DNA from: a virus
Virus record (IMG/VR): IMGVR_UViG_3300026076_000113
Span: 1-64,000 of that record
Reading direction: 5' to 3' (one strand)
DNA length: 64,000 nt
The notes under the pieces are model-generated. The model saw only the letters and a program-made list of their open reading frames with translations. It had not been told where the DNA came from and did no database searches. Positions 1-64,000 of the stretch are shown piece by piece (positions within the stretch are counted from its first letter, which is position 1; every line of letters starts with the position of its first letter). The position numbers and the translations under genes were made by a program.

Positions 1-309
1 TAGGATTTGTGCTCTTCCGATGAAGTTAGTACCTTCAGCAGATAGCGATGTGATTCTGTGGGAAACACGGTCAAGGTTAACAGTAGGACCGTCAGGATGA
101 CCCAACTCCCCAAGAGCACGTGATGTTTTAATGTACTCCTCATTATATCTGTTGACCTCCTTCTCAAGAACTGAGAATGGATACATACGTCCATTGCGAT
201 TCTTTAATTCAGACTGAAGAAATACTCCTTCAATATACAATTTCTTAGAATCACCTTTACCTTCGGTAATTACATTAACGTTTTCAATCTGTTCCGTTAT
301 CAGTTTCAT
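1..309 (-). CDS. gp21: Prohead core protease gp21, N-terminal part (cut by window edge)
   Basis: This is the first 103 codons of a minus-strand gene that runs off the left end. In T4 the protease cleaves the scaffold and capsid proteins inside the prohead during maturation. The visible part begins MKLITEQIENV and contains GRMYP near residue 40 and the segment LGELGHPDGPTVNLDRVSH at residues 66-84. This segment is typical of phage prohead proteases; His71 is a candidate catalytic histidine, while the serine would lie outside the window. The gene follows portal and gp67 as in T4. Its start lies inside the end of gp67, giving a 26-base overlap and suggesting translational coupling. The assignment rests on the motif plus gene order. 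Confidence 0.88.
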   Translation of the reverse strand, partial: MKLITEQIENVNVITEGKGDSKKLYIEGVFLQSELKNRNGRMYPFSVLEKEVNRYNEEYIKTSRALGELGHPDGPTVNLDRVSHRITSLSAEGTNFIGRAQIL

Positions 310-511
310 TAGATGGTTCCTCTACTGGTTCATCGAAAAATGTTTTGGCTACAGTTTGCTTATAGTTTCCCATAGCATCTGCTGCACGTGCATACAATAA
401 ATCTTGTATAGCATCAATCGCTTCAGCCCTTTTATTATTCGCTATCAAATCAGCTGTATCAAGCACCGCTTCAGGTGGTTGCTCAACTGGATCTATCACT
501 GGATCTGCCAT
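284..511 (-). CDS. gp67: Prohead core protein gp67-like
   Basis: A 75-residue acidic protein with many Asp and Glu residues and a helical middle (IANNKRAEAIDAIQDLLYAR). In T4, gp67 is a small acidic internal prohead component encoded between the portal and protease genes and needed for correct head shape. This protein sits in that position, has the right size, and carries the acidic tail and the N-terminal Asp/Pro/Glu-rich stretch (DPVIDPVEQPPE). No catalytic motif is expected or seen. It starts 22 bases after the portal stop and overlaps the protease start. Sequence similarity alone would be too weak at this length; the call relies mostly on position and composition. Confidence 0.75.
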   Translation of the reverse strand: MADPVIDPVEQPPEAVLDTADLIANNKRAEAIDAIQDLLYARAADAMGNYKQTVAKTFFDEPVEEPSNETDNGTD

Positions 512-532
512 AGTATTTGCATAGTGTGTTTA

Positions 533-2254
533 TTATTTAGTTGTTTTCGCAGGTTTAGATGCGGAAGCAGCTGCTGGTTTAGGCTGGGCCTTGATTTTCT
601 GCATCTCTTTCTTGTGGTCATCATCAGCTCTTGCCTGATCTAAGACCGCTTGATTGTCCTGTGCAGCAGCATCAATCTCTGGTTGGTAAGCAACGTTTTG
701 ACGATCCATTGTATCCAATGTTGTAACGTCAATAGGATCCATAGCAAGACCAGATTCGATCTCTGCATTCATTTGCTTATCAAGTTCCTTATACTCTGTT
801 TCATTCTGTTGTAGAATATGTCTACGGATATGTTCAACAGAGAAATACTTACCTACAAATGGATCCATCTGTGCTACCATTGCCATTCTCTGAGTAACCA
901 TCTCAAGTTCTTTCAACTCATTGAAATGATTATCAAAGAGCCAGTCCCACTGGATATGCAATTGCATATCATCCCAGTCTTCTGGAGTGATTACTCCCTT
1001 GAGAATAAGTTGAGTCTTGAGAATATCGAGGAATAGTTCTCCAAATCTTTTACGTAAACGTCCGATGAACTTGGTGAACTTAAGTTCGTCTCTAAGGACT
1101 TCAGTGGTTTTACCCAAGTTGAATCCCTTGTTATCATCTGTGAGCCTGGAAGGAGGAAGATTGAGGCTATTATAAAGTTTCTTCCTAAAGTACTCAACAT
1201 CTTTGAGTTCCCCTAGATTCTGTCCACCAGGTAAGGTGGTGATCTCAGTTCCACGACCACCCTCTCTACGAGGTAACCAAAAATCTTCTAGCATACTCAT
1301 ATGCTTTTTGTCGTCACGTATCTCACCAGTCTTTGCATCGTAGACTAGTTTGTTACGGTAACGTGCCATTACATCACGAAGGTATTGTTCCGCTTTTACT
1401 TTTGGAAGGTTACCTACATCGATGTAGAATATTCTACGTTCAGGAGCACGTGACAATCTATAGATTACAAGAGCATCCTCAATCATCCTTAATTGGTTTA
1501 AGGATTTGATTGCCTTATGTAAAAAACTTAGTACAAGTCTTTTGTTTAAATCCTGTAGTCCAGAATTAACAAAAGTGATTGAGTCAACAGCAATCTTGAT
1601 ACCTTGATTGTTGGACATATCACCAACAGGACCAAGAGCACCACCTCTGAGGTATCCTCTAGGATTGTATAACCAATAGTCTACAAACTCACCCCACTCA
1701 TATGCTTTAGCGGATTGTTTCTCCTCTGGAGTTAGTGTTCTATTGTTGCTTGATAATTTTTGTCTGACCTTCTTGATCTTAAGGGGATCGATATATCTCA
1801 GTTCTAAGATACCCTTCTTTGGATTAGCAAGGTCGATTACTTTGTGGTAAATTAGTTTACCATCTACATACCAATTTCGAATGAGCTCGTGTGCTCTCTT
1901 TTCAAAATTGAGTAGTTGTTTTATATGATCAAACTCCTCACGGATCTTATTCTTGACACCCTTTCCAACTTCAAGGTTATCTAAGTTGATCTCTACACAA
2001 CTATCATTCGTATCGTTAACAACAAATTCATTAACAATCTCATCAACAGCACTGTCCACCTCTGGGTGTAGTGCCATGTCTCTATAACGACGAATGAGTT
2101 CAAACTCATCTCTGGCACTATTGTCCATATCGACATAAGTACCAAAATAGCCCCCTGCAGCTACTGCAACGGGCTCGTCAGCAGAAGGAGGAACTGGGGA
2201 TTGCCCCTTCAGTTCCTTCTTCCTATTAATTTGAAAGCCAAATAACTGACTCAT
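533..2254 (-). CDS. gp20: Portal vertex protein gp20
   Basis: A 573-residue homologue of the T4 portal (524 residues in T4). The portal forms the dodecameric ring at one head vertex through which DNA is packaged and to which the neck attaches. Recognisable parts include the N-terminal MSQLFGFQI, the segment LIRRYRDMALHPEVDSAVD at about residues 53-71, the EIVNEFVV continuation, and a long helical middle with RMIEDALVIYRLSRAPERR around residue 256. The C-terminus from about residue 540 is Lys/Ala/Pro-rich low complexity. It lies after gp19 in the T4 order. There is no clear Shine-Dalgarno before the ATG, but a perfect late-promoter octamer lies 28 bases upstream. Confidence 0.96.
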   Translation of the reverse strand: MSQLFGFQINRKKELKGQSPVPPSADEPVAVAAGGYFGTYVDMDNSARDEFELIRRYRDMALHPEVDSAVDEIVNEFVVNDTNDSCVEINLDNLEVGKGVKNKIREEFDHIKQLLNFEKRAHELIRNWYVDGKLIYHKVIDLANPKKGILELRYIDPLKIKKVRQKLSSNNRTLTPEEKQSAKAYEWGEFVDYWLYNPRGYLRGGALGPVGDMSNNQGIKIAVDSITFVNSGLQDLNKRLVLSFLHKAIKSLNQLRMIEDALVIYRLSRAPERRIFYIDVGNLPKVKAEQYLRDVMARYRNKLVYDAKTGEIRDDKKHMSMLEDFWLPRREGGRGTEITTLPGGQNLGELKDVEYFRKKLYNSLNLPPSRLTDDNKGFNLGKTTEVLRDELKFTKFIGRLRKRFGELFLDILKTQLILKGVITPEDWDDMQLHIQWDWLFDNHFNELKELEMVTQRMAMVAQMDPFVGKYFSVEHIRRHILQQNETEYKELDKQMNAEIESGLAMDPIDVTTLDTMDRQNVAYQPEIDAAAQDNQAVLDQARADDDHKKEMQKIKAQPKPAAASASKPAKTTK

Positions 2255-2281
2255 AACAATAAAAGTTTTTACTACCGCAAG

Positions 2282-2289
2282 TATTTATA
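2282..2289 (-). promoter_or_regulatory. T4-type late promoter octamer before gp20
   Basis: The minus strand reads TATAAATA, an exact match to the T4 late promoter element recognised by the gp55 sigma factor. It lies 28 bases before the gp20 start codon in the 53-base gap between gp19 and gp20. The gene product gp55 is not in this window. Confidence 0.7.
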
Positions 2290-2307
2290 CGATAGAAAAA
2301 TGTCCTT

Positions 2308-2892
2308 TTATGCTATAGCGTCGCCATTCTTGGCATCATTACCATCGACAGTCCAATATGAATACTGGAATTCAACTGAGAATTCTTCGATCTGATCGTT
2401 GCTATCATATGCAAGATCAATCTGAGATACACTAGCAGGGAATGCATACCAGAGAGTATACTTCCTTAGAGGTGATCCACCATCTGATGAATCTTTCTCT
2501 AGTTGTGTAACGAAGAGTTGTGATGTATAACGTGCATCTCCAGCAGCAGGGTTGAATGCCTCAGCTGAATTACCCTCATGGGTATTCATCAAGTTCAACC
2601 ACTTCTCGAAGTATCCACGAATCCTCATGTCTTTGTCATTGATGAAGGTAGCAGTCCAGTTATCAAACGTTCTGTCTCCAGCAATTTTAACTGTCCTACC
2701 TCTGAAAGGAACTTCGATAGTTCCGATACTTGAAGCAGGTAGTGCTGCTGACTTACATAAAGTGTTTGTCAGTAGACTATCTGTACCTGTAACCAACTGT
2801 GGGAATTCAATTCCCACTTCAAACATATTTGGTTTAACGCCTTGAGCAACCTTAGTTAGGAAATCTTTAACGTTACTTTTTACCGTTGCCAT
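2308..2892 (-). CDS. gp19: Tail tube protein gp19
   Basis: A 194-residue tail tube subunit; T4 gp19 has 163. Stacked hexamers of this protein form the inner tube through which DNA passes. The sequence has the expected single-domain beta-rich look, with PNMFEVGIEFPQ near the N-terminus, VPFRGRTVKIAGDRTFDNWT at about residues 61-80, and a C-terminal half ending in VEFQYSYWTVDG. It directly follows the sheath gene, as in T4. A good Shine-Dalgarno (AGAGGAC) lies about eight bases before the ATG. The 35-base gap to gp18 has no perfect late promoter, so it is probably co-transcribed with gp18. Confidence 0.95.
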   Translation of the reverse strand: MATVKSNVKDFLTKVAQGVKPNMFEVGIEFPQLVTGTDSLLTNTLCKSAALPASSIGTIEVPFRGRTVKIAGDRTFDNWTATFINDKDMRIRGYFEKWLNLMNTHEGNSAEAFNPAAGDARYTSQLFVTQLEKDSSDGGSPLRKYTLWYAFPASVSQIDLAYDSNDQIEEFSVEFQYSYWTVDGNDAKNGDAIA

Positions 2893-2927
2893 TAGTTTTG
2901 TCCTCTGTGTTTATATTTAGTAACGAA

Positions 2928-5327
2928 TTAGCGTCCGACTACTTCAGCGAACGAAACACCAGTACGTGTTGCAGTAAAGGTTACTGTTACGTAGTTGATG
3001 GAACGAGTTGGCTTGAGGAATAGTTCCGCAACAAACTCATTACGATCAATAACATCAGGTGTGTTATTAGATGTATCGCAAACAACTAGGAAGTCAGTTA
3101 AACCTTGTCTTGCCTGAACTTCGTTCAAGTAAGAGTTAACAGCAGCACTGAAGTTAGAACGTGTAAGTTCATCGTTAAGTTCGAATAGAACACCTTTGGC
3201 AAGACCTTCTACACGTGACTCAATATTGAGGAACAATCTACGAACGTTGATTCTATCAAAAGCACTTGGTGAAGCAAGAGCAGTCTTGTCACCGAATAGT
3301 GTAATTCCACTTCCAGCAACAGAAACAACAGGGTTGATTCTATTCTGATAAAGCTCGTCTCTGTCTGCCTTAGAAGGGTTGTATGCTAGTTTAACAGCAT
3401 TACGGATGCCACCTCTTTGAAGTCCAGCAGGAGAGAACCAGTCATCCTGTGCTACTGAAGTAGCAACACATAGACCAGCAACATCACCGTTAGTTGGGAT
3501 GTAACGATATACATCGTTAAAGCGGTCATAGATGTACTTGTATCCACTATCGAATACTCCATATGATGTGGAGGTTAGTCCACTGAAGAATCCAAGAGTA
3601 TTATCTTTTTGCTGTCTAGCAGTCAAAGCACCAGATGTACCGATTTGGTTTCCTCTGAAAGGTGATACAAATGCAATAGCGTCTCTACGACCTGTTGCAA
3701 TAGCAAGTACCTTTTGTGCCTTACTCTTAGTATCAGCTTCACTACCAAGTGATCCACCCATGAGGATGAAGTTAACAGATGTATTCTCATCATCAGCAAA
3801 CTCATCATATGCACTGCTAATTTCACCAGCAGTGTAAGCGTAGTCATCTACACCATTAGTTAGTCCTGTCTCAATAGAACCACCAACAGCAAGTGCTCCA
3901 GATACTGAACCTGATTCAGCATTCCATACTCCACCAGATACTGTAGTCGCAAGAGCAGCACCATGATAGATGTACTGTGACTCAGAGTTAATAATTGACT
4001 TGTAGTATACGTTTCCACCTTCTGTTGATTTTGCATCAGAAAGTTTAGAAAGGTATGTAAGACGTTCAACGATTGTGTTGGCAGCACCAGACACATCACC
4101 AGTTGTATCAATAACTGCTACGTGAACTTCATCTTTAGAGATGCTTCTAGAAGCAGCAAATGCAGATGTTCCAGGACGTGGACCAACAGCACTCAACTTA
4201 AGACCAGTTCCAGCAATTTCTGTATTTGTATACCAGTCACTAACAGCAGAGATTGCAATCTGTGTGTCAGTTACAGTAGCGATATCAAATGTTGAATCAG
4301 CACCACCACCTGTAACAGTGATTGTGTCTCCAACAAGATATCCAGAACCACCAGAGTTAATAACAACAGCAGTTACAGCACCAGTTGCTGCGTCAACAGT
4401 GAACGTTGCGTTAGATCCACCACCAACAACGGTTACTGTTGCACCAACTGTGTATCCTGTACCAGCATTATTAATTGAGATAGTTTGAACAACACCACCA
4501 GAAACAACTAGGTCAACTGTTAGTCCTGTACCACCACCACCTGTTGTTGCTACACCAGCAGCAGTTGCATAAGCAGAACCACCAGATGTAAGTGTGATTG
4601 CGGTTGGGACACCAGCACCGACTGTTGTGTCAACTGTCAATCCAGATCCAGATCCACCAGATGTAGCAACACCAGTTGCTGCACTGTATCCAGTACCACC
4701 AGCAAGTCCAGTGATAGATGCACCAACACCTGTATCAGGAATGTCTAGTGTATCAGAAGTTGTAATTTTTGTTGAAGGGTCTGTTAGAACAACAGCAGCA
4801 GTAAGTGTTCCTGGAGTCCAAGAAAGAACTTTTGCAGTTGCACCACCAGTGAATGTTACTGTGTCATCGACTCCAATTCCAGCTGGAACAGATCCGAATG
4901 TAACGTACTGATCAGCACCGTTGTCTACGACTACTACCTTAAGTGAGTTTCCGAGAGAACCAGCACCACGTGCTACAAACTTTTTAGACGAGCCTGTGCC
5001 TCCTTCCCAGTCAGCAATGTTCTTAACTAGAACTGTTGCTCCTGTATCTACCGCATTGGATGCTCCTGTTTCTGCACGAACAACTGCTAGTTGTCCACCG
5101 TATCCCAGAAACTCAGATGCAACAAACCAGTCTTCTGCGTTAGCAGATGTTGGCTTGCCAAACACATCGAGAAGATCTTTTTGGTTTGAGATTGAAACAA
5201 CCTCACCAATTGGACCTTTCTGGAAAGTTGAAGCAAACGCTGCTGTTTGGCTTGAAGTGCCAACAATAACTGCGTTGGATAGATCTCTTTCTCTAAGAAC
5301 TACACCAGGCGAGATTTGACTTGCCAT
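2928..5327 (-). CDS. gp18: Contractile tail sheath protein gp18 with glycine-rich insertion
   Basis: A 799-residue homologue of the T4 sheath protein (659 residues). The conserved N-terminus (ISPGVVLRERDLSN) and C-terminal half (FRGNQIG at about 550, GIRNAVKLAYNPS, NEVQARQGLTDFLVVCD, YVTVTFTATRTG) are typical of phage sheath proteins; the C-terminal part makes the contractile inter-subunit contacts. Between roughly residues 200 and 350 is a Gly/Ser/Thr/Val-rich insertion made of repeats of the type GG(S/T)GY..G..(V/I)TV.GGG. Inserts in T4 gp18 are known to face outward, so this block is probably exposed on the tail surface (inference). An AGGGG ribosome site precedes the ATG. Confidence 0.96.
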   Translation of the reverse strand: MASQISPGVVLRERDLSNAVIVGTSSQTAAFASTFQKGPIGEVVSISNQKDLLDVFGKPTSANAEDWFVASEFLGYGGQLAVVRAETGASNAVDTGATVLVKNIADWEGGTGSSKKFVARGAGSLGNSLKVVVVDNGADQYVTFGSVPAGIGVDDTVTFTGGATAKVLSWTPGTLTAAVVLTDPSTKITTSDTLDIPDTGVGASITGLAGGTGYSAATGVATSGGSGSGLTVDTTVGAGVPTAITLTSGGSAYATAAGVATTGGGGTGLTVDLVVSGGVVQTISINNAGTGYTVGATVTVVGGGSNATFTVDAATGAVTAVVINSGGSGYLVGDTITVTGGGADSTFDIATVTDTQIAISAVSDWYTNTEIAGTGLKLSAVGPRPGTSAFAASRSISKDEVHVAVIDTTGDVSGAANTIVERLTYLSKLSDAKSTEGGNVYYKSIINSESQYIYHGAALATTVSGGVWNAESGSVSGALAVGGSIETGLTNGVDDYAYTAGEISSAYDEFADDENTSVNFILMGGSLGSEADTKSKAQKVLAIATGRRDAIAFVSPFRGNQIGTSGALTARQQKDNTLGFFSGLTSTSYGVFDSGYKYIYDRFNDVYRYIPTNGDVAGLCVATSVAQDDWFSPAGLQRGGIRNAVKLAYNPSKADRDELYQNRINPVVSVAGSGITLFGDKTALASPSAFDRINVRRLFLNIESRVEGLAKGVLFELNDELTRSNFSAAVNSYLNEVQARQGLTDFLVVCDTSNNTPDVIDRNEFVAELFLKPTRSINYVTVTFTATRTGVSFAEVVGR

Positions 5328-5365
5328 GTTTTTAACCCCTATAGATGATTCAAATTACCTGAAAT

Positions 5366-5373
5366 TATTTATC
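5366..5373 (-). promoter_or_regulatory. Late promoter-like octamer before gp18
   Basis: The minus strand reads GATAAATA, one mismatch from the T4 late element TATAAATA, 39 bases before the gp18 start in an 86-base gap. The placement is right, the sequence slightly imperfect. Confidence 0.5.
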
Positions 5374-5413
5374 TCTAGGAGTATTTTGAGTGGGGAAACA
5401 ATGCATGAACACT

Positions 5414-5641
5414 CTACCAGTCTGGATAGTTCTCCACTACAGTACGTTTTTTCTTTCTATTCCTAACCACCCTCTCTACAGTACACAACTTACATTCATA
5501 AGAATATCCAGATGGGTTACCTCTCTTATTTTTTCTTATTAAATAAAAATCATTCATCAAGTCTTTGTCTCTACCACAGACTCGACATGTTCTTTCTCTG
5601 AATAGTAGGTGTTCTAAACCGAACTGTTCATCGAGATCCAT
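5414..5641 (-). CDS. Small zinc-ribbon protein downstream of terminase
   Basis: A 75-residue basic protein with two CxxC pairs, Cys19-Cys22 (CRVC) and Cys50-Cys53 (CKLC), 27 residues apart, which together can bind one zinc ion. The stretch between and after the pairs is rich in Lys and Arg (RKNKRGN and RNRKKKR), so nucleic acid binding is likely. The spacing resembles HNH-type or zinc-ribbon folds, but no HNH histidine-asparagine signature can be recognised, so I do not call it an endonuclease. Its ATG directly follows the terminase stop codon with no gap, which suggests translational coupling and a possible role near DNA packaging. Confidence 0.8.
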   Translation of the reverse strand: MDLDEQFGLEHLLFRERTCRVCGRDKDLMNDFYLIRKNKRGNPSGYSYECKLCTVERVVRNRKKKRTVVENYPDW

Positions 5642-7291
5642 TTAATAATTCCACATATATGATGCTGCTTCTTGAGTATCTCCATAAGCCCACAATTCAC
5701 CATCACCATCCATAAAGGTATCGTCACCTAAACCATCATCAATGAATCCAAATGGAGCCATGTCCTGTTCAATCTGATTCCTTTGATCCTCATATATCCT
5801 TCGTCTGACATCTTGATCAGTCATTTCTTTGAAGTACTCTTGCATGACCAACCAAGAGAATAGAACCAAACACATTACTAGGTCATCATGGTATCCTTCA
5901 TCTGCTTCCCATGCTTGCTTCTTCTGAATGAACGTTGTCAATTCCTGAAGTATATTAAAATCACAGAAGGTTAATTTATCTTCTTCCAATACTGCTTTAA
6001 GGTTTGCACAACCTTGCTTCTTAACTGTGATACTCATCTTGACACCAAGTTGAGTCTTAGTACCAGAGAATCCCTGACCTACTATCTGACCAGCTCTACC
6101 TCTCATAGCACACATGAGTACGTTAGGATACTCAAGGTCATAGTTTAATGTTGCTGCTATGCTATCACCTATATCATTAACCTCTACTAGGATGTATGGA
6201 TAATTATAATTCTTTGCTACCTGAAATATTCTCGACGGAAACATGATAGGCTTAATCTCATTATCTCTGAATTTCGCAACAACCTTATACGGCAGAGTGG
6301 TGATATCAAACACGATAAAAGCACTGTAGTCTCCACCGATACCTCTGGCAACATCGACAGTAATAATATATTCATGACCTTCTTGTGATCTCTCGTAAAC
6401 ATCAAGTCCAGCATTGCTCTGTATAGGATCTTTAAACGGTATAGCCTGAAGCTTAGATGGAGAGATGAGAGTGTCAGCAGATCCAAGAAAGTCACATTCA
6501 AACTCTTGAGCGAACTGTCTCTTGGACGTATTCTTCATCGTCTCCTCTTTCCATTTAGCATCTCTGCCTGGAACTTGAGACCAATGTACTTCATTTGTAA
6601 CATATCCATTCTTACCATTTCTGGCATCTTCCCACATCTTATAGAAGTGGTTCATACCATTTGGCGTGGATATTATAATAACTTTTGTAGACCTACCAGA
6701 AGTAATAGTAGGATACACACTAGCAAAAAACTGCTCGGCAACATGGTTAGGGACGAAAGCAAACTCATCGAGGAAGAGTATATTGAAAGACATTCCTCGA
6801 ACAGCACTAGCACTGGTTGAAGCAGCCATGATTTTAGACCCATTTTCTAACTCCAGAGATCCTTTGTTCCATACCAATACACCATGTTGCATCCACTTTG
6901 GTAGATTCTCATATGCTAGTTGGAGTCTTCCAAGTAGTTCCCTTGCAGTAGAAGCCTTGTTAGCGAGTATACCGATATTGACGCTATCATTGAAAATAGC
7001 ATAATGTAATAGGTAAGCCACAACAGTCGTACTCTTACCTGTCTGACGAGGGAGTTTTGCAATGTTGAATCTGTTCTCATGAAAGTCAGTTAAAATCTTT
7101 TGCTGAAAATCATACATCTTAAAAGGTACAAGACCTTCATCCAAGTTGATGATCTGCATGTATGTCATAGCAAAGTAGAGTGGATCTTGCTTACACTTGA
7201 TCCACTCTTCAACTTGCTTCTTAGTAAATTGTATCTCAGTACCTGCCTTCTTCAGGTTGGGGTTACCAAGATATACCTCAGTCTTAGCCAT
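5642..7291 (-). CDS. gp17: Terminase large subunit gp17 (packaging ATPase and nuclease)
   Basis: A 549-residue packaging motor protein (T4 gp17 has 610). The ATPase domain has a Walker A motif RQTGKST at residues 82-88 and Walker B ILFLDEFAF with Asp175-Glu176. The C-terminal RNase H-like nuclease domain begins around residue 310, with TVDVARGIGGDYSAF carrying the first acidic residue, and ends with HDDLVMCLVLF, typical of the last acidic cluster. The protein docks on the portal, translocates DNA and cuts the concatemer. Its start overlaps the end of the nuclease gene by eight bases. The neighbourhood gp16-...-gp17-gp18 is T4-like except for the small genes inserted between gp16 and gp17. Confidence 0.97.
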   Translation of the reverse strand: MAKTEVYLGNPNLKKAGTEIQFTKKQVEEWIKCKQDPLYFAMTYMQIINLDEGLVPFKMYDFQQKILTDFHENRFNIAKLPRQTGKSTTVVAYLLHYAIFNDSVNIGILANKASTARELLGRLQLAYENLPKWMQHGVLVWNKGSLELENGSKIMAASTSASAVRGMSFNILFLDEFAFVPNHVAEQFFASVYPTITSGRSTKVIIISTPNGMNHFYKMWEDARNGKNGYVTNEVHWSQVPGRDAKWKEETMKNTSKRQFAQEFECDFLGSADTLISPSKLQAIPFKDPIQSNAGLDVYERSQEGHEYIITVDVARGIGGDYSAFIVFDITTLPYKVVAKFRDNEIKPIMFPSRIFQVAKNYNYPYILVEVNDIGDSIAATLNYDLEYPNVLMCAMRGRAGQIVGQGFSGTKTQLGVKMSITVKKQGCANLKAVLEEDKLTFCDFNILQELTTFIQKKQAWEADEGYHDDLVMCLVLFSWLVMQEYFKEMTDQDVRRRIYEDQRNQIEQDMAPFGFIDDGLGDDTFMDGDGELWAYGDTQEAASYMWNY

Positions 7292-7745
7292 TTAACAAAC
7301 CATGTTTCCTACGTATTGTACGTAGTTCTTCAAAATCTTTTTTCTTAGTTCCACCTGAGTACGACCAAGCATACCCTAGTTGAATCATTTGCTCGTTGAT
7401 GGACAAGTTAGAGTCCCCAATGTAAAGCCAGCCCAGAAGGCGGCCGTACTTACCGACACCCCCAACAAGCTCAGTACGAATAACCAAGTCGTCATTACTT
7501 TTAATAACCGAGTTGAGTTTTTCTTTGAGGTAGTTTGTTGCGTCAATTCCAAGAGCTTTCTCCTCTAAGTCACGTGTCCTTTTTTCAGGTGTATCAATAC
7601 CAGCAATTCTAACCCTTTCTTTTTTGGTTAGATCAAATCCTAAGTCAATGGTTACATCAATTGTATCACCATCAACTACTCTGTTTACTTTCGTCACTCG
7701 GAAGTTGTAACAACTCTTCCGTGACGGTGGTTTCATTCCAGTCAT
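7284..7745 (-). CDS. Staphylococcal-nuclease-like thermonuclease
   Basis: A 153-residue SNase-fold (OB-fold) nuclease. All catalytic positions known from Staphylococcus aureus nuclease can be matched: VVDGDT at residues 23-28 (metal-binding Asp), VRIAGIDTPE at 45-54 giving Arg46, Asp51 and Glu54, and KYGRLLG at 99-105 giving Arg102. It should therefore be an active Ca-dependent DNA/RNA endonuclease. There is no signal peptide, so it probably acts in the host cytoplasm or with the packaging complex. It overlaps gp17 by eight bases. The start at 7745 lies within the 53-residue ORF upstream; Met4 (7736) is an alternative start. A perfect late promoter octamer lies 61 bases upstream. Confidence 0.92.
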   Translation of the reverse strand: MTGMKPPSRKSCYNFRVTKVNRVVDGDTIDVTIDLGFDLTKKERVRIAGIDTPEKRTRDLEEKALGIDATNYLKEKLNSVIKSNDDLVIRTELVGGVGKYGRLLGWLYIGDSNLSINEQMIQLGYAWSYSGGTKKKDFEELRTIRRKHGLLNG

Positions 7746-7833
7746 CGTATTTAAAAATCCAAAATATTACAATGCCTACTGCGACTAACAGTATTCCTAT
7801 CATTATATTTATAGACCAAACTACATCGTTCAT
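7672..7833 (-). CDS. Small membrane protein overlapping the nuclease start
   Basis: A 53-codon reading frame beginning MNDVVWSIN with one strong hydrophobic segment at about residues 8-28 (IMIGILLVAVGIVIFWIF) followed by a charged tail. It starts in a classic ATGA overlap with the stop of the preceding gene (7830-7833) and ends at a TGA at 7672-7674, inside the nuclease gene in another frame, overlapping it by 74 bases. The clean hydrophobic helix and the ATGA junction argue for a real gene. A single-pass protein with a short cytoplasmic or periplasmic tail is expected. Function is unknown; a lysis accessory role is possible but unsupported. Confidence 0.6.
   Translation of the reverse strand: MNDVVWSINIMIGILLVAVGIVIFWIFKYDDWNETTVTEELLQLPSDESKQSS
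7806..7813 (-). promoter_or_regulatory. Late promoter octamer before nuclease and gp17
   Basis: The minus strand reads TATAAATA, an exact late element, 61 bases before the nuclease start and inside the 53-codon membrane protein gene. It could start a separate transcript for the nuclease, gp17 and the zinc-ribbon protein. Since it lies in coding sequence (Ser-Ile-Asn codons), a chance match is possible. Confidence 0.45.
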
Positions 7834-8102
7834 GATACTTTACCACCCCATTCAGAATTAGGATCTAATCTCTCCAAATAATTAAACCCACTACCTTCTG
7901 GGTAAATATATTTTCCATCCTTATCAAAGTTTGGACCTACCTTCTTTGCAGGGTATGTAGGATAAGGTCTTAACCCTGCCCTCATTTCATTCCCTTTCCT
8001 TCTTCTCATTTGGTTACCAGTCTCATGATCTTCAGGCATAGTAGGCCAAGAAGATCCGAGAATCTTTTTGACCATCTCTTTAGTATATCCGTTAGGGTGC
8101 AT
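7830..8102 (-). CDS. Hypothetical protein, 90 residues
   Basis: I do not recognise a family. The 90-residue protein is rich in Pro, Gly, Tyr and Arg, with NGYTKEMVKKILGSSWP at the N-terminus, a basic segment MRRRKGNEMRAGLRPYP near residues 32-48, and a tail with YIYPEGSGFNYLERLDP. There is no signal peptide or membrane segment. It looks largely unstructured apart from a short N-terminal helix. Its ATG overlaps the stop of the upstream gene by one base (TAATG) and its own stop overlaps the membrane protein start, so it belongs to one translationally coupled cluster of small genes between gp16 and gp17. Confidence 0.7.
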   Translation of the reverse strand: MHPNGYTKEMVKKILGSSWPTMPEDHETGNQMRRRKGNEMRAGLRPYPTYPAKKVGPNFDKDGKYIYPEGSGFNYLERLDPNSEWGGKVS

Positions 8103-8380
8103 TAGTAATGATCCTCCAATCCTTCTTGTGGTGTGGGTTTCCAGTCCTTACCATAATACTTCTCTAGTATGTTGTGGTGTGGTGCATCTGTACCTACCTC
8201 TATTTTCTTAGGTGGTTCTGGTGGGAACAATTCTAATTGTATTTCAGGTATAGAAAAAGTGTCACCCTCTTTACGATGATGACACACATAGAATGTACCG
8301 TTCTCTTTTTTATATAAGAAGTCTGCTTCATGTGAACTGAGCAGAAGCATCTTCATAATCTTATCAGTTTTTTCAATCAC
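8102..8380 (-). CDS. Hypothetical protein, 92 residues
   Basis: Unrecognised 92-residue soluble protein. The first half reads like a small alpha/beta domain (KIMKMLLLSSHEADFLYKK then TFYVCHHRKEGDTFSIPEIQLELF), the second half is Pro-rich (FPPEPPKK) and ends GLEDHY. Its last part, HNILEKYYGKDWKPTP, resembles in style the N-terminal segment of the neighbouring 90-residue protein (a Lys-rich helix followed by W.PTMP), which may hint at relatedness. It overlaps the upstream gene by eight bases and abuts the downstream gene at TAATG, consistent with a coupled operon. Confidence 0.7.
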   Translation of the reverse strand: MIEKTDKIMKMLLLSSHEADFLYKKENGTFYVCHHRKEGDTFSIPEIQLELFPPEPPKKIEVGTDAPHHNILEKYYGKDWKPTPQEGLEDHY

Positions 8381-8672
8381 GTTGTCGCCAATCGTCTGAT
8401 CTTTCTTGGTGGAACCATTCCACTACTTCATCTGGAGAACCGAAACCCCTCTTATGATGAGTTGGATCGGGGTCTCCTATATTCAACTCATTCAGAAAAG
8501 ACTCGTTAGGATTTGTTGCCATCCTTCTAGCAGTCTTTAACATACCTCTAGCAGCAGTATTTGCTTTACCAAGTTTATCTGCCCAGATCATGTCTTGTAT
8601 TGAAACATCAGTACCAGAAGCAATGTCTTTACAGATAGCTTCTAGTCGTAACCGATATTGTGTTGAAAGCAT
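8373..8672 (-). CDS. Hypothetical helical protein, 99 residues
   Basis: A 99-residue protein, mostly predicted helical: LSTQYRLRLEAICKDIASG, VSIQDMIWADKLGKANTAARGMLKTARRMA, then a less ordered tail (GDPDPTHHKRGFGSPDEVVEWFHQERSDDW). The middle helix is basic and amphipathic. I recall proteins of this type in T4-like marine phages near gp16 but cannot assign a function. It starts five bases after the stop of the upstream membrane protein and overlaps the downstream gene by eight bases. No membrane segment or catalytic motif is visible. Confidence 0.75.
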   Translation of the reverse strand: MLSTQYRLRLEAICKDIASGTDVSIQDMIWADKLGKANTAARGMLKTARRMATNPNESFLNELNIGDPDPTHHKRGFGSPDEVVEWFHQERSDDWRQRD

Positions 8673-8677
8673 ATTGT

Positions 8678-8995
8678 TTACCGTCGTTGTAATTTACTTA
8701 TACCAGATTTAACCATGTCATTTTCTACGATGACCTTAGTTTTCTCTGCAATATCATCCAAGATATTAACATCAAGATCCATGAATGGTGGAATGATACC
8801 AAGTATGCGAAGTAATCCATCTACAAATAATGCTAAACAAGTGAATCCTAAGATCATGCTAATGATCGTTGCATCTCTATTATGTTTACGCATGGATTCT
8901 TCATCAATGGCACGTGCTTCTGCAACAGCAGCAGCAATCATTACATCAACTTCTTCCTTTGTGTAACACAGAGATTTAATTTTTTCTTCAGTCAT
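8678..8995 (-). CDS. Single-pass membrane protein, 105 residues
   Basis: A 105-residue protein with an N-terminal charged helix (TKEEVDVMIAAAVAEARAIDEESMRKHNRD), one transmembrane segment at about residues 42-69 (TIISMILGFTCLALFVDGLL onward), and a C-terminal part with a second helix (ILDDIAEKTKVIVENDMV) and a basic end. With acidic residues before and after the helix, topology cannot be set confidently. It overlaps the upstream 60-residue gene by four bases (ATGA). A membrane protein among packaging and neck genes is unexpected; roles at the membrane such as lysis control or superinfection exclusion are possible, but there is no direct evidence. Confidence 0.75.
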   Translation of the reverse strand: MTEEKIKSLCYTKEEVDVMIAAAVAEARAIDEESMRKHNRDATIISMILGFTCLALFVDGLLRILGIIPPFMDLDVNILDDIAEKTKVIVENDMVKSGISKLQRR

Positions 8996-9174
8996 GGGCC
9001 ACTTTCTGAAAAAGAACAGTACCCTTGCTCACACATTGTATTAATCTTTTCGATTAAATGTTGGTACTCATCCCACATATATTCTGAACCAGTTTGTTCC
9101 TGATACAGTTTACATGCAGTGGTTAGACGGTATACGTCTGCTTCGTTAAGTCGCATATCTTTCACGGCATCCAT
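8992..9174 (-). CDS. Conserved small helical protein, 60 residues
   Basis: A 60-residue protein, MDAVKDMRLNEADVYRLTT onward, with two probable helices (residues 9-28 and 34-51) separated by TGSEYMW and ending with EQGYCSFSESGP. It has three cysteines but no CxxC motif. It reads like the small conserved proteins found next to gp16 in marine T4-like phages; no function is known to me. It is followed by an ATGA overlap with the membrane protein gene. The 46-base gap between it and gp16 is A+T-rich and holds no recognisable promoter octamer or hairpin. Confidence 0.7.
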   Translation of the reverse strand: MDAVKDMRLNEADVYRLTTACKLYQEQTGSEYMWDEYQHLIEKINTMCEQGYCSFSESGP

Positions 9175-9220
9175 ATTTAATTATATCATAATTTAAAAAA
9201 TGTTCAATACAGCACAAATA

Positions 9221-9634
9221 CTATTTTGATTTCCCCATTTGTTTAAGCATCTTCTGTAATTCTGCTGTGCTACCTACAAACATAGCATTGTTTGTAACCT
9301 TACTTGGACCTTTCTTCTCTTCATCAAGATCAGCAACTTTCTTTTGAAGATCCATTAATTTATCAGTCATGTCTGCTACCTGCTTCATAGCGTTTGTAGC
9401 AACCTCAAATGCTCTTGGATGCCCTGACTCCTGTGCAACCTCTAAAGCACCTTGTACTGCCTCCTGACCCTTAGAAATGAGACTGTAGAGTTCACCTCTA
9501 GTATACTCATAGTCCTTCTCCCTATCTTCTGTGACATCTTTAAGGTTTGACTTCCTAGTAGTACAACCTCCTTCTGGTGTAGTAGAGACATCGATGTCCA
9601 ACATCTCCTCCATATTTTTATCTAACTTACTCAT
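9221..9634 (-). CDS. gp16: Terminase small subunit gp16
   Basis: A 137-residue homologue of T4 gp16 (164 residues), which forms a ring that recognises DNA and regulates the gp17 motor. The N-terminal third is acidic and flexible; the central part has the signature RGELYSLISKGQEAVQGALEVAQE at about residues 46-69, followed by HPRAFEVATNAMKQVADMTDKLMDLQKKV, a long coiled-coil helix of the oligomerisation core. The C-terminus has MFVGSTAELQKMLKQM, also typical of T4-type small terminases. Its start overlaps the gp15 stop in ATGA (9631-9634). Unlike T4, it is separated from gp17 by seven small genes and a nuclease. Confidence 0.94.
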   Translation of the reverse strand: MSKLDKNMEEMLDIDVSTTPEGGCTTRKSNLKDVTEDREKDYEYTRGELYSLISKGQEAVQGALEVAQESGHPRAFEVATNAMKQVADMTDKLMDLQKKVADLDEEKKGPSKVTNNAMFVGSTAELQKMLKQMGKSK

Positions 9635-10446
9635 AGTATTGTAAATCCTTCATTGAATCCAAAGTCGTCTGTGGAAACTACCAGATCATCATCTTGTGTA
9701 TCAATAACTCCATCTGCATTCTTATCTTCTAGAGCCTTAGGTGAGTAAGATCTCTCAACATTCCTCTTACCAACGTTCTTGTCACCAACAGTTTCAATGA
9801 CACGTGCCTTACGAATGACATCTGCCTTGCTGTAAGGACCGTAGATGTAAGACTTAACAGTAAACTGTAGAGTCCAAACTATACTCCTTCTCTCTAGGAA
9901 GCTGTCATCCCAATCATCTGCATAGTCAACACTATTCAAAATACATGCAACGTCTCTTGTTTCATCCATATCAGGAATGAACTTAAGACTTACATTGAAT
10001 GATGGTTGGAAGTATGGAAGTATTTGTTCTAGTATCTGTAGAGCATCATCTGATGACTTAGCAATGATACCAAGTTCGAATGACATGTCATAAGGTACTG
10101 GAACAAACTGTGTTTGTATTGCCTTAGCATTATCCGTACTACCAGCAGCAGGGATAGCAGCTTTAATTTTCTTGATAGCACTAGTCTTTCTACCACTATC
10201 GTATGTTACATTAGTTAACTCAAAGTATAAACGTGGAAGTTTAATTGCTACCTTCTTCGTTACGTCTGGACTTTGTTCTAACCTATAAAGGAATTTATTC
10301 TTAGGACCATATGCTAGAGGAACTTTCTCTGACTCTATGACAGTTCCAGCATTATCCGTTTTCTTAATTTCTATGTTATTGAAAAGCGTACCGAAACCAA
10401 TAACTGTTTTCCGTATCGCTTCATTATAAAAATGTGGTCCTAACAT
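9631..10446 (-). CDS. gp15: Tail sheath stabiliser and tail completion protein gp15
   Basis: A 271-residue homologue of T4 gp15 (272 residues), the terminal hexamer that caps the tail and connects it to the head-neck. Matching features are the N-terminus MLGPHFYNEAIRKTVIGFGTLFNNI, the central VPYDMSFELGIIAKSSDDALQILEQILPYFQPSF, and the segment RRSIVWTLQFTVKSYIYGP before a charged tail. Length and position between gp14 and gp16 agree with T4. The gp14 stop and gp15 start share a base (TAATG). Confidence 0.96.
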   Translation of the reverse strand: MLGPHFYNEAIRKTVIGFGTLFNNIEIKKTDNAGTVIESEKVPLAYGPKNKFLYRLEQSPDVTKKVAIKLPRLYFELTNVTYDSGRKTSAIKKIKAAIPAAGSTDNAKAIQTQFVPVPYDMSFELGIIAKSSDDALQILEQILPYFQPSFNVSLKFIPDMDETRDVACILNSVDYADDWDDSFLERRSIVWTLQFTVKSYIYGPYSKADVIRKARVIETVGDKNVGKRNVERSYSPKALEDKNADGVIDTQDDDLVVSTDDFGFNEGFTIL

Positions 10447-11327
10447 TAGAAGTCACCTGTTGTAAAATTACCAAATTCTCCGAATGGGTTTACCTCACCC
10501 CAATCAATTAAATCATCAGCAGCATCTTCAATATCTCTATTGTCTGCTGCTGCCCTATCACCCATTGTCAAATTGTCAATGGTAGTGATTGTTCTTGCTG
10601 TGGTACTAGTACCTCCAGTAAGAGTCTCACCAGTTAGGAAGTTTCCTGTTCTATTTATGATGGTTAGTATATCGGTTGAACGATCCCAATATGCCACCTC
10701 ACCTGTCACACCAGTGGTAGAACCAGTTATAGTTTCACTAAGTGAATACTCACCAGTACCACCAGTGTCCATTTGTATAGAGATAGAAGTAGAGAATATT
10801 TCTTCTACTACATCTACATCTGGTATACCAGTATCAAACTTATCATCACCGATCTGGTAAAGCTCAGCAGTCATTTGATATAGGTATGTCTGACCTAACT
10901 GATAGAAAGGTGCTTCTCTTTCTACATACTTGATTTCATATAATGCTTTTGTCAATGGATAGTAGATCAAATCTCCTTCATTAGGTCTACCATCTACAGT
11001 AGTGATGTCTGCAAACTCTTGGAATACCTGACTCCATCTATTCTTTGATACAACAAAACTAATCTCGTCTGTGATTGTGAGACCAAACTTACTAATAAAT
11101 TCTGATGGTGATCCAAATCCTTCAACATTAATCAAGAACATCTCAATCATATACTGAGTCTTGAACTCAGAATACAAAACATCATCAAGGGTTGTGTCCT
11201 TGATCATCTTACGTGGAAGATAATAGCAGTCAGTTCCAAATAGTTTTATTTGTTCATCAACAAGTGATTGTATAAGTGACTGCTCACTACCAACACCACC
11301 ATGTTGAGGAAAATATATACTCTTCAT
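10446..11327 (-). CDS. gp14: Neck protein gp14 with beta-rich insertion
   Basis: A 293-residue homologue of T4 gp14 (256 residues), a neck protein that with gp13 links the packaged head to the tail. The N-terminal YFPQHGGVGSEQSLIQSLVDEQIKLFG and PRKMIKDTTLDDVLYSEF are characteristic, as is the end DLIDWGEVNPFGEFGNF. Between about residues 175 and 255 is an extra Thr/Gly-rich stretch (SETITGSTTGVTGEVAYWD then GNFLTGETLTGGTSTTAR) that T4 lacks. The same kind of module appears in other virion proteins here. It overlaps gp13 by four bases (ATGA). Confidence 0.95.
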   Translation of the reverse strand: MKSIYFPQHGGVGSEQSLIQSLVDEQIKLFGTDCYYLPRKMIKDTTLDDVLYSEFKTQYMIEMFLINVEGFGSPSEFISKFGLTITDEISFVVSKNRWSQVFQEFADITTVDGRPNEGDLIYYPLTKALYEIKYVEREAPFYQLGQTYLYQMTAELYQIGDDKFDTGIPDVDVVEEIFSTSISIQMDTGGTGEYSLSETITGSTTGVTGEVAYWDRSTDILTIINRTGNFLTGETLTGGTSTTARTITTIDNLTMGDRAAADNRDIEDAADDLIDWGEVNPFGEFGNFTTGDF

Positions 11328-12133
11328 CCTATCATGTCCATAGGTGGTAGTTCATAGGTGCTTGAAGACATTTCCATTAGTCTTGCAATTTCATCGTTAG
11401 CATCATTGAACAATTCTCTACCATTAAGTTGAACACCACCTGGTAGGTTAACACCTTGAAACTTGATTAGATTCTGACCCCACTGCCTCTTTATCTTAGC
11501 AGTAGAATATTGTTTTACGAAAGGATCGTTATAAACTTGTGTAAAAGTATCTGGTTCCAATGCTCTATAGCATTGTATTACAAGATATAATTCTTCTGTT
11601 AACATTGATTCATCAATGTCAAGATACAATCTATCCTGTCTCTGGTTAAACCTATACTCGACAAATGCTCCATTGTTTAGAACCATGTCGATAGTTTCCA
11701 ACCACTGCTTAACCATGAAGTAGTTAAGCATATCGAGAGAACCAAAAGCATACAGGTCATTCAAGAAGATCTGATACTCGATACCAAATAGGTTGTTACG
11801 GATAGCATTACTTGCTAATCCATAAACTTTAGATATCCCCATTATGTGTTGGGGGATCATAATATAATTATCTGATCGTTCCCACTTAGTACTATCAGGA
11901 TCAGCCATGATAGTCTCAGACTTACCATCAAATCTGGCCTTGTCATCTGCTGTGATCTTATGTTTCAGATACATCAACTCCATACCATCATAATGACGCT
12001 CCCTGTAATATTGGAGAGCGTCATCAATAGCATCACTTACTTGATCATCATCAACATTGATTTCAAGTACAGGAGCACCTAATTGTCTTTTGCAGTAATC
12101 TGCTAATTGTGTTCTACTAGCTGGTTGTGCCAT
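11324..12133 (-). CDS. gp13: Neck protein gp13
   Basis: A 269-residue homologue of T4 gp13 (309 residues), part of the neck that closes the head after packaging. Visible hallmarks are SRTQLADYCKRQLGAPVLEINVDDDQVSDAIDDALQYYRERHYDG at residues 6-50, PQHIMGISKVYGL near residue 95, and the aromatic-rich region after it with LEPDTFTQVYNDPFVKQY at about 192-209. A strong Shine-Dalgarno (AGGAGGT) stands six bases before the ATG. The gene is eight bases after the stop of the 1686-residue structural protein. Confidence 0.96.
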   Translation of the reverse strand: MAQPASRTQLADYCKRQLGAPVLEINVDDDQVSDAIDDALQYYRERHYDGMELMYLKHKITADDKARFDGKSETIMADPDSTKWERSDNYIMIPQHIMGISKVYGLASNAIRNNLFGIEYQIFLNDLYAFGSLDMLNYFMVKQWLETIDMVLNNGAFVEYRFNQRQDRLYLDIDESMLTEELYLVIQCYRALEPDTFTQVYNDPFVKQYSTAKIKRQWGQNLIKFQGVNLPGGVQLNGRELFNDANDEIARLMEMSSSTYELPPMDMIG

Positions 12134-12141
12134 ATGACCTC

Positions 12142-15100
12142 CTATGCTTGTGCTTCACCCCATCTGAGGTTAATCGTGCTGTTGAATGCGTTACCTGATG
12201 TACAATAAACGTTAATCGCTAGAACGTCAGGTCCATTCGGGAACGTACCTCGACCACCGATAGGAGTATTAGTCAACTCTTTAAGTTCTTGTAAGTCAAT
12301 ACCATCCCTTTGTCCTGGTGCTGCCACGAAGGAGAAGATTCGTTCGCCTGGCTGAGCATATGGAGGAACAATGAATGTATATGTTGTGCTATTAGCAGAT
12401 CCTGGATAGGTGTTCTGAGAGAAGATAATCCAGACTTGAGTGCTACCAGCGTTTCTAATCTGTGATACAGTAGAACCACCAGGTAGTTGTCCACCAGTCG
12501 CTTGCATACCTACCTCAACTCCCTGAACGTCAGTCTTGTTGAATCGAACCCACCTAGTCCAGTAGTTTCTAGTAGTACTGTTAGTAGCAGTAATGTTAGA
12601 ACCACCAGCACTCCAGTTAGCACTAGATCCAGATGCAATCTGAGCAAATGATGGTTGTCCACCTTCACCAGATGTATTCAAACCACCCCAAGAGATATCA
12701 GCAGGGTTTGTTGGATAGTTAATCGGGTTTAGAATTCCTTCAACGATAACTCCCTGAGAAGAACTACCACCCTGTGTAGTAATTTCTACACTCTTCAGTA
12801 GCAACTGTGCTCGGTTAATTAGTTCCCTCTCACCCAAGTCACCAGTCAGTGCGTTAGACACACTAGGTGATAGACGGATTAGGAAGACCGTATACGGCGT
12901 GACTGAGATTTCAATCTCAGATTCCTGATAGTTGAAGAGGTATCCTCTATCTTCATCGAAGCCACCGTCTGTTAGATATGCAGAACCCCAGTGGTTAATC
13001 TGTGGTGTTGCAGTAGTGGTGAGTAGGATAACACCCTCGTTCTTAGTGTAGTTACTTGCTGAACCAGCAGTGTATGTTCTGTTTGCTCCAGCAGTATAGT
13101 TGTTCAAGTTTGCTTCTCTTGTAAGACCAACAAGTCTATTGAGTGTCGTATTTCTAGAAGAATAACGAATCAATTCGTTACCAACATACACAACACCTGT
13201 CTCTGGGAATAGAGTTACATCAGTAACTGGAAGATAATCAACAAAGACATCAGTAACAGAAGATGTCAACTTAGATCTTGGTCCTTCATTTAGAACCTCA
13301 TACCTAACAGGTAAGTTACCTGAACGCATGAATGCTTCTCTGTTTCTGTTGTTGTTCTTAAGTCTGTGTGCGAACACGAAGTTACCAGACGGACCTCTGA
13401 ACATCCAGTCAATGAATCCAGCACCATACCATGTATACTGGAATCCGATCATCTGCATGGTATTGATCTGTAGTTGATATCCTGACTTACCAGTACCATC
13501 ACACCTGTCAATGTTCCACTGTGATTGTGGAATAATAATATCCTTAGTCAATGCTGCCTTTGTATTCTGAGCACCAACCGCACCCCTATAGTCAGGGTTA
13601 ACTGTTAAGTTTGTATCATCTATAATAGAAGTAACAACATGACTCATTCCACGAATAACCAATCTGTCACCAGTAGTTAACTGTTCAGTGAATTTGGTAT
13701 TGCTTCCCTGTATAAGGTTGTTATCTGGAGTAGCACTTACAGTACCAGCAATCTGGAATGTAGAAGATCTTAGACCAACAGATAGGTTTGTTCCATCATA
13801 CTGGAAGAAGATACCATTCTGATCATCGAACGCACCAGATCTTACAGTAGAACCTTTCCATTTATACAAAGATATACTTGGTTGTTGACCGAACTCACCA
13901 GTAGTATCACCAAGTGAACCTGTAGCTAAGACAGTCAATGTAATTTCATTAACGATACTTGCAACAATGTAGTGACCATCATATCCAGAAGTTGTTATAC
14001 CATTAAGAGCGATCTCAGCACCAACCTGTAGACCATGATCAACGTCGTCAGTAGTTACAGTAATAATAGCACCGAGTGAAGTACCATCAGCAGTAACTGA
14101 TCTTAGGTCATATGAAGGAGCGAATAGAGCACCAGTAGTATACTGAATACCTTTACCTGACTGGTATCTAATGTACTTCTTAGATTGACGAATCGCCTGA
14201 GCACCGTGTGATGGTGAACCTGTTCCTAGTTGTACACCACCGTCAAATGGTCTGTGTGTATAGAAACAGTCTGGTCTAGTATAGAGTTCACCAGTTAAAG
14301 CTGTTCCAGTATCAATAGTACCAGTTGTTCTTGTAGTATAAACAAACTTATCTAGACTTGGAACCTCTTCAATAAAGAACGGTCCTGAAGCAAGATCATG
14401 GTTGTTACCAGTAGAACTGATAGCACATAGAATTGTGTTTCCTGGAACCAATCCATGATTACTACCAAAGGTTGCACTGATCCTTGCGATAGCAGAGTAG
14501 GTTATATTAGTACCATTATTAATAGTACCAGATGTAACTGAAGATAAAGATATAGCTGGATAGAAAGCAATACTCTCTCCTGATACTGGAGTACCAGAAG
14601 CAGTGATGCCAGTGACCTCACCAGTTAGATAATCAATGTCTGTGACAGTGATAGTCATGTCGTTGACACCAGCAACACCACCAAGTTCTTGACCACCTAT
14701 ACTGAACTGATAACCAATCTGGTATCCACTACCACCATTGGCAATTTCAGGAGCATAGTTACCACCAGAAATCTTAGGTAGGAATGTTGCGTTGAATGCT
14801 GTATTGTTTGCAGTCAATCCATTATAATTTGCGTTACCAGATGCTGCTGTACCACCAATACTAAATGCAGTGATCTCACCAGATGCACCAACACTGGTTA
14901 CAGTAACAGTCAAATCGTTAGTAGCAGTTTCACCACCCAAGATTCCACCGTCAATAATGACAGTATCATTTGGTTGGTAACTAGAACCTGCGTTAACTAA
15001 AGTAGCACTATATGTTGGTGTGGTTGTTGTATTCTCGTTAGGAATAAAGTTTGTTGTGGTCAGTGTTTGACCATCAGCAGAACCACCACCACCTTCTGTA

Positions 15101-17202
15101 GTTGTAACTGTGACCGTATATGCTTGGCCTGGTACTAATGCTGTGAGAGCTAACTTAGCATAAGTTTCGTCAGTTGGGTTAGCAGCAGATGCATATACAA
15201 ATGCAGATCCAGTTGACAAATCATTAATTAAAGAAATAAGACCGTTTCTAACGTCTATGATACCCTCTGATAATCCAGCATTATAAGTAAATGTTTCAAC
15301 AGTAGTAGTTGTGGTATCTGTTATTTCAACTGTAAATACATCAGCTTCTTCAATAGTTCCACCAACTTCAACCCATTCTATCTGAGCTATCTTACTACCA
15401 GTACCTGTTCTATTAACATTGAATGATGAGTTAATACCAACACCAGATCCAGCAGCACCAGATACGTTAGTATATTCTTGAGTAGATGAAATACCTTGAC
15501 CTAAAGATGTGAAGGTAAGAACTTCACCAGCAACACCAACGGTATTGATAAAGATGTTGATATCATTAGTAGGTGATTGTCCACCAAGAACGTTACCATA
15601 GATAACAACCTTTTCTCCAACAGCATATCCAGTTCCAGCAAAACTAGATCCTTCTGCTGCTGTACCACCGTAACTGATGGTTTGAATTTGACCATTAGCA
15701 TCGACTGCATCAATTGTGATGGTCAAATCGTTAGTTGGTGTAGCACCACCTAAGTTAGTACCTAAGATAACAATTGTTTCTGTAGCAGAATATGTACTAC
15801 CAGTGTTAGATACAAATACATTCGAATAAGATGCTGAACCAACAGTACCATCTCTTTCAACGTTGAAAGCAGCATTAGATCCTAGTCCAGTATATGTGTC
15901 ACCCTGTATATCGTAATACAACTCTGTCTGGTTGATATCTACACCATTGTAAGCACCAGAAGTTCTTTGTATATTAAATGTTACTCCATTACCATTACCA
16001 AAGTTAATTGTGGTTGGTGATGTTGGTGTAGAGATGAAACTGTTACCAGTTCTGTCTGCTGTATAAGGTGCAGATAGAGATATAGTATTTGTTTCAATGT
16101 TTGTAACAAAGATTGTAGTTCCAGAACCATTATCTAAAGCAGCACCGATATCAATTCCTGTTGTATCGTTAAGAACAATCTGTGAGACAGGTGCTGTAAA
16201 TGATGTTGTAATATTAATAGATGTATTAGAACCTACATAACCAGTTATCTGTGTACCAGCTTGAAGTCCTGATGAAGAAAGAGGAGCACCAATTGGAGGA
16301 GGTGATCCAGGATTATTAATACCAATTCTTCCAGATCCAGATGGAGTAGTACCTCTAGTTGAAATCTGTCCAGAAGCACCGTTAGATTCTACTGCTAGAG
16401 TAGGGTTTCCTAATGAAGCACCAGTATAGAAGCCTGCTTTCCTCAACTGTACAAATCCAGACATTAGACTGGTAGCAGGTGCTAGACCTACCTTACCTTT
16501 TGCATAGAAATTAAACTGTGATGGGTCTGGTACATCACTAATAATGAATGAACCTTCTGCCTTAGCAAATCCTTCTACACCATCATTAACACCCTTAAGT
16601 GTGATAGGATCTCCAACAGAGAATCCATGTTCCAATTCAGTATCTACTGTAATAAGAGAAGGACCTATGCCACCACTACCTTGTGAAGCATCTGTTGTAA
16701 GAGCACTAACAGAAACATCAGCACCTGGATACTCGAAGGAAGATGGATATCCACGTACTAGGTCAATGGTCTGCCATTTAGTTGGCTGAATACCATACTC
16801 AAAGTCAGCGTCAAGCATACTGAGAGGCTCAGCAAAACGCATACGTTCGATAGCATCTGTACCGAAGTCGTATGGTCTCATTTTAACTTCATCACCTTCG
16901 ATGAAGATCATCAAGTCATCAGTTGAGTTATAAGTTGAAGTATCAAATAGGAATGTAATCGTTGTTACACCGTTTGATAACGTACTAGCGAAAGGGAAGT
17001 CTGGGTCAGAACCATCGGATGTTTCCGTGAACGCTGCTGATATTGGATTAGCACTATCTGCGAAGTTGTACATCACAACATTCTCGGTCGCATTAGTGAT
17101 CAAGAGAATCTGATCAGCACCGATTTTATCAAGTACTTTTACCGTTCCAACACCAGAAAGACCAGGTGAGAAAACGTAGTCTCTTATTTGCCTTTTAGCC
17201 AT
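12142..17202 (-). CDS. Giant virion structural protein, 1686 residues, repeat-rich
   Basis: A 1686-residue protein between a fibre-like gene and gp13. The N-terminal 170 residues (RQIRDYVFSPGLSGVGTVKVL, then MRPYDFGTDAIERMRF) read like a conserved attachment domain of T4-like marine phages. Then come about 800 residues of repeated beta modules: (N/T)DL.(I/V)T(I/V)..V...G and GTGY..GE.V.I.G..LGG, for example near residues 480-560 and 780-890. The C-terminal 500 residues are less repetitive and contain QIQTMQMIGFQYTWYGAGFIDWMFRGPSG-like aromatic sequence. It is probably a fibre or tail-decoration protein; no T4 counterpart can be named. A GAGGGA ribosome site is present. A tail or collar fibre is the best guess from its place next to gp13. 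Confidence 0.85.
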   Translation of the reverse strand: MAKRQIRDYVFSPGLSGVGTVKVLDKIGADQILLITNATENVVMYNFADSANPISAAFTETSDGSDPDFPFASTLSNGVTTITFLFDTSTYNSTDDLMIFIEGDEVKMRPYDFGTDAIERMRFAEPLSMLDADFEYGIQPTKWQTIDLVRGYPSSFEYPGADVSVSALTTDASQGSGGIGPSLITVDTELEHGFSVGDPITLKGVNDGVEGFAKAEGSFIISDVPDPSQFNFYAKGKVGLAPATSLMSGFVQLRKAGFYTGASLGNPTLAVESNGASGQISTRGTTPSGSGRIGINNPGSPPPIGAPLSSSGLQAGTQITGYVGSNTSINITTSFTAPVSQIVLNDTTGIDIGAALDNGSGTTIFVTNIETNTISLSAPYTADRTGNSFISTPTSPTTINFGNGNGVTFNIQRTSGAYNGVDINQTELYYDIQGDTYTGLGSNAAFNVERDGTVGSASYSNVFVSNTGSTYSATETIVILGTNLGGATPTNDLTITIDAVDANGQIQTISYGGTAAEGSSFAGTGYAVGEKVVIYGNVLGGQSPTNDINIFINTVGVAGEVLTFTSLGQGISSTQEYTNVSGAAGSGVGINSSFNVNRTGTGSKIAQIEWVEVGGTIEEADVFTVEITDTTTTTVETFTYNAGLSEGIIDVRNGLISLINDLSTGSAFVYASAANPTDETYAKLALTALVPGQAYTVTVTTTEGGGGSADGQTLTTTNFIPNENTTTTPTYSATLVNAGSSYQPNDTVIIDGGILGGETATNDLTVTVTSVGASGEITAFSIGGTAASGNANYNGLTANNTAFNATFLPKISGGNYAPEIANGGSGYQIGYQFSIGGQELGGVAGVNDMTITVTDIDYLTGEVTGITASGTPVSGESIAFYPAISLSSVTSGTINNGTNITYSAIARISATFGSNHGLVPGNTILCAISSTGNNHDLASGPFFIEEVPSLDKFVYTTRTTGTIDTGTALTGELYTRPDCFYTHRPFDGGVQLGTGSPSHGAQAIRQSKKYIRYQSGKGIQYTTGALFAPSYDLRSVTADGTSLGAIITVTTDDVDHGLQVGAEIALNGITTSGYDGHYIVASIVNEITLTVLATGSLGDTTGEFGQQPSISLYKWKGSTVRSGAFDDQNGIFFQYDGTNLSVGLRSSTFQIAGTVSATPDNNLIQGSNTKFTEQLTTGDRLVIRGMSHVVTSIIDDTNLTVNPDYRGAVGAQNTKAALTKDIIIPQSQWNIDRCDGTGKSGYQLQINTMQMIGFQYTWYGAGFIDWMFRGPSGNFVFAHRLKNNNRNREAFMRSGNLPVRYEVLNEGPRSKLTSSVTDVFVDYLPVTDVTLFPETGVVYVGNELIRYSSRNTTLNRLVGLTREANLNNYTAGANRTYTAGSASNYTKNEGVILLTTTATPQINHWGSAYLTDGGFDEDRGYLFNYQESEIEISVTPYTVFLIRLSPSVSNALTGDLGERELINRAQLLLKSVEITTQGGSSSQGVIVEGILNPINYPTNPADISWGGLNTSGEGGQPSFAQIASGSSANWSAGGSNITATNSTTRNYWTRWVRFNKTDVQGVEVGMQATGGQLPGGSTVSQIRNAGSTQVWIIFSQNTYPGSANSTTYTFIVPPYAQPGERIFSFVAAPGQRDGIDLQELKELTNTPIGGRGTFPNGPDVLAINVYCTSGNAFNSTINLRWGEAQA

Positions 17203-17223
17203 TTAAAATTTCCCTCGATCTTT

Positions 17224-18354
17224 TTATGAAAGCGCAATTGCTAATGCGGTTATCTGGGAGTCTACTGCACTCTTGGACATTGCATCACCTGGCGCAGTCG
17301 CTCTTCCTAGATTCGTTATTTTATTATTTAGAAGACTTAGATCAGCAGAAACTCCACTGGTGACCCCTAAACTCCCTGCTACTAAAGTGTTACCTGAAGT
17401 ATCAACTGTAAACTTGTTACTACCAACCCCGAACGTAGTACCAGCACTAAGAGCAGCAGCAAAATTACCACTTAAACCCTCAACAGCACCAAGTGCAGAT
17501 ACAGAGAATGTAGGATTAACTAAATCAGCACCATTCTTAATACCTTGATTAACACCAAGTTCCCCTCCAACAGTTGCATTAGCAACAAGAGTGGTATCAC
17601 CTGTAACCTCTAAATCTCCACCAACATCAACATTACCTTGTAGATCTGAGTCCTGTACAACAGTGAAGTTACCGTTAACAGAGAAGTCAGTTGCAACAAC
17701 GTTGTACTTAAACTTACCGTACACAGCAAAACTTAGGATGTTAGCATCCTCAGCCCATATAATGATTTGTTGATCACCTGTTGCTTTAATGTCAGTTCTT
17801 TGATAGAATGTACGTGGAAAGAGTTTTGTGTTATAATTCAGGTAGTTTGAAGTCTGTAACTTTGTCTGACCATCTTCTAGAATACCTATTCTAAATCTAG
17901 ATGGAGCAGAACTCTGGTTTGAGATGAAGATCGAAAGTTCTACATCCTCCCCAGTAGGCACTGTATAAAGACTAGTATTCGTTCTTGCATTAGTTAGCAA
18001 CATCGAATTCAGGAACCCAGAAGCAACTGGGTTATCCACAACTTCTCCATGTACTAAGAAAGAGGTTTGCTCGTAATCACTATATACAACTAGACTTTGC
18101 TGATTAGCATAGTACATAGTTTGTGTTTCATAAGTCTCTCCTGCTTGAATCTCCATATCATACAAGATATAATTAGAGGGGGCAAAAGAGAGCAACGCTC
18201 CACTAGACACTCCAACTCTTACTCGAACTGGATAAGGACTTTGGTGAGCAATTGAAATTTTCGCTTCTACCAGCTTACCTGCTGGAGCCTCATGGAGTAC
18301 TGTCCTCGTCTTAACTTGTGGGACTATAGCTGCTAGAGCACCATAAGTAGCCAT
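17224..18354 (-). CDS. Fibre-like structural protein, 376 residues
   Basis: A 376-residue protein with two related beta-sandwich-like halves at the N-terminus: LVEAKISIAHQSPYPVRVRVGVSSG near residue 28 and DVELSIFISNQSSAPSRFRIGI near residue 137. A repetitive stalk follows (VQGNVDVGGDLEVTGDTTLV-type, residues about 240-330), ending in a sequence typical of phage fibres (NLGRATAPGDAMSKSAVD). In T4 the whisker protein Wac precedes gp13; this gene lies one gene further away and could be a whisker analogue, but nothing in the sequence proves it. It is the first gene of a long minus-strand unit running down to gp16, behind a perfect late promoter octamer. Confidence 0.85.
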   Translation of the reverse strand: MATYGALAAIVPQVKTRTVLHEAPAGKLVEAKISIAHQSPYPVRVRVGVSSGALLSFAPSNYILYDMEIQAGETYETQTMYYANQQSLVVYSDYEQTSFLVHGEVVDNPVASGFLNSMLLTNARTNTSLYTVPTGEDVELSIFISNQSSAPSRFRIGILEDGQTKLQTSNYLNYNTKLFPRTFYQRTDIKATGDQQIIIWAEDANILSFAVYGKFKYNVVATDFSVNGNFTVVQDSDLQGNVDVGGDLEVTGDTTLVANATVGGELGVNQGIKNGADLVNPTFSVSALGAVEGLSGNFAAALSAGTTFGVGSNKFTVDTSGNTLVAGSLGVTSGVSADLSLLNNKITNLGRATAPGDAMSKSAVDSQITALAIALS

Positions 18355-18384
18355 AACTTCGGGGTTTATATTACAATCGTTAGT

Positions 18385-18392
18385 TATTTATA
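18385..18392 (-). promoter_or_regulatory. Late promoter octamer between divergent genes
   Basis: The minus strand reads TATAAATA, 31 bases before the start of the 376-residue fibre gene. Its last base is the first base of the hldD start codon on the other strand, so the two opposite genes share a 37-base intergenic space. Confidence 0.7.
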
Positions 18393-19216
18393 TGAAAATT
18401 CTTACTGGATGCAATGGGTTCATTGGAAAGAAATTTGCTGACAAGCTTGATGGAAAGTTCATTGGGTTTGAAATAGGCAACGCCTTTCAGTTACTAGACA
18501 ACATGCCTGTCTGGGATCAGATAGATGAAATCATCCACATGGGAGCAATATCCTCCACAACAGAAACTGATATTGGAAAGATTACAATATACAATACTGA
18601 GTTTTCTATTAAACTATTCAAGAAAGCAATTGAACTAGGTATACCAGTCAAGTATGCTAGTTCAGCATCTGTGTATGGAAACTCAGCAGGTAGTATAAAT
18701 CCTTTGAATTACTATGCTATATCAAAAGTACAAGTAGACTACTGGGTACAAGATAATATTGATAAGTTTAAATCCATTCAGGGATTTAGATTCTTTAATG
18801 TATATGGGGAAGGTGAAGAACATAAAGGAAACCAACGCAGTCCTATCAGCAAATTTGTTTCTGAAGCAAAGATGACAGGTAAGATTAAGATATTTAAACA
18901 CTCTGAGAAAATGGTCAGAGACTTTATATACGTTGGTGATGTAGTTGATCGTGTACTTGATAACACATTGGACTCAGGAATATATGATCTGGGAACAGGA
19001 CATCCACATTCCTTTAGAGATATTGCTGAAATTGTTTCACAAAAATATAATGCAAAGATAGAAGAGATAGACTTCCCAGTACACTTACAAGGAAAGTATC
19101 AATTCTATACATGTGCAGATATGTTCTGGAGTCAGAACTATGAGTTTACTAATGTAGAGGAATATATCAATCGCCCCGAACCACCCGATACGAGTCTTCT
19201 TCAAAGTGTTCGGTAG
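18392..19216 (+). CDS. hldD: ADP-heptose 6-epimerase family protein (HldD-like)
   Basis: A 274-residue NAD(P)-dependent extended short-chain dehydrogenase, close in motifs to HldD, which turns ADP-D-glycero-D-manno-heptose into ADP-L-glycero-D-manno-heptose. Seen: Rossmann motif GCNGFIG at residues 6-12; HMGAISSTTETD at 49-60, matching the HldD-specific SSTTE segment; SSASVYG at 90-96; catalytic Tyr108-x3-Lys112; and GFRFFNVYGEGEEHKGN at 131-147, very HldD-like. It is somewhat shorter than the E. coli enzyme (310). It is the only gene here on the plus strand, has no visible Shine-Dalgarno, and its 3' end overlaps the opposing cupin gene by 50 bases. A related sugar epimerase is the alternative. 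Confidence 0.88.
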   Translation: MKILTGCNGFIGKKFADKLDGKFIGFEIGNAFQLLDNMPVWDQIDEIIHMGAISSTTETDIGKITIYNTEFSIKLFKKAIELGIPVKYASSASVYGNSAGSINPLNYYAISKVQVDYWVQDNIDKFKSIQGFRFFNVYGEGEEHKGNQRSPISKFVSEAKMTGKIKIFKHSEKMVRDFIYVGDVVDRVLDNTLDSGIYDLGTGHPHSFRDIAEIVSQKYNAKIEEIDFPVHLQGKYQFYTCADMFWSQNYEFTNVEEYINRPEPPDTSLLQSVR

Positions 19217-19508
19217 AAAATTCAAATAGTTCTACGTCTGTGATGCCTTCCATCATATGTCTAAGACCAGGAGGTATGTAAAACTTATCTCCTGGTTTTA
19301 ATATTATTGTGTCTGCGTCTATAAAATCATCCCTATAACCATAGGTCATCTTTAGTTCACCACTCTGAACATAGAATGTCTCATCTTTAATCTTGTGGTA
19401 GTGATAGGAACACTTCTTACCTTTATTAAAAAACAGAAGTTTTCCACAATACTTTTCAGTATTGCAGATCCACTTCTCATATCCCCATCCTTTTTGAACT
19501 ATTTTCAT
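19167..19508 (-). CDS. Small cupin, sugar-phosphate isomerase type
   Basis: A 113-residue single-domain cupin. The metal-binding motif 1 reads H36-Y-H38-x4-E43 (SYHYHKIKDETFYVQSGE) and motif 2 supplies His84 (FYIPPGLRH). The N-terminal KGWGYEKWI resembles the C-terminal domain of type II phosphomannose isomerases, which begins with a similar WG.. segment. Proteins of this kind occur in surface polysaccharide clusters, where they isomerise or bind sugar phosphates. The substrate here is unknown; a role replacing the missing sedoheptulose-7-phosphate isomerase would be speculative. It follows the HAD gene by an ATGA overlap and converges on hldD. Confidence 0.82.
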   Translation of the reverse strand: MKIVQKGWGYEKWICNTEKYCGKLLFFNKGKKCSYHYHKIKDETFYVQSGELKMTYGYRDDFIDADTIILKPGDKFYIPPGLRHMMEGITDVELFEFSTEHFEEDSYRVVRGD

Positions 19509-19876
19509 TCTGTTACAACTTGAAAATCACTTTTCCCTGTAAGCCACCACTCATAGTTTCCACCAAAGAAATCATCACATTGAATTCCTTTGTCATCTAC
19601 AAAGTAATCTGCATGCAACTTACCCATATGTAGTTCATCAAATTTAACTCCCCAATCAGTTAACTGTTTAAAAGTTAGATCATAGAATGCTTCATGTGCT
19701 TTGATGGGATCGTTATTAAATCTACCCATACCTCTAGCGGTGTGGAAGATAATTTTGTTACCACCACTCCTCAATTTATTTAATTGTTCGATGCGTCGTT
19801 GCTTAGGGACAGATTTTTCATACTCCCCATTTGTGGTTTCTGCGATAGTACCATCAATATCAATTACGTAAATCAT
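19505..19876 (-). CDS. Short HAD-family phosphatase
   Basis: A 123-residue HAD phosphohydrolase with all motifs: DIDGT with Asp6 and Asp8, FHTAR with Thr46, Lys86 in MGKLHAD, and Asp94-Asp95 in FVDDKG. It lacks a large cap domain, like small HAD enzymes from capsule and LPS loci that begin D.DGT....NG.Y. It overlaps the kinase stop by 17 bases and the cupin by four. In heptose synthesis a HAD phosphatase (GmhB) removes the 7-phosphate from heptose 1,7-bisphosphate; this protein is shorter than GmhB and lacks its obvious zinc cysteines, so it is only a candidate for that step. Confidence 0.85.
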   Translation of the reverse strand: MIYVIDIDGTIAETTNGEYEKSVPKQRRIEQLNKLRSGGNKIIFHTARGMGRFNNDPIKAHEAFYDLTFKQLTDWGVKFDELHMGKLHADYFVDDKGIQCDDFFGGNYEWWLTGKSDFQVVTE

Positions 19877-20699
19877 TTATATCATCTCCTGTAAGAACAT
19901 ATGTACCTTGATTTTGTACTGCTATGGCAGCAGCCTTGTTAGCATACGGTATAGCTTTCTCTATTTTACCATACTCTAGGTAAAAGTAAACTAAAGCAGT
20001 TAGGAAAGTATCACCTGCTCCAGCAACATCGAAGCAAGGAACCTTTTCACCAGGATATATCTTTCCTTTATACTCAGCACCAGCACTACCTTTAGTAACA
20101 ATTTTGTTTCTGTAAATACCTTTCAACTTAGAATCTTCTAATTCATTGATCTTAATGAAGCATCCTTTCTTAGGTAGTTTACTTTTTTTACTGTCTATGA
20201 ATACAGGACCATTAAATTCTTCTACCATTTTAAATATAGTTTCTGTATCTAAGAATCCTTTATCATAATCAGATATGATCATGGCATCAAATGGATCACC
20301 TATTGCTTCTGTATGTACACTACCACTGGGATAGTTAGTACCAGTTGGTAACTCCCATCCATAGTCAGCAACCTCATCATTTTCATCCATCCTCATCAAT
20401 TGTTGATTAGACCTTTCATCTACAAACCTAGTCTTTACTGGTTTTAATTCATTAGTCATAAGATATACATTAACACCAAATGACAAGAGGTTTTGTCTTA
20501 CGTTACTTGCCATTCCTTCTGCTGTTTCAGTGCGAATGTATTCCATTACTGGTACAGGTGCTTCAGGACTTAACCTAGTACACTTACCGTAAACATATTT
20601 GTCTATACAAGTCTCACCTATAACGATGACCTTGTATTGTCTTTGTTGTGGAATATTCTCCGATCCTATCAAAGAACTCAACTTTTTTTGCATACTCAC
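19860..20699 (-). CDS. rfaE1: PfkB-family heptose-7-phosphate kinase (HldE N-domain type)
   Basis: A 279-residue PfkB/ribokinase-fold kinase resembling the N-terminal half of bifunctional HldE, which makes heptose 1,7-bisphosphate. Seen: VIGETCIDKYVYGKCTRLSPEAPVPV at about residues 26-51, as in HldE; AEGMASNVRQNLLSFG with the substrate-loop Asn; KTRFVDERSNQQLMRMD at 89-105; ISDYDKG; NELE; and DVAGAGDTF at 224-232 with catalytic Asp230. The start chosen overlaps the end of the adenylyltransferase gene by 86 bases; Met3 (20693) is equally possible. The separate kinase and transferase genes are a split, order-reversed version of hldE. Confidence in kinase is high, in heptose specificity moderate. 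Confidence 0.88.
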   Translation of the reverse strand: MSMQKKLSSLIGSENIPQQRQYKVIVIGETCIDKYVYGKCTRLSPEAPVPVMEYIRTETAEGMASNVRQNLLSFGVNVYLMTNELKPVKTRFVDERSNQQLMRMDENDEVADYGWELPTGTNYPSGSVHTEAIGDPFDAMIISDYDKGFLDTETIFKMVEEFNGPVFIDSKKSKLPKKGCFIKINELEDSKLKGIYRNKIVTKGSAGAEYKGKIYPGEKVPCFDVAGAGDTFLTALVYFYLEYGKIEKAIPYANKAAAIAVQNQGTYVLTGDDINDLRN

Positions 20700-21009
20700 G
20701 TCCTACTACGTCTCCGTTTTTCCAGTCAGATCCTACTACTAGTATATCAGGGTTTATGGTTTTTATCAAATCTTCAAGCTCTTGTCTTGAATCGAAAGTA
20801 TGGATTACATCCACAGCCTTCAAAGAACGCAATTGATATTCTCTATCTTCCAATGGGTAGATAGGTCTATCTGGTCCTTTATCTGCTCTGACCTTTCGGT
20901 CAGTATCGATACCCACTATAAGCATAGTCCCTAGAGACTTAGCATAGTTTAGTAGTTCAAAATGTCCTCTATGAAGGACATCAAAACATCCATTAACCCA
21001 TATGATCAT
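20614..21009 (-). CDS. rfaE2: Heptose-1-phosphate adenylyltransferase (HldE C-domain type)
   Basis: A 131-residue nucleotidyltransferase. The HIGH-type motif GCFDVLHRGH is at residues 7-16, followed by LGTMLIVGIDTDRKVRADKG and RPIYPLEDREYQLRSLKAVD, all aligned in order with the C-terminal domain of E. coli HldE. The end carries YSTTKTI at 119-125, the counterpart of the STTNII segment of HldE, which argues against glycerol-3-phosphate cytidylyltransferase. The reaction would be transfer of AMP from ATP to heptose 1-phosphate to give ADP-heptose. It begins in an ATGA-type overlap with the oxygenase gene and its last 86 bases are also read in another frame as the kinase N-terminus. Confidence 0.9.
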   Translation of the reverse strand: MIIWVNGCFDVLHRGHFELLNYAKSLGTMLIVGIDTDRKVRADKGPDRPIYPLEDREYQLRSLKAVDVIHTFDSRQELEDLIKTINPDILVVGSDWKNGDVVGREYAKKVEFFDRIGEYSTTKTIQGHRYR

Positions 21010-21641
21010 TTGTACATTTCATAAAGAGATCCATGCATCTGATTTGGATGCTGATTTTGTTTTAGATGCGGTGCATTAATATCAGCACAGAAGAAAGCAG
21101 TTACGATATGCTTTGAATCAGGAGATGAATTACCTTGATGTGAATACAACTGATTGCAAGGGAACATTAAGAGTTTACCTTGTTCAGGAGTACATTTATA
21201 ACCCAACTCTGGAAACTCAGTTTCCCCACCCTGTCTACAATCATCTAAGTATAGTATCATAGCATACAACCTAGACAACAGCAAAGGATCCATTGGAGAT
21301 ATATCAATGTGCTCTCTCATATGACCTTCGTTTGCTGGATAGCATCTGATTGCATGGTCATAAGAAACAAGAGGTGCTCTCCAAAGAAGTTTATCTTTAG
21401 CACCCCATTTATAGAACTCTCTAATAGCACGATCAGTTTCGTGTGCCAACTGACACCAGAAGTCCAAACCTACTACAGGATATACCTGCTTACATTTTTT
21501 ATGTTTTGTATCAACCTCTCCAACACCTACAGCACCTTCTTCATGGAATCGTGTGTTGTGCCAGAACCAATCTTTCCATGCTTCACAATCTTCTGCTGGT
21601 AAGAATCCTTTCTTTTCGAATATAAGATCTGTTAGTTTCAT
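21006..21641 (-). CDS. 2-oxoglutarate/Fe(II) oxygenase, prolyl-4-hydroxylase type
   Basis: A 211-residue enzyme with the facial triad of this superfamily: His111 and Asp113 in REHIDIS, His168 in YSHQGN, and Lys177 as likely 2-oxoglutarate ligand. The segments AMILYLDDCRQGGETEFPEL (128-147) and LLMFPCNQLYSHQG are typical of the prolyl 4-hydroxylase-like branch (DUF-type phage oxygenases). The substrate may be a sugar, protein or lipid; location beside a carbamoyltransferase favours a sugar or glycan hydroxylation that creates a carbamoyl acceptor (inference). It overlaps the carbamoyltransferase stop by ATGA and the adenylyltransferase start by four bases. Confidence 0.88.
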   Translation of the reverse strand: MKLTDLIFEKKGFLPAEDCEAWKDWFWHNTRFHEEGAVGVGEVDTKHKKCKQVYPVVGLDFWCQLAHETDRAIREFYKWGAKDKLLWRAPLVSYDHAIRCYPANEGHMREHIDISPMDPLLLSRLYAMILYLDDCRQGGETEFPELGYKCTPEQGKLLMFPCNQLYSHQGNSSPDSKHIVTAFFCADINAPHLKQNQHPNQMHGSLYEMYK

Positions 21642-23347
21642 AGTATTTGTTTAAGTTCTCTTTTGCTGTATCGTTTAACTGTAGGTTCAATAGTATCTGG
21701 AATAAATATGAGTTCTGATTTTTCTGGTAAGTACAGATAACAGATCTCACTTTCTCTCATAGTTTGTAATGCATCATCTATAGTTTCTACTATAGTATCA
21801 CCAGCTAGATTGAAAGATGTATTGAACAATATAGGTATACCTGTTAATTCATAGAATGCCTCTATTAATTTATAGTAGTTTGGATTCTGATCTTCTGTGA
21901 GGGTTTGAATCCTACATGTACCATCAACATGAGTTATAGAAGGTATCTTTTCTATTACAGATTTCAACACATCTACAGCATACATCATGAATGGTGATTC
22001 ATATAATCGATCCATATTAAACCACTCATGTGCATGGTCAGCAAGTACAGTTCCAGCAAAGGGTCTCCAATGCTCTCGCTTCTTTACTTTATTAACTACA
22101 TCCTTACCATTTGGATCACGAGGATCATATAGTATAGAACGATTACCTAAAGCACGAGGACCATTCTCAGACCTACCTTGACAGATAGCAACTACGTTAC
22201 CTTCACTGATTAGTTCAGCAACTCTTGGAGGTGTAACCTCACATACTCTAAACTCACCTTCCTTTAATTCATAATCATATTTGATAGACTGTCCAAGATA
22301 TACATTATCTAATTTTTTAATTTTCTTTTTCCTAAACAACTTAGGACACTCTCTCGCATATGTTATATACGCTGCACCCATAGCAGTACCACAATCACTA
22401 GACATAGGTTCAACATATAGATTGACATCCTCTGGCAATCTTTGTAACAGTCTATAGTTACCAACACAGTTTAAAGCACACCCACCAGTAAAGATAATAT
22501 TATTACATCCAGTTAAGTGGAGTGTATCCATAACTCTATGGTATACATAATCTTCAAAATCTTTTTGAAGAGCATATGCTAGATCTGCATGTCTGTAAAA
22601 CTTATCATCTTCATCTTTAGAATATGATATGTAATCATAAGGACGTGTTCTAACCATCACATTCTTATGCTCATTATAATCTGCTAAAGCAAATAGATCC
22701 TCATTACCTCCAGCATCAGATATCATTTGTTTTATTCTATCATTGGGTTTCCCATATGAAGAGAGACCCATAGTTTTACCACATTCTAAACTATCCCATC
22801 CCATAAATTCTGTAATACCAGAATAAACAAATCCAGTACCAATACTTTTTACCTTCTCTACAAATGGTGGTGCGTTTTCAACTTTCTGATTTGAATATCC
22901 AATAATCTTTTGACTTAAACATGTTGCTGCATTAGGATCTTCATTGAAATAGAAGATACTCTCATGTTCCTTACCCCACTCATGATCAGCACCAGCACCA
23001 TCTATTACAAGGATACCTGCTTTATCAAATCCTGAATTATAGAACGCACAAGAGGCATGTAGAGAATGGTGGTAATCCTTTGCTTCTACATACCTCTTGA
23101 CTCTGATCCCTATCTTTTTAATGTATTTAAAGTAAGGTCCAAAATCACATTTGGTATTGTATAGATGTGTGTAAGCACATAGATCAATTTCCTTAGTGAA
23201 TTCAGCTACTTTATCCAGAGCATTGAATACTTCTCTGTCATATTTGACATGTGTTAATCGTTCTTCCTGTAAGGACAACACTACCTCATTGTCTTTCATA
23301 AGACATACAGCAGCATCATGAGATCTATTAACACCAAGTATCCACAT
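21638..23347 (-). CDS. O-carbamoyltransferase, NodU/CmcH/TobZ family (copy 1)
   Basis: A 569-residue carbamoyltransferase that would use carbamoyl phosphate and ATP to carbamoylate a hydroxyl. The N-terminal Kae1-like domain begins ILGVNRSHDAAVCL and has the metal-binding HHSLHA at residues 93-98 and VIDGAGADHEWG nearby. The C-terminal YrdC-like half has GRSENGPRALGNRSIL and THVDGTCRIQTL, and FNTSFNLAGDTIVET near the end, all hallmark segments. Length is normal for the family. It shares these motifs but only moderate sequence with copy 2 (23984-25684). It is followed by an oxygenase via ATGA overlap and preceded by another with a two-base gap. Confidence 0.95.
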   Translation of the reverse strand: MWILGVNRSHDAAVCLMKDNEVVLSLQEERLTHVKYDREVFNALDKVAEFTKEIDLCAYTHLYNTKCDFGPYFKYIKKIGIRVKRYVEAKDYHHSLHASCAFYNSGFDKAGILVIDGAGADHEWGKEHESIFYFNEDPNAATCLSQKIIGYSNQKVENAPPFVEKVKSIGTGFVYSGITEFMGWDSLECGKTMGLSSYGKPNDRIKQMISDAGGNEDLFALADYNEHKNVMVRTRPYDYISYSKDEDDKFYRHADLAYALQKDFEDYVYHRVMDTLHLTGCNNIIFTGGCALNCVGNYRLLQRLPEDVNLYVEPMSSDCGTAMGAAYITYARECPKLFRKKKIKKLDNVYLGQSIKYDYELKEGEFRVCEVTPPRVAELISEGNVVAICQGRSENGPRALGNRSILYDPRDPNGKDVVNKVKKREHWRPFAGTVLADHAHEWFNMDRLYESPFMMYAVDVLKSVIEKIPSITHVDGTCRIQTLTEDQNPNYYKLIEAFYELTGIPILFNTSFNLAGDTIVETIDDALQTMRESEICYLYLPEKSELIFIPDTIEPTVKRYSKRELKQIL

Positions 23348-23349
23348 AA

Positions 23350-23991
23350 TTAAACAGGGTTAAAATTTATATTCAATACAATACGTTCGGTTGTGCTCTC
23401 TGGATAGCGAGAGGCATGATATCTTCGACCATCAAATAAAACTAATCTACCTGCTTTAGGTTTCACAGTTTTAGCAACGGTAAAGAGACTGGGGTCATAC
23501 CCATTAATGAACCTCTTGATATTAGGATCTAGAAATTCATTAAAGAAATGTGTATCTCCATCACTATCATTAAGATAATAGATTGCTGTGTACTTCAATC
23601 CATCACCTTGATAATCAACATGTGGTACATGATGAGGTTGTCGGTTCTTGTTCAATGTAAAGAGACCCAATCTTAATTGAACAAGATCCTTGATAGTCAT
23701 ATTAATCTTTTCTTCCATTGAGTATAAAAGAGGAACGAAGATATCATACCACTCAGATTCCTTACCCTCTTTTCCCCAAAGGATGTGCATAAACCCAGTA
23801 AACGAAGCATCCTCAACATCTAACTTAGAGTCATTAAGTTTGTTCTGTTCCCAGTACCACAAAGGTGATGTTATATCACGATTGAAGAACCATGGAAACT
23901 TAGAATCCATAACGGATTGTTTCAGATGCTCCTGATACCTAGCATTAACTACATCATCAATAACTAAGATATCTTCAAAATGATCAGTCAT
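23350..23991 (-). CDS. 2-oxoglutarate/Fe(II) oxygenase, second type
   Basis: A 213-residue oxygenase with triad His124 and Asp126 (PHVDYQG), His192 (RYHASR) and Arg203 as 2-oxoglutarate ligand (TTERIVLNINF). The sequences YTAIYYLNDSDGDTHFF and AGRLVLFDGRRYHAS are typical of small phage and bacterial 2OG oxygenases. It differs clearly from the one at 21006-21641, so the pair is not a recent duplication. It overlaps the copy 2 carbamoyltransferase by eight bases and is two bases from copy 1. Substrate unknown; hydroxylation of a sugar or protein is possible. Confidence 0.9.
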   Translation of the reverse strand: MTDHFEDILVIDDVVNARYQEHLKQSVMDSKFPWFFNRDITSPLWYWEQNKLNDSKLDVEDASFTGFMHILWGKEGKESEWYDIFVPLLYSMEEKINMTIKDLVQLRLGLFTLNKNRQPHHVPHVDYQGDGLKYTAIYYLNDSDGDTHFFNEFLDPNIKRFINGYDPSLFTVAKTVKPKAGRLVLFDGRRYHASRYPESTTERIVLNINFNPV

Positions 23992-25684
23992 CAGACTTGT
24001 TAGGAACCTTGACTAGTTTTTGAATTTCTGGGAGATACATATACTCTATCTCACTACCTTCTAATGTTTCTATCGCATCATGGATAGTTTCAACAAGAGG
24101 TTCGCCTCCAAGATTGAAACTAGTGTTAAAGAGTATAGGTACATCTGTAATCTTATGGAAAGCATTAATGAGTTTATAGTAATGTTCATTTTGTTCCTCA
24201 GTCACAGTTTGTATACGACAAGTTCCATCAACATGAATTACTGACGGAATCTTCTCCTCAACACCTTCAAGACACTCTACAGCATACATCATGTGTGGTG
24301 TTTCATCCCTTCCTTTTAAATCAAACCACTCATGAACATGTTCTTTCTTAATAGAACATGCAAATGGTCTGAACCATTCTCTGTGCTTAACACCATTAAC
24401 AATATCCTTACCATCCTTAACAGTAGGATCAAATAGGATAGAACGGTTACCTAAAGCACGAGGACCACCTTCTGATCTTCCTTGGAAGATAGTAACAATA
24501 TTACCTCCACGAATGAGTGCAGCAACTGAATCATAATCAGTATCTGTTACATCAAGTCCAGCAATGGCATCCTCATAAGTATTAGGATCATACTGAGGAC
24601 CATAGTAAACAGATGCTTGCTTTCTAGGTTCTTCATTATCAGTAAGTTGATGTAACTTATAAAGTGCTCCACCGATAGATGTACCACCATCATGTGAAAT
24701 AGGTTCACAATAGATGTTTAGATCAGGGAAACGATCCCAGTACTTATAGTTTGCAACACAGTTAAGACCATAACCACCACAGACTACAATATTCTTTTCA
24801 CCAGTTATCTCAACTGCTTTCTCAATCAACTGACACATACGTTCAGATGTTTCTTCCTGAATCTTATATGCCATATCCTTCTGGATATCTGTATGATCTA
24901 CAATCTCACCCTGTGGGTGCATCTTATAATCTTCCTTCAATATATCAAATCTATTATGATTGATAGTGGCAGCGTTAGGATATGTTGGAACAATCAAATC
25001 TCTATTACCCCATTCACCATTAAAGAATGATGGTAGATCAGCATTAGGTTTACCATATGGTGCAAGACCCATAAGTTTACCTGCTTCAATAGCAGGGAAC
25101 CCACAATACTGTGTTACTGCTTCATACATTTTAGTATGACCAGGATACTCAGTAATGAATGTATTAGGTTCTGGTTCATGGAAACCAATAGGAGCCTTAG
25201 TTCCTACATGCTTATATACTGATTCAAATTCTTCTGGATACTCTGCATGGAAGATAGTTTCAAATTCATACAAGGTATCTGGAACCTCATTCATTTGTAA
25301 GAAACTTCCAGCACCGTCTGCAATAACACATGCAGCAGATTCAAATCCAGAATTGTAGAAACCACATGCAGCATGCATCTCGTGGTGATTCAAATCAATA
25401 TAAGTTGTTTCGAATGTCCACTTCTTACGTGCAAGTTTTCTTACAAATCCTTCATACATATGCTCACCAGTCCAATCTAAATTAGGACCAGATCTATGTG
25501 TATGACATACAACTAGGTGATCAATATGATCAACATACTCAAATGCTTTAAGTATACCTAGCATAGGTGAACCATCATACTTGAATCTAGTAAGACGTTC
25601 TTCTTCAAGATAGAATACTATCTCACCATCCACCATTAAAGTGGTACTACCATTGTGACCACGAGCGACACATAAAATAATCAT
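23984..25684 (-). CDS. O-carbamoyltransferase, NodU/CmcH/TobZ family (copy 2)
   Basis: A 566-residue relative of the gene at 21638-23347, with the same reaction expected. Motifs: MIILCVARGHNGSTTL at the N-terminus, HHEMHAACGFYNSGF from residue 100, VIADGAGS, KLMGLAPYGKPN, GRSEGGPRALGNRSILFDP, VIHVDGTCRIQTV and FNTSFNLGGEPLVET. All catalytic segments seem intact, so both copies should be active. Two divergent copies in a single phage suggest two acceptor hydroxyls or two sugars. It sits two bases after the heptosyltransferase stop, in the same transcription unit. Confidence 0.95.
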   Translation of the reverse strand: MIILCVARGHNGSTTLMVDGEIVFYLEEERLTRFKYDGSPMLGILKAFEYVDHIDHLVVCHTHRSGPNLDWTGEHMYEGFVRKLARKKWTFETTYIDLNHHEMHAACGFYNSGFESAACVIADGAGSFLQMNEVPDTLYEFETIFHAEYPEEFESVYKHVGTKAPIGFHEPEPNTFITEYPGHTKMYEAVTQYCGFPAIEAGKLMGLAPYGKPNADLPSFFNGEWGNRDLIVPTYPNAATINHNRFDILKEDYKMHPQGEIVDHTDIQKDMAYKIQEETSERMCQLIEKAVEITGEKNIVVCGGYGLNCVANYKYWDRFPDLNIYCEPISHDGGTSIGGALYKLHQLTDNEEPRKQASVYYGPQYDPNTYEDAIAGLDVTDTDYDSVAALIRGGNIVTIFQGRSEGGPRALGNRSILFDPTVKDGKDIVNGVKHREWFRPFACSIKKEHVHEWFDLKGRDETPHMMYAVECLEGVEEKIPSVIHVDGTCRIQTVTEEQNEHYYKLINAFHKITDVPILFNTSFNLGGEPLVETIHDAIETLEGSEIEYMYLPEIQKLVKVPNKSDD

Positions 25685-25686
25685 AA

Positions 25687-26880
25687 TTAACCTTTACCTT
25701 TTAGTACATCAGCAAACCCAGAAGGAACTTTACTTAAAGGTTTGATATCTCCTTGATCAGCCATTAATGCTGGTATTAGATTTGGATTGTTAGACTTGGT
25801 TTGTTTACCACCACCTAGTTGTGGCATAGGCATTCCTTTACCCGAAGCCATTTGTTTTTTGTATTCTTCCTCCATTGCTAGAGTTTGATCAACTGACATT
25901 TGCATTTCATCAGGCAGTCTGATAACTTGATCAGAAGCTTTATAATACTTCTTCATTAGTTTATCAACTTCTTGCATGATAACAGATTCAACCTTATCAT
26001 TCATTGCCATGATACGGTCATTGATTCGGTTGGTGTATTCATCAATAGTAATACGAATAGGATCGTATACTCTCATACCTTCACCCATATCAAGAACACT
26101 AAACTTCTTGTCATCTGGGTAACTGATATTTTCTTTGAATGTAGACCCAACAACTACAACTGCTGGTTTGCCAAATGCTTTAGCAATATGTTGTCCTACA
26201 GAATCACATCCTAAGAATAGATCTGCTGCTTTGATAGCACCAGCAAGTTCCCTTAAAGGTCGTTGTTGTGGATGTGATACAGTATCAGTAAATCCTTCCT
26301 TCTCAAAATCAATTGTTAATTCTGATAGAAGAATAACAGAATATTTTTTCTGTAACTTCTTAATGATACTAATAACATTATTAAATTCGAAACTTCTACC
26401 AGAAGTATCCATGATAATATTACCAGCAGTCTGAACTCCTCTACCAAATGGTTGGAAGACTATGGTTTTCTTTTTCTTAGTTCTTTGACGAACCTCCTCT
26501 ACAATAAAAATTCCAGTGGTTTCTTCTTCTCTAGAAAGTTTAATTGTTGGTGCAGGAAGATCTCTTGGTTCTTTCAAACCATTGATCTCAATATCAAATG
26601 CTTGAGAGAGGTTGCATTTTTGATTATAGTAATGCCAGATTCTATATGGTTCTGGTGTAACTATATCTGTGTGTTTAATCTTGTCTTCGAAAAGATCTTT
26701 ATGCCAGTGATCGTAGCATTTCCTATGTAGAGTAGGGTGACCTTTATAGAAATCTGTACCACCTTCGCAGACAATTACAAAGTCTTCGTCTGGATGGTCT
26801 TCCGCATATTTTTCAAATGCAGGGATAGAGCATAGTACACGTCCAGCTCCACCGTTAATAAAAAACGATTTGGGTCTCAT
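25687..26880 (-). CDS. GT9-like heptosyltransferase
   Basis: A 397-residue glycosyltransferase of the GT-B fold, resembling ADP-heptose:LPS heptosyltransferases (GT9). The N-terminal domain begins FFINGGAGRVLCSIPAFEKY, like the G.GD.l...p.. start of this family. The C-terminal nucleotide-binding domain has AADLFLGCDSVGQHIAKAF at residues 218-236 and GKPAVVVVGSTFKE, matching the usual D[ST]G..H.A.A..kP...LFG.T pattern with Asp226 and His231. After about residue 310 there is an extra Met/Lys/Gly-rich tail of 85 residues not normal for GT9. It is the first gene of the sugar operon, 48 bases behind a late promoter. Donor ADP-heptose is inferred from the neighbours. Confidence 0.82.
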   Translation of the reverse strand: MRPKSFFINGGAGRVLCSIPAFEKYAEDHPDEDFVIVCEGGTDFYKGHPTLHRKCYDHWHKDLFEDKIKHTDIVTPEPYRIWHYYNQKCNLSQAFDIEINGLKEPRDLPAPTIKLSREEETTGIFIVEEVRQRTKKKKTIVFQPFGRGVQTAGNIIMDTSGRSFEFNNVISIIKKLQKKYSVILLSELTIDFEKEGFTDTVSHPQQRPLRELAGAIKAADLFLGCDSVGQHIAKAFGKPAVVVVGSTFKENISYPDDKKFSVLDMGEGMRVYDPIRITIDEYTNRINDRIMAMNDKVESVIMQEVDKLMKKYYKASDQVIRLPDEMQMSVDQTLAMEEEYKKQMASGKGMPMPQLGGGKQTKSNNPNLIPALMADQGDIKPLSKVPSGFADVLKGKG

Positions 26881-26927
26881 AATATTTTAATATAGAATGA
26901 TATAGAAGATTTATTCAACTTCGCTAC

Positions 26928-26935
26928 TATTTATA
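26928..26935 (-). promoter_or_regulatory. Late promoter octamer of the sugar operon
   Basis: The minus strand reads TATAAATA, 48 bases before the heptosyltransferase start and just behind a rho-independent terminator. It would start the transcript of the whole sugar island as a late unit. Confidence 0.7.
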
Positions 26936-26940
26936 CGCAT

Positions 26941-26968
26941 AAAAAAGGACGGATATTACTCCGTCCTT
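26941..26968 (-). terminator. Rho-independent terminator after the 275-residue gene
   Basis: On the minus strand a perfect 9-base-pair stem (AAGGACGGA with TCCGTCCTT, plus-strand positions 26945-26953 and 26960-26968) with a six-base loop is followed by six T residues. It ends the transcript of the gene at 26991-27818, 22 bases after its stop. Confidence 0.9.
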
Positions 26969-26990
26969 CCGATCCATCTCGAACTTTGTT

Positions 26991-27818
26991 TTACCAACCG
27001 TCAACTGATTTTACTGCTTCAGGTGAAGGTGTATCAGAGGACTTGGTTAATCCTGTTGCTGCATCGATCAACTCATCGTAGTCACTAACACGATAATCAT
27101 ATCCATCGATCCAAGGAGTACGAGGATCATCAGGGAATGGAATCATGTGTGGTCCCCAACCATCAGCAGCAGGGAACTTGGTATAAAGACCGTTGAGTTC
27201 TCCAATGAATGCTTGGAGAGCAGCTCTTTGCTGATCAGTAAGGTTACCCTGACCACCATTCTCAGTTGCTTCTGCATCTAAGTTTGCTTGTGCGTCTGCT
27301 ACTAGACCATCACGTGCTGCTATATGCTGCTCCATTGTGATCCAAGGTTTGAACCAAGGAAGAGGAGACTTCCATGCACCACCAGCAACGTCATACTCGA
27401 TCTCATCACCAGCATAGGCATGATCAGGTGAAACAGGATCTGGACGCTCATAGTATACGGTATCGTCACCAGAAATCTTATATTCTTTCTGAGTATAACC
27501 AGATGCTTTACCTGTATCTTTAGGGAACAGGATAGCACCAATGATTGCTTCCTCATCAGTAGGAGAGTTCATGTCGATCTGAACTGCAATCTGGTCAATA
27601 CCAGCACGTACGTTAGCATGCTCAATATCGTCTGTATTAGGTTGTCTATTGAAACCTATACATGATTGAGAGATTTGAAGTTTGCCACTTGCTTTGTCTA
27701 CAAAAACAAAGAGCCATCGTGGTCCTTCATAAGTCCAACTAGAAGTCAGTCCATCGTTGTCTGTCTGAGCCAAATAGTCATCAGGCAACTTATATGTAAA
27801 TGTTTTTGAAAAAGCCAT
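26991..27818 (-). CDS. Structural protein of unknown function, 275 residues
   Basis: A 275-residue acidic soluble protein. The N-terminal part (FTYKLPDDYLAQTDNDG and GPRWLFVFVDKASGKLQIS) looks beta-rich; the middle has an EQHIAARDGLVADAQANLDAEA helix at about residues 166-195 and a second helix QRAALQAFIGELNGLY. Many aromatic and Pro residues follow (GWGPHMIPFPDDPRTPWIDGYDY). I cannot assign a family; similar proteins occur beside fibre genes in marine T4-like phages. It has its own late promoter 24 bases upstream and a strong terminator downstream, so it is transcribed as a single late gene or the end of the fibre unit. A tail chaperone role is possible. Confidence 0.8.
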   Translation of the reverse strand: MAFSKTFTYKLPDDYLAQTDNDGLTSSWTYEGPRWLFVFVDKASGKLQISQSCIGFNRQPNTDDIEHANVRAGIDQIAVQIDMNSPTDEEAIIGAILFPKDTGKASGYTQKEYKISGDDTVYYERPDPVSPDHAYAGDEIEYDVAGGAWKSPLPWFKPWITMEQHIAARDGLVADAQANLDAEATENGGQGNLTDQQRAALQAFIGELNGLYTKFPAADGWGPHMIPFPDDPRTPWIDGYDYRVSDYDELIDAATGLTKSSDTPSPEAVKSVDGW

Positions 27819-27841
27819 AACCTTTGATACCTATACCTTGT

Positions 27842-27849
27842 TATTTATA
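27842..27849 (-). promoter_or_regulatory. Late promoter octamer before the 275-residue gene
   Basis: The minus strand reads TATAAATA, exact, 24 bases before the start codon, in the 52-base gap after the first cysteine-rich gene. Confidence 0.7.
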
Positions 27850-27870
27850 CAATTGAATTAGTTTTCTACT

Positions 27871-28767
27871 TTACGGATCAGCGATCTTGTAGTTAATGCG
27901 AACCATACCAGCAGTACCGTTCTGTCCATGACAGCATCCACCACCACAAGTCCAACCAGAAGGACCACCAACTCCAGGAACATAGTTATGTTCTGAGAAG
28001 GATCCACCCCAACCTAATTGAGCAGTTGACCAGTGAAGTAAGCAATAACCACATCCACTGTTTTCGCACTGAACACCAGTCATCCATCCACCCTTGCCGT
28101 TAACAAGACCAGCAGGATAAGGAACATGTTGCTTATTATAGCAATGCTGATTGTAGCAGAACATATAAGCAGCACCAGGAACACCTTTTGCTCCACCGTC
28201 TGCACCATAGAATTCAGCACAGCATCCATAAGGACAACTAGAGAGACACATTGCTCTCCATGTGCAGCAACATAAGAAGCAGCAAGAACATCCAGCACCA
28301 CCACCTTTAGCACAGAAGTTACTTAAACCATAACCTGTGACATAGGATGGGTTACCCATCTGTCCACACTGACTACCTTGTCTACCACAACCAGGAGTTC
28401 CAATATGAATATCATAAACACAACCAGCTAGAGAAGCACCTGTAAGACGTTTCCATGCATATGCACCAGCACCAGCAGGAATACCTCTAGAGCAGCAGCA
28501 AGATGAACCACCGCCTCCACCAGCACCCCAGACTTCAAAGATAACATCACAAACATTATCAGGAATACACCACTGAGGATACCTATAGTAGTTGTAACTT
28601 GTAGAGTGATCTTGACAAGTAGAACCACAATGAGGTGTAAAGTACTGAGTACAATACCCAGCAGCAGGTAACCTTGCTAGTTTTGTCGTCGCATCAGGAT
28701 CAGATAACCCCGATAGCGAATCTGTTGTAACGAATCCTAATAGATCTCGTAAATTAGTATTTGGCAT
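27871..28767 (-). CDS. Cysteine/glycine-rich fibre-tip-like protein, paralogue 1
   Basis: A 298-residue protein with about 30 cysteines (10%) and very many glycines. It shares an architecture with the two genes upstream: N-terminal NLRDLLG; WCIP then FEVWGAGGGGGSSCCC at residues 77-92; GLSNFCAKGGGAGCSCC in the middle; PYPAGLVNGKGGWMT; and a C-terminal TCGGGCCHG...MVRINY. The F.(V/L)WG.GGGGG plus G.(V/I)RI.Y pattern is that of glycine-rich receptor-binding domains at phage fibre tips. The cysteines could bind metal or form disulfides after release. Start is supported by an AGGA ribosome site. Function as adhesin is inference. Confidence 0.85.
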   Translation of the reverse strand: MPNTNLRDLLGFVTTDSLSGLSDPDATTKLARLPAAGYCTQYFTPHCGSTCQDHSTSYNYYRYPQWCIPDNVCDVIFEVWGAGGGGGSSCCCSRGIPAGAGAYAWKRLTGASLAGCVYDIHIGTPGCGRQGSQCGQMGNPSYVTGYGLSNFCAKGGGAGCSCCFLCCCTWRAMCLSSCPYGCCAEFYGADGGAKGVPGAAYMFCYNQHCYNKQHVPYPAGLVNGKGGWMTGVQCENSGCGYCLLHWSTAQLGWGGSFSEHNYVPGVGGPSGWTCGGGCCHGQNGTAGMVRINYKIADP

Positions 28768-28790
28768 CTCTAGTTCCTAGTCCTCAGTAT

Positions 28791-29732
28791 TTAGTTAAAG
28801 TAGAACCACGCACAGTCATCGTTGGATGTATCCGACTTCAACCAGCATGAGCAGTATGTAAGTCTGATTAGACCACCGCCTCCACGCCATCCGTAGCAGC
28901 ATCCACCGCCACATGCAGTAGCAGAAGGAGAACCAACTCCAGGAAGTCCTGGACCTCCATTACAGTTGATGTTGTACGCCCAAGGAGTGTTTCCTGTGCA
29001 GTACATATATTCATGGATACATGCATTACCATGATAGTTTTGAGTGATCCATCCACCTTTCTCATTAATAAGACCAGCAGGATAGGCCATTGCACCCTTA
29101 GCCCAACAGTTGTTTTGGTTACAAGAGTTATAGAAGAAACCTGGTCTTCCTTTAATCATCTCATCTCCACCATAGGAGCATGCTCCATCACAGTGTAGAT
29201 ACCATCCACCACATCCTCCCCAAGAGACTTTATCCTTACATCTGTAAGTTGAATCCCAGAAAGCCCAGCAACATGTTTTGCCAGGTAGTCCACCATCAGC
29301 ACAGAGGTTACTTAAGTTGCAACCACCGACCCATGTCTTACATCCTCTAATACCGCAGCAGCAGCGTGAGCAGCATGTAGGAGAAGCAACACAGAGTTGG
29401 TAACACCAACCACCTTGTACCAGTGGGTATTCAAGAGTTTTTCTGACATATCCACCAGCACCACCAGGCATACCCTGTTGACAGCAACAAGCACCACCGC
29501 CTGAACCGCCTCCACCCCATAACTCGAAAGTTAATTGAGTAGTACCACAAGGAACGCACCAGTACTGAATACAATAGTTTCTGTAATTATTATCACAGTT
29601 ACCTTGGTTACAGTAAGGGTGGAACATGAAGACCCTTCCTTCATGGTTCCTTTCTAAAGCAGATGAAGCTGCTATAGTTTCATCTATAGTTGAAGCGAAC
29701 TCTCTTCCTAATAGTTCTCTGAGATTTGCCAT
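28791..29732 (-). CDS. Cysteine/glycine-rich fibre-tip-like protein, paralogue 2
   Basis: A 313-residue member of the tandem family with about 35 cysteines (11%). Seen in order: NLRELLG, YWCVPCG, FELWGGGGSGGGACCC at residues 69-84, SPTCCSRCCCGIRGC near 117-131, NLSNLCADGGLPGKTCC, AYPAGLINEKGGWIT, and ACGGGCCYGWRGGGGLIRLTY. It differs from paralogue 1 in a C-terminal extension rich in Ser and Asp with four further aromatic residues. No signal peptide or catalytic motif is visible. It lies 23 bases upstream of paralogue 1 (in transcription order before it) and five bases after paralogue 3, so the three are probably translated from one message. Confidence 0.85.
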   Translation of the reverse strand: MANLRELLGREFASTIDETIAASSALERNHEGRVFMFHPYCNQGNCDNNYRNYCIQYWCVPCGTTQLTFELWGGGGSGGGACCCQQGMPGGAGGYVRKTLEYPLVQGGWCYQLCVASPTCCSRCCCGIRGCKTWVGGCNLSNLCADGGLPGKTCCWAFWDSTYRCKDKVSWGGCGGWYLHCDGACSYGGDEMIKGRPGFFYNSCNQNNCWAKGAMAYPAGLINEKGGWITQNYHGNACIHEYMYCTGNTPWAYNINCNGGPGLPGVGSPSATACGGGCCYGWRGGGGLIRLTYCSCWLKSDTSNDDCAWFYFN

Positions 29733-29737
29733 CGATT

Positions 29738-30664
29738 TTAACCCTTACAGAATATAGTGACTCTGACAAGACCGTGAGCACCCTCAGAGGAGCAGCAGCA
29801 ACCGCCACCAAACACCTGAGCAGACACACCACCCGATCCTACTGGACCGTTTCTCCAGCAGTCGCCAGAAAGACCACCGTTGTTTCCACTTAACCATAAT
29901 GTAGCTCGTCTTCCACAAGATGCCATATCAGGCTTTCTCATAGAGTGATGAACACCATATCGAGCACCGTACATAGGTGCTGTAGGATGATAGTCCTTCT
30001 TCATGCACCAGTTACCGCAACCAGGGTTGCAATCATAATGAATGTATGGTGAAAGACCGTTCCAATACCATTTACCAGCAGCTTCGCAAGAATCCATACA
30101 ATCACTACTTTCTAGTGTGTAATGTTCTGTTTGCTGTCTGCAACATGCAGGACCACACTGGTGTATCCTTGTCCTACAAGCGAAGTATGAATCTACCCAG
30201 TGGCAACAGTTCCATCCGTGACAACCACCACAAGCACAGAAGTCGCTTAAACCTGGACCAGAAACATATGACTTACAACCGTCGTAACCACCTCTGGATG
30301 GGTGTCTACATGTACCACCTGCGACACATATATCGTAACAACAGTTATCTAATTGGGAAACTCCTTGAACAGCAGCACAGACAGTACATGATTGATACTG
30401 ACCTGAGAAACCATTCCAAGCGATAGTACAGCAGCAAGTACCAGATCCACCGCCGCCTCCTCCCCAGAGTTCGAACTTGACTTTACAAACGCAGCAATTA
30501 GGAACGCACCACCTTATACGTTGCCAGTCATAGTTGTAAGAACTACCATGTTCCCAACAGTGACTACCCCTATAGTATAGTTGATGTTGACCCCCACCCA
30601 TATATGTTTGTATGGGTACTACATTAGCGTCAGGTACATCTAATAAATCTCGTAAACTTGACAT
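29738..30664 (-). CDS. Cysteine/glycine-rich fibre-tip-like protein, paralogue 3
   Basis: A 308-residue family member with about 35 cysteines, including CC pairs and CCC runs. Seen: SLRDLLD, RWCVPNCCVCKVKFELWGG at residues 51-69, GGGGSGTCCC, GLSDFCACGGCHGWNCC, and a C-terminal FGGGCCCSSEGAHGLVRVT. It lacks the PAGL.N.KGGW block found in the other two but has MASCGRRATLWLSGNNGGLSG in its place, so it is the most divergent copy. His and Trp are also frequent, which would suit metal binding as well as receptor contact. First of the three in transcription order. Confidence 0.85.
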   Translation of the reverse strand: MSSLRDLLDVPDANVVPIQTYMGGGQHQLYYRGSHCWEHGSSYNYDWQRIRWCVPNCCVCKVKFELWGGGGGGSGTCCCTIAWNGFSGQYQSCTVCAAVQGVSQLDNCCYDICVAGGTCRHPSRGGYDGCKSYVSGPGLSDFCACGGCHGWNCCHWVDSYFACRTRIHQCGPACCRQQTEHYTLESSDCMDSCEAAGKWYWNGLSPYIHYDCNPGCGNWCMKKDYHPTAPMYGARYGVHHSMRKPDMASCGRRATLWLSGNNGGLSGDCWRNGPVGSGGVSAQVFGGGCCCSSEGAHGLVRVTIFCKG

Positions 30665-30685
30665 TTGACTACCTTAGTATTTCAT

Positions 30686-31009
30686 TTAGTTGGATAGTAT
30701 GGACCATCCGTATGCAGAACCCGTATAGATGAGCTCAAGAGAAGCATTTTTAATATCAAAATCAAGATCTTCTGCTAGATTAGCAATCTTGTGTCCATTA
30801 CGAGCAACAGTGACCTTGTTTGTATCACAGTTACCAGCAGCATCAATTAAATTGATCCTGTCTCCTATCTTGCCATTGGCAGGTAGTGTAATTGTGAAAG
30901 CAGATCCTGTTGTGTCAAGTAGCAAAATTTGCCCACTCAAAATAGAATGAGCAGAGGTAACTGCTACAGTTTCCCTTGTGTCAGATACTGGTGTTAGGTT
31001 GCGTCCCAT
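30686..31009 (-). CDS. Small beta-rich virion protein, 107 residues
   Basis: A 107-residue protein with sequence TAHSILSGQILLLDTTGSAF-like segments, then FTITLPANGKIGDRINLIDAAGNC at about residues 38-61 and KVTVARNGHKIANLAEDLDFD. The pattern TITLPA....GD.I.I.D..G......(V/I)TV..NG..I is common as a C-terminal domain of phage fibres and tail proteins. Here it stands alone as a gene, possibly a trimerising cap or base for the cysteine-rich fibre tips that follow. A late promoter-like octamer is 25 bases upstream. Confidence 0.78.
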   Translation of the reverse strand: MGRNLTPVSDTRETVAVTSAHSILSGQILLLDTTGSAFTITLPANGKIGDRINLIDAAGNCDTNKVTVARNGHKIANLAEDLDFDIKNASLELIYTGSAYGWSILSN

Positions 31010-31033
31010 TGTTCTAAAATCTCCTTGTAATTA

Positions 31034-31041
31034 TATTTATT
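31034..31041 (-). promoter_or_regulatory. Late promoter-like octamer before the 107-residue gene
   Basis: The minus strand reads AATAAATA, one mismatch from the late consensus, 25 bases before the start at 31009. It would serve the small beta-rich gene and the three cysteine-rich genes. Confidence 0.5.
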
Positions 31042-31051
31042 AATACGTTGA

Positions 31052-31375
31052 TTAAGCAGTTGATTCTTCAACGCCATAAGCGGAGATGCTTACGCCAGTT
31101 GTATCTGAGAATGCTACAAGTTTTTTACCTGTTTGCATAGCGAAACCAGTTCTTTCAAGAACTCCGTATCCTCCAATCTCAGCATTGTATTCTACGTACT
31201 CAGCAGCAGTAGGTGTATCAGCAGCAGCAATTGCTACTCGTACATCAACGGCCGTTGCGTTGGTGTTAACAATGTTGAAGTTGCAATATGCCACAGTACT
31301 TGCTGGTACTGTGTATATTGTTGTTAATGTGTTTGCGGCTAGGGATTGTTGAGTCCCCAATACTCCAGATGCCAT
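31052..31375 (-). CDS. Small Ig-like/beta virion protein, 107 residues
   Basis: A 107-residue protein with beta pattern: LAANTLTTIYTVPASTVAYCNFNIVNTNATAVDVRVAIA over residues 12-50, then a second half ending in GKKLVAFSDTTGVSISAYGVEE. This resembles the N-terminal halves of the 376-residue protein at 17224-18354 (both have YTVP followed by N-x-V-R-V/I strands and end in a S...A.YG strand), so both may come from the same fold family. Likely a small decoration or fibre attachment protein. GGAG ribosome site and a perfect late promoter precede it. Confidence 0.78.
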   Translation of the reverse strand: MASGVLGTQQSLAANTLTTIYTVPASTVAYCNFNIVNTNATAVDVRVAIAAADTPTAAEYVEYNAEIGGYGVLERTGFAMQTGKKLVAFSDTTGVSISAYGVEESTA

Positions 31376-31413
31376 TTTCTATTCTCCGAAATGCAGATGT
31401 AGTGGTTGTATGA

Positions 31414-31421
31414 TATTTATA
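31414..31421 (-). promoter_or_regulatory. Late promoter octamer before the small beta gene
   Basis: The minus strand reads TATAAATA, exact, 39 bases before the 31375 start, between this gene and the stop of the 1364-residue fibre. Confidence 0.68.
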
Positions 31422-31431
31422 TAGTGGGGGA

Positions 31432-34400
31432 TCAAACTGACCCTGCCCAGAAGACGTATCCTTTAGTTGTACGTGTACTATCAATGTATGTCTTAACAGC
31501 ACGTTGAGTAGGAACTTTTTGGTTTGAGTTAGCAGAAAGAGTAACGTCAGAAGAGAATTCTGTGATACTTTCTCCTAACTGAGCACCAATAGAACCCAGT
31601 CTCAAGGATGATAGACCCGAAAGGTCAAAGGAGGATGCGTTCAATGTAGTTGAACCAGTTGCCTGGTTGACCTTGAAGTAACGTCCAACTGTGAAGTTAC
31701 CGTCTTGGTCTGTTGATACAAAGAATACACGTCCTGGGAAGTCTTCAGTAACTTCGTTGCCTGGTGCTGGATCCACTAATGGATCTCCAGGCCAGTTGGT
31801 GTTTAGTTTGTTTCCTGTACCTAAGTCTAGGAAGTCATGACCAGTTAGACGAACCTGACTGTAACCATATCTGATTTTATAGTCTTGTCCATCGAAGGTT
31901 CTTGTAGGTTTCTCAGCAGCAAGAACAACTAGTGCAGTACCAGTTGTATCTGTCTGTGCGTTTGTCACCTGCATGAACTCATTATCAATCTTGATGTAGT
32001 CGTTGATATTGAAACCAGAAGCATCAGTAATACGGACATCTGATTGAGAGTTATTAATATCTCTCAAAGTATCTGTCTGATCGACAACCTTGATTTCAAG
32101 AGCACGAACTGAATCGCCACTGGTATGAGCAGTAGCATTTGTGCCTTCAACTCCACGAGTAACATCCATAGATGTTGCTGTTGGGAATGAAGTAATTGCC
32201 ATCATCTCATCATTGATGATTAGATATGCTCCGATTGAGAATCCACTAATTGTGTTAACGTAGATTGTAGTATCAGCAGCACTGTTGACAGCAGAACTCA
32301 AGTTAGTTGCTCCACCATACTGATATCTGGTAATTAATTCCAAACCATCATGTGCAGCAGCAGCACTACCTAGTAGTCCTCTAGTTACAGTCAAGTTACC
32401 TCTTCCAGCAGGAGCTGTGTATGAAGAGTTAGCAATAACGAATGTGAATGGTTCTTCACCAAGTCCACCAGCACCTGTAACGAATTCCATTGAACCACCT
32501 GGAACAGGAGCAGATCCTCTACCAGTTATGGCAAGTACGAATCCATTCTGACCACCAAGTGCATCACTGTTGTTGAGTAGTTGTCCTTGAACTCCAGAAG
32601 TTTGTCCATCAATTACTTCATTCTGTACAAAACTTCCTTTGAAAGGTCTGAAGAGTATCTTAGATACACCAGCCTGTACAGAGATAATTTCTCCAACAGC
32701 ACCAGATGTCAATCCGATAACTCTCTCACCATTCAACCAAATTCCATCGGTTGCTCCAGGTACAATGGTTGACTCATCATATTGAAGAGATAGACCATCG
32801 ATCTTACCATCAAGAGTTGTTTCTGTAGTGTCATAACCAGAAGAAACAATACCGTATGTACCCCAAGAACTGTTACCAGCAAGAGATCTGATTCTTCCAC
32901 CTCTGGTTGAAGCATAAGAAACGTGACAGTAGTATGTGAAGCATGATACAATCTCAGCACCAGCTTTATTTGTACACCAGAAACCAACTCCACCGTCTTC
33001 GTGGATTTGTGTCCAAGAGTCAAACACCATTGTTTTGTTTGATCTGTTATCAAACGTAACGGCGTTAGAAGCAGCAGATACAAATGTGTGTGCGTACTGA
33101 TCACCAACAGCAGCAACACCTACGTTAACTGTAATTGTTGATGTAGAAGCAGCAACAATTATAAGTTCCTTACCGAAGGCAGGGTCAGATACACGTGGAT
33201 ATGCATGGTTAGTAGCACCACCATCTTTAGTACAATTGAATGTAATAGATGCTTGTGATAATGTAATACTTGATCCAGTAGTCAATCCATGACCTGAACC
33301 AAGAGTAAGTTCCATGTCACCAGTAGAAGGATTATATGTAGCACCAGTTGGTGTAAACTGTGCTGTAGTATCCCACTTCTCATGAACATCACCATCAATA
33401 ACAGCACCAACTCCAGTTGCACCGAAGCAAGAACAGTTTGATACGTAAGGTGATCTCTTAATTGGTGAGTTAGGATCTAGACGTACATAAACACCACCGA
33501 TTGTAGCAGTGTTAAGATCTTTAGGATCAGAACCTGAAGGAACGAAACCATTCATTCCATCCATAACCATGTCCTTAAGCATAGTGGTGCTTCCTAGCAT
33601 CCACATAGTTAAATGCTCGTTCATGATTGGAGTAACACCACTGATAGCGATATCTGTAGCACCAGCTTCATATGTGTCTGAAGTTGTCCAAAGGTTAGCA
33701 TTAGCATCTCTAGTGACACTTCCTAATCCAGAAGTTAAACCAGTTGTTGCAACTGTAACCAATGTTTGAAGAGCAGCATCCTGTACAACGCAAGTTACGT
33801 TAGCACTAATGCTATTAATATCTGTAATAGTATTGTTAATAACCTGTGTCAATCCATGAGTACCAACAACAGTAACACTATCGTTATTGATAACGTCTTT
33901 TGCAATAGGAGTTAAGTATCCTAGAATAGAAACAACTTCTGCTTCGTTACCGTTCCAATAGTTAGCAGTAATCCAGTCATCAACTGTGTCATAAACACGG
34001 TCGTTACCACCATAACCTAAGTTAGCAGTGATATCCTGAATAAGAGTAGCAAGTTTGCTCTCAAATACAGAAGCATCTCCACCAGGAGGGTTAGTAATAG
34101 TAACACCACCAGCAGCAGCTTGTGCAAGAGTTTCCTTAACAACGAACTGTGTGTTAGATGTTAATAGGTTGTATGCGTCAGCAGTTTTGTTGTTAGCAAA
34201 TCCATCGGTCTGAACATAAATGTCAGAACCACCTTCTCTAACGTCAATAACTTCACCAGTCTTACTTCCATCACCAGATGTGATAGTAGAACCAAGAACT
34301 CTATACTGAGAGTCAGGTACTTGTGCAAGTGTAAGTTTAACAACACTTGAAGGTTCACCAGCTCTTGCTTGAATCTTAGAAGTTCTTAGGTTATCACCAA

Positions 34401-35526
34401 CGATACCTACATTTGGTGGAACCCTCATTGGAAGGATTTCGTTATATGTACCTGCTTTAACATAGATTGTTGCAGGACCAGTTACGCTATCTACAGCGTG
34501 ACGTACAGTTCTCCATGCTGCTGTAATGCTATTACCAGCATTTGTATCAGCACCTTCTGGAGTAACATAATAAACTTTGTGTGTAACGTGACTCTCTTTC
34601 CATGATGGATATCCTGTTGAGTCAACAGTTAAAACTTTATTCTCTGTACCAATAGGCAACCTAGCAGGACCAGAACCACCTTGATAAAGAACGTCACCAG
34701 ATGTGGTCAGAACGTTGGCAGACGCTCCTTCTGCTAGTGAATTCCAGTATGTACCATTAACGTCTGTCTCTGGTGCATTACCTGTGTTTTCAGTAACACA
34801 AATATGTGAGTTACTATTTCTAGTAACAGCATCACCTGGATAATAAGTTGTACCTACATCCCAAGTACCTTTCCAAGTGAAACCTCCAACAATGAAGTCC
34901 CAATCAGAAGCATTGCTTGATGGAGATTTGTTAATGTTAGTTGTCTTAGCAACGTATGAGTTACCACCTAAAAGAACAACATCACCTGGTTTATATGTTG
35001 TGGTAGAATTCCAATTACCTACAACCTTGAAACCTGTGGTTAAGATGTCCCATTGAACACCAATACCATTATTAGGTGCGATAGCAGTACTTGTTGTTTT
35101 TGCAACGTAAGTATAACCACCATATGTTACGATATCACCGACTTGATATTCAGTTGCTGAATCCCAAGTATCTTCAAACTTGAGTCCATCCAAGTAGGCA
35201 GAAAACTTAGCAGGATCGAAAGTTGAAGTCGATGTATGAGGTGTAGTAGTTCTATAAAGTACGTTACCGTATTTTGCGATATCGTTATTCTTATAGAAGG
35301 TAGCTGCAGCCCAGTCACCTGTATTGTAAATCCCTTCAGTATGAAGTGACCAACTTCCAGCGTCAGTTCCGTACCATTGTGCTGCTGACGAAACCGATGT
35401 GTGGTTTGCGGTAGCAACGTAAGTGTTAGCACCAAATTTAACAATGTCATCAATGACATAAGCGGTTGCAGCCGCCCAGTCACCTCTCCAGTTAAATTTT
35501 AGTCTGCCAAGTCTAAAATCTGCCAT
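31432..35526 (-). CDS. Fibre or tailspike with carbohydrate-binding-like repeats and beta-helix
   Basis: A 1364-residue protein. Residues 1 to about 260 contain five copies of a 50-residue module W......Y..(G/D)D(I/V)V..G...YVA.......P, much like chitin/cellulose-binding modules (CBM5/12-like) used for sugar contact. Around residues 320-400 a stretch GADTNAGNSITAAWRTVRHA and IYVKAGTYNEILPMRVP is typical of pectate-lyase-like beta-helix proteins. The rest is beta-rich with G.SGA.G segments. The end (TQRAVKTYIDS) is a common phage fibre C-terminus. Together a sugar-binding tailspike; depolymerase activity is possible but no catalytic residues can be identified by eye. An AAGGA ribosome site precedes the ATG. 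Confidence 0.85.
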   Translation of the reverse strand: MADFRLGRLKFNWRGDWAAATAYVIDDIVKFGANTYVATANHTSVSSAAQWYGTDAGSWSLHTEGIYNTGDWAAATFYKNNDIAKYGNVLYRTTTPHTSTSTFDPAKFSAYLDGLKFEDTWDSATEYQVGDIVTYGGYTYVAKTTSTAIAPNNGIGVQWDILTTGFKVVGNWNSTTTYKPGDVVLLGGNSYVAKTTNINKSPSSNASDWDFIVGGFTWKGTWDVGTTYYPGDAVTRNSNSHICVTENTGNAPETDVNGTYWNSLAEGASANVLTTSGDVLYQGGSGPARLPIGTENKVLTVDSTGYPSWKESHVTHKVYYVTPEGADTNAGNSITAAWRTVRHAVDSVTGPATIYVKAGTYNEILPMRVPPNVGIVGDNLRTSKIQARAGEPSSVVKLTLAQVPDSQYRVLGSTITSGDGSKTGEVIDVREGGSDIYVQTDGFANNKTADAYNLLTSNTQFVVKETLAQAAAGGVTITNPPGGDASVFESKLATLIQDITANLGYGGNDRVYDTVDDWITANYWNGNEAEVVSILGYLTPIAKDVINNDSVTVVGTHGLTQVINNTITDINSISANVTCVVQDAALQTLVTVATTGLTSGLGSVTRDANANLWTTSDTYEAGATDIAISGVTPIMNEHLTMWMLGSTTMLKDMVMDGMNGFVPSGSDPKDLNTATIGGVYVRLDPNSPIKRSPYVSNCSCFGATGVGAVIDGDVHEKWDTTAQFTPTGATYNPSTGDMELTLGSGHGLTTGSSITLSQASITFNCTKDGGATNHAYPRVSDPAFGKELIIVAASTSTITVNVGVAAVGDQYAHTFVSAASNAVTFDNRSNKTMVFDSWTQIHEDGGVGFWCTNKAGAEIVSCFTYYCHVSYASTRGGRIRSLAGNSSWGTYGIVSSGYDTTETTLDGKIDGLSLQYDESTIVPGATDGIWLNGERVIGLTSGAVGEIISVQAGVSKILFRPFKGSFVQNEVIDGQTSGVQGQLLNNSDALGGQNGFVLAITGRGSAPVPGGSMEFVTGAGGLGEEPFTFVIANSSYTAPAGRGNLTVTRGLLGSAAAAHDGLELITRYQYGGATNLSSAVNSAADTTIYVNTISGFSIGAYLIINDEMMAITSFPTATSMDVTRGVEGTNATAHTSGDSVRALEIKVVDQTDTLRDINNSQSDVRITDASGFNINDYIKIDNEFMQVTNAQTDTTGTALVVLAAEKPTRTFDGQDYKIRYGYSQVRLTGHDFLDLGTGNKLNTNWPGDPLVDPAPGNEVTEDFPGRVFFVSTDQDGNFTVGRYFKVNQATGSTTLNASSFDLSGLSSLRLGSIGAQLGESITEFSSDVTLSANSNQKVPTQRAVKTYIDSTRTTKGYVFWAGSV

Positions 35527-35537
35527 TTGTTTTTCCT

Positions 35538-35942
35538 TTACTTAGGTCCCTCGGTTGTATAATCGTATGTTTCATTGAAACGGACCACGAAATATCCGTT
35601 ATCATCTACAAAGTAGGTTACTTTTCTACTGTCAAATCTGTATTGTTGATATTGATCCTGTGGATGATTCGTTCGTGACTTTTCTTCTGTAGTTTCTTCT
35701 ACATAGTCAGTCATTCCTGTTGCAATATCTAGGTATGGAGTACCATCTTTACGATGGAAAGTCACTACATCATCATCAATACTCCTGATTTTGGTATAAT
35801 GGAGCATACCATCATCATCTCTGCGTAATGCATGGATAGTAAAATCGTTTCCAAGATCGTAGTTGTTACTAGCAAATCCTGTAGAACCGCCTCCACCACT
35901 GGAACCGCCTCCTCTAAAACTATCGCTGATGTACATCGTCAT
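35538..35942 (-). CDS. Hypothetical structural protein, 134 residues
   Basis: A 134-residue protein if started at the ATG in the ATGA overlap with the upstream stop (35939-35942), as preferred here; a longer frame reaches back to 35975 but would overlap the upstream gene further. It begins MTMYISDSFRGGGSSGGGG, with a glycine/serine linker, and continues into an alpha/beta sequence: ALRRDDDGMLHYTKIRSIDDDVVTF and TYFVDDNGYFVVRFNETYDY. No family is recognised. It is placed between the Mtd-N-like protein and the 1364-residue fibre, so a fibre connector or chaperone is possible. Confidence 0.72.
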   Translation of the reverse strand: MTMYISDSFRGGGSSGGGGSTGFASNNYDLGNDFTIHALRRDDDGMLHYTKIRSIDDDVVTFHRKDGTPYLDIATGMTDYVEETTEEKSRTNHPQDQYQQYRFDSRKVTYFVDDNGYFVVRFNETYDYTTEGPK

Positions 35943-36400
35943 GTGACAATTACCCTCCAGTAAACTCCTTCCCAAATAAGTTGAACACCTGCGCCTTTAA
36001 CGTCAAAAACTAGAGGAGATGAAATTACTCCAAATGTATTTTGAAATTGTCGTCCGATAGGGTCCGTCAGAGTAACATTATTTATATCCCAACTAAACTT
36101 TACATCAATGAACTCAATTACATCCCCAGATTTGGGAACCAATTGGTTGTTGTAAAGAGGAAGTGTTAACGATACTGGACCATTAGATGAGTCCACCAAA
36201 TAACGAAGGCTTGTTCCTAGAGTTTGATTTGAATTAATATATTCCCATCGTGCTCTGAATACATCAAATCCACCAGTAGTGGTTCCGTCATGAATGACGG
36301 CCATATTTTTGTCAGTATCAATCGTCAGTTCACCCTGTGCTCCAGTAAATAGAGCATGTTCAGCTGTAGTACCTCTTCTGAATTGAACCTGTGTTGTCAT
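35939..36400 (-). CDS. Mtd N-domain-like tail protein, 153 residues
   Basis: A 153-residue protein whose N-terminus, QVQFRRGTTAEHALFTGAQ then GELTIDTDKNMAVIHDGTT at residues 4-42, is the well-known segment of the major tropism determinant N-terminal domain and of many phage fibres (QFRRGT......F.GA.GEL.VDTD...V..HDG.T.GG). The remaining 100 residues form a second beta domain with PVSLTLPLYNNQLVPKSGDVIEFID, similar to the small beta protein at 30686-31009. The domain usually attaches a receptor-binding region to the virion; here it is a short stand-alone protein. A late promoter lies 35 bases upstream. Confidence 0.83.
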   Translation of the reverse strand: MTTQVQFRRGTTAEHALFTGAQGELTIDTDKNMAVIHDGTTTGGFDVFRARWEYINSNQTLGTSLRYLVDSSNGPVSLTLPLYNNQLVPKSGDVIEFIDVKFSWDINNVTLTDPIGRQFQNTFGVISSPLVFDVKGAGVQLIWEGVYWRVIVT

Positions 36401-36423
36401 CAGTAGTTATTTGATTCCAAGTA

Positions 36424-36442
36424 TATTTATGAGATATTTATA
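36424..36442 (-). promoter_or_regulatory. Two late promoter octamers before the Mtd-N-like gene
   Basis: The minus strand reads TATAAATA at 36442-36435 (exact) and CATAAATA at 36431-36424 (one mismatch), 35 and 24 bases before the 36400 start. They sit directly beside the stop of the 1817-residue gene. Confidence 0.65.
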
Positions 36443-39400
36443 TTAGATGATCCATCCATAAGACCTTGGTGGTGCAACTTGTATACGTCTTGTCTCAGCA
36501 TCACCAACATGTAGAATAATTCCACCTTCAGATACAAATCTCTGATAAGGTGCAATAACCTTGGTTGTAATATCAATCTCAATTGGGCAGTGTCCGTCGT
36601 AACTGAAGGTACGGAGGACTTCTGCACTTGCAAGTGAAGGTATGCGACCTGAACCAACAAATGCCTTGACGATAATAGGAACATTGTCCTCTTCGAAGAC
36701 ATCGATCCTTCCTGAACCGTCTGCAACTGTTGTAATACTGGAAGTAGATTCTCCAGAGAATTGTGCGGAACCTTCTCCAACATATCCTTTCCTTGTGAAG
36801 GATTCTGCACCTGATCCTCTGACCTCGACAGTGACATCTGTAACAATGTTTCTGGCAACTGCCTGTCTTGCAACACCCAAGAAGTCGAAGATTGCAACAT
36901 TCTCGACTGCAATTGCTCTGGATTCGGATGCATTGTTCCATGTGAAGAATGATCCAGTTCCAACTGTGACTCTTGCTCTTGGAGTATCGGCAACACCAAA
37001 TACATGTACAACTCCATAGAGTTCTGGAGAGAATGTAACTGTCTCTGCTGCACCAGAGAAGTTGTATAGATTTCCAAACCCTGCGTATGCTTCTGTATGT
37101 TTCTCGTCTGCAATACCAGTAATACCGATATCGATTTGAGAAGTCCAGTGGAATGTACGACGTTCAACGCTGGTGACAAAGTTGAATAGATTTCCGAATC
37201 CAGATTCTGCGTATGTTGTTGCTTCCTCTGCACGACCCCTGAATGTAAAGAGTCCTGCTGCTTCTGGAGCGACTCCAACACTTTCCGAAGCACCAGAGAA
37301 TGCAAAGAGTGTACCAAATAGAACTTCTCTTGTAGTAACTCTCTCTGTCTTTGTACCACCAAAGGAGAATAGAGCAGTAGTCTCGTCTGGATTGACAGTG
37401 AAACTCTCTGAAGCACCACTGATGTTGAAGATCCTTCCTTCTCCAACAAAGTCTCTTGTACGAGTAACGTCTGTTGTAACATCGACGTAGATAGTACCAG
37501 AACCAATATTGTTTGGTGTGAATCTCTCGAATGCTGCTCCAGTAATATCGAGTGGTACTGGTACTTCGTCTGGACTCCATACAACATTTTCTGTTGTCCT
37601 TGTACCACCAATAGAGAATAGTAACTGTCTCTCTTCTGGATTGAAGGTAACACTTTCGGATGCACCACTGATGTTGAAGATTCTTCCTTCTCCAACAAAG
37701 ATTTTTGTGCGAGAGAATGTAGAAGTAACATCGATAGTTGTACTTCCAGAACCCAACCAGTTTGGTATGTACTTGATACGTGCTGTACCACGTAGTTTGG
37801 ACTCGATGGTGAATCTTTCGCTGAAGGTTTGTTTGAATGAACCAAACCCTTTGAACACCATGTCTGCCTGGAATTCTGGCAAGACAAATGTGACACTCTC
37901 TGCTGCACCACTGATAGCAAATATACGACCTTCGCCAACCCATACATGGGATCTGGAAGATGTAGAAGCACCATAGATATCGACTTCGATTCTTGGTTGC
38001 TCTGCAAATGTGAGAATTGGTTCTGAAACTTCTCCACTGAAGAGAATTTCTGCTTGACCAATCTCTCTGAATGTTGCAGAAACACCTGCTTTCTCTGGAC
38101 TGAATGCAATGTCTGCTTGGAACGCAGGTAACTTGAGGGTGATAGCCTCGTCTGCTGCACCAATAGAGAACAGTCCACCAACACCAAAGTGAATATCGAC
38201 GTTGACGACATCTGCAATACCACTGACGTAGATGTCTCCGAGTGGTTGCTCTGCAAATGTAAGTAATGGATCTGCAATCTGTCCAAAGACTGTGAATACA
38301 CCAGATCCAATATTGCCACCAAAGGTGAAGCTCTGAGATACAGCACCCTTGAGAACTGCGTCTGCTGTAAACTCTGGAAGTTTGAGAGTGATAGACTCTG
38401 CTGCTCCACCAACAGAGAAGACCTGACCCTCTCCTTGATAAGCACGAGTTCTGAGAAGACCAGCATCTCCAGTAACATCGACTGGAACGAATGGTTGCTC
38501 TGCGAATGTAAGTATCTCTGGACTTGATGTTCCACGTACTTCTGTGTGAACCAGACCAGCAATAGCGATTGCACGACTCTCGTCGAGACGACCTGTAAAG
38601 TCGAATAGTGCTCCAAGTTCGAGTGGGTTGAATGTAACCGCTTCGACTGCACCACTGAAGTTGAAGATCCGACCTTCGCCAGTCCAATGCTTCGTGATAA
38701 GTGGTACAACAGAAACGTTGAATATCTCTGTATGAGATTGACCAACCCAGTCTTCTGTATGTTTCTCCAGTGCAGTACCAGAGAGATCGATATCGACTGT
38801 AAACTGTTCTGAAGCAGTAAACTTCTGACCTGCAAGTCCACCAAATGTGAGGTCTGCTTGGAATGCAGGAAGGTCGATTGTAATCGCTTCTGCACTCTGA
38901 CCAATAGTGAATAGGTTTCCAGATCCATGGAAGTGGAGACTGAAACTCTCTGATGCAGTACCAGTAACGTCTGTAACGACGAATCTGTAGTTGTCTGATA
39001 CAACTGCCTCTTGACAAGTACCAAACAGTTCGAAGTGTAGAGAACCTTCTTCTGCTGTGATGAACTTGAGACCTGTGTAACCACCAGCAAACTTGAATAG
39101 TGGTGGTGTTGTTGGAGGAATAACAACAGTACATTCTGCTGCACCACTCCAAGTCCACAATGTAGGTTCGTTGGTAACCCACTGAGGTGGTACACGAACT
39201 TCTGAATCGGAACGAATCTTGATCGCATGATCCCATTCGGTAGCATCCGATATAAAGATCTTGGTCTGAGAATCGTGTGTGAGAGAAGTAAAGCTGACAA
39301 GTTTTCCAAATGGGTATTCGGAAACTTTTGTACGAATAGGACTGATGACAGATGTGAATCCGTAGTCCTCTCTTACCGTTGCACCAGGATCTGTGATGAA

Positions 39401-41896
39401 TCCACAATCGTGGATTGTTGTTGCTCCACCTGAGAGCCAAGGATCGATATCGTATGTCTGACCAAGAGGTATTGTTGCAACAACACCATTGAGACCAATC
39501 CTGATAATAGAAGTTGGTGATGTACCAGAGATATTCTGACTTGGTGTGATCTCGGTAATAGTACCGACACCAGGTAGACTTGCATAATCTCTGTACTGAT
39601 ATAGATTCTCGGAAGAATCGTTGTAAGAGTAAGTTCTGGACTTCTCTGTACTGATGATAGTAGGTAGTACACCAGTACCTTCGTAAGCAAAGGATCTAAG
39701 TACAGGTTCTGCTGTTCCATCAGATGCCCATAGAGTACCAAAGGCATTCCAGTTAGGTGCAAATCTAACGTCTGCAACACCTCTAATTGGGAATAGAGCC
39801 TGTTTCTCGTCTGGGTTGAAGGATACAGATTCAACTGCACCACCAATCTTGTAGATCTGACCTTGACCAACGTAGTCAAATACACGAGAAGCTTCAGCAT
39901 ATACAATACTGAAGGCACGACCTTCACCGATGTATGGTCTGGTAACACTGTATGTTGCCTCACCAGTAACATCAATTGGAATATATCCATTCCACTGTGG
40001 GTTGATACGTACCCAAGTATCGGAACGAATCTTGATCGCTGCCTTGAATGTAATCTCTGCAACGAATCCAACAGTACGTGATGTATGTGTATTGCTGGTA
40101 TACTGGAAGCCACCAAAAGGATACTGCCATACTGTCTGAGAAATATATCCCCAATCAATATTTCCAGAGTAACCTTCAGCAATGATTCCATAATCAAAGC
40201 TGGTGGTTGGTGTGAAGTTAGAAGTGAGAGATACAGTGTATTCTGGATCTACAACAGCAACAACACCAACGTTGATTCTTACAACTGATCCTGTAGATGA
40301 ACCTGAGAGTATTGCATTTGTAGAGATTTCCTCGACAGTAGCAGTACCAGGTAATGGACCAAAGTCTGTATAACCAAATGGTACGATAGAAGTATCGTTG
40401 TAGTCCCAAGTGACTCTCTCAGCATATGCATCTCCAGTAAAGACTGGGATAACACCAAATGGTTGCTCACCATATGTTCTCTTAACGTCAGAGACTGCAC
40501 CTGTGACAGGTATAGTACCTTCACCTCTCCAGTTAGGTACGAAGTTAACCTTAACGTTAGATTGAAGTGGAGCAAGTCTTCCAGTAGCAAGGTAATCTGT
40601 AGTGACTCTCTCTTCACCACCACCAATTTTGTATAGGTTACCAGTACCCTCATAAGAGAATACAAATGCCTCGTCTGCTCTGGAGAAGTTGAACAGTACA
40701 CCTGATCCAATTTCACTAGCAGTAATTCTCTCTGCGAGAACACCACGAACCATACTCCTGACGAATCCATTCCATCTAGGTTTGGTTCTTCCTCTACCTT
40801 TACCAAATACCTTAATGTCACCAGAACCAATCCAGTTAGGTACGTAGTTCTGTTTAGCAGTACCCTTAAGTTGACCGAGACCAAATGGATATAGAGTACC
40901 AGTGATACTAAGAAGACCCCAGTCAAGATTGGTTGTCTTACCAATAGATACTGGAGCGTGTTCAATCGCAGTGGTATATGTACCAGAATGCGGTGCAACT
41001 TGGAATCCACTAGGATCTACAGTTGCAGTTATTGTAGGATTAACTTGTACTACAGAACCAGTACTTACACCTGACAGTACTTGGTTTGTAGTGATAACTT
41101 GATAGGACTGTATCGGAATCGTTCCGTAGTCCTCGTATTCGAATGGAACAACAGCAGAGTTATTATATGAGTATGCTCTTCTGTTATCTTCGCTATTAAT
41201 ATTAGGTAGAGTACCTGAACCCTCAAATCCAAATGAGCGTTTAACGTGCTGGACTTCTCCAGAAACCTGGGCTGTACCTGATCCCACCCAGTTAGGTCTG
41301 AAGGAAACCCCTGCGCTGCTTTTGAATCTGAATAGTCCTTTGGACTCTATTGCAATACTTCTAGTAACTGTACCAGAACCGATCTTGTACAGTTCACCGT
41401 CACCAGATTCTTTCTTGGCGAAAGCTTCCGTTGTGAGGGACTGGATCCCAAATAGTCCGAAGACTTCGATATCTGGAACCCAGTGTGTAACCGCACTACC
41501 TGATACTCGTACCGTACCTTGAACGATCCAAGGAGCTGATAGACGATAGTAACTACCGACCATCTCAAAGACAGTACCTGTACCAACCCATGCATGTAGA
41601 ACTGTCCAAGTTGTAGCAGTCTTCGGTCTAACAAAACCGTAAGGTCGGACAGTATCTGTGTAAATTATTCTACCCCAATCATCAACCGTAACAGCTTCTA
41701 CGTCGTTGATAGATCCACCGTCTACGATGGTTGTGGGTGTTAATGCTAATGAATTTAAACCGTAGTCGAGTTGTATAAACTCCTCAACACATGAAGGATT
41801 CCATGAATATGAAAGTCTCTCGCCACTAAAAATACGCAACGCAAAACTAGACCCATAAGGTCCGTCTATACCAGTTGTATAGATGTGCGTTGCCAT
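36443..41896 (-). CDS. Giant repeat protein of the tail, 1817 residues
   Basis: An 1817-residue protein. The N-terminus (MATHIYTTGIDGPYGSSFA) looks like an attachment domain. The rest consists of dozens of short beta repeats of two alternating kinds: (V/Y)GEGRIF.ISGA.ESVTF.PE....LFSI.G and .FTPNW.GSGTI.V.G. They are most regular between residues 1000 and 1700. Related proteins occur in marine T4-like phages as very long fibre-like structural proteins; no T4 name applies. A repetitive elongated fibre is the likely form. Both other minus-strand frames stay open over about 2-3 kb at the C-terminal half. A strong GGAGG ribosome site lies before the ATG and a terminator just upstream. Confidence 0.88.
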   Translation of the reverse strand: MATHIYTTGIDGPYGSSFALRIFSGERLSYSWNPSCVEEFIQLDYGLNSLALTPTTIVDGGSINDVEAVTVDDWGRIIYTDTVRPYGFVRPKTATTWTVLHAWVGTGTVFEMVGSYYRLSAPWIVQGTVRVSGSAVTHWVPDIEVFGLFGIQSLTTEAFAKKESGDGELYKIGSGTVTRSIAIESKGLFRFKSSAGVSFRPNWVGSGTAQVSGEVQHVKRSFGFEGSGTLPNINSEDNRRAYSYNNSAVVPFEYEDYGTIPIQSYQVITTNQVLSGVSTGSVVQVNPTITATVDPSGFQVAPHSGTYTTAIEHAPVSIGKTTNLDWGLLSITGTLYPFGLGQLKGTAKQNYVPNWIGSGDIKVFGKGRGRTKPRWNGFVRSMVRGVLAERITASEIGSGVLFNFSRADEAFVFSYEGTGNLYKIGGGEERVTTDYLATGRLAPLQSNVKVNFVPNWRGEGTIPVTGAVSDVKRTYGEQPFGVIPVFTGDAYAERVTWDYNDTSIVPFGYTDFGPLPGTATVEEISTNAILSGSSTGSVVRINVGVVAVVDPEYTVSLTSNFTPTTSFDYGIIAEGYSGNIDWGYISQTVWQYPFGGFQYTSNTHTSRTVGFVAEITFKAAIKIRSDTWVRINPQWNGYIPIDVTGEATYSVTRPYIGEGRAFSIVYAEASRVFDYVGQGQIYKIGGAVESVSFNPDEKQALFPIRGVADVRFAPNWNAFGTLWASDGTAEPVLRSFAYEGTGVLPTIISTEKSRTYSYNDSSENLYQYRDYASLPGVGTITEITPSQNISGTSPTSIIRIGLNGVVATIPLGQTYDIDPWLSGGATTIHDCGFITDPGATVREDYGFTSVISPIRTKVSEYPFGKLVSFTSLTHDSQTKIFISDATEWDHAIKIRSDSEVRVPPQWVTNEPTLWTWSGAAECTVVIPPTTPPLFKFAGGYTGLKFITAEEGSLHFELFGTCQEAVVSDNYRFVVTDVTGTASESFSLHFHGSGNLFTIGQSAEAITIDLPAFQADLTFGGLAGQKFTASEQFTVDIDLSGTALEKHTEDWVGQSHTEIFNVSVVPLITKHWTGEGRIFNFSGAVEAVTFNPLELGALFDFTGRLDESRAIAIAGLVHTEVRGTSSPEILTFAEQPFVPVDVTGDAGLLRTRAYQGEGQVFSVGGAAESITLKLPEFTADAVLKGAVSQSFTFGGNIGSGVFTVFGQIADPLLTFAEQPLGDIYVSGIADVVNVDIHFGVGGLFSIGAADEAITLKLPAFQADIAFSPEKAGVSATFREIGQAEILFSGEVSEPILTFAEQPRIEVDIYGASTSSRSHVWVGEGRIFAISGAAESVTFVLPEFQADMVFKGFGSFKQTFSERFTIESKLRGTARIKYIPNWLGSGSTTIDVTSTFSRTKIFVGEGRIFNISGASESVTFNPEERQLLFSIGGTRTTENVVWSPDEVPVPLDITGAAFERFTPNNIGSGTIYVDVTTDVTRTRDFVGEGRIFNISGASESFTVNPDETTALFSFGGTKTERVTTREVLFGTLFAFSGASESVGVAPEAAGLFTFRGRAEEATTYAESGFGNLFNFVTSVERRTFHWTSQIDIGITGIADEKHTEAYAGFGNLYNFSGAAETVTFSPELYGVVHVFGVADTPRARVTVGTGSFFTWNNASESRAIAVENVAIFDFLGVARQAVARNIVTDVTVEVRGSGAESFTRKGYVGEGSAQFSGESTSSITTVADGSGRIDVFEEDNVPIIVKAFVGSGRIPSLASAEVLRTFSYDGHCPIEIDITTKVIAPYQRFVSEGGIILHVGDAETRRIQVAPPRSYGWII
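36990..41300 (-). repeat. Imperfect coding repeats in the 1817-residue gene
   Basis: The DNA shows near-identical segments, for example the string gttgaagat.cttccttctcc at about 37423 and 37674, and tggttgctctgcaaatg near 37998, 38244 and 38492. Repeat units are about 40-60 codons and alternate. They encode the beta repeats of the fibre and could recombine to change its length. Confidence 0.75.
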
Positions 41897-41913
41897 TTAC
41901 CCTCCACTAAAAT

Positions 41914-41941
41914 AAAAAGGGGATCCAGTACTGAATCCCCT
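41914..41941 (-). terminator. Rho-independent terminator before the 1817-residue gene
   Basis: On the minus strand AGGGGAT...ATCCCCT forms a 7-base-pair G+C-rich stem (extended by a CAG/CTG after one mismatch) and is followed by TTTTTATTTT. It lies 30 bases after the stop of the 462-residue gene and just before the 1817-residue gene, so it ends the upstream unit or attenuates read-through. Confidence 0.85.
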
Positions 41942-41971
41942 CAAACATAATAATGAAATCAATTGAATCAA

Positions 41972-43360
41972 TCAGTCTAGGCTGACGTTCAGAGTTACTT
42001 TGATCTGGTCACCAGCGTTTTGAATAGCGTAAGGACCATTTGTGAACCTTTCAGCGAAGAATATCGCATCATAGAGTGTCACAGAACCTGTACCATCAAG
42101 TGCTTTAGTAGTCGTGAAGGTGTTTGCATCAGGTGTCTCAAATACAATGTAAGTACCAGCAGTAGTTGTGGTATTACCTGTTCCCTGATCGATATAAACT
42201 GCGTCGCCTGGTTCTAGACCATGACCTGTAGCAGTTACTTTACTGAAGTCAAACTTAACAACGTCATTACCGTTAGAAGTTTGAATGTTCTCAATAAGAA
42301 CGTTATTAAGGAATACAGTTACTGTTCCGTCTGTATCGTCAGTCTCGTAGTCGATACCAGTAATAACTGTGTTAGCATCAATACCGTTAGGTGTAGTTGT
42401 CTGAGAAACTCTCATTCCAAGAGCAAGATCCTCAGCAACGTTTGCTTGGAATACCAAGTCGCCACTAACAGCACCACCGTTTGCCTTACTTAGATAAACT
42501 GTAGTACCAACGATTCCAGTAACACGTGCTCCCTGAGCAACGTTAGTTCCTGTAACACGCTGATTAACAACAATTCCAGTTGTAGATGTAACAACAACTT
42601 CGAACTCACCAGCAGTACCAGTAGAAGCAGTAGTTGCAGCAACAGCAGCAAGAGTGATATAGTTGTTTCCGATAGTACCACGAACTCCAGACTTAGAAAT
42701 CTGTGTTCCAGTAGCAGCAGTACCAGCATCAGCTACACCATGAATGGTTGTAGGCATGTTGTTAGCACGTGAGAGGAAATAACCGTATACGTTACCAGCA
42801 GGACCGTCAAAGGTAAATGTTTGCTCTGGGTAAGAAGCAGTTGTACGACCTCTACCAAAACTCAATGGTTGTGCAGTGAAGTTACCAGTGTTCTTAACAC
42901 TTAGGTTAAGTGTAGTACCATCAATGTCAACAACATATGCACCAGTGCCGACAGATCCACCAGTAACATAGTCACCTTTTTTAATACCTGTGTTAGAAGC
43001 AACCGTAACTAGGTATGTTCCAGATGTACCATCACCATTAGTTGTTGTAACAGCAGTTGGTTCAGTCTCGATTCCCCAACGGTTACCGTTCAACAAGATA
43101 CCATATTGCTGTGCATAATCCTGATCAGTCCTATTATTGATGATGCCAGGATAACCTGTAGTAGGTGCTCCACCATAACCGTTAGTGTTATTTTCGGTGT
43201 ATGGTTCGAAATATCGTGTTTGAGAGGGAGTATCACTCTCAGCAGGATATGTATCTGTAGTGAACAACTTAAGAATAAGGTTCCTAGGGATATTCTGCGA
43301 ATAGTTTAGCAGATTCCTTAGAGAATCAATTTCGCCGTTGTCGGTGACTAAGAGTGCCAT
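41972..43360 (-). CDS. Virion structural protein, 462 residues
   Basis: A 462-residue protein. The N-terminal 110 residues (LLVTDNGEIDSLRNLLNYSQ then LILKLFTTDTYPAESD) form a non-repetitive domain; the rest is beta-rich with TG(V/I)..G..V.G..(V/I).(T/G)GA.V..I.GTT(V/L).LS repeats near residues 118-150 and 255-300. The end has FFAERFTNGPYAIQNAGDQIKVTLN, which is a strand pair often seen in tail proteins. I know similar proteins from marine T4-like phages next to long fibres, without function. Two late promoters and an AGAGGA ribosome site precede it, and a strong terminator follows. Confidence 0.82.
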   Translation of the reverse strand: MALLVTDNGEIDSLRNLLNYSQNIPRNLILKLFTTDTYPAESDTPSQTRYFEPYTENNTNGYGGAPTTGYPGIINNRTDQDYAQQYGILLNGNRWGIETEPTAVTTTNGDGTSGTYLVTVASNTGIKKGDYVTGGSVGTGAYVVDIDGTTLNLSVKNTGNFTAQPLSFGRGRTTASYPEQTFTFDGPAGNVYGYFLSRANNMPTTIHGVADAGTAATGTQISKSGVRGTIGNNYITLAAVAATTASTGTAGEFEVVVTSTTGIVVNQRVTGTNVAQGARVTGIVGTTVYLSKANGGAVSGDLVFQANVAEDLALGMRVSQTTTPNGIDANTVITGIDYETDDTDGTVTVFLNNVLIENIQTSNGNDVVKFDFSKVTATGHGLEPGDAVYIDQGTGNTTTTAGTYIVFETPDANTFTTTKALDGTGSVTLYDAIFFAERFTNGPYAIQNAGDQIKVTLNVSLD

Positions 43361-43397
43361 TGTTTTCCTCTGTCCTAATTACGTTGCTATGTATGAT

Positions 43398-43422
43398 TAT
43401 TTATAACCACCAATTATTTATA
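43398..43422 (-). promoter_or_regulatory. Two exact late promoter octamers before the 462-residue gene
   Basis: The minus strand reads TATAAATA at 43405-43398 and again at 43422-43415, 38 and 55 bases before the 43360 start. The upstream one overlaps the stop of the 239-residue gene. A doubled element may give strong late expression. Confidence 0.7.
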
Positions 43423-44137
43423 ATTTTATCCTCAATGCAACACTAGCCTTACTTATGTTCAGGACATGGTTTACATTGAATCTAAAAATGTCTCCAGCAT
43501 TAACTGTGGTGTTCCAAGTCGAAAGATTATCATCCTTCGATTTAATTTCTGTACTGGTATTTAGAATACCTAATTTAGGTGTTTCTGTTCCTGTGATTGA
43601 AGTGAAATTCGGATAATCATTATAAGAACACTTCAATATATCTATCTCAATATTACCTGCGACATCTGCCACTATAACAAATGATTCAATCGTACCAGTA
43701 ACATCGACTGCCATATCACCTTTCGGGCCAATTGCCATTGGGAATGATCCAGCATCAATAACAAAGTTTAAAGTTCTGGTTAAATCTGCCGTAGTAACTA
43801 AGGCAACACCAGAAAATTTTTGACCAGCAGTAGGTGGAGTAGTAAAAACAATCTGATCATTAGAAACAATGTAGTCTGTATTTGGTTTAAGAACTACATC
43901 GTTAATAGAGATCAATAATTGTTGTTCATCTATTGGTGTGTATGGAGATCCATTAACAGAAAGACTGAATTGATCTTGTACACCATCAAATCCACCTGAT
44001 ATATCATCAAGTATTAGGTTTGTATACTGTGTAGACTTGGTTGGAATTTGATAATTGACATCCAAGTTGTACGCAGGGTTCTCTCTCAGAGCAACACTAT
44101 GTTGCTGAGATCCAACTCTAACGGTATACTCTGCCAT
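43418..44137 (-). CDS. Virion structural protein, 239 residues
   Basis: A 239-residue protein. The first half contains LILDDISGGFDGVQDQFSLSVNGSPYTP and QLLISINDVVLKPNTDYIVSNDQIVFTTPPTAGQ at about residues 41-105, a module met repeatedly in phage tail proteins (GSPY.P....LLISI(N/D)GV...P...Y.V....I.FT..P..G). A similar stretch is present in the gp7-position protein (LTITLDGIIQEPGSAYVLNGN). The second half is a beta domain with GTIESFVIVADVAGNIEIDI, perhaps carbohydrate- or fibre-binding. Function unknown. The start overlaps the upstream stop by one base (TGATG). Confidence 0.82.
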   Translation of the reverse strand: MAEYTVRVGSQQHSVALRENPAYNLDVNYQIPTKSTQYTNLILDDISGGFDGVQDQFSLSVNGSPYTPIDEQQLLISINDVVLKPNTDYIVSNDQIVFTTPPTAGQKFSGVALVTTADLTRTLNFVIDAGSFPMAIGPKGDMAVDVTGTIESFVIVADVAGNIEIDILKCSYNDYPNFTSITGTETPKLGILNTSTEIKSKDDNLSTWNTTVNAGDIFRFNVNHVLNISKASVALRIKL

Positions 44138-44472
44138 CAGGATGATACTCCAGGATTAACTTCTACTAATCCTTCAATAACTCTTGTCTTATATCCAGTT
44201 GGAGCAGTCAAGAGAATGTCATAGACATACCTTCTACGGTCTAAAGCACCTGTTTCTGTACTATTCATTGATATACCAATCTCACCAGCAGTTCTGTTAA
44301 CGAATACCAAAGGTACAGCTACACTAGAAGTACTGGTGTAGCTTGTTTTAAAAGCTGCCTCACCAGTATATCCTGTCATGTTAAGTGGAGTACCATCTTT
44401 ATTTGTAATAAAGAAAGTCACGTCATAGTTAGCATGACGGTCAACGACTATGTTTACAGGTATCGCTGCCAT
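44137..44472 (-). CDS. Small Ig-like structural protein, 111 residues
   Basis: A 111-residue protein with pattern AIPVNIVVDRHANYDVTFFITNKDGTPLNMTGYTGEAAFK at residues 3-42 and YVYDILLTAPTGYKTRVIEGLVEVNPGVS at the end. The order DG.PLN.TGYT...A.(F/I) then R.(V/A)YDI....(P/D)G...R..EG...V.PGVS is typical of small Ig-like phage proteins (BppU-like first domain) that hold fibres on the baseplate. It is one-domain and complete. It shares a base with the next gene and follows the 71-residue coiled-coil gene after an 18-base gap. Confidence 0.82.
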   Translation of the reverse strand: MAAIPVNIVVDRHANYDVTFFITNKDGTPLNMTGYTGEAAFKTSYTSTSSVAVPLVFVNRTAGEIGISMNSTETGALDRRRYVYDILLTAPTGYKTRVIEGLVEVNPGVSS

Positions 44473-44490
44473 TAGACTCTAGAATTTCTT

Positions 44491-44706
44491 TTATTTAGTC
44501 TTCTTTTCTGGCGGTATTGGTTTTCCACCATTAGCCGCAAGTTCATCTGGATCAGGAGATTCTAAAAGATCTAGTGTCTCCAATCCACCAATAACTTTAA
44601 TTCTATATTCTTTTAATTCAGTCAGACTCTTTTCTGTACTTGCAATCTTAGTTTCAGTCTCAGCTAATTGTCTAGTGAATTCACTACGTATTTTTTCAGG
44701 TTTCAT
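44491..44706 (-). CDS. Small coiled-coil protein, 71 residues
   Basis: A 71-residue protein, almost all one charged coiled coil (SEFTRQLAETETKIASTEKSLTELKEYRIKVIGGLETLDLLE), with a Pro-rich charged end. In outline it resembles the other small coiled-coil protein of the region at 49975-50196. Such proteins beside fibre genes may be chaperones or fibre trimerisation helpers (inference), or small structural connectors. It has an imperfect late promoter octamer 20 bases upstream and no strong Shine-Dalgarno. Confidence 0.75.
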   Translation of the reverse strand: MKPEKIRSEFTRQLAETETKIASTEKSLTELKEYRIKVIGGLETLDLLESPDPDELAANGGKPIPPEKKTK

Positions 44707-44725
44707 AATAAAACTTCATTTGAAC

Positions 44726-44733
44726 TATTTATT
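44726..44733 (-). promoter_or_regulatory. Late promoter-like octamer before the 71-residue gene
   Basis: The minus strand reads AATAAATA, one mismatch, 20 bases before the 44706 start and touching the stop of the 1754-residue fibre. Short distance lowers confidence. Confidence 0.42.
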
Positions 44734-47700
44734 TAAGTCTTCATGATGTAGCAGAGAGCAAAGTACTTAGGCATAATGTTCATTGAACTTCCACTTCCAG
44801 CACCTGTGGTGGACGCAGTTGATGTTCCTGTATTGGTACTGCCATTAGTACTGGTACTAGGTGATGCACTACCTGTGCTTCCACTACCACCACCAGTGGT
44901 TCCACTTATACTAACCGTTGTGTCATGAGTATGATCTTGACTGACTCCTAAAGTATCGAAGTAGTGTGCGTGAGTTCCTGCATCTCCAGTTGTAGCAGCA
45001 ACGTTACCCATGTTAGCATTTACTGCTTCAGTGTGATAGTCACCTGTGTATAGAGCACTGTGAGTAACATAACTGTGGTTATGAACACCAGCATCAGATG
45101 TGTTTCCACTGTGATGGTGGTTTTGACTTTGTACTCCACTGGTTCCAGTTCCTGATCCACTGAATGAGTGAGTGTGACTACCAATACTGTGAGTGTGACT
45201 GCCTACTGTATGACTGTGAGAAGGAATAGAGTGAGAGTGACTATTGACTGTATGAGTATGCGAAGGCATATTCGATGTCGATATAGTTACAGTTTCTTGA
45301 CCACCTGTATCTTCAGGATCGTAGGTGCTACCAGCACCAAGAACAAATCTATCTCTTAGGTCAGGAGTGTTGTTATTACCGTTACAGAGAACCCAACCAC
45401 TAGGAATGTTACTTGCAGTACCAGACCACATTATGATACCACCAGAAGGGAATGAATCACCTCCAGTTGGTGTTTGATTAGTCCACTTACTAGTTCCATT
45501 ATCCCAAGCAAGAACTTGATCGTCTGCTGGAGAACCAGTAATTACAACGTCAGTTAAATCAGAAAGGATTTCAGCACCTGTAGGTGGAGTAGTCCATTCA
45601 ATCTCAGTACCAGTAGATTTTAGATACTGACCAGATGATCCAAGATCATTGTCTTTGTCAAATAGACCACCTTCAATTCTAATACCACCGTCATCAGTTG
45701 TTAATGCAAGAGCACCAGAATAGAATAGTTTAACTTGTCCTGTAGCAGGTTCACTAGTGAATGCATCAGCACCACCCATATGACGTAATTGAATATCACC
45801 ATATGCTTGGAGTTGTATTGCTTTATTCCAGTTGTTGTTACCAGTTTGATGTTGGTTCTGGATAGCAAATACACCACCAGTACTTCTTACACAAGAAGTA
45901 GCATTAGTGGAATGGAATAATTCCAACTCTCCACTAGCACCAATTTTCAAACCACCACCAGGACCAGTAGTTGTACTATCCTTCGCTAACTTCATCTCTC
46001 CATCGAGAGTCAATACATGATCATTAGCATTAGTGGTAGAATCATACTTGAATTTAGAACTAGCAGCAAATCCAGCACTACCATCATTAAACTGGATCTC
46101 CATAGCAGAACCAGCAGCAGATGTACCACCAGCACCTTGAGCGTCTGCTTGGTTAGTCCACTTACTTGTAGCGTTATCCCACTTAAGTACTTGACCAGAT
46201 TGAGGTGATCCAGTAATAACAACGTCAGATAAATTTGCAATAACAGATGATGTTGTTAGATGAGCACTTAGATCTGGTGGAGTATATGAGAATACACCGT
46301 TAGTACTGTTATAAGAAATAGCACCATCACCAGATGCAGTCTGAGGTGATCCTACTGATAGACTTCCTAATGATATGAAACTACTAACATTAGGAGGAGT
46401 ATATGTGAATACACCAGAAACATTATTATAAGATAGTCCTGCGGTTCCTGCTGAATTCTGAGTAACAGATAAAGCAGTTAATTGTATACCAGGAGTAACC
46501 TGATTCTGCCATGAAGCAGCACCAGTAGCACCTCCACTAGTTAATATCTGACCATTTGATCCTACATCACCACCAACTCCAATCTGACCATCTTTACCAG
46601 CACGGAATATTTCGTTTGCTGTACCACCACCACTATAGATTCTTACATCTCTTGGACTAGCATTATTTGATGAAGCATAGATTCCAAGTACACCAGTTCC
46701 AGCACCATCAGTATCATTAAAGATTTTTGCTACGTTGTTTCCAGTCTGAGTACCACTAATTAATATTTGACGATTTGCATCAATCTCAACTGCTTGTGTA
46801 CCTTCTATATCAAAAGTAATTTTTCCTGTACCACCACCAGTATCAATTGTCTCTACTTTGGTATTGTTTTCTGCTATGTTGTCAGCATTACCACTACCTG
46901 TTGCATCAGGACCATTTTCCCAAGATGTACCATTATATTTTAATACGTGTCCATTTTGAGGACTAGAAATAGTTACATCAGCAAGTTCATTTACAGCAAG
47001 ACCAGTTATGTAACTACTAAGATCTGGAGGAGTATATGTGAATACACCAGTGGAGTTATTATATCCAAGTCCACCACCACCTGAAGCAGTAGCGTTAGAA
47101 CCAACAGAGAATGCTGTTAAGTCTGTACTTACAGCAGAAAGATCTGGTGGAGTATATGAGAATACACCAGTACCAGTGTTATATGCTAATGCTGCTGTAC
47201 CTGCTGCGTTAGTTGTTACAGAAAGATCTGCTAGTTGAACACCACCACCTGAAGCATCTGCTTTCGCAAATGACATTATCGCTCCTTTACCAGAAGCAAT
47301 AGTTCCGTTAGCAGTAGCGTTAACTTTAAATCTAATCTTATCAGTAGCTACATCTGTAATATCAATATATGCTTTACAAAACTGAGATGTTTTATCTTTT
47401 CCTTGATGAAAGTGTCTTAAAGTATTATCTGTTGCTTGTGCAGCATTAGACCAGTTAGATCCAGTATCAGTAGTAGTTTCTATATAAATGTCAACTGTAC
47501 TAGTCTCATAACCATTACCAGCACCACCACTTATGTTTCCAGATGATTGAAACTGTGCAGCAAAAGTTACTTCCCACTTACCAGTAGTAGGAAATGTCCA
47601 AAGTCCAGAACTATCAACAGACATTCCATTACCAAGCTTAGCAAATGGAGCAGCAGATCTAGCAGCAACAGAAGCACTTGTATTAGAATCGTTAACTATA

Positions 47701-49997
47701 TTGTTAAGGATCTTTCTTCCATCTGCTGTTGCAATAGTTGGGTTTCCTTGACCATCCTGATCATCCTCAGAACTCATTCCTGTGGTCATTTCCCACTGAT
47801 CAAGTTCTGCTACAACAGCAGCACTACCACCACTACCACCACCATCAGCAGCAGAGATCCATTTAGATGAACTATCATCCCACTTCAGTACATGTCCGTC
47901 TGTAGGGGTTCCAGCATTAACATCAGAAAGATCATTAAGAGCAGAAGAAGCAAGACTTACTGCTGTTAGGTATGTACTACTGTCAACAGAACCATCTGCT
48001 TTTAAGAATTGAGATGATGTTCCACCATCCTTTATAAATGAATCTCCAGTTATATCTCCAGATGATGTTATATCACCAGTGGATCCACTAATAGATGCTC
48101 TCCATACATTAGTGGCGAGATTACCAATATAAAGTCCAACACCATCAGCAGTATTGATTCCAACACCAGCAGTAGCATTTAAACTAATAGCATAGTTTCC
48201 ATTATTCTGTACATCAAACCTACCAGGGAAACTAGAAGTTCCAGTTAGGGTAATGTTTTTATCTGTAGTAGCACCTCTTCCAGCTACATCATCAAGTGTA
48301 TCTGTTTCAGTATATGATTGTAGATAACCACTGAGATCTGGTGGAGTATATGTGAATACACCTGTAGTATCGTTGTAAGCAATTGCTCCATCACCAGAAG
48401 CAGATCCTTCAGAACCTACAGAAAGATCTGTCAATGCAATTCCACTAGTACCAGTAATAGTAAGTTCACCATTACCACCACCTTGTCCAAAGGTGATTCC
48501 AGTACCAGCTTTAAGATTTAATGTGTATGGAGTACCAGCACCATTATTTGTATAGATTATTTGAGATGTAGTTGCATTAGCATGGTTAAATGCAAGACTA
48601 TTATCTGCTGCTGGAGTAAATGTAAACTGACCAGTTAAATTGTTATATGATAATCCACCATTACCACTAGGTGAACCTTCAGTACCTACAGTAAGGTCTC
48701 CTAGTGCAATACCACCACCAGATCCACCACTGTCAAGAGCATTAACCCACTCAGTACCATCCCATTTTAAAATTTGATTAGTCTGTATAGCAGTGATATT
48801 AACATTGCTAATATTCTCTATAGTTCTAGTCTTCCATTCTACAGTATTACCAGTTGAAGTTAATACCTGATCTGCTGTACCTATTGTACCAGTACTATCT
48901 TTCAGACCAGCATTATAGAAGTATAAACAACCATTGACTTTATCCCACCTAAGATACTCTGCACTAGCAGATTGGAATAAAGCATCACCATCAACTTCTA
49001 ATCCATCAGTGTCTAGTTGACCAATAACATCCAATCCAGAGTTATTAAGAGTAGCTCTCTTAGTTGAACCAGAAAAATAATCAAGTTGATCTGCTATTAC
49101 ATCAAGACCACTATTATTTCCGTTGTATATAACTTTCGAACCAGCAGCATTATATCCAAGTGTTGCATAGGTTGATGTTCCAATTGAGAACTGTCCAGCA
49201 TCAGAACATATTACACTACCTGCTGTTATATTTGTAGTAGTTACTGGATCTTGATCACAAACATCCTGAAGGTCTGGTATATTACCACCAGGTGCAATTG
49301 CTTTCCATGTAGTATTGGTTGCATCATATGTTAATACTTCTCCGTCTTGTGGAGCATCACCACCAATTAGACTTGTATCAGTTAAACCAATTAAAGTATG
49401 AGTATGAGATGGTAGTCCAGTTAAGTAACTACTTAGATCTGGTGGAGTATATGTTAGTACACCTGTACTAGCATTGTATGAAAGAGCTGCTGTACCAACA
49501 GAATTTTGAGTAACAGATATATCTGCTAATGTTATGAAAGTACTGACATCCTGTGGTGTAAATGAAAATACACCAGTGGTGTTATTATAACCTAAACTTG
49601 AACCACCAGCACTAGGAGTGTTGTTAGTTACCTGTATATCTGTTAGAGCAATCCAGTTTGCAGAGTTATCTGTTACTACACTATAGTTACCAGAACCATC
49701 AGTCTTCATCAGACCAGCACTAGGGAAGTCTGCATCCTGAATAGCATCACCAATTGAGGTGATAAAATTACTTAAATCGGGTGGTGTGTATACGATCTGA
49801 CCAGTAGAGTTATCGTATACTAAGTTACCTCCAGCAGCAGCAGAGTTAACAACAGCACTTATATCTGTCAGAGTAATGTAAGTAGCATTCAGACCAATCT
49901 GAGTACCACTGAAAGTATGAAGGTCGTAACCTATTTCATTAATCTTCTGTCTTTGTACCTCGAAGGTATCAGACTTATTTACTATGACTTGTGCCAT
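44733..49997 (-). CDS. Long tail fibre with phage tail-collar domain and His-rich tip
   Basis: A 1754-residue fibre. About nine repeats of the form G.(V/Q)F(T/S)(Y/F)TPPDLS are spread over its length, along with L(T/S)DV.(I/V)..P..G.VLKWD...W repeats. Near residue 1520 the phage tail collar domain begins: GGIIMWSGTASNIPSGWVLC then NTPDLRDRFVLGAG, as in T4 gp12. Right after it five exact heptads SHxHx(V/I)x at residues 1579-1613 form a run of HxH motifs, like the metal-coordinating needle of T4 gp37/gp12 fibres. A Gly/Ser/Thr stretch and MPKYFALCYIMK end the protein. It is therefore a tail fibre, probably receptor-binding. Confidence 0.92.
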   Translation of the reverse strand: MAQVIVNKSDTFEVQRQKINEIGYDLHTFSGTQIGLNATYITLTDISAVVNSAAAGGNLVYDNSTGQIVYTPPDLSNFITSIGDAIQDADFPSAGLMKTDGSGNYSVVTDNSANWIALTDIQVTNNTPSAGGSSLGYNNTTGVFSFTPQDVSTFITLADISVTQNSVGTAALSYNASTGVLTYTPPDLSSYLTGLPSHTHTLIGLTDTSLIGGDAPQDGEVLTYDATNTTWKAIAPGGNIPDLQDVCDQDPVTTTNITAGSVICSDAGQFSIGTSTYATLGYNAAGSKVIYNGNNSGLDVIADQLDYFSGSTKRATLNNSGLDVIGQLDTDGLEVDGDALFQSASAEYLRWDKVNGCLYFYNAGLKDSTGTIGTADQVLTSTGNTVEWKTRTIENISNVNITAIQTNQILKWDGTEWVNALDSGGSGGGIALGDLTVGTEGSPSGNGGLSYNNLTGQFTFTPAADNSLAFNHANATTSQIIYTNNGAGTPYTLNLKAGTGITFGQGGGNGELTITGTSGIALTDLSVGSEGSASGDGAIAYNDTTGVFTYTPPDLSGYLQSYTETDTLDDVAGRGATTDKNITLTGTSSFPGRFDVQNNGNYAISLNATAGVGINTADGVGLYIGNLATNVWRASISGSTGDITSSGDITGDSFIKDGGTSSQFLKADGSVDSSTYLTAVSLASSALNDLSDVNAGTPTDGHVLKWDDSSSKWISAADGGGSGGSAAVVAELDQWEMTTGMSSEDDQDGQGNPTIATADGRKILNNIVNDSNTSASVAARSAAPFAKLGNGMSVDSSGLWTFPTTGKWEVTFAAQFQSSGNISGGAGNGYETSTVDIYIETTTDTGSNWSNAAQATDNTLRHFHQGKDKTSQFCKAYIDITDVATDKIRFKVNATANGTIASGKGAIMSFAKADASGGGVQLADLSVTTNAAGTAALAYNTGTGVFSYTPPDLSAVSTDLTAFSVGSNATASGGGGLGYNNSTGVFTYTPPDLSSYITGLAVNELADVTISSPQNGHVLKYNGTSWENGPDATGSGNADNIAENNTKVETIDTGGGTGKITFDIEGTQAVEIDANRQILISGTQTGNNVAKIFNDTDGAGTGVLGIYASSNNASPRDVRIYSGGGTANEIFRAGKDGQIGVGGDVGSNGQILTSGGATGAASWQNQVTPGIQLTALSVTQNSAGTAGLSYNNVSGVFTYTPPNVSSFISLGSLSVGSPQTASGDGAISYNSTNGVFSYTPPDLSAHLTTSSVIANLSDVVITGSPQSGQVLKWDNATSKWTNQADAQGAGGTSAAGSAMEIQFNDGSAGFAASSKFKYDSTTNANDHVLTLDGEMKLAKDSTTTGPGGGLKIGASGELELFHSTNATSCVRSTGGVFAIQNQHQTGNNNWNKAIQLQAYGDIQLRHMGGADAFTSEPATGQVKLFYSGALALTTDDGGIRIEGGLFDKDNDLGSSGQYLKSTGTEIEWTTPPTGAEILSDLTDVVITGSPADDQVLAWDNGTSKWTNQTPTGGDSFPSGGIIMWSGTASNIPSGWVLCNGNNNTPDLRDRFVLGAGSTYDPEDTGGQETVTISTSNMPSHTHTVNSHSHSIPSHSHTVGSHTHSIGSHTHSFSGSGTGTSGVQSQNHHHSGNTSDAGVHNHSYVTHSALYTGDYHTEAVNANMGNVAATTGDAGTHAHYFDTLGVSQDHTHDTTVSISGTTGGGSGSTGSASPSTSTNGSTNTGTSTASTTGAGSGSSMNIMPKYFALCYIMKT
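46260..49470 (-). repeat. Dispersed coding repeat in the collar-domain fibre
   Basis: The plus-strand string gatctggtggagtatatg, with one or two changes, recurs near 46271, 47023, 47142, 48332 and 49437, each followed by a run ending in tacacc. It encodes the TYTPPDLS segment. Similar DNA over 20-30 bases allows recombination that changes repeat number. Confidence 0.78.
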
Positions 49998-50196
49998 TAC
50001 TTTCTATCAATTGTTTTAGTAGGGTCTTGAGTTCACTAAGTTCACCTTTAACATAATCCAATTCATGCTCCATACTCCGTTGTTTGTTTCTGGATGCTTT
50101 GTATTTGGCAAATGAAGACCTATCGGTATTTATTATTGCACCTGTATTTACATCACGATATAAATGATCTTGGTCTTTAACCTTCAAATGATTCAT
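49975..50196 (-). CDS. Small coiled-coil protein, 73 residues
   Basis: A 73-residue protein. The N-terminal part (NHLKVKDQDHLYRDVNTGAIINTDRSSFAKYKASR) reads like a conserved short domain known from T4-like marine phages; the rest (MEHELDYVKGELSELKTLLKQLIES) is a coiled coil. It is encoded between the DUF4815 protein and the long fibre, overlapping the latter by 23 bases and sharing a base with the former (TAATG). Its use may be fibre assembly or baseplate structure; I cannot tell. Confidence 0.8.
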   Translation of the reverse strand: MNHLKVKDQDHLYRDVNTGAIINTDRSSFAKYKASRNKQRSMEHELDYVKGELSELKTLLKQLIESNGTSHSK

Positions 50197-53100
50197 TAGT
50201 ATGAAGCAACTGCCCTCATGTCCTGAATCTTAGGAACGAATGCAGGGTTATTAGACTTCATCACAATCTTAACTGCATAAGAAGAAAACTCAGGTAGATT
50301 TTCTATGCTGTAAGATAGTTCCTGATATGAAGACTGTTTCTCTGTAATACCACTAATAGCATTTTCAGAAGAAGCAATAGTATCTACATCAGGTTCACCT
50401 GCTTCATTAAAGTATATCCATTCAATGTCTTCAAAGTTCTCCTGTGAAGAAGACTTCTTAATCTTATAAAGAATCATAAGATTCTTAGTATCAGTAACAT
50501 TAGCAGTAAGTTTTACATCGATAGATGTAGCAGGATTCTCAATAGCAACCTCCTTAGTTACATACTTAGAAATTCCAGAACTATTCTTAGATTGAGTTTC
50601 TCTAATAAAGTCAACACCATCCTCATAAGAGACTTTTGCAATTTCAATGAAACTTGCTTCGTCAACTGGTTGATTAGGATATGATATTAAATCACCAACT
50701 CTAAAGATGTCATTTAACTGATCATCTACATTAGCATTTCTATCGAAACTACTACTATCAATAAGTCTTCCAGTATAATCATTATTAATTGGTTGCTTAT
50801 CATTAACAGTAGTTAATTCACCAGCCTTACTGTTCCACAATACTATCTTACCAGAAATCTTATTGTCATATGTCTGAGCAACAACTGATGGATTTCTTGC
50901 AGTCACATATGTTGGTGGTGATGTAGTATTTGGTATATCAAATGCAAATTTAACAAGACCATCTGTACCAACAGTAATAGTACCAGTAAATGATTGACCA
51001 CTAAAGGTTACTGTTTCTCCAGCAACAAATGTGTTAACAGTATTAACTTTAACATATACAGTACTACCATCAACCTTAACAATAGTACCTTCTGCTTTAG
51101 AAGTAACACCAACAAGAGTTTGGTTATTATTAATTACTTCAGCACCTTGAAGACCAGATGCAGTGAATGAAAATACTGGTAAGAAAGTTACAACTTGATT
51201 CCTTCTACCATAACGATCTTCTGAACCTTTAGCAGCTTCAATACGGTTAGTAATAGTCTTAACAGATGCTCTTGAAAGATCAATAACTGGTGACAGATGT
51301 GTAACAGTACTTGAAAGATCTAACTTATATGTTAGTGAATTGTCAATACTATTAGCAGTTTCATTAATCTTAGAAGCAACAATCTTCTGATTGATGAAAT
51401 AGAAGTCTTCATTCAAGAATGTCTTTTCATAATCTGTTTGTGAATATGAAACGAAAGTACCTACATTATCATCTATTGGTGAAACATTAGTTGTCTTAAC
51501 AAAACTATCAATCTTAGTCTGACTAAAGGTTAGATTAGATATAGAAGCAAATAGTTTTTCAAACTTTCTGTTGTATGTTGCTAGTACATTTGTACCACCA
51601 CCAAAGGAATTACCAGATGCTCTAGTAGATCCAGTGATGTTATAATAATCAACACCAGTGTTAGAAACCTTATAAAGATTGCTGTTTATTGATGAGGCAG
51701 TTACACCACCAACATCTTCTGCATTCTTGAAGTAAACCCATGACTTATCAATATCAAAACCATTGTCTCTATGGTTAACTTTAACAACATAATTGTTATT
51801 CTTGAATAGTGTTGATGTAGCAGTAGTATTTGCTTCTGCATTAGTTTCAATAGGATGATGGTCAAGTGCTTCAAATCCTAGATCATCATTAGCAAGTAGT
51901 AGACTTGCAGTTCTACTAATATCAAACTCTGCACGGTTCAATACAAACTTAACATCTTCAAATAGATCCTCAGTCCAATCACCTGTATTCTGTGATCTGA
52001 ATAGTGAACCTAAAGCAGGTTGTGTTGTAACAATTTGACTTGTAGCAACTTCAACTCCACCTAACTTAGAAGACCATAATTCATAGTCAACTGAATCTGT
52101 CTCGATAGCAAGAGCATACTCAGTATCATTCTCAAGATATACAGGGAAGTCAAATCCAAACTTAGTAGGAGTTATAGATTGTGTTTCTCCTGTCTCATCA
52201 ATAGCAATACCCATTCTAACTGCTGGAGTATCAATAGTAATTTCAGATTCAATCTGAGCACCAGCATTACCAGAACCTGTTCCTCTAAGAACAATAGATG
52301 GTGGTTCAGTATAACCAGAACCAGCAAGTGTCATTTCTGCATCATATACAAGACCTTGAGAAACTCTAACTGTAGCAGTAGCATTACCACCACCAGGAAG
52401 TTGAGGACTTTCAATTGTAATGATTGCAGATTCGTAACCACTACCTGTATTAGCAACATTCAATCCAGTTACACGACCAGAATCTTTAGCAATAGTCAAT
52501 GTGAACTGTGTATTATTAGCATTATTAGCTTGTGTAATAGATGTAACGTTTAATAGTTCATCTTGTACAAAGTTCTTACCGTTGTTGTTATCCAAGACAA
52601 CTGTATACACCTGATCATTCGTAAGTGTGAATAAACCTGTTGTACTAGCAACAATCTCAATATTATTCTTATCAATCACTTTACTGACAGGACCAGAAGC
52701 ATTTGATTTGGATCCAGTTACCTTCTCACCTTTAGTAATCGTAAGTGTATCACTTGAGACTACTTTTAAGAATGTCTCAGGTGTCAATACTTTCTGAGTA
52801 CCAGGAATAATGTTCTTACCTGGTTTTCCACTGACAACATCAGTTAGATAAACTCTCAATGGAATGTTATCACTCTTCTTATTAAAGAATAGATCTAGAC
52901 TTGTTACAAATACACCACCATCATATCCATCAACCTTAAATGTCTGAGCGAATGGATTTGGTCTAATAGGATTCTCTGTGTTACTACCTACAATCTGTGT
53001 ACCTTCATTTGCTTTAAAGAATGCAGGTCTTGTGGATATAATAGAAGATGGATTCTCTGGTACTATACCAGTAGCATAGAATTTCACTTCAGCGAATGTT

Positions 53101-56100
53101 TCTACAGACTCTGTTTCAGCATCTGTTGAACTAGAAGTAAATCTAATTGTCTTAACACCTGTACTGAACCTTAATTCATCTGCATCCGAATCATATGATA
53201 CAGTATCAACACTACCAGTCCATACAGCATTCTCTCTAGGTGGAATACCAGCAGGAACAAGAATAACACCACTAGCATTACCATTATTATCTGTAGTAAT
53301 AGAACCATTAAATGCTGACAATGAGTTAGCAGCAATACCAGTATACTTAAGGTCAGGGTTTACCCATCTACCAATGTCTCTACCTTCCATAAAGACATAG
53401 ACTTTTGTATTTGGTTTTAGTCTATTAATTTTAAACTTAACAGGAATACTTCTAGCAAAATATGACAATGATGTAGCAACAACATTTGATCCTACACCTT
53501 TAGTTACTAGTCCCTTACCAACTTCGTTGTTCTGTGGACTAATATTAGAAGAAGTTCCTACACTAGCAGTAGCAACATTAGAATCAGCAATGTTAGAATT
53601 AACTTCTGCAAATGATCCAATATTATAGAATGCTTGGTTAGCACCTATCCAATTAACTTTATATGAATTATAAAGACTTGAGAATGCTTCTTTTAGATTT
53701 TCCTTAGCAAGGAATATAGAGTATAGATTAGTATTGTTATCTGTTACTAGAGGTTCAACACTAGTATCATACCAAGAATCTACATTAGGTCCAATAAAGG
53801 AATCACCAACATATTGAAGAACAACAAATGGGTTAGGATTAACTGTATCTGTAGCAAAGTTATTTCCTAATAGTTCTAATTCGTGATATGGTAGAGTAAC
53901 TACATCACCAGTCTTTTGGTAACCAGAAACAGATCTTTGATCATCTCTAGTATTAACTTCAACTAGACCAATAGAATCTTCTTTTGCTTGTGAACGTAAT
54001 ACAGATTGTTGTGTATCAATAGAACACTTATAATCTAGTGACTTTAAGGATCCAATCCTATGAGTCTCAAAATTGTCCACAATGAAACCACTCTTAAAGC
54101 GATTAACACCAGCAGAATCAGTGATCTGCATATTCAGTGCTTGTTGCTCAAGAATGCTTAACGTTGTGTAATATTCTAGTCTCTCAATACGTTTCTCCAA
54201 CTTACCAATGTCACGCATTGTGTAACGACGGTTATCGACTGGAGTAATCCTTACATCCTTACCTGTTTGTGTGAATGCAGGGATGTACATATAGTACAAC
54301 GCAATAGCATCACTAATAACATCTGGTTTAGATGGGTTGAGTGAAGAGTTACCTTGCTTAACAATAAATTGACCTTTCTTATTCAAGAACAATCCATCAA
54401 TCCTATCAAGGTATTGTGTCTGTGTGAATGAGAATGTATATTCAAGATTTGAATCTGGTGCAGGTGTACTAGAAACAATACCACCAGTTCCAGTAAATGA
54501 TCTACTGTTAGGTGCAGACAACAATGATGTATTCTGATATCCACCTATGATTGCATCATTATCAACTTTAGGTCTAAAGTCTAGAACATCCTTAAGTGAT
54601 ACTTTTCCAAGTACAGGTGAGTTGAATGAAGGAATCTCTTCTGGACCAACACCTGCTTCATGTAAATATGAATCAACAGTAATGAAATCACCAGAAGTAT
54701 GATCAAAGTAATCAAAAGCAATTACTAGTTGACCTACTGGTGCTTCAAAACCAGGTTTAATAACAAGTCTAGAAATATCATATATGGTATCTCTCTGACC
54801 ATCATCAAATGTAAACCTATTGGTAACATCAGTACCAGTAACAAGGTTACCTGCTTTATCTACTACAGGTGGTGTTGATGAAGATCCTTCATAAACATAC
54901 TTTAAATTAAATGCATCAGCATAACTGTATACATCTAGAGACTCAGTATCATAGTCTCTACCTCTGAAAGGTATAACTTTATCTCCAGCAGACTCAACAA
55001 TAATTCTCTTATTTAAGTTTGCTGTCTTAAGTCTTGGTTTTGCCTTAGTAACTTCAAGTGTAGCAGTTAGTTTAAGTGTTGGATATGTTGTATAAGAAGC
55101 AGATCCAAAGTAACCAGCAGGTAAATTCAACTTAACACTACCAGATGTCAAACCACTAGCAGCATCAGTAGATGCCTTTATCTCAACTTGATCTGAAGTA
55201 ATATAAACTACATCACCAGCAGCAACATCAGGAGCATCACCTGGATCAAGAATTGTGATTAGGAAGTTGCTCTCACTAAATGATACAAATCTTTGAGTTC
55301 CAAATGGGAGTTGAGCAGCAAAAGTAATAGAACCAGAACCACCAGAACCAGTAGATATAAAGTCTCTCCTGAGATAGTAGGTAATCTTGGAATCATCAGA
55401 ATTAGCAACAATAGAACTTATTTGATTAGAACCAGTCTTGTATAATAGAGTTCCTTGATTGAAATTCTCAATAGATGGTCTTACTCTAACAACACTAGCA
55501 TTAGTAACAGTGTTAGGTAGTGATCTATCTAAGTAAATTCTTGATTTGTATACACCAGCAGGTTTTGTTGATTGTTGTACAACACCTCTTACAAGATTTC
55601 CAGTGTCATCTGTAAACTGAATTAAATCTCCATGAATAACAAATGTTGTTGCATCTCCACCAAATCCTGTACACTCAATATACTTCCTTCCTTTGTTTCC
55701 ACTGAAAGTAAAATCAGTTACTGAAACAACCTCAGAATACTTCTCTTTGTTAATCTCAATATCTGCTGTGAATGTATTAGCATTACCAGATCCAAATTGA
55801 GAGTAGAATGACTTAACATTCTGTGGAGTATATGTTGTAATAGCATTCCTTACCAATACTGGAGTTACAACAGCAGAACTAGTAGCACCAGCATCAATAA
55901 TTTCAACTAATGGTGGTTGAGAATATTCAACTAAAGCAGCATCTCTATCAAGAATACTAACTCTCCATACTAATTGGTCACCACTAACATCAACTTTAAT
56001 CTTAGAGTTATCATATTCAACACCATCAATTCTAATTGTTGCTGTAGATGAATGATTTGCACCTCTACTATTAACAATGAAATGTGATATTGTATTATCT

Positions 56101-58304
56101 TTAGCAATCCTTAGTGTATTACCAGATTCATCTGCAATAACTTCACCACTCTTAAATACACCAAATAGACCCTTTAACATTAGGGTTTTATTCTTAGTAT
56201 ATGATCCTGTAGAAGTTCCTTCTATGACACCATATGCACCGCTTTCAAGACCTCTAACATATTGTCCTGGAGTGAAACTACCAGAGATTGAAATCTTATC
56301 ATCTAACTGTATCTTAGTAAAGAAGTTAGGATCGAAATATGATAGTCCAAATGTACTATTATATGTTGCATCACCATTAGATAATCTTCCTTTAGAGATA
56401 ACAATATCAGTGTCAGAATTAAATCCAGCACCTCTCTCTAATAGAGTATAGTTACTAGGTTTTGCAATACCAACTACAGGAGTAATTGTTTCGTTATAGT
56501 CAACAATCTTACCGAAAGGAACTGAACCAGGTGTCTCAGCATCATTCTCATTGATATAGATGAATCTGTACTTATTAGCATCAGTCTCATCATATTCAAT
56601 AAGGAAGTCATCTAAAAGATTCTTTTGTGCAGTTACAGTAATCTCTAGGAATGTAACTGTATCATCTGGATTAGATTCAATTCTAGGAACTTTAGAATAA
56701 GATAGAACTTCAAAACTATTTGCTATAATAGTACTTCCACGTGATTGAATATACCAAAGAGTTGGAATACCATCAGCAGTAGTTCTAAAGTTAGCACCAG
56801 TAAGACCAGCAACACGTGTTGCATAGTTGTTATCAACTTCGATATAGATTGTCTTAATACCTGAGTTGATATCAAAGAAAGAACCTCTCCTATTAATAGT
56901 CTGCTTAGGATCAGTTGCAGTCTCAGTATTATTCATACCGATAGATCCATCATTAAATGCAGCAGACAGATAGATGTTAGGATATGATGTAAGTTCAGAT
57001 CCCTCTGAGTTTACTGGGATTGAACTATAGTTATTAGTAATTCTGTAGGTTGGTAGACCTTTAGTTTTAAGACGTATATCTTCTCTGTTTAGAGTTTCAC
57101 GTGCTTTATCAACATCAATATATTTTGTCTCTTTATTGATAATCTCATAACCCTTAATATATGCCTTACCTGGACCAACACTAGCAACTAACTTCTTACC
57201 AGCATCAGACTCTGAAATACCATTTACAAGACCAGTCTCTACATTCTTACCATAGATACCAAGATTACCATTCTTCTGATAATACTCTCTCACATCAAGT
57301 GAGAAGTTATCAACAACGTAATCACCAGACTCATCATAAGTTCTACGTGCAAGAGTCTGTTCTAATAGGTTATAATCAGTTTGTGTTACTTGTGTTTGTA
57401 CAACACCACTCTTGATCTGAAGTAGTTTGATGAAATTCTTATCTGTCTTTTCATCTAATGCGTATACAATGAGACTCAACTTGAGACTCAATCTATGAGC
57501 ACCAGGCGCAGAATAATTAGAAGACCCTATTGAATTATCATAGAGACTTGCATCTTCTTCAGGAGTTACAATACTCTCATTAATTTTAAAACCAACCTTA
57601 GCAGATGGTTTGTCATAATATTTGTCGATGACCAATAACTGTGCATCGTTTCTTACAAAATATCCATTAACAAAATAAATTCCTTCTTCTACTTTAACAG
57701 CAGAAGCATATCCCATTGCAGGACTCTCTAACGCCGTTGATATACCTGTGTCAGGATCAGTAACAGAAATACTAGTAGGAAGTACGCTTCCATCGGTTCC
57801 AACCACCATCAGTGGTGTATTAACACCGTCTACGACCTCTAGGGTCTCACCTTGACGGAATGTGTCCTCATTTCCAGCATCACCACTATTGGTGTATGTA
57901 ACATATAATACATCAGCAGCAGTTTCTGTTGCTGTAGCAGATTGAAGGACAGTTGCAATAACTCCAGAAGTTAATCCTTTAACCTGACGGTTTACTAATT
58001 GTGATACATCATATTTCTTATAAACTATCTGACCATCTTGGTTTGTAGGTATCTCAGATACCGAAGATAGTTTTACATAATGTAATTTATTATTAAATCC
58101 AATTTCACCAGGAATGACCAATTCACCCTGTTTAAAAGCATACTTACCAAACTGCTCAATTTGATTTTGCAGTAAAGACTGAAGCTGCGTTAACTCTCTC
58201 GCTTGGACAGAATATCCAGGGCGAAAGAGTACTTTGTAAAAGTTTTTGTCAGTGTCAAAATCGTCGTAATATGGTGCGACATTAAGATTCGTCTTTTGAG
58301 GCAT
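50196..58304 (-). CDS. Giant baseplate protein with DUF4815-type N-terminus, 2702 residues
   Basis: A 2702-residue protein, the largest in the window. Its N-terminus, TNLNVAPYYDDFDTDKNFYKV then LFRPGYSVQARELTQLQ and LLQNQIEQFGKYAFKQG, is the DUF4815 signature of marine T4-like phages. The middle (about residues 1350-1450) has YMYIPAFTQTGKDVRITP and RRYTMRDIGKLEKRIERLEYYTTLSILEQQALN, a conserved coiled-coil segment, followed by NPFAQTFKVDG..GGVFVTSLDLFF at about 1790. The C-terminal part is fibre-like with GSGY repeats. In T4 order it stands where gp9/gp10 would be, after gp8, so a baseplate wedge or fibre-anchoring role is likely. The start shares no overlap with gp8; 30 bases separate them. 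Confidence 0.88.
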   Translation of the reverse strand: MPQKTNLNVAPYYDDFDTDKNFYKVLFRPGYSVQARELTQLQSLLQNQIEQFGKYAFKQGELVIPGEIGFNNKLHYVKLSSVSEIPTNQDGQIVYKKYDVSQLVNRQVKGLTSGVIATVLQSATATETAADVLYVTYTNSGDAGNEDTFRQGETLEVVDGVNTPLMVVGTDGSVLPTSISVTDPDTGISTALESPAMGYASAVKVEEGIYFVNGYFVRNDAQLLVIDKYYDKPSAKVGFKINESIVTPEEDASLYDNSIGSSNYSAPGAHRLSLKLSLIVYALDEKTDKNFIKLLQIKSGVVQTQVTQTDYNLLEQTLARRTYDESGDYVVDNFSLDVREYYQKNGNLGIYGKNVETGLVNGISESDAGKKLVASVGPGKAYIKGYEIINKETKYIDVDKARETLNREDIRLKTKGLPTYRITNNYSSIPVNSEGSELTSYPNIYLSAAFNDGSIGMNNTETATDPKQTINRRGSFFDINSGIKTIYIEVDNNYATRVAGLTGANFRTTADGIPTLWYIQSRGSTIIANSFEVLSYSKVPRIESNPDDTVTFLEITVTAQKNLLDDFLIEYDETDANKYRFIYINENDAETPGSVPFGKIVDYNETITPVVGIAKPSNYTLLERGAGFNSDTDIVISKGRLSNGDATYNSTFGLSYFDPNFFTKIQLDDKISISGSFTPGQYVRGLESGAYGVIEGTSTGSYTKNKTLMLKGLFGVFKSGEVIADESGNTLRIAKDNTISHFIVNSRGANHSSTATIRIDGVEYDNSKIKVDVSGDQLVWRVSILDRDAALVEYSQPPLVEIIDAGATSSAVVTPVLVRNAITTYTPQNVKSFYSQFGSGNANTFTADIEINKEKYSEVVSVTDFTFSGNKGRKYIECTGFGGDATTFVIHGDLIQFTDDTGNLVRGVVQQSTKPAGVYKSRIYLDRSLPNTVTNASVVRVRPSIENFNQGTLLYKTGSNQISSIVANSDDSKITYYLRRDFISTGSGGSGSITFAAQLPFGTQRFVSFSESNFLITILDPGDAPDVAAGDVVYITSDQVEIKASTDAASGLTSGSVKLNLPAGYFGSASYTTYPTLKLTATLEVTKAKPRLKTANLNKRIIVESAGDKVIPFRGRDYDTESLDVYSYADAFNLKYVYEGSSSTPPVVDKAGNLVTGTDVTNRFTFDDGQRDTIYDISRLVIKPGFEAPVGQLVIAFDYFDHTSGDFITVDSYLHEAGVGPEEIPSFNSPVLGKVSLKDVLDFRPKVDNDAIIGGYQNTSLLSAPNSRSFTGTGGIVSSTPAPDSNLEYTFSFTQTQYLDRIDGLFLNKKGQFIVKQGNSSLNPSKPDVISDAIALYYMYIPAFTQTGKDVRITPVDNRRYTMRDIGKLEKRIERLEYYTTLSILEQQALNMQITDSAGVNRFKSGFIVDNFETHRIGSLKSLDYKCSIDTQQSVLRSQAKEDSIGLVEVNTRDDQRSVSGYQKTGDVVTLPYHELELLGNNFATDTVNPNPFVVLQYVGDSFIGPNVDSWYDTSVEPLVTDNNTNLYSIFLAKENLKEAFSSLYNSYKVNWIGANQAFYNIGSFAEVNSNIADSNVATASVGTSSNISPQNNEVGKGLVTKGVGSNVVATSLSYFARSIPVKFKINRLKPNTKVYVFMEGRDIGRWVNPDLKYTGIAANSLSAFNGSITTDNNGNASGVILVPAGIPPRENAVWTGSVDTVSYDSDADELRFSTGVKTIRFTSSSTDAETESVETFAEVKFYATGIVPENPSSIISTRPAFFKANEGTQIVGSNTENPIRPNPFAQTFKVDGYDGGVFVTSLDLFFNKKSDNIPLRVYLTDVVSGKPGKNIIPGTQKVLTPETFLKVVSSDTLTITKGEKVTGSKSNASGPVSKVIDKNNIEIVASTTGLFTLTNDQVYTVVLDNNNGKNFVQDELLNVTSITQANNANNTQFTLTIAKDSGRVTGLNVANTGSGYESAIITIESPQLPGGGNATATVRVSQGLVYDAEMTLAGSGYTEPPSIVLRGTGSGNAGAQIESEITIDTPAVRMGIAIDETGETQSITPTKFGFDFPVYLENDTEYALAIETDSVDYELWSSKLGGVEVATSQIVTTQPALGSLFRSQNTGDWTEDLFEDVKFVLNRAEFDISRTASLLLANDDLGFEALDHHPIETNAEANTTATSTLFKNNNYVVKVNHRDNGFDIDKSWVYFKNAEDVGGVTASSINSNLYKVSNTGVDYYNITGSTRASGNSFGGGTNVLATYNRKFEKLFASISNLTFSQTKIDSFVKTTNVSPIDDNVGTFVSYSQTDYEKTFLNEDFYFINQKIVASKINETANSIDNSLTYKLDLSSTVTHLSPVIDLSRASVKTITNRIEAAKGSEDRYGRRNQVVTFLPVFSFTASGLQGAEVINNNQTLVGVTSKAEGTIVKVDGSTVYVKVNTVNTFVAGETVTFSGQSFTGTITVGTDGLVKFAFDIPNTTSPPTYVTARNPSVVAQTYDNKISGKIVLWNSKAGELTTVNDKQPINNDYTGRLIDSSSFDRNANVDDQLNDIFRVGDLISYPNQPVDEASFIEIAKVSYEDGVDFIRETQSKNSSGISKYVTKEVAIENPATSIDVKLTANVTDTKNLMILYKIKKSSSQENFEDIEWIYFNEAGEPDVDTIASSENAISGITEKQSSYQELSYSIENLPEFSSYAVKIVMKSNNPAFVPKIQDMRAVASY

Positions 58305-58334
58305 TGCAACCAGTCTCTAATAACGGTGGGTAAA

Positions 58335-60095
58335 TTAGAATTCGATTACTAGTTTGATGTCCTCAATTTGGTCAGCAGCTCTAGTAATTTGTCTTCTGTT
58401 CTCTATGTATACGATTTCGCCAGAGTTTGCAGCGATTTCGGGGGATGCAAGACCTCCTGTTAGAGCGATTCCTGATACAGTGCCAGTAGCACCTGTATCG
58501 ATTGCTCCACTAGCAGTAGATGCTTGTCCTACAACAGCATTTGAGGCATTCGATTCGAATGCTCTTGCTACACCAGAATCACTATGTAACTCTGGAGATT
58601 GATAATACTTAAGGATGCCAGATGCGGAATCCCAAGACACAACTTTACCGTATGCTGTACCACCAGTAACTGATTGGAAAATATCTTCGTCAACAGTGTA
58701 ATCTGATGTTGCTCCATTAATCTTTAGTACAGATGTACCACGTAATGTTGAAGCAGAAGCATAGTTAGTTGTACCATAATCAAATGGGTCTTGAACGATA
58801 CCGATACGACGGAAATCGTTATCTACAGGGAAGTCACCTGAACCCTCATCATATGTCAAACGAATGTTCGTCATGACTCTCTTAGAGAATAGTTCATTCT
58901 CTGCGTCAGAACCATGTCCTCCAGCAGGAGAAATAACAACTTCTATAGAAGCAACTCCAGTAAATGAACTTGCAGCGGCTGTAAGACCAGCATCTGTAAA
59001 TACTTTACCTGTTTCAAGAATTGTAGATCCATAAGTGTATCCAGTACCTGCTGCTTCCATTTCAGCAGTTGTGATACTTCCAGAACCGTCTGTAGCGAAT
59101 TTAACAATACCACCACTACCATCACCATATACAGGAGTATAAAGTGTTGATGTAGCTGGGAGAGCACTTCCAGCATCTTCTACAACTGCTACATGAACTC
59201 CACCATCAATTGCTTGACCTTCAACAGTTACTCTACTTGCTTCAGTCTTCTCTACAACAGGCAAGAAGTCTGTAGATAGGAATGAAAGAACGTCAGCAGT
59301 AGGAAGTGTAAACATGTGCTTCCAAATATATCCAGCAGTACCAGTAGGTTCTGTGTAGATACCATTAGCAAATGCACCTTGTCCACCAGCAGGCTGTGAC
59401 TTAGGCTCATAAGTAGCATTCTGTCCAGTTGGGTTGGCAGGGTTCTCACCGTTATAAAGACACTTAAAGACTTCATAACTTGAGTTCATTACATAGAACT
59501 TACCATCCGATAGGGCAGTTTGACCAGTAGCAGATGACTTACCAACTGCACCACCGCCACCTGGAGTAGGTGCGTATGATGGACGGTACATGTCATACTT
59601 AGGATTTAGTGAAAGGTTCCAGTTGTAACGTGGAATAACTAGACGAGCAAATGGTCCTGTAATACGCTTGGCAGCAATCAGTTCATTATAAATTGCTAGT
59701 TTCTCAGAATAGTTGTCAATTGGAGCAGGAGGTGCTTCTTCAGTAGCATACCTATAAACTCCAGACTTTGCAGTAGCACTTGAAGTACCACCAGTGATGG
59801 CAGTTCCAAATGGAGGTGTTGTAGTTGCAGTAGGAAGAACGTTGTTAACAAGAATACTATTCTCATTAACCTCAGCAACTGTTGCTGACCATCCACCACC
59901 TGAAACAGTTTCACCTGCTACAAATGTACCTGATACATTGAATACCTCAATGTAAGCATCCCATTTTGCAGATCTTCCTACGAAGAAATACATTCTGGTT
60001 CGAGCTGCATCCGCATCGTTTGCGCCTTCGCTCAATGACTCTAGGAATTGCTTCGCATTGAAGATCCTAAATTTTTCTGAAATAATAGCTGCCAT
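58335..60095 (-). CDS. gp8: Baseplate wedge protein gp8
   Basis: A 586-residue homologue of T4 gp8 (334 residues). The N-terminal SEKFRIFNAKQFLESL and MYFFVGRSAKWD match the start of gp8 (a SKFR segment and a GRS.PW segment); VIPRYNWN, YVMNSSYEVFKCLYNGE and TAGYIWKHMF correspond to VIPRRDWG, the N....Y.VY.CL segment and DGYVWEYLF; and the C-terminus NSGEIVYIENRRQITRAADQ matches the SGEMIYMENRPPI end. The extra length comes from insertions, one at about residues 55-115 (GTFVAGETVSGG...GTAITGGTSSA) and another with GTGYTYGST near residue 345. In T4 a gp8 dimer is a wedge component. Two late promoters lie upstream. Confidence 0.93.
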   Translation of the reverse strand: MAAIISEKFRIFNAKQFLESLSEGANDADAARTRMYFFVGRSAKWDAYIEVFNVSGTFVAGETVSGGGWSATVAEVNENSILVNNVLPTATTTPPFGTAITGGTSSATAKSGVYRYATEEAPPAPIDNYSEKLAIYNELIAAKRITGPFARLVIPRYNWNLSLNPKYDMYRPSYAPTPGGGGAVGKSSATGQTALSDGKFYVMNSSYEVFKCLYNGENPANPTGQNATYEPKSQPAGGQGAFANGIYTEPTGTAGYIWKHMFTLPTADVLSFLSTDFLPVVEKTEASRVTVEGQAIDGGVHVAVVEDAGSALPATSTLYTPVYGDGSGGIVKFATDGSGSITTAEMEAAGTGYTYGSTILETGKVFTDAGLTAAASSFTGVASIEVVISPAGGHGSDAENELFSKRVMTNIRLTYDEGSGDFPVDNDFRRIGIVQDPFDYGTTNYASASTLRGTSVLKINGATSDYTVDEDIFQSVTGGTAYGKVVSWDSASGILKYYQSPELHSDSGVARAFESNASNAVVGQASTASGAIDTGATGTVSGIALTGGLASPEIAANSGEIVYIENRRQITRAADQIEDIKLVIEF

Positions 60096-60136
60096 AGCAC
60101 TGGTCTCTAAATGTTAAATTAAGACTAAATCCGAGT

Positions 60137-60154
60137 TATTTATATTTATTTATA
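60137..60154 (-). promoter_or_regulatory. Two late promoter octamers before gp8
   Basis: The minus strand reads TATAAATA at 60154-60147 and 60144-60137, 52 and 42 bases before the gp8 start. The first overlaps the stop region of the gp7-position gene. Confidence 0.7.
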
Positions 60155-63100
60155 GGGCGTTTCTGATGTACTCTCCAATGAGGTGTTCCTCGATAGGGGA
60201 GTTATCTACGCCTCTTTCGCATCCTGTAAATCGATCACTCAACTTGCCAGTGTAACTGATCTTCTCACGACCAACGAAAATGGTTCCTGATGATGCAAAG
60301 TTAGTAGTGTTTGCATAGACAATAGCACCTGTTGCTACATATCCTCCACCACTAGCATCTGGCAAGTCTGCTGTGTTCAACTGAGTTATATAGTAGTTGA
60401 TGGATGGGTTAACAAAGTTCCACTTGATGTTACCAACGTATTGAGTACCACGTGCATTATGAATCTCTTCAATGGTGAAATTCCACTTGCTAATCTCTTC
60501 CAGTGTATACTCGGATACTGGAATACCAGCTGTGGAAAGTACATCACCAGTGTCTAATTGACCACCGATAGTACTATAACTGACACGGTTAAATGTCTGT
60601 GGAGTTGGTCCTAATATTGCGGAACTATATGTGTTATAATAAGAAAAATAATTATCAACAGCACCAGTTTCGATATATTTAATTAACTGCTTATTGAAGT
60701 TAACATTAAATGTCGCAACAGATCTAATAGTTCTAGTTTTTTCAATTTCAATCTCTACTGATGATCCCATAGGAGCAGAGGTGACTGAAGTTGGCCATGA
60801 TCTAACGATCTCTTTACTAATAACAAATCCACCAAGATCTCTAACCAATTGGAATGTAGAAATAACTTTTGGTTTGTTTGCAGGAGCAAGATAGGATCCA
60901 CCACCTTGACCACCAGCACCACCTCCACCAGGAGCTCCACCAGATCCAGCTGGTCCTCCAGGTAGAACACCACCAATTAACTCAACACCCTTAATAGGAA
61001 CAATTTCACTTACTACATTAACAGGAGACTTCTTCAACAATGTAGTTGTGAAGATCAATCCCATTAAACTATCAATCTTTCTGTCACGTCTCTTGATGAC
61101 AACAAATCTTCTAGCAACACTAACTTTAGGTGCGTTCACATATCCAGAACCACCACGTATTAATTTAATGTCAACAATCTGACCCCTACTGACTATTACT
61201 TCAGCCTTTGCTCCACCACCAATACCATCTTCAGGAACGAAGTGTAATACTGGAGGAGTATCGTATCCATATGCAGTAGTAGGTTCAATAATACCTGAAT
61301 CATAATATAATTGAAGACTCTTTTTATTCCATTCTAGACTTGTTACTTTATCACCAGTAAGTGTACATGTAACACTTAATCCAACTCCTTTGACATCACC
61401 ATTATAGTTTGTAGTCTTTACAGAACCAAAGAAACTAGATGATATCTCAGAACCAGCTCTATAATCTTTAGGATTTACATATCTTGGTAATCCTTGTATA
61501 TCTCTATAAGCATCTTCACCATCAATCTTAATCTGATCACCTTCATTTAAGTAAGCAATTCCATTCTTTGATTGATAGTATGCATTCTCTGCTACAGCAC
61601 TATCATATATCCATGCAGAAGCATTTCTCTGCATCTTATAATTGTTATACTCATCTTTCTGGTAAGAAAGTGTACTAGGAACATTAACTTCATATTCACC
61701 TGTACCAGTAGAGAAGTATAACGGTTCTGAACCATTGAATATAGGATTGTTACCAGCAATGACTAGTTTAACTGATCTATCACTCAGTGTTTCAATATAC
61801 TTGATCTCACCTATGATATTCTTAACAGATCCATTCTTTTGATAAGCATATCTAGAGAAATCATAATTTACCTTAACCCAACTATTCAATCCATCGAATG
61901 TGTTAGGATTAGTATCTGTAATTGTTAATTCTAATTTATTGAAATACTTACCAGGTTGGAAATCATGTAAAGTAATTGTCTGTTGTACGTCTCTACCATA
62001 CAACAACATAATCTCTACATTGTTCTTAGCAAATATCTTTCTTGTAAATCTTATAGCAGGTCCAGTGATAGTATATGATTCTGTCTGTCTCTGTAATACA
62101 CCATCAATAAAGACAAAAGCATAATCAGCATCATCTACCTTCTTAACTTCTTTAGTAGCACTATCAAGTAAAATAAACGGACCAGCAGATCCATCTAATA
62201 TACCAGAAGTCTCAATCTCACATCTATAATAGTTACCTATACCATGCATAGCAATATTTTCTACTGCTAGTGGTTCATATACAGTTTTAGTATTTGCTTC
62301 TTGACCCCAGATAGGTGCTCCAGAGAATACTATCTTATTTGGTGATGTAGTTCTATCAATATAGTATGCAGAGTCATGTTGTACGACACCACTTATTGAA
62401 ACTAGAAGATTCTCATTAACATCAGTTACTACCTCTTCACCATCATCATAATATAAGTCAAATATTTTATTTTCATTGTTAACGTAGTCAGGAAGTGATA
62501 CTACAGCAGTTCCAGGACCAGTTACAATAGTTGCCTTAAGGTTTTCATATAATTGATCTAAAGCAGACTCTACATCTGCACACTTAGGAGTGAAAGGACT
62601 ATTAGTACGAATATTAGAATCAATGAATGGATCTAATGTTGTATACGTACCAGTAGGCAACACATTCCTCATTGCTAATACAGCAAGATCCTTAGTTTTC
62701 TCAAATGCCTTGATAGTTGGTTCAATCTCACCTGTAATAAAATCAAGGAGATCATTATTGTAATATGCTTCACCAGCAAGGATAGTCTTTTGGTTACCAC
62801 CAAATCTTAAATCATGCTCTAACGCATCTACTACTAGACCAATATCTCTATGACATGTTGGACCTAGTGTACCCCATGTAAGATCTGGATATTGTACTTT
62901 AATATAACCTAATGTCTCTGACTGGATATATGCTCTATTCATTGCTACTAAGTTAGCAGCATCAATCCAAGTTCCTTCCCTTTGCCATATATTTCTAAGT
63001 TTCTTAAGATACCTAGCATTCAATGCATCAGTCTTAAATTCAAACCACCTACCATAGAATCTAACCTGTGGTATATCCTGACCCTCATGGGTTCTTGGAC

Positions 63101-64000
63101 CTAATGGTGGTGATGAGAATGTAATATTGTTACCATTAAGAACATATGCAGAACCAGGTTCCTGAATGATACCATCAAGAGTGATAGTCAATGCTTGTGC
63201 ATTATATGGTGTTACAGCATTACCAGCAGCATCTACAAGTACAAATGTAGTCTGTCCTTCAAGGTTGCCCTTGTCAGTGAATGCACCAGTAAAGTTTGCA
63301 TTAAGGAATACCTGTTTAGCTCTGACTTCTTCTGTAGAGAATGTATCACGTGATACAGAACCTAACCCTTGTTCTACTTTAAGTTGCTCAGTCTTAATAA
63401 TAGAAGTACTGATTTGTTTTTTGGTACTAACAACAGTGATCTTATTCTTCTCTGGATTCCATAATTGAATTCTAGTAGAATGTCCACTTGATGTAATAGG
63501 AGACATTCTGACATGTGCATCAGATTCAATAATAACTTCACCAAATAACTGGAAACCAGCAGGGTGAGTAGTCTGTTTTATTAAATCTCTCCAAACATCA
63601 ATTGAAGTCTTAGACTGAACAACATATGAATAATCCTGATAGTAATAAGTATCAGTAATCTTCTGATTAGATGAACTGACTATACCTTGATCATCACTAT
63701 ATGATCCTAGATTATCAAAGTAAGTTTTAATCTCTGGTGTAAACTCAGTATATGAAATACTATCAAGATCAGCAGTGTGTCCTTTAGCAAGACCCTTAAT
63801 AGATAACTTCTCTCTAAAGAGACCAGTTACATCCTTAACAGATAAAATGTTAGATCCTTTTCTCCATGCTGTAACTGTTCCTCTAGCAGTTTCTATACCA
63901 CCAATATGCTGAACTACACGTTCACCAATTTTAAATGCATTAACATCAAAATTAGATATAGTGAGTATATAATTTGATCTAATAGTAGAACTTAACGTAG
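60150..64000 (-). CDS. Large baseplate protein at the gp7 position (5' end outside window)
   Basis: At least 1282 residues; the frame is open to the window edge, and residues upstream of the internal ATG at 63506 (such as HPAGFQLFGEVIIESDAHV) look like real protein, so that ATG is not the start. Content: LDGIIQEPGSAYVLNGNNITF, PTCHRDIGLVVDALEHDLRFGGN with YYNNDL (a module I recall from marine phage structural proteins), FIDGVLQRQTESYTI, a GGSGY segment, a glycine linker GAPGGGGAGGQGGG, and a C-terminal domain ending FTGCERGVDNSPIEEHLIGE. T4 has gp7, the 1032-residue wedge organiser, in this place. Homology to gp7 cannot be shown by eye. Confidence 0.85.
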   Translation of the reverse strand, partial: TLSSTIRSNYILTISNFDVNAFKIGERVVQHIGGIETARGTVTAWRKGSNILSVKDVTGLFREKLSIKGLAKGHTADLDSISYTEFTPEIKTYFDNLGSYSDDQGIVSSSNQKITDTYYYQDYSYVVQSKTSIDVWRDLIKQTTHPAGFQLFGEVIIESDAHVRMSPITSSGHSTRIQLWNPEKNKITVVSTKKQISTSIIKTEQLKVEQGLGSVSRDTFSTEEVRAKQVFLNANFTGAFTDKGNLEGQTTFVLVDAAGNAVTPYNAQALTITLDGIIQEPGSAYVLNGNNITFSSPPLGPRTHEGQDIPQVRFYGRWFEFKTDALNARYLKKLRNIWQREGTWIDAANLVAMNRAYIQSETLGYIKVQYPDLTWGTLGPTCHRDIGLVVDALEHDLRFGGNQKTILAGEAYYNNDLLDFITGEIEPTIKAFEKTKDLAVLAMRNVLPTGTYTTLDPFIDSNIRTNSPFTPKCADVESALDQLYENLKATIVTGPGTAVVSLPDYVNNENKIFDLYYDDGEEVVTDVNENLLVSISGVVQHDSAYYIDRTTSPNKIVFSGAPIWGQEANTKTVYEPLAVENIAMHGIGNYYRCEIETSGILDGSAGPFILLDSATKEVKKVDDADYAFVFIDGVLQRQTESYTITGPAIRFTRKIFAKNNVEIMLLYGRDVQQTITLHDFQPGKYFNKLELTITDTNPNTFDGLNSWVKVNYDFSRYAYQKNGSVKNIIGEIKYIETLSDRSVKLVIAGNNPIFNGSEPLYFSTGTGEYEVNVPSTLSYQKDEYNNYKMQRNASAWIYDSAVAENAYYQSKNGIAYLNEGDQIKIDGEDAYRDIQGLPRYVNPKDYRAGSEISSSFFGSVKTTNYNGDVKGVGLSVTCTLTGDKVTSLEWNKKSLQLYYDSGIIEPTTAYGYDTPPVLHFVPEDGIGGGAKAEVIVSRGQIVDIKLIRGGSGYVNAPKVSVARRFVVIKRRDRKIDSLMGLIFTTTLLKKSPVNVVSEIVPIKGVELIGGVLPGGPAGSGGAPGGGGAGGQGGGSYLAPANKPKVISTFQLVRDLGGFVISKEIVRSWPTSVTSAPMGSSVEIEIEKTRTIRSVATFNVNFNKQLIKYIETGAVDNYFSYYNTYSSAILGPTPQTFNRVSYSTIGGQLDTGDVLSTAGIPVSEYTLEEISKWNFTIEEIHNARGTQYVGNIKWNFVNPSINYYITQLNTADLPDASGGGYVATGAIVYANTTNFASSGTIFVGREKISYTGKLSDRFTGCERGVDNSPIEEHLIGEYIRNAL

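Follow-up and report, generated by a model that had tools for sequence, protein, structure and literature searches.

The window analyzed here comprises 64,000 nucleotides (positions 1 to 64,000) of the IMG/VR record IMGVR_UViG_3300026076_000113, i.e., most of that 71,902-base record, and the virus is incomplete. ORF listing and profile scans revealed ten carbohydrate-modifying genes between positions 18392 and 26880, forming an island within the tail/fibre block of a cyanomyovirus (Table 1). Nine of them constitute a single tightly packed array on the minus strand, running from the start of the transferase gene at 26880 to the end of the cupin gene at 19167, and the tenth, coding for an HldD-like epimerase, is on the plus strand. 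The initial annotation had reported nine contiguous genes; all the functions that it named are present at their places, but the count is ten and the epimerase gene is encoded on the other strand. A close relative that carries the island (L024, genome G023, 202,519 bases) also encodes a psbA/psbD-family protein, which agrees with a cyanobacterial host.

Table 1 Features of the island and its surroundings
Feature	Position	Strand	Support or remark
Tail-fibre gene flanking the island	17224-18354		phrog_11338
HldD-like ADP-heptose 6-epimerase, compact (274 aa)	18392..19216	+	TIGR02197 2.2e-58; convergent with cupin
Cupin, proposed non-homologous replacement of GmhA (sedoheptulose-7-phosphate isomerase)	19167..19508	-	Fold, co-location
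HAD phosphatase, EcbF/BcbF-like, proposed GmhB equivalent	19505..19876	-	TIGR01689 4.9e-12
Heptose-7-phosphate kinase, PfkB, compact HldE domain I	19860..20699	-	TIGR02198 1.4e-37; HldA 4e84 4.2e-41
Heptose-1-phosphate adenylyltransferase, HldE domain II	20614..21009	-	TIGR02199 3.6e-33
2OG-Fe(II) oxygenase, accessory	21006..21641	-	PF13640 2.5e-9
O-carbamoyltransferase 1, NodU/TobZ type, accessory copy	21638..23347	-	PF16861 5.3e-60, PF02543 2.8e-26; 7xb6 2.6e-52
2OG-Fe(II) oxygenase, accessory	23350..23991	-	PF13640 1.2e-7
O-carbamoyltransferase 2, invariant partner of the transferase	23984..25684	-	PF16861 8e-59
GT9-fold glycosyltransferase, proposed heptosyltransferase	25687..26880	-	phrog_8954; AF2 model and Foldseek
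T4-type late promoter motif TATAAATA ahead of the array (transferase to cupin)	26928..26935	-	47 nt 5′ of the transferase
Terminator-like hairpin with T-run, parting the array from the upstream transcription unit	26941..26966	-	Read from sequence
Gene of unknown function in the structural block, other flank	26991-27818		phrog_9740
Three tandem Cys/Gly-rich proteins, candidate acceptors	27871..30664	-	phrog_4205, PF21722; 10-11% Cys, 15-18% Gly
Tail fibre with four CBM5/12 stretches, alternative acceptor	31432..35526	-	phrog_9851; PF02839 4.1e-17

The late control of the array that had been proposed for this locus is supported by the exact TATAAATA motif preceding the transferase gene behind the terminator-like hairpin. 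The window contains 12 exact copies of this motif, all on the minus strand, for 4.85 expected by chance on both strands. The nearest relatives retain the exact motif, variants such as CTAAATA were found by eye in more distant ones, and the hairpin of relatives is similar. Pairwise dN/dS ratios, where estimable, range from 0.02 to 0.27 over all ten genes, which are thus under purifying selection, and the catalytic motifs are intact in most of the island enzymes.

Sequence comparisons provide a strong case that the island would make ADP-heptose. When a profile of 22 kinases was searched against solved structures, HldA came first by approximately 29 orders of magnitude in E-value (next protein, 7.5e-12), and the GAGD motif of the kinase is invariant. 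Its conserved domain begins near position 20639, and the GTG start at 20699 entails a long overlap with the adenylyltransferase gene. The adenylyltransferase scores better with TIGR02199 than with the glycerol-3-phosphate cytidylyltransferase family; its HxGH motif is conserved, and it lacks STTR5, a motif found in NTP-promiscuous heptose nucleotidyltransferases. The nearest solved relative of the epimerase is Escherichia coli HldD (1eq2, 3.1e-33), HldD structures ranking first, with a TIGR02197 score of 197.9 bits under a curated cut-off of 274.6. As the kinase and the adenylyltransferase also score under their curated equivalog cut-offs, the exact specificities of the three enzymes are predictions.

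A second group of viral contigs carries the kinase and the adenylyltransferase as one HldE-like protein (NF008454, 1.7e-109; the fusion is found, e.g., in L093 and L094), followed by HldD and the cupin. Neck-like genes and virion genes flank this operon, which in L110, L112, and L115 is joined by a GmhB-like phosphatase gene. ADP-heptose is thus indicated by two differently organized gene sets, each found with the same transferase-carbamoyltransferase pair. The idea that contigs L060 to L083 are devoid of heptose genes was discarded, as a family search found HldE elsewhere in most of them. A Nudix gene beside HldE was not retained as a pathway member, since in Pseudomonas jumbo phages, too, an annotated Nudix gene adjoins the same tail gene.

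The isomerase GmhA, which catalyzes the first step in bacteria, has no recognizable counterpart in the island: TIGR00441 matched none of its genes, nor any protein in 12 related phage records, complete kinase-bearing genomes included, the window's own incomplete record being outside the latter search. The cupin is a candidate for this step. The nearest folds to its model (pLDDT of 92) are D-lyxose/D-mannose ketol-isomerases, with phosphomannose isomerases among the top matches, and its His-x-His/Glu/His metal site (H36, H38, E43, and H84) is invariant. Of the 46 kinase loci flanked by 5 kb or more on each side, all encode the adenylyltransferase, 45 the cupin, 34 the HAD phosphatase, and 33 the epimerase. 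Among the matches listed, 31 cyanophage-type records have both the kinase and the cupin, and four more have the cupin without the kinase. In phages Bellamy and SynMITS9220M01, this cupin is flanked by an HddA-type GHMP kinase (7.2e-83 and 3e-85, respectively) and an HddC-like nucleotidyltransferase, an arrangement that looks like a GDP-heptose route using an unrelated kinase and nucleotidyltransferase. Besides the phosphatase, the isomerase is the step common to the ADP- and GDP-heptose routes. The presence of the cupin in settings without sugar genes counts against this role. On balance, we lean slightly toward the cupin being an isomerase that replaces GmhA, with predicted activity on sedoheptulose-7-phosphate. 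Separately, a weak GmhA-like protein adjoins a second HddA-like kinase in SynMITS9220M01.

The HAD protein is of the EcbF type and does not belong to the GmhB family, a canonical GmhB being found in the fused-HldE arrangement. Its solved relatives are 9iqw (1.2e-18) and 1xpj (6.5e-13), and it is labelled “phosphoheptose isomerase” in the annotations of relatives. A strict mutual exclusion of GmhB and HAD was dismissed, as AG-345-O18 holds both.

Among the best 80 matches to the transferase, carbamoyltransferase 2 accompanies it in 77 loci, and the remaining 3 contigs end at the transferase. The 2OG oxygenase encoded at 21006..21641 is missing from many relatives. The view that heptose and carbamoyl transfer in one cluster are chemically coherent is supported. 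The 7-O position for the carbamoyl group on heptose is proposed by analogy alone and is unproven.

By sequence, the transferase scores 18.7 bits with the GT9 Pfam family (cut-off of 22) and 4e-6 with NCBIfam TIGR02201, and its profile retrieved nothing of use from PDB sequences. As the GT9 match was weak, a structure model was needed. The AF2 model has a pLDDT of 78, low at the C-terminal tail, and Foldseek matched it best to WaaF (1psw, 2.6e-10), followed by the GT9 protein 3tov, TibC (4rap/4rb4, 1.3e-9), and WaaC. The GT9-like label initially given to this protein therefore holds for its GT-B fold, which is nearest to WaaF/WaaC, but not in the sense of a canonical GT9 enzyme: the catalytic Asp expected near the N terminus (Asp13 in the alignment with E. 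coli WaaF/WaaC) is replaced by Arg14. This Arg is invariant across 26 phage transferase sequences and also occurs in a distant Vibrio phage homologue, which stands alone between tail genes. In TibC, Asp110 was proposed as the catalytic base by superposition with WaaC, and its Ala mutant is inactive (PMC4358343). The substitution throughout the phage family suggests that heptose transfer may use another base or that the donor may differ, and it is the main weakness of a heptosyltransferase assignment.

We then consider the genes to which the transferase is linked. At least one Cys/Gly-rich protein (≥180 amino acids, ≥4% Cys, and ≥10% Gly) is encoded in 67 of the 67 transferase loci with enough upstream sequence among the best 80 matches, and in 0 of 7 control phage loci. 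Conversely, a search started from the Cys/Gly-rich proteins found the transferase in all 65 loci with room for it, again among the best 80 matches; because the queries of both searches were built from linked loci and the best 80 matches were taken each time, the exclusivity could be overstated. The transferase is on the opposite strand in 3 of these 65 loci (L198, L206, and L208), where the transferase pair is inverted. The Cys/Gly-rich proteins are adhesin-like and predicted to be part of the virion. The Arg is present in the Vibrio homologue too, yet no Cys/Gly-rich protein is encoded next to it, which leaves Cys-linked glycosylation as speculation only. As for the CBM-bearing fibre, its full-length form and the transferase occur in nearly the same set of named phages; in S-BM3, the fibre is truncated and the island absent. 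In Pelagibacter phage Mosig, the region read encodes a homologue of the fibre, with the transferase and Cys/Gly-rich proteins both missing there, which weakens the case for the fibre as sole acceptor.

A search for the same gene set in other marine phages, suggested at the outset, was positive. The island core is found in the same order in S-CAM1, S-CAM3, P-SSM2, S-SSM7, and Sf-FS3, adjoining tail-fibre or neck genes, and in dozens of viral contigs, a recurrence far beyond chance. In S-SM2, P-TIM68, S-T4, and Sf-CH8, the kinase, adenylyltransferase, HAD, and cupin genes belong to large glycosyltransferase clusters far from the fibre genes and without the fibre-linked transferase, which is missing within the searched flanks in 29 of the 46 kinase loci.

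Part of this gene set has been published. T4-GC 304, 305, 307, and 308 of P-SSM2, S-SM2, and S-SSM7 were listed as LPS genes and T4-GC 303 as a carbamoyltransferase; the LPS genes were described as co-occurring, and their functionality was questioned (Sullivan 2010, PMC3037559). SynMITS9220M01 was also published with heptose genes (PMC7378029). Since both papers already list the genes, the suggestion that the pathway may be undescribed fails for the gene set, known as cyanophage “LPS genes”; the new elements are the association with adhesin-like genes, the probable acceptors, and the cupin as a candidate isomerase. In the open-access literature, we found no link of these genes to virion glycosylation. 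In commentaries on Tang et al. 2024 (PMC11461863, PMC11573728), viral heptose enzymes are reported to make ADP-heptose in vitro, a phosphatase is said not to be found in viruses, and the role of viral heptose is called unsolved.

The sugar appears to be foreign to the host, as had been supposed. Cyanobacterial LPS, core included, is reported to contain neither heptose nor KDO (review, PMC4390846), and HldE-II matches above 100 bits were found in only 5 of 151 host-family genomes, for which completeness is unreported. One of the five, a Prochlorococcus single-cell genome, has a phage-like contig bearing a related cupin. For GmhA-type matches, the count was 38 of the 151 genomes.

The island is real, conserved, and chemically coherent. 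We propose that it is a self-sufficient sugar-modification cassette. The cupin would convert sedoheptulose-7-phosphate to heptose-7-phosphate, which the PfkB kinase would phosphorylate before the HAD protein removes the C7 phosphate. The adenylyltransferase would then yield ADP-D,D-heptose, to be turned into ADP-L,D-heptose by the plus-strand epimerase. Heptose transfer by the GT-B protein would take place in the cytoplasm late in infection, with a phage protein from the tail/adhesin block as acceptor; the tandem Cys/Gly-rich proteins and the CBM-bearing fibre are the most likely candidates. One or both carbamoyltransferases would O-carbamoylate the heptose, the 2OG oxygenases and the second carbamoyltransferase copy serving as accessory tailoring enzymes. 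That virion adhesins are heptosylated and carbamoylated by the island, with acceptor and activity predicted, is the reading that we favor, at slightly better than even chances. The full combination, in which an Arg-for-Asp GT9-fold enzyme heptosylates the Cys/Gly-rich adhesins, these are also carbamoylated, and the phage pathway is complete with the cupin in place of GmhA, is tentative and rather doubtful as a whole. Enzyme families, linkage, the late-promoter motif, purifying selection, and the near-absence of HldE from the host family come from sequence and structure comparison; what the enzymes act on, which protein is the acceptor, the steps given to the cupin and the HAD protein, where the carbamoyl group sits, and how the virus benefits are inferred.

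The principal alternative is that the cassette alters the host envelope late in infection, for instance by placing carbamoyl-heptose on LPS, so as to block superinfection or aid release. WaaC and WaaF work in the cytoplasm, and enzymes of this kind act on lipid A precursors, so the predicted location of the transferase is compatible with a lipid acceptor as well. The publication of the genes as LPS genes, the heptose sets of S-SM2, P-TIM68, S-T4, and Sf-CH8 in glycosyltransferase clusters, and the kinase loci devoid of the fibre-linked transferase also fit an envelope target. However, none of the ten island proteins has a clear membrane segment, and no flippase, ligase, or polymerase is recognizable in the window-type array, which has its own late promoter. 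Its linkage to the Cys/Gly-rich genes of the structural block is strict even where the pair is inverted, and the reported LPS core of cyanobacteria would offer no heptose or KDO. We thus regard an envelope target as unlikely, though a serious contender. The initial annotation had preferred self-decoration of the virion; the one-to-one linkage with adhesin-like proteins strengthens that preference, envelope modification being the less likely of the two. A role in defense was discarded, as a PADLOC search with the five proteins tried gave no match.

It is less probable still that the enzymes have diverged in specificity and that the activated sugar is the product of a related sugar phosphate rather than a manno-heptose. 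Scores under the equivalog cut-offs, the compactness of the enzymes, the Asp-to-Arg change, and the other contexts of the cupin family would be accounted for in this way. Against it stand the wide lead of HldA for the kinase profile, HldD as the best match of the epimerase, the sister arrangement with its canonical HldE fusion and GmhB, and the in vitro synthesis of ADP-heptose by viral enzymes, as reported in one commentary (PMC11461863). That the island is non-functional filler DNA for headful packaging, a possibility raised for the LPS genes of larger cyanophage genomes (PMC3037559), is very improbable in view of the low dN/dS of all ten genes, their conserved order, mostly intact catalytic motifs, and late promoter.

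For the role of viral heptose, described as unsolved in a commentary (PMC11573728), the island offers candidate acceptors, a candidate transferase, and a late promoter. If self-decoration is correct, the receptor-binding apparatus of ocean cyanophages would carry a sugar that cannot be made by most of their hosts, a point relevant to host range and adsorption. Heptose synthesis would also gain, in the cupin, a new type of enzyme for its initial step.

The island belongs to the same gene families as the cyanophage “LPS gene” clusters (T4-GC 302-308 in P-SSM2, S-SSM7, and S-SM2), and in P-SSM2 and S-SSM7 the same island adjoins structural genes; the 2010 description of these clusters contains no link to fibre-block acceptors and no assignment of the cupin and HAD steps (PMC3037559). 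With the bacterial ADP-heptose pathway (GmhA, HldE, GmhB, HldD), the island has three enzymes in common, as judged from profiles and the closest solved structures: the kinase, the adenylyltransferase, and the epimerase. In contrast, the island kinase and adenylyltransferase are split, in reversed order, and compact, GmhA is absent, and an EcbF-like HAD protein takes the place of GmhB. The carbamoyltransferases resemble the NodU/TobZ enzymes, with Carbam_trans_N and Carbam_trans_C domains well above cut-off, but the island enzyme is paired with a GT9-fold protein, and its acceptor is predicted only. The transferase shares with the GT9 heptosyltransferases WaaC/WaaF the GT-B fold and an alignable C-terminal nucleotide-binding half, and differs from them by the Asp13-to-Arg14 replacement in all phage members and by its linkage to virion genes. 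Unlike the autotransporter heptosyltransferases TibC/Aah (BAHT; features from PMC4358343), it starts at the Rossmann strand, without an N-terminal beta-barrel, and lacks both the invariant Cys4 for the iron finger and the catalytic Asp; it matches their fold, however, and would likewise heptosylate an adhesin protein.

In many cyanophage records (loci L003-L011), the gene for the HAD phosphatase (19505-19876) is labelled 'phosphoheptose isomerase' and that for the cupin (19167-19508) either 'cysteine dioxygenase' or 'nucleotidyltransferase', names that are misleading. The late-promoter motif at 18385-18392, which serves the fibre gene, overlaps the first codon of the epimerase gene on the plus strand.

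Related genes occur on other contigs, and the features located there and in the window are collected in the table.

Features of the window and of comparison loci (locus-internal coordinates after the colon)
Feature	Coordinates	Context
Tail fibre	31432-35526	Four carbohydrate-binding module (CBM5/12) stretches
Extra protein, between transferase and carbamoyltransferase	L071:10954-11778	Sister arrangement
Methyltransferase, after them	L071:13574-14209	Sister arrangement
Split transketolase halves	L095:4690-5774	MAG contig, upstream of adenylyltransferase/kinase/HAD/cupin
Distant transferase homologue (29%)	L128:7001-7735	Vibrio schitovirus SBP1, flanked by tail genes

The two additional proteins of L071 possibly perform further sugar tailoring, and the transketolase halves of L095 could supply sedoheptulose-7-phosphate. 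Adenylyltransferase, cupin, kinase, epimerase and HAD genes are also found together on L101, a contig whose binning into a Bifidobacterium breve MAG looks doubtful. Marine virus AG-345-O18 (L130) carries the transferase, the carbamoyltransferase and a GmhB-like gene side by side, with the HAD set elsewhere on the same contig.

No heptose synthesis genes are present near the transferase homologue in SBP1, and approximately 30 Vibrio phages give similar matches.
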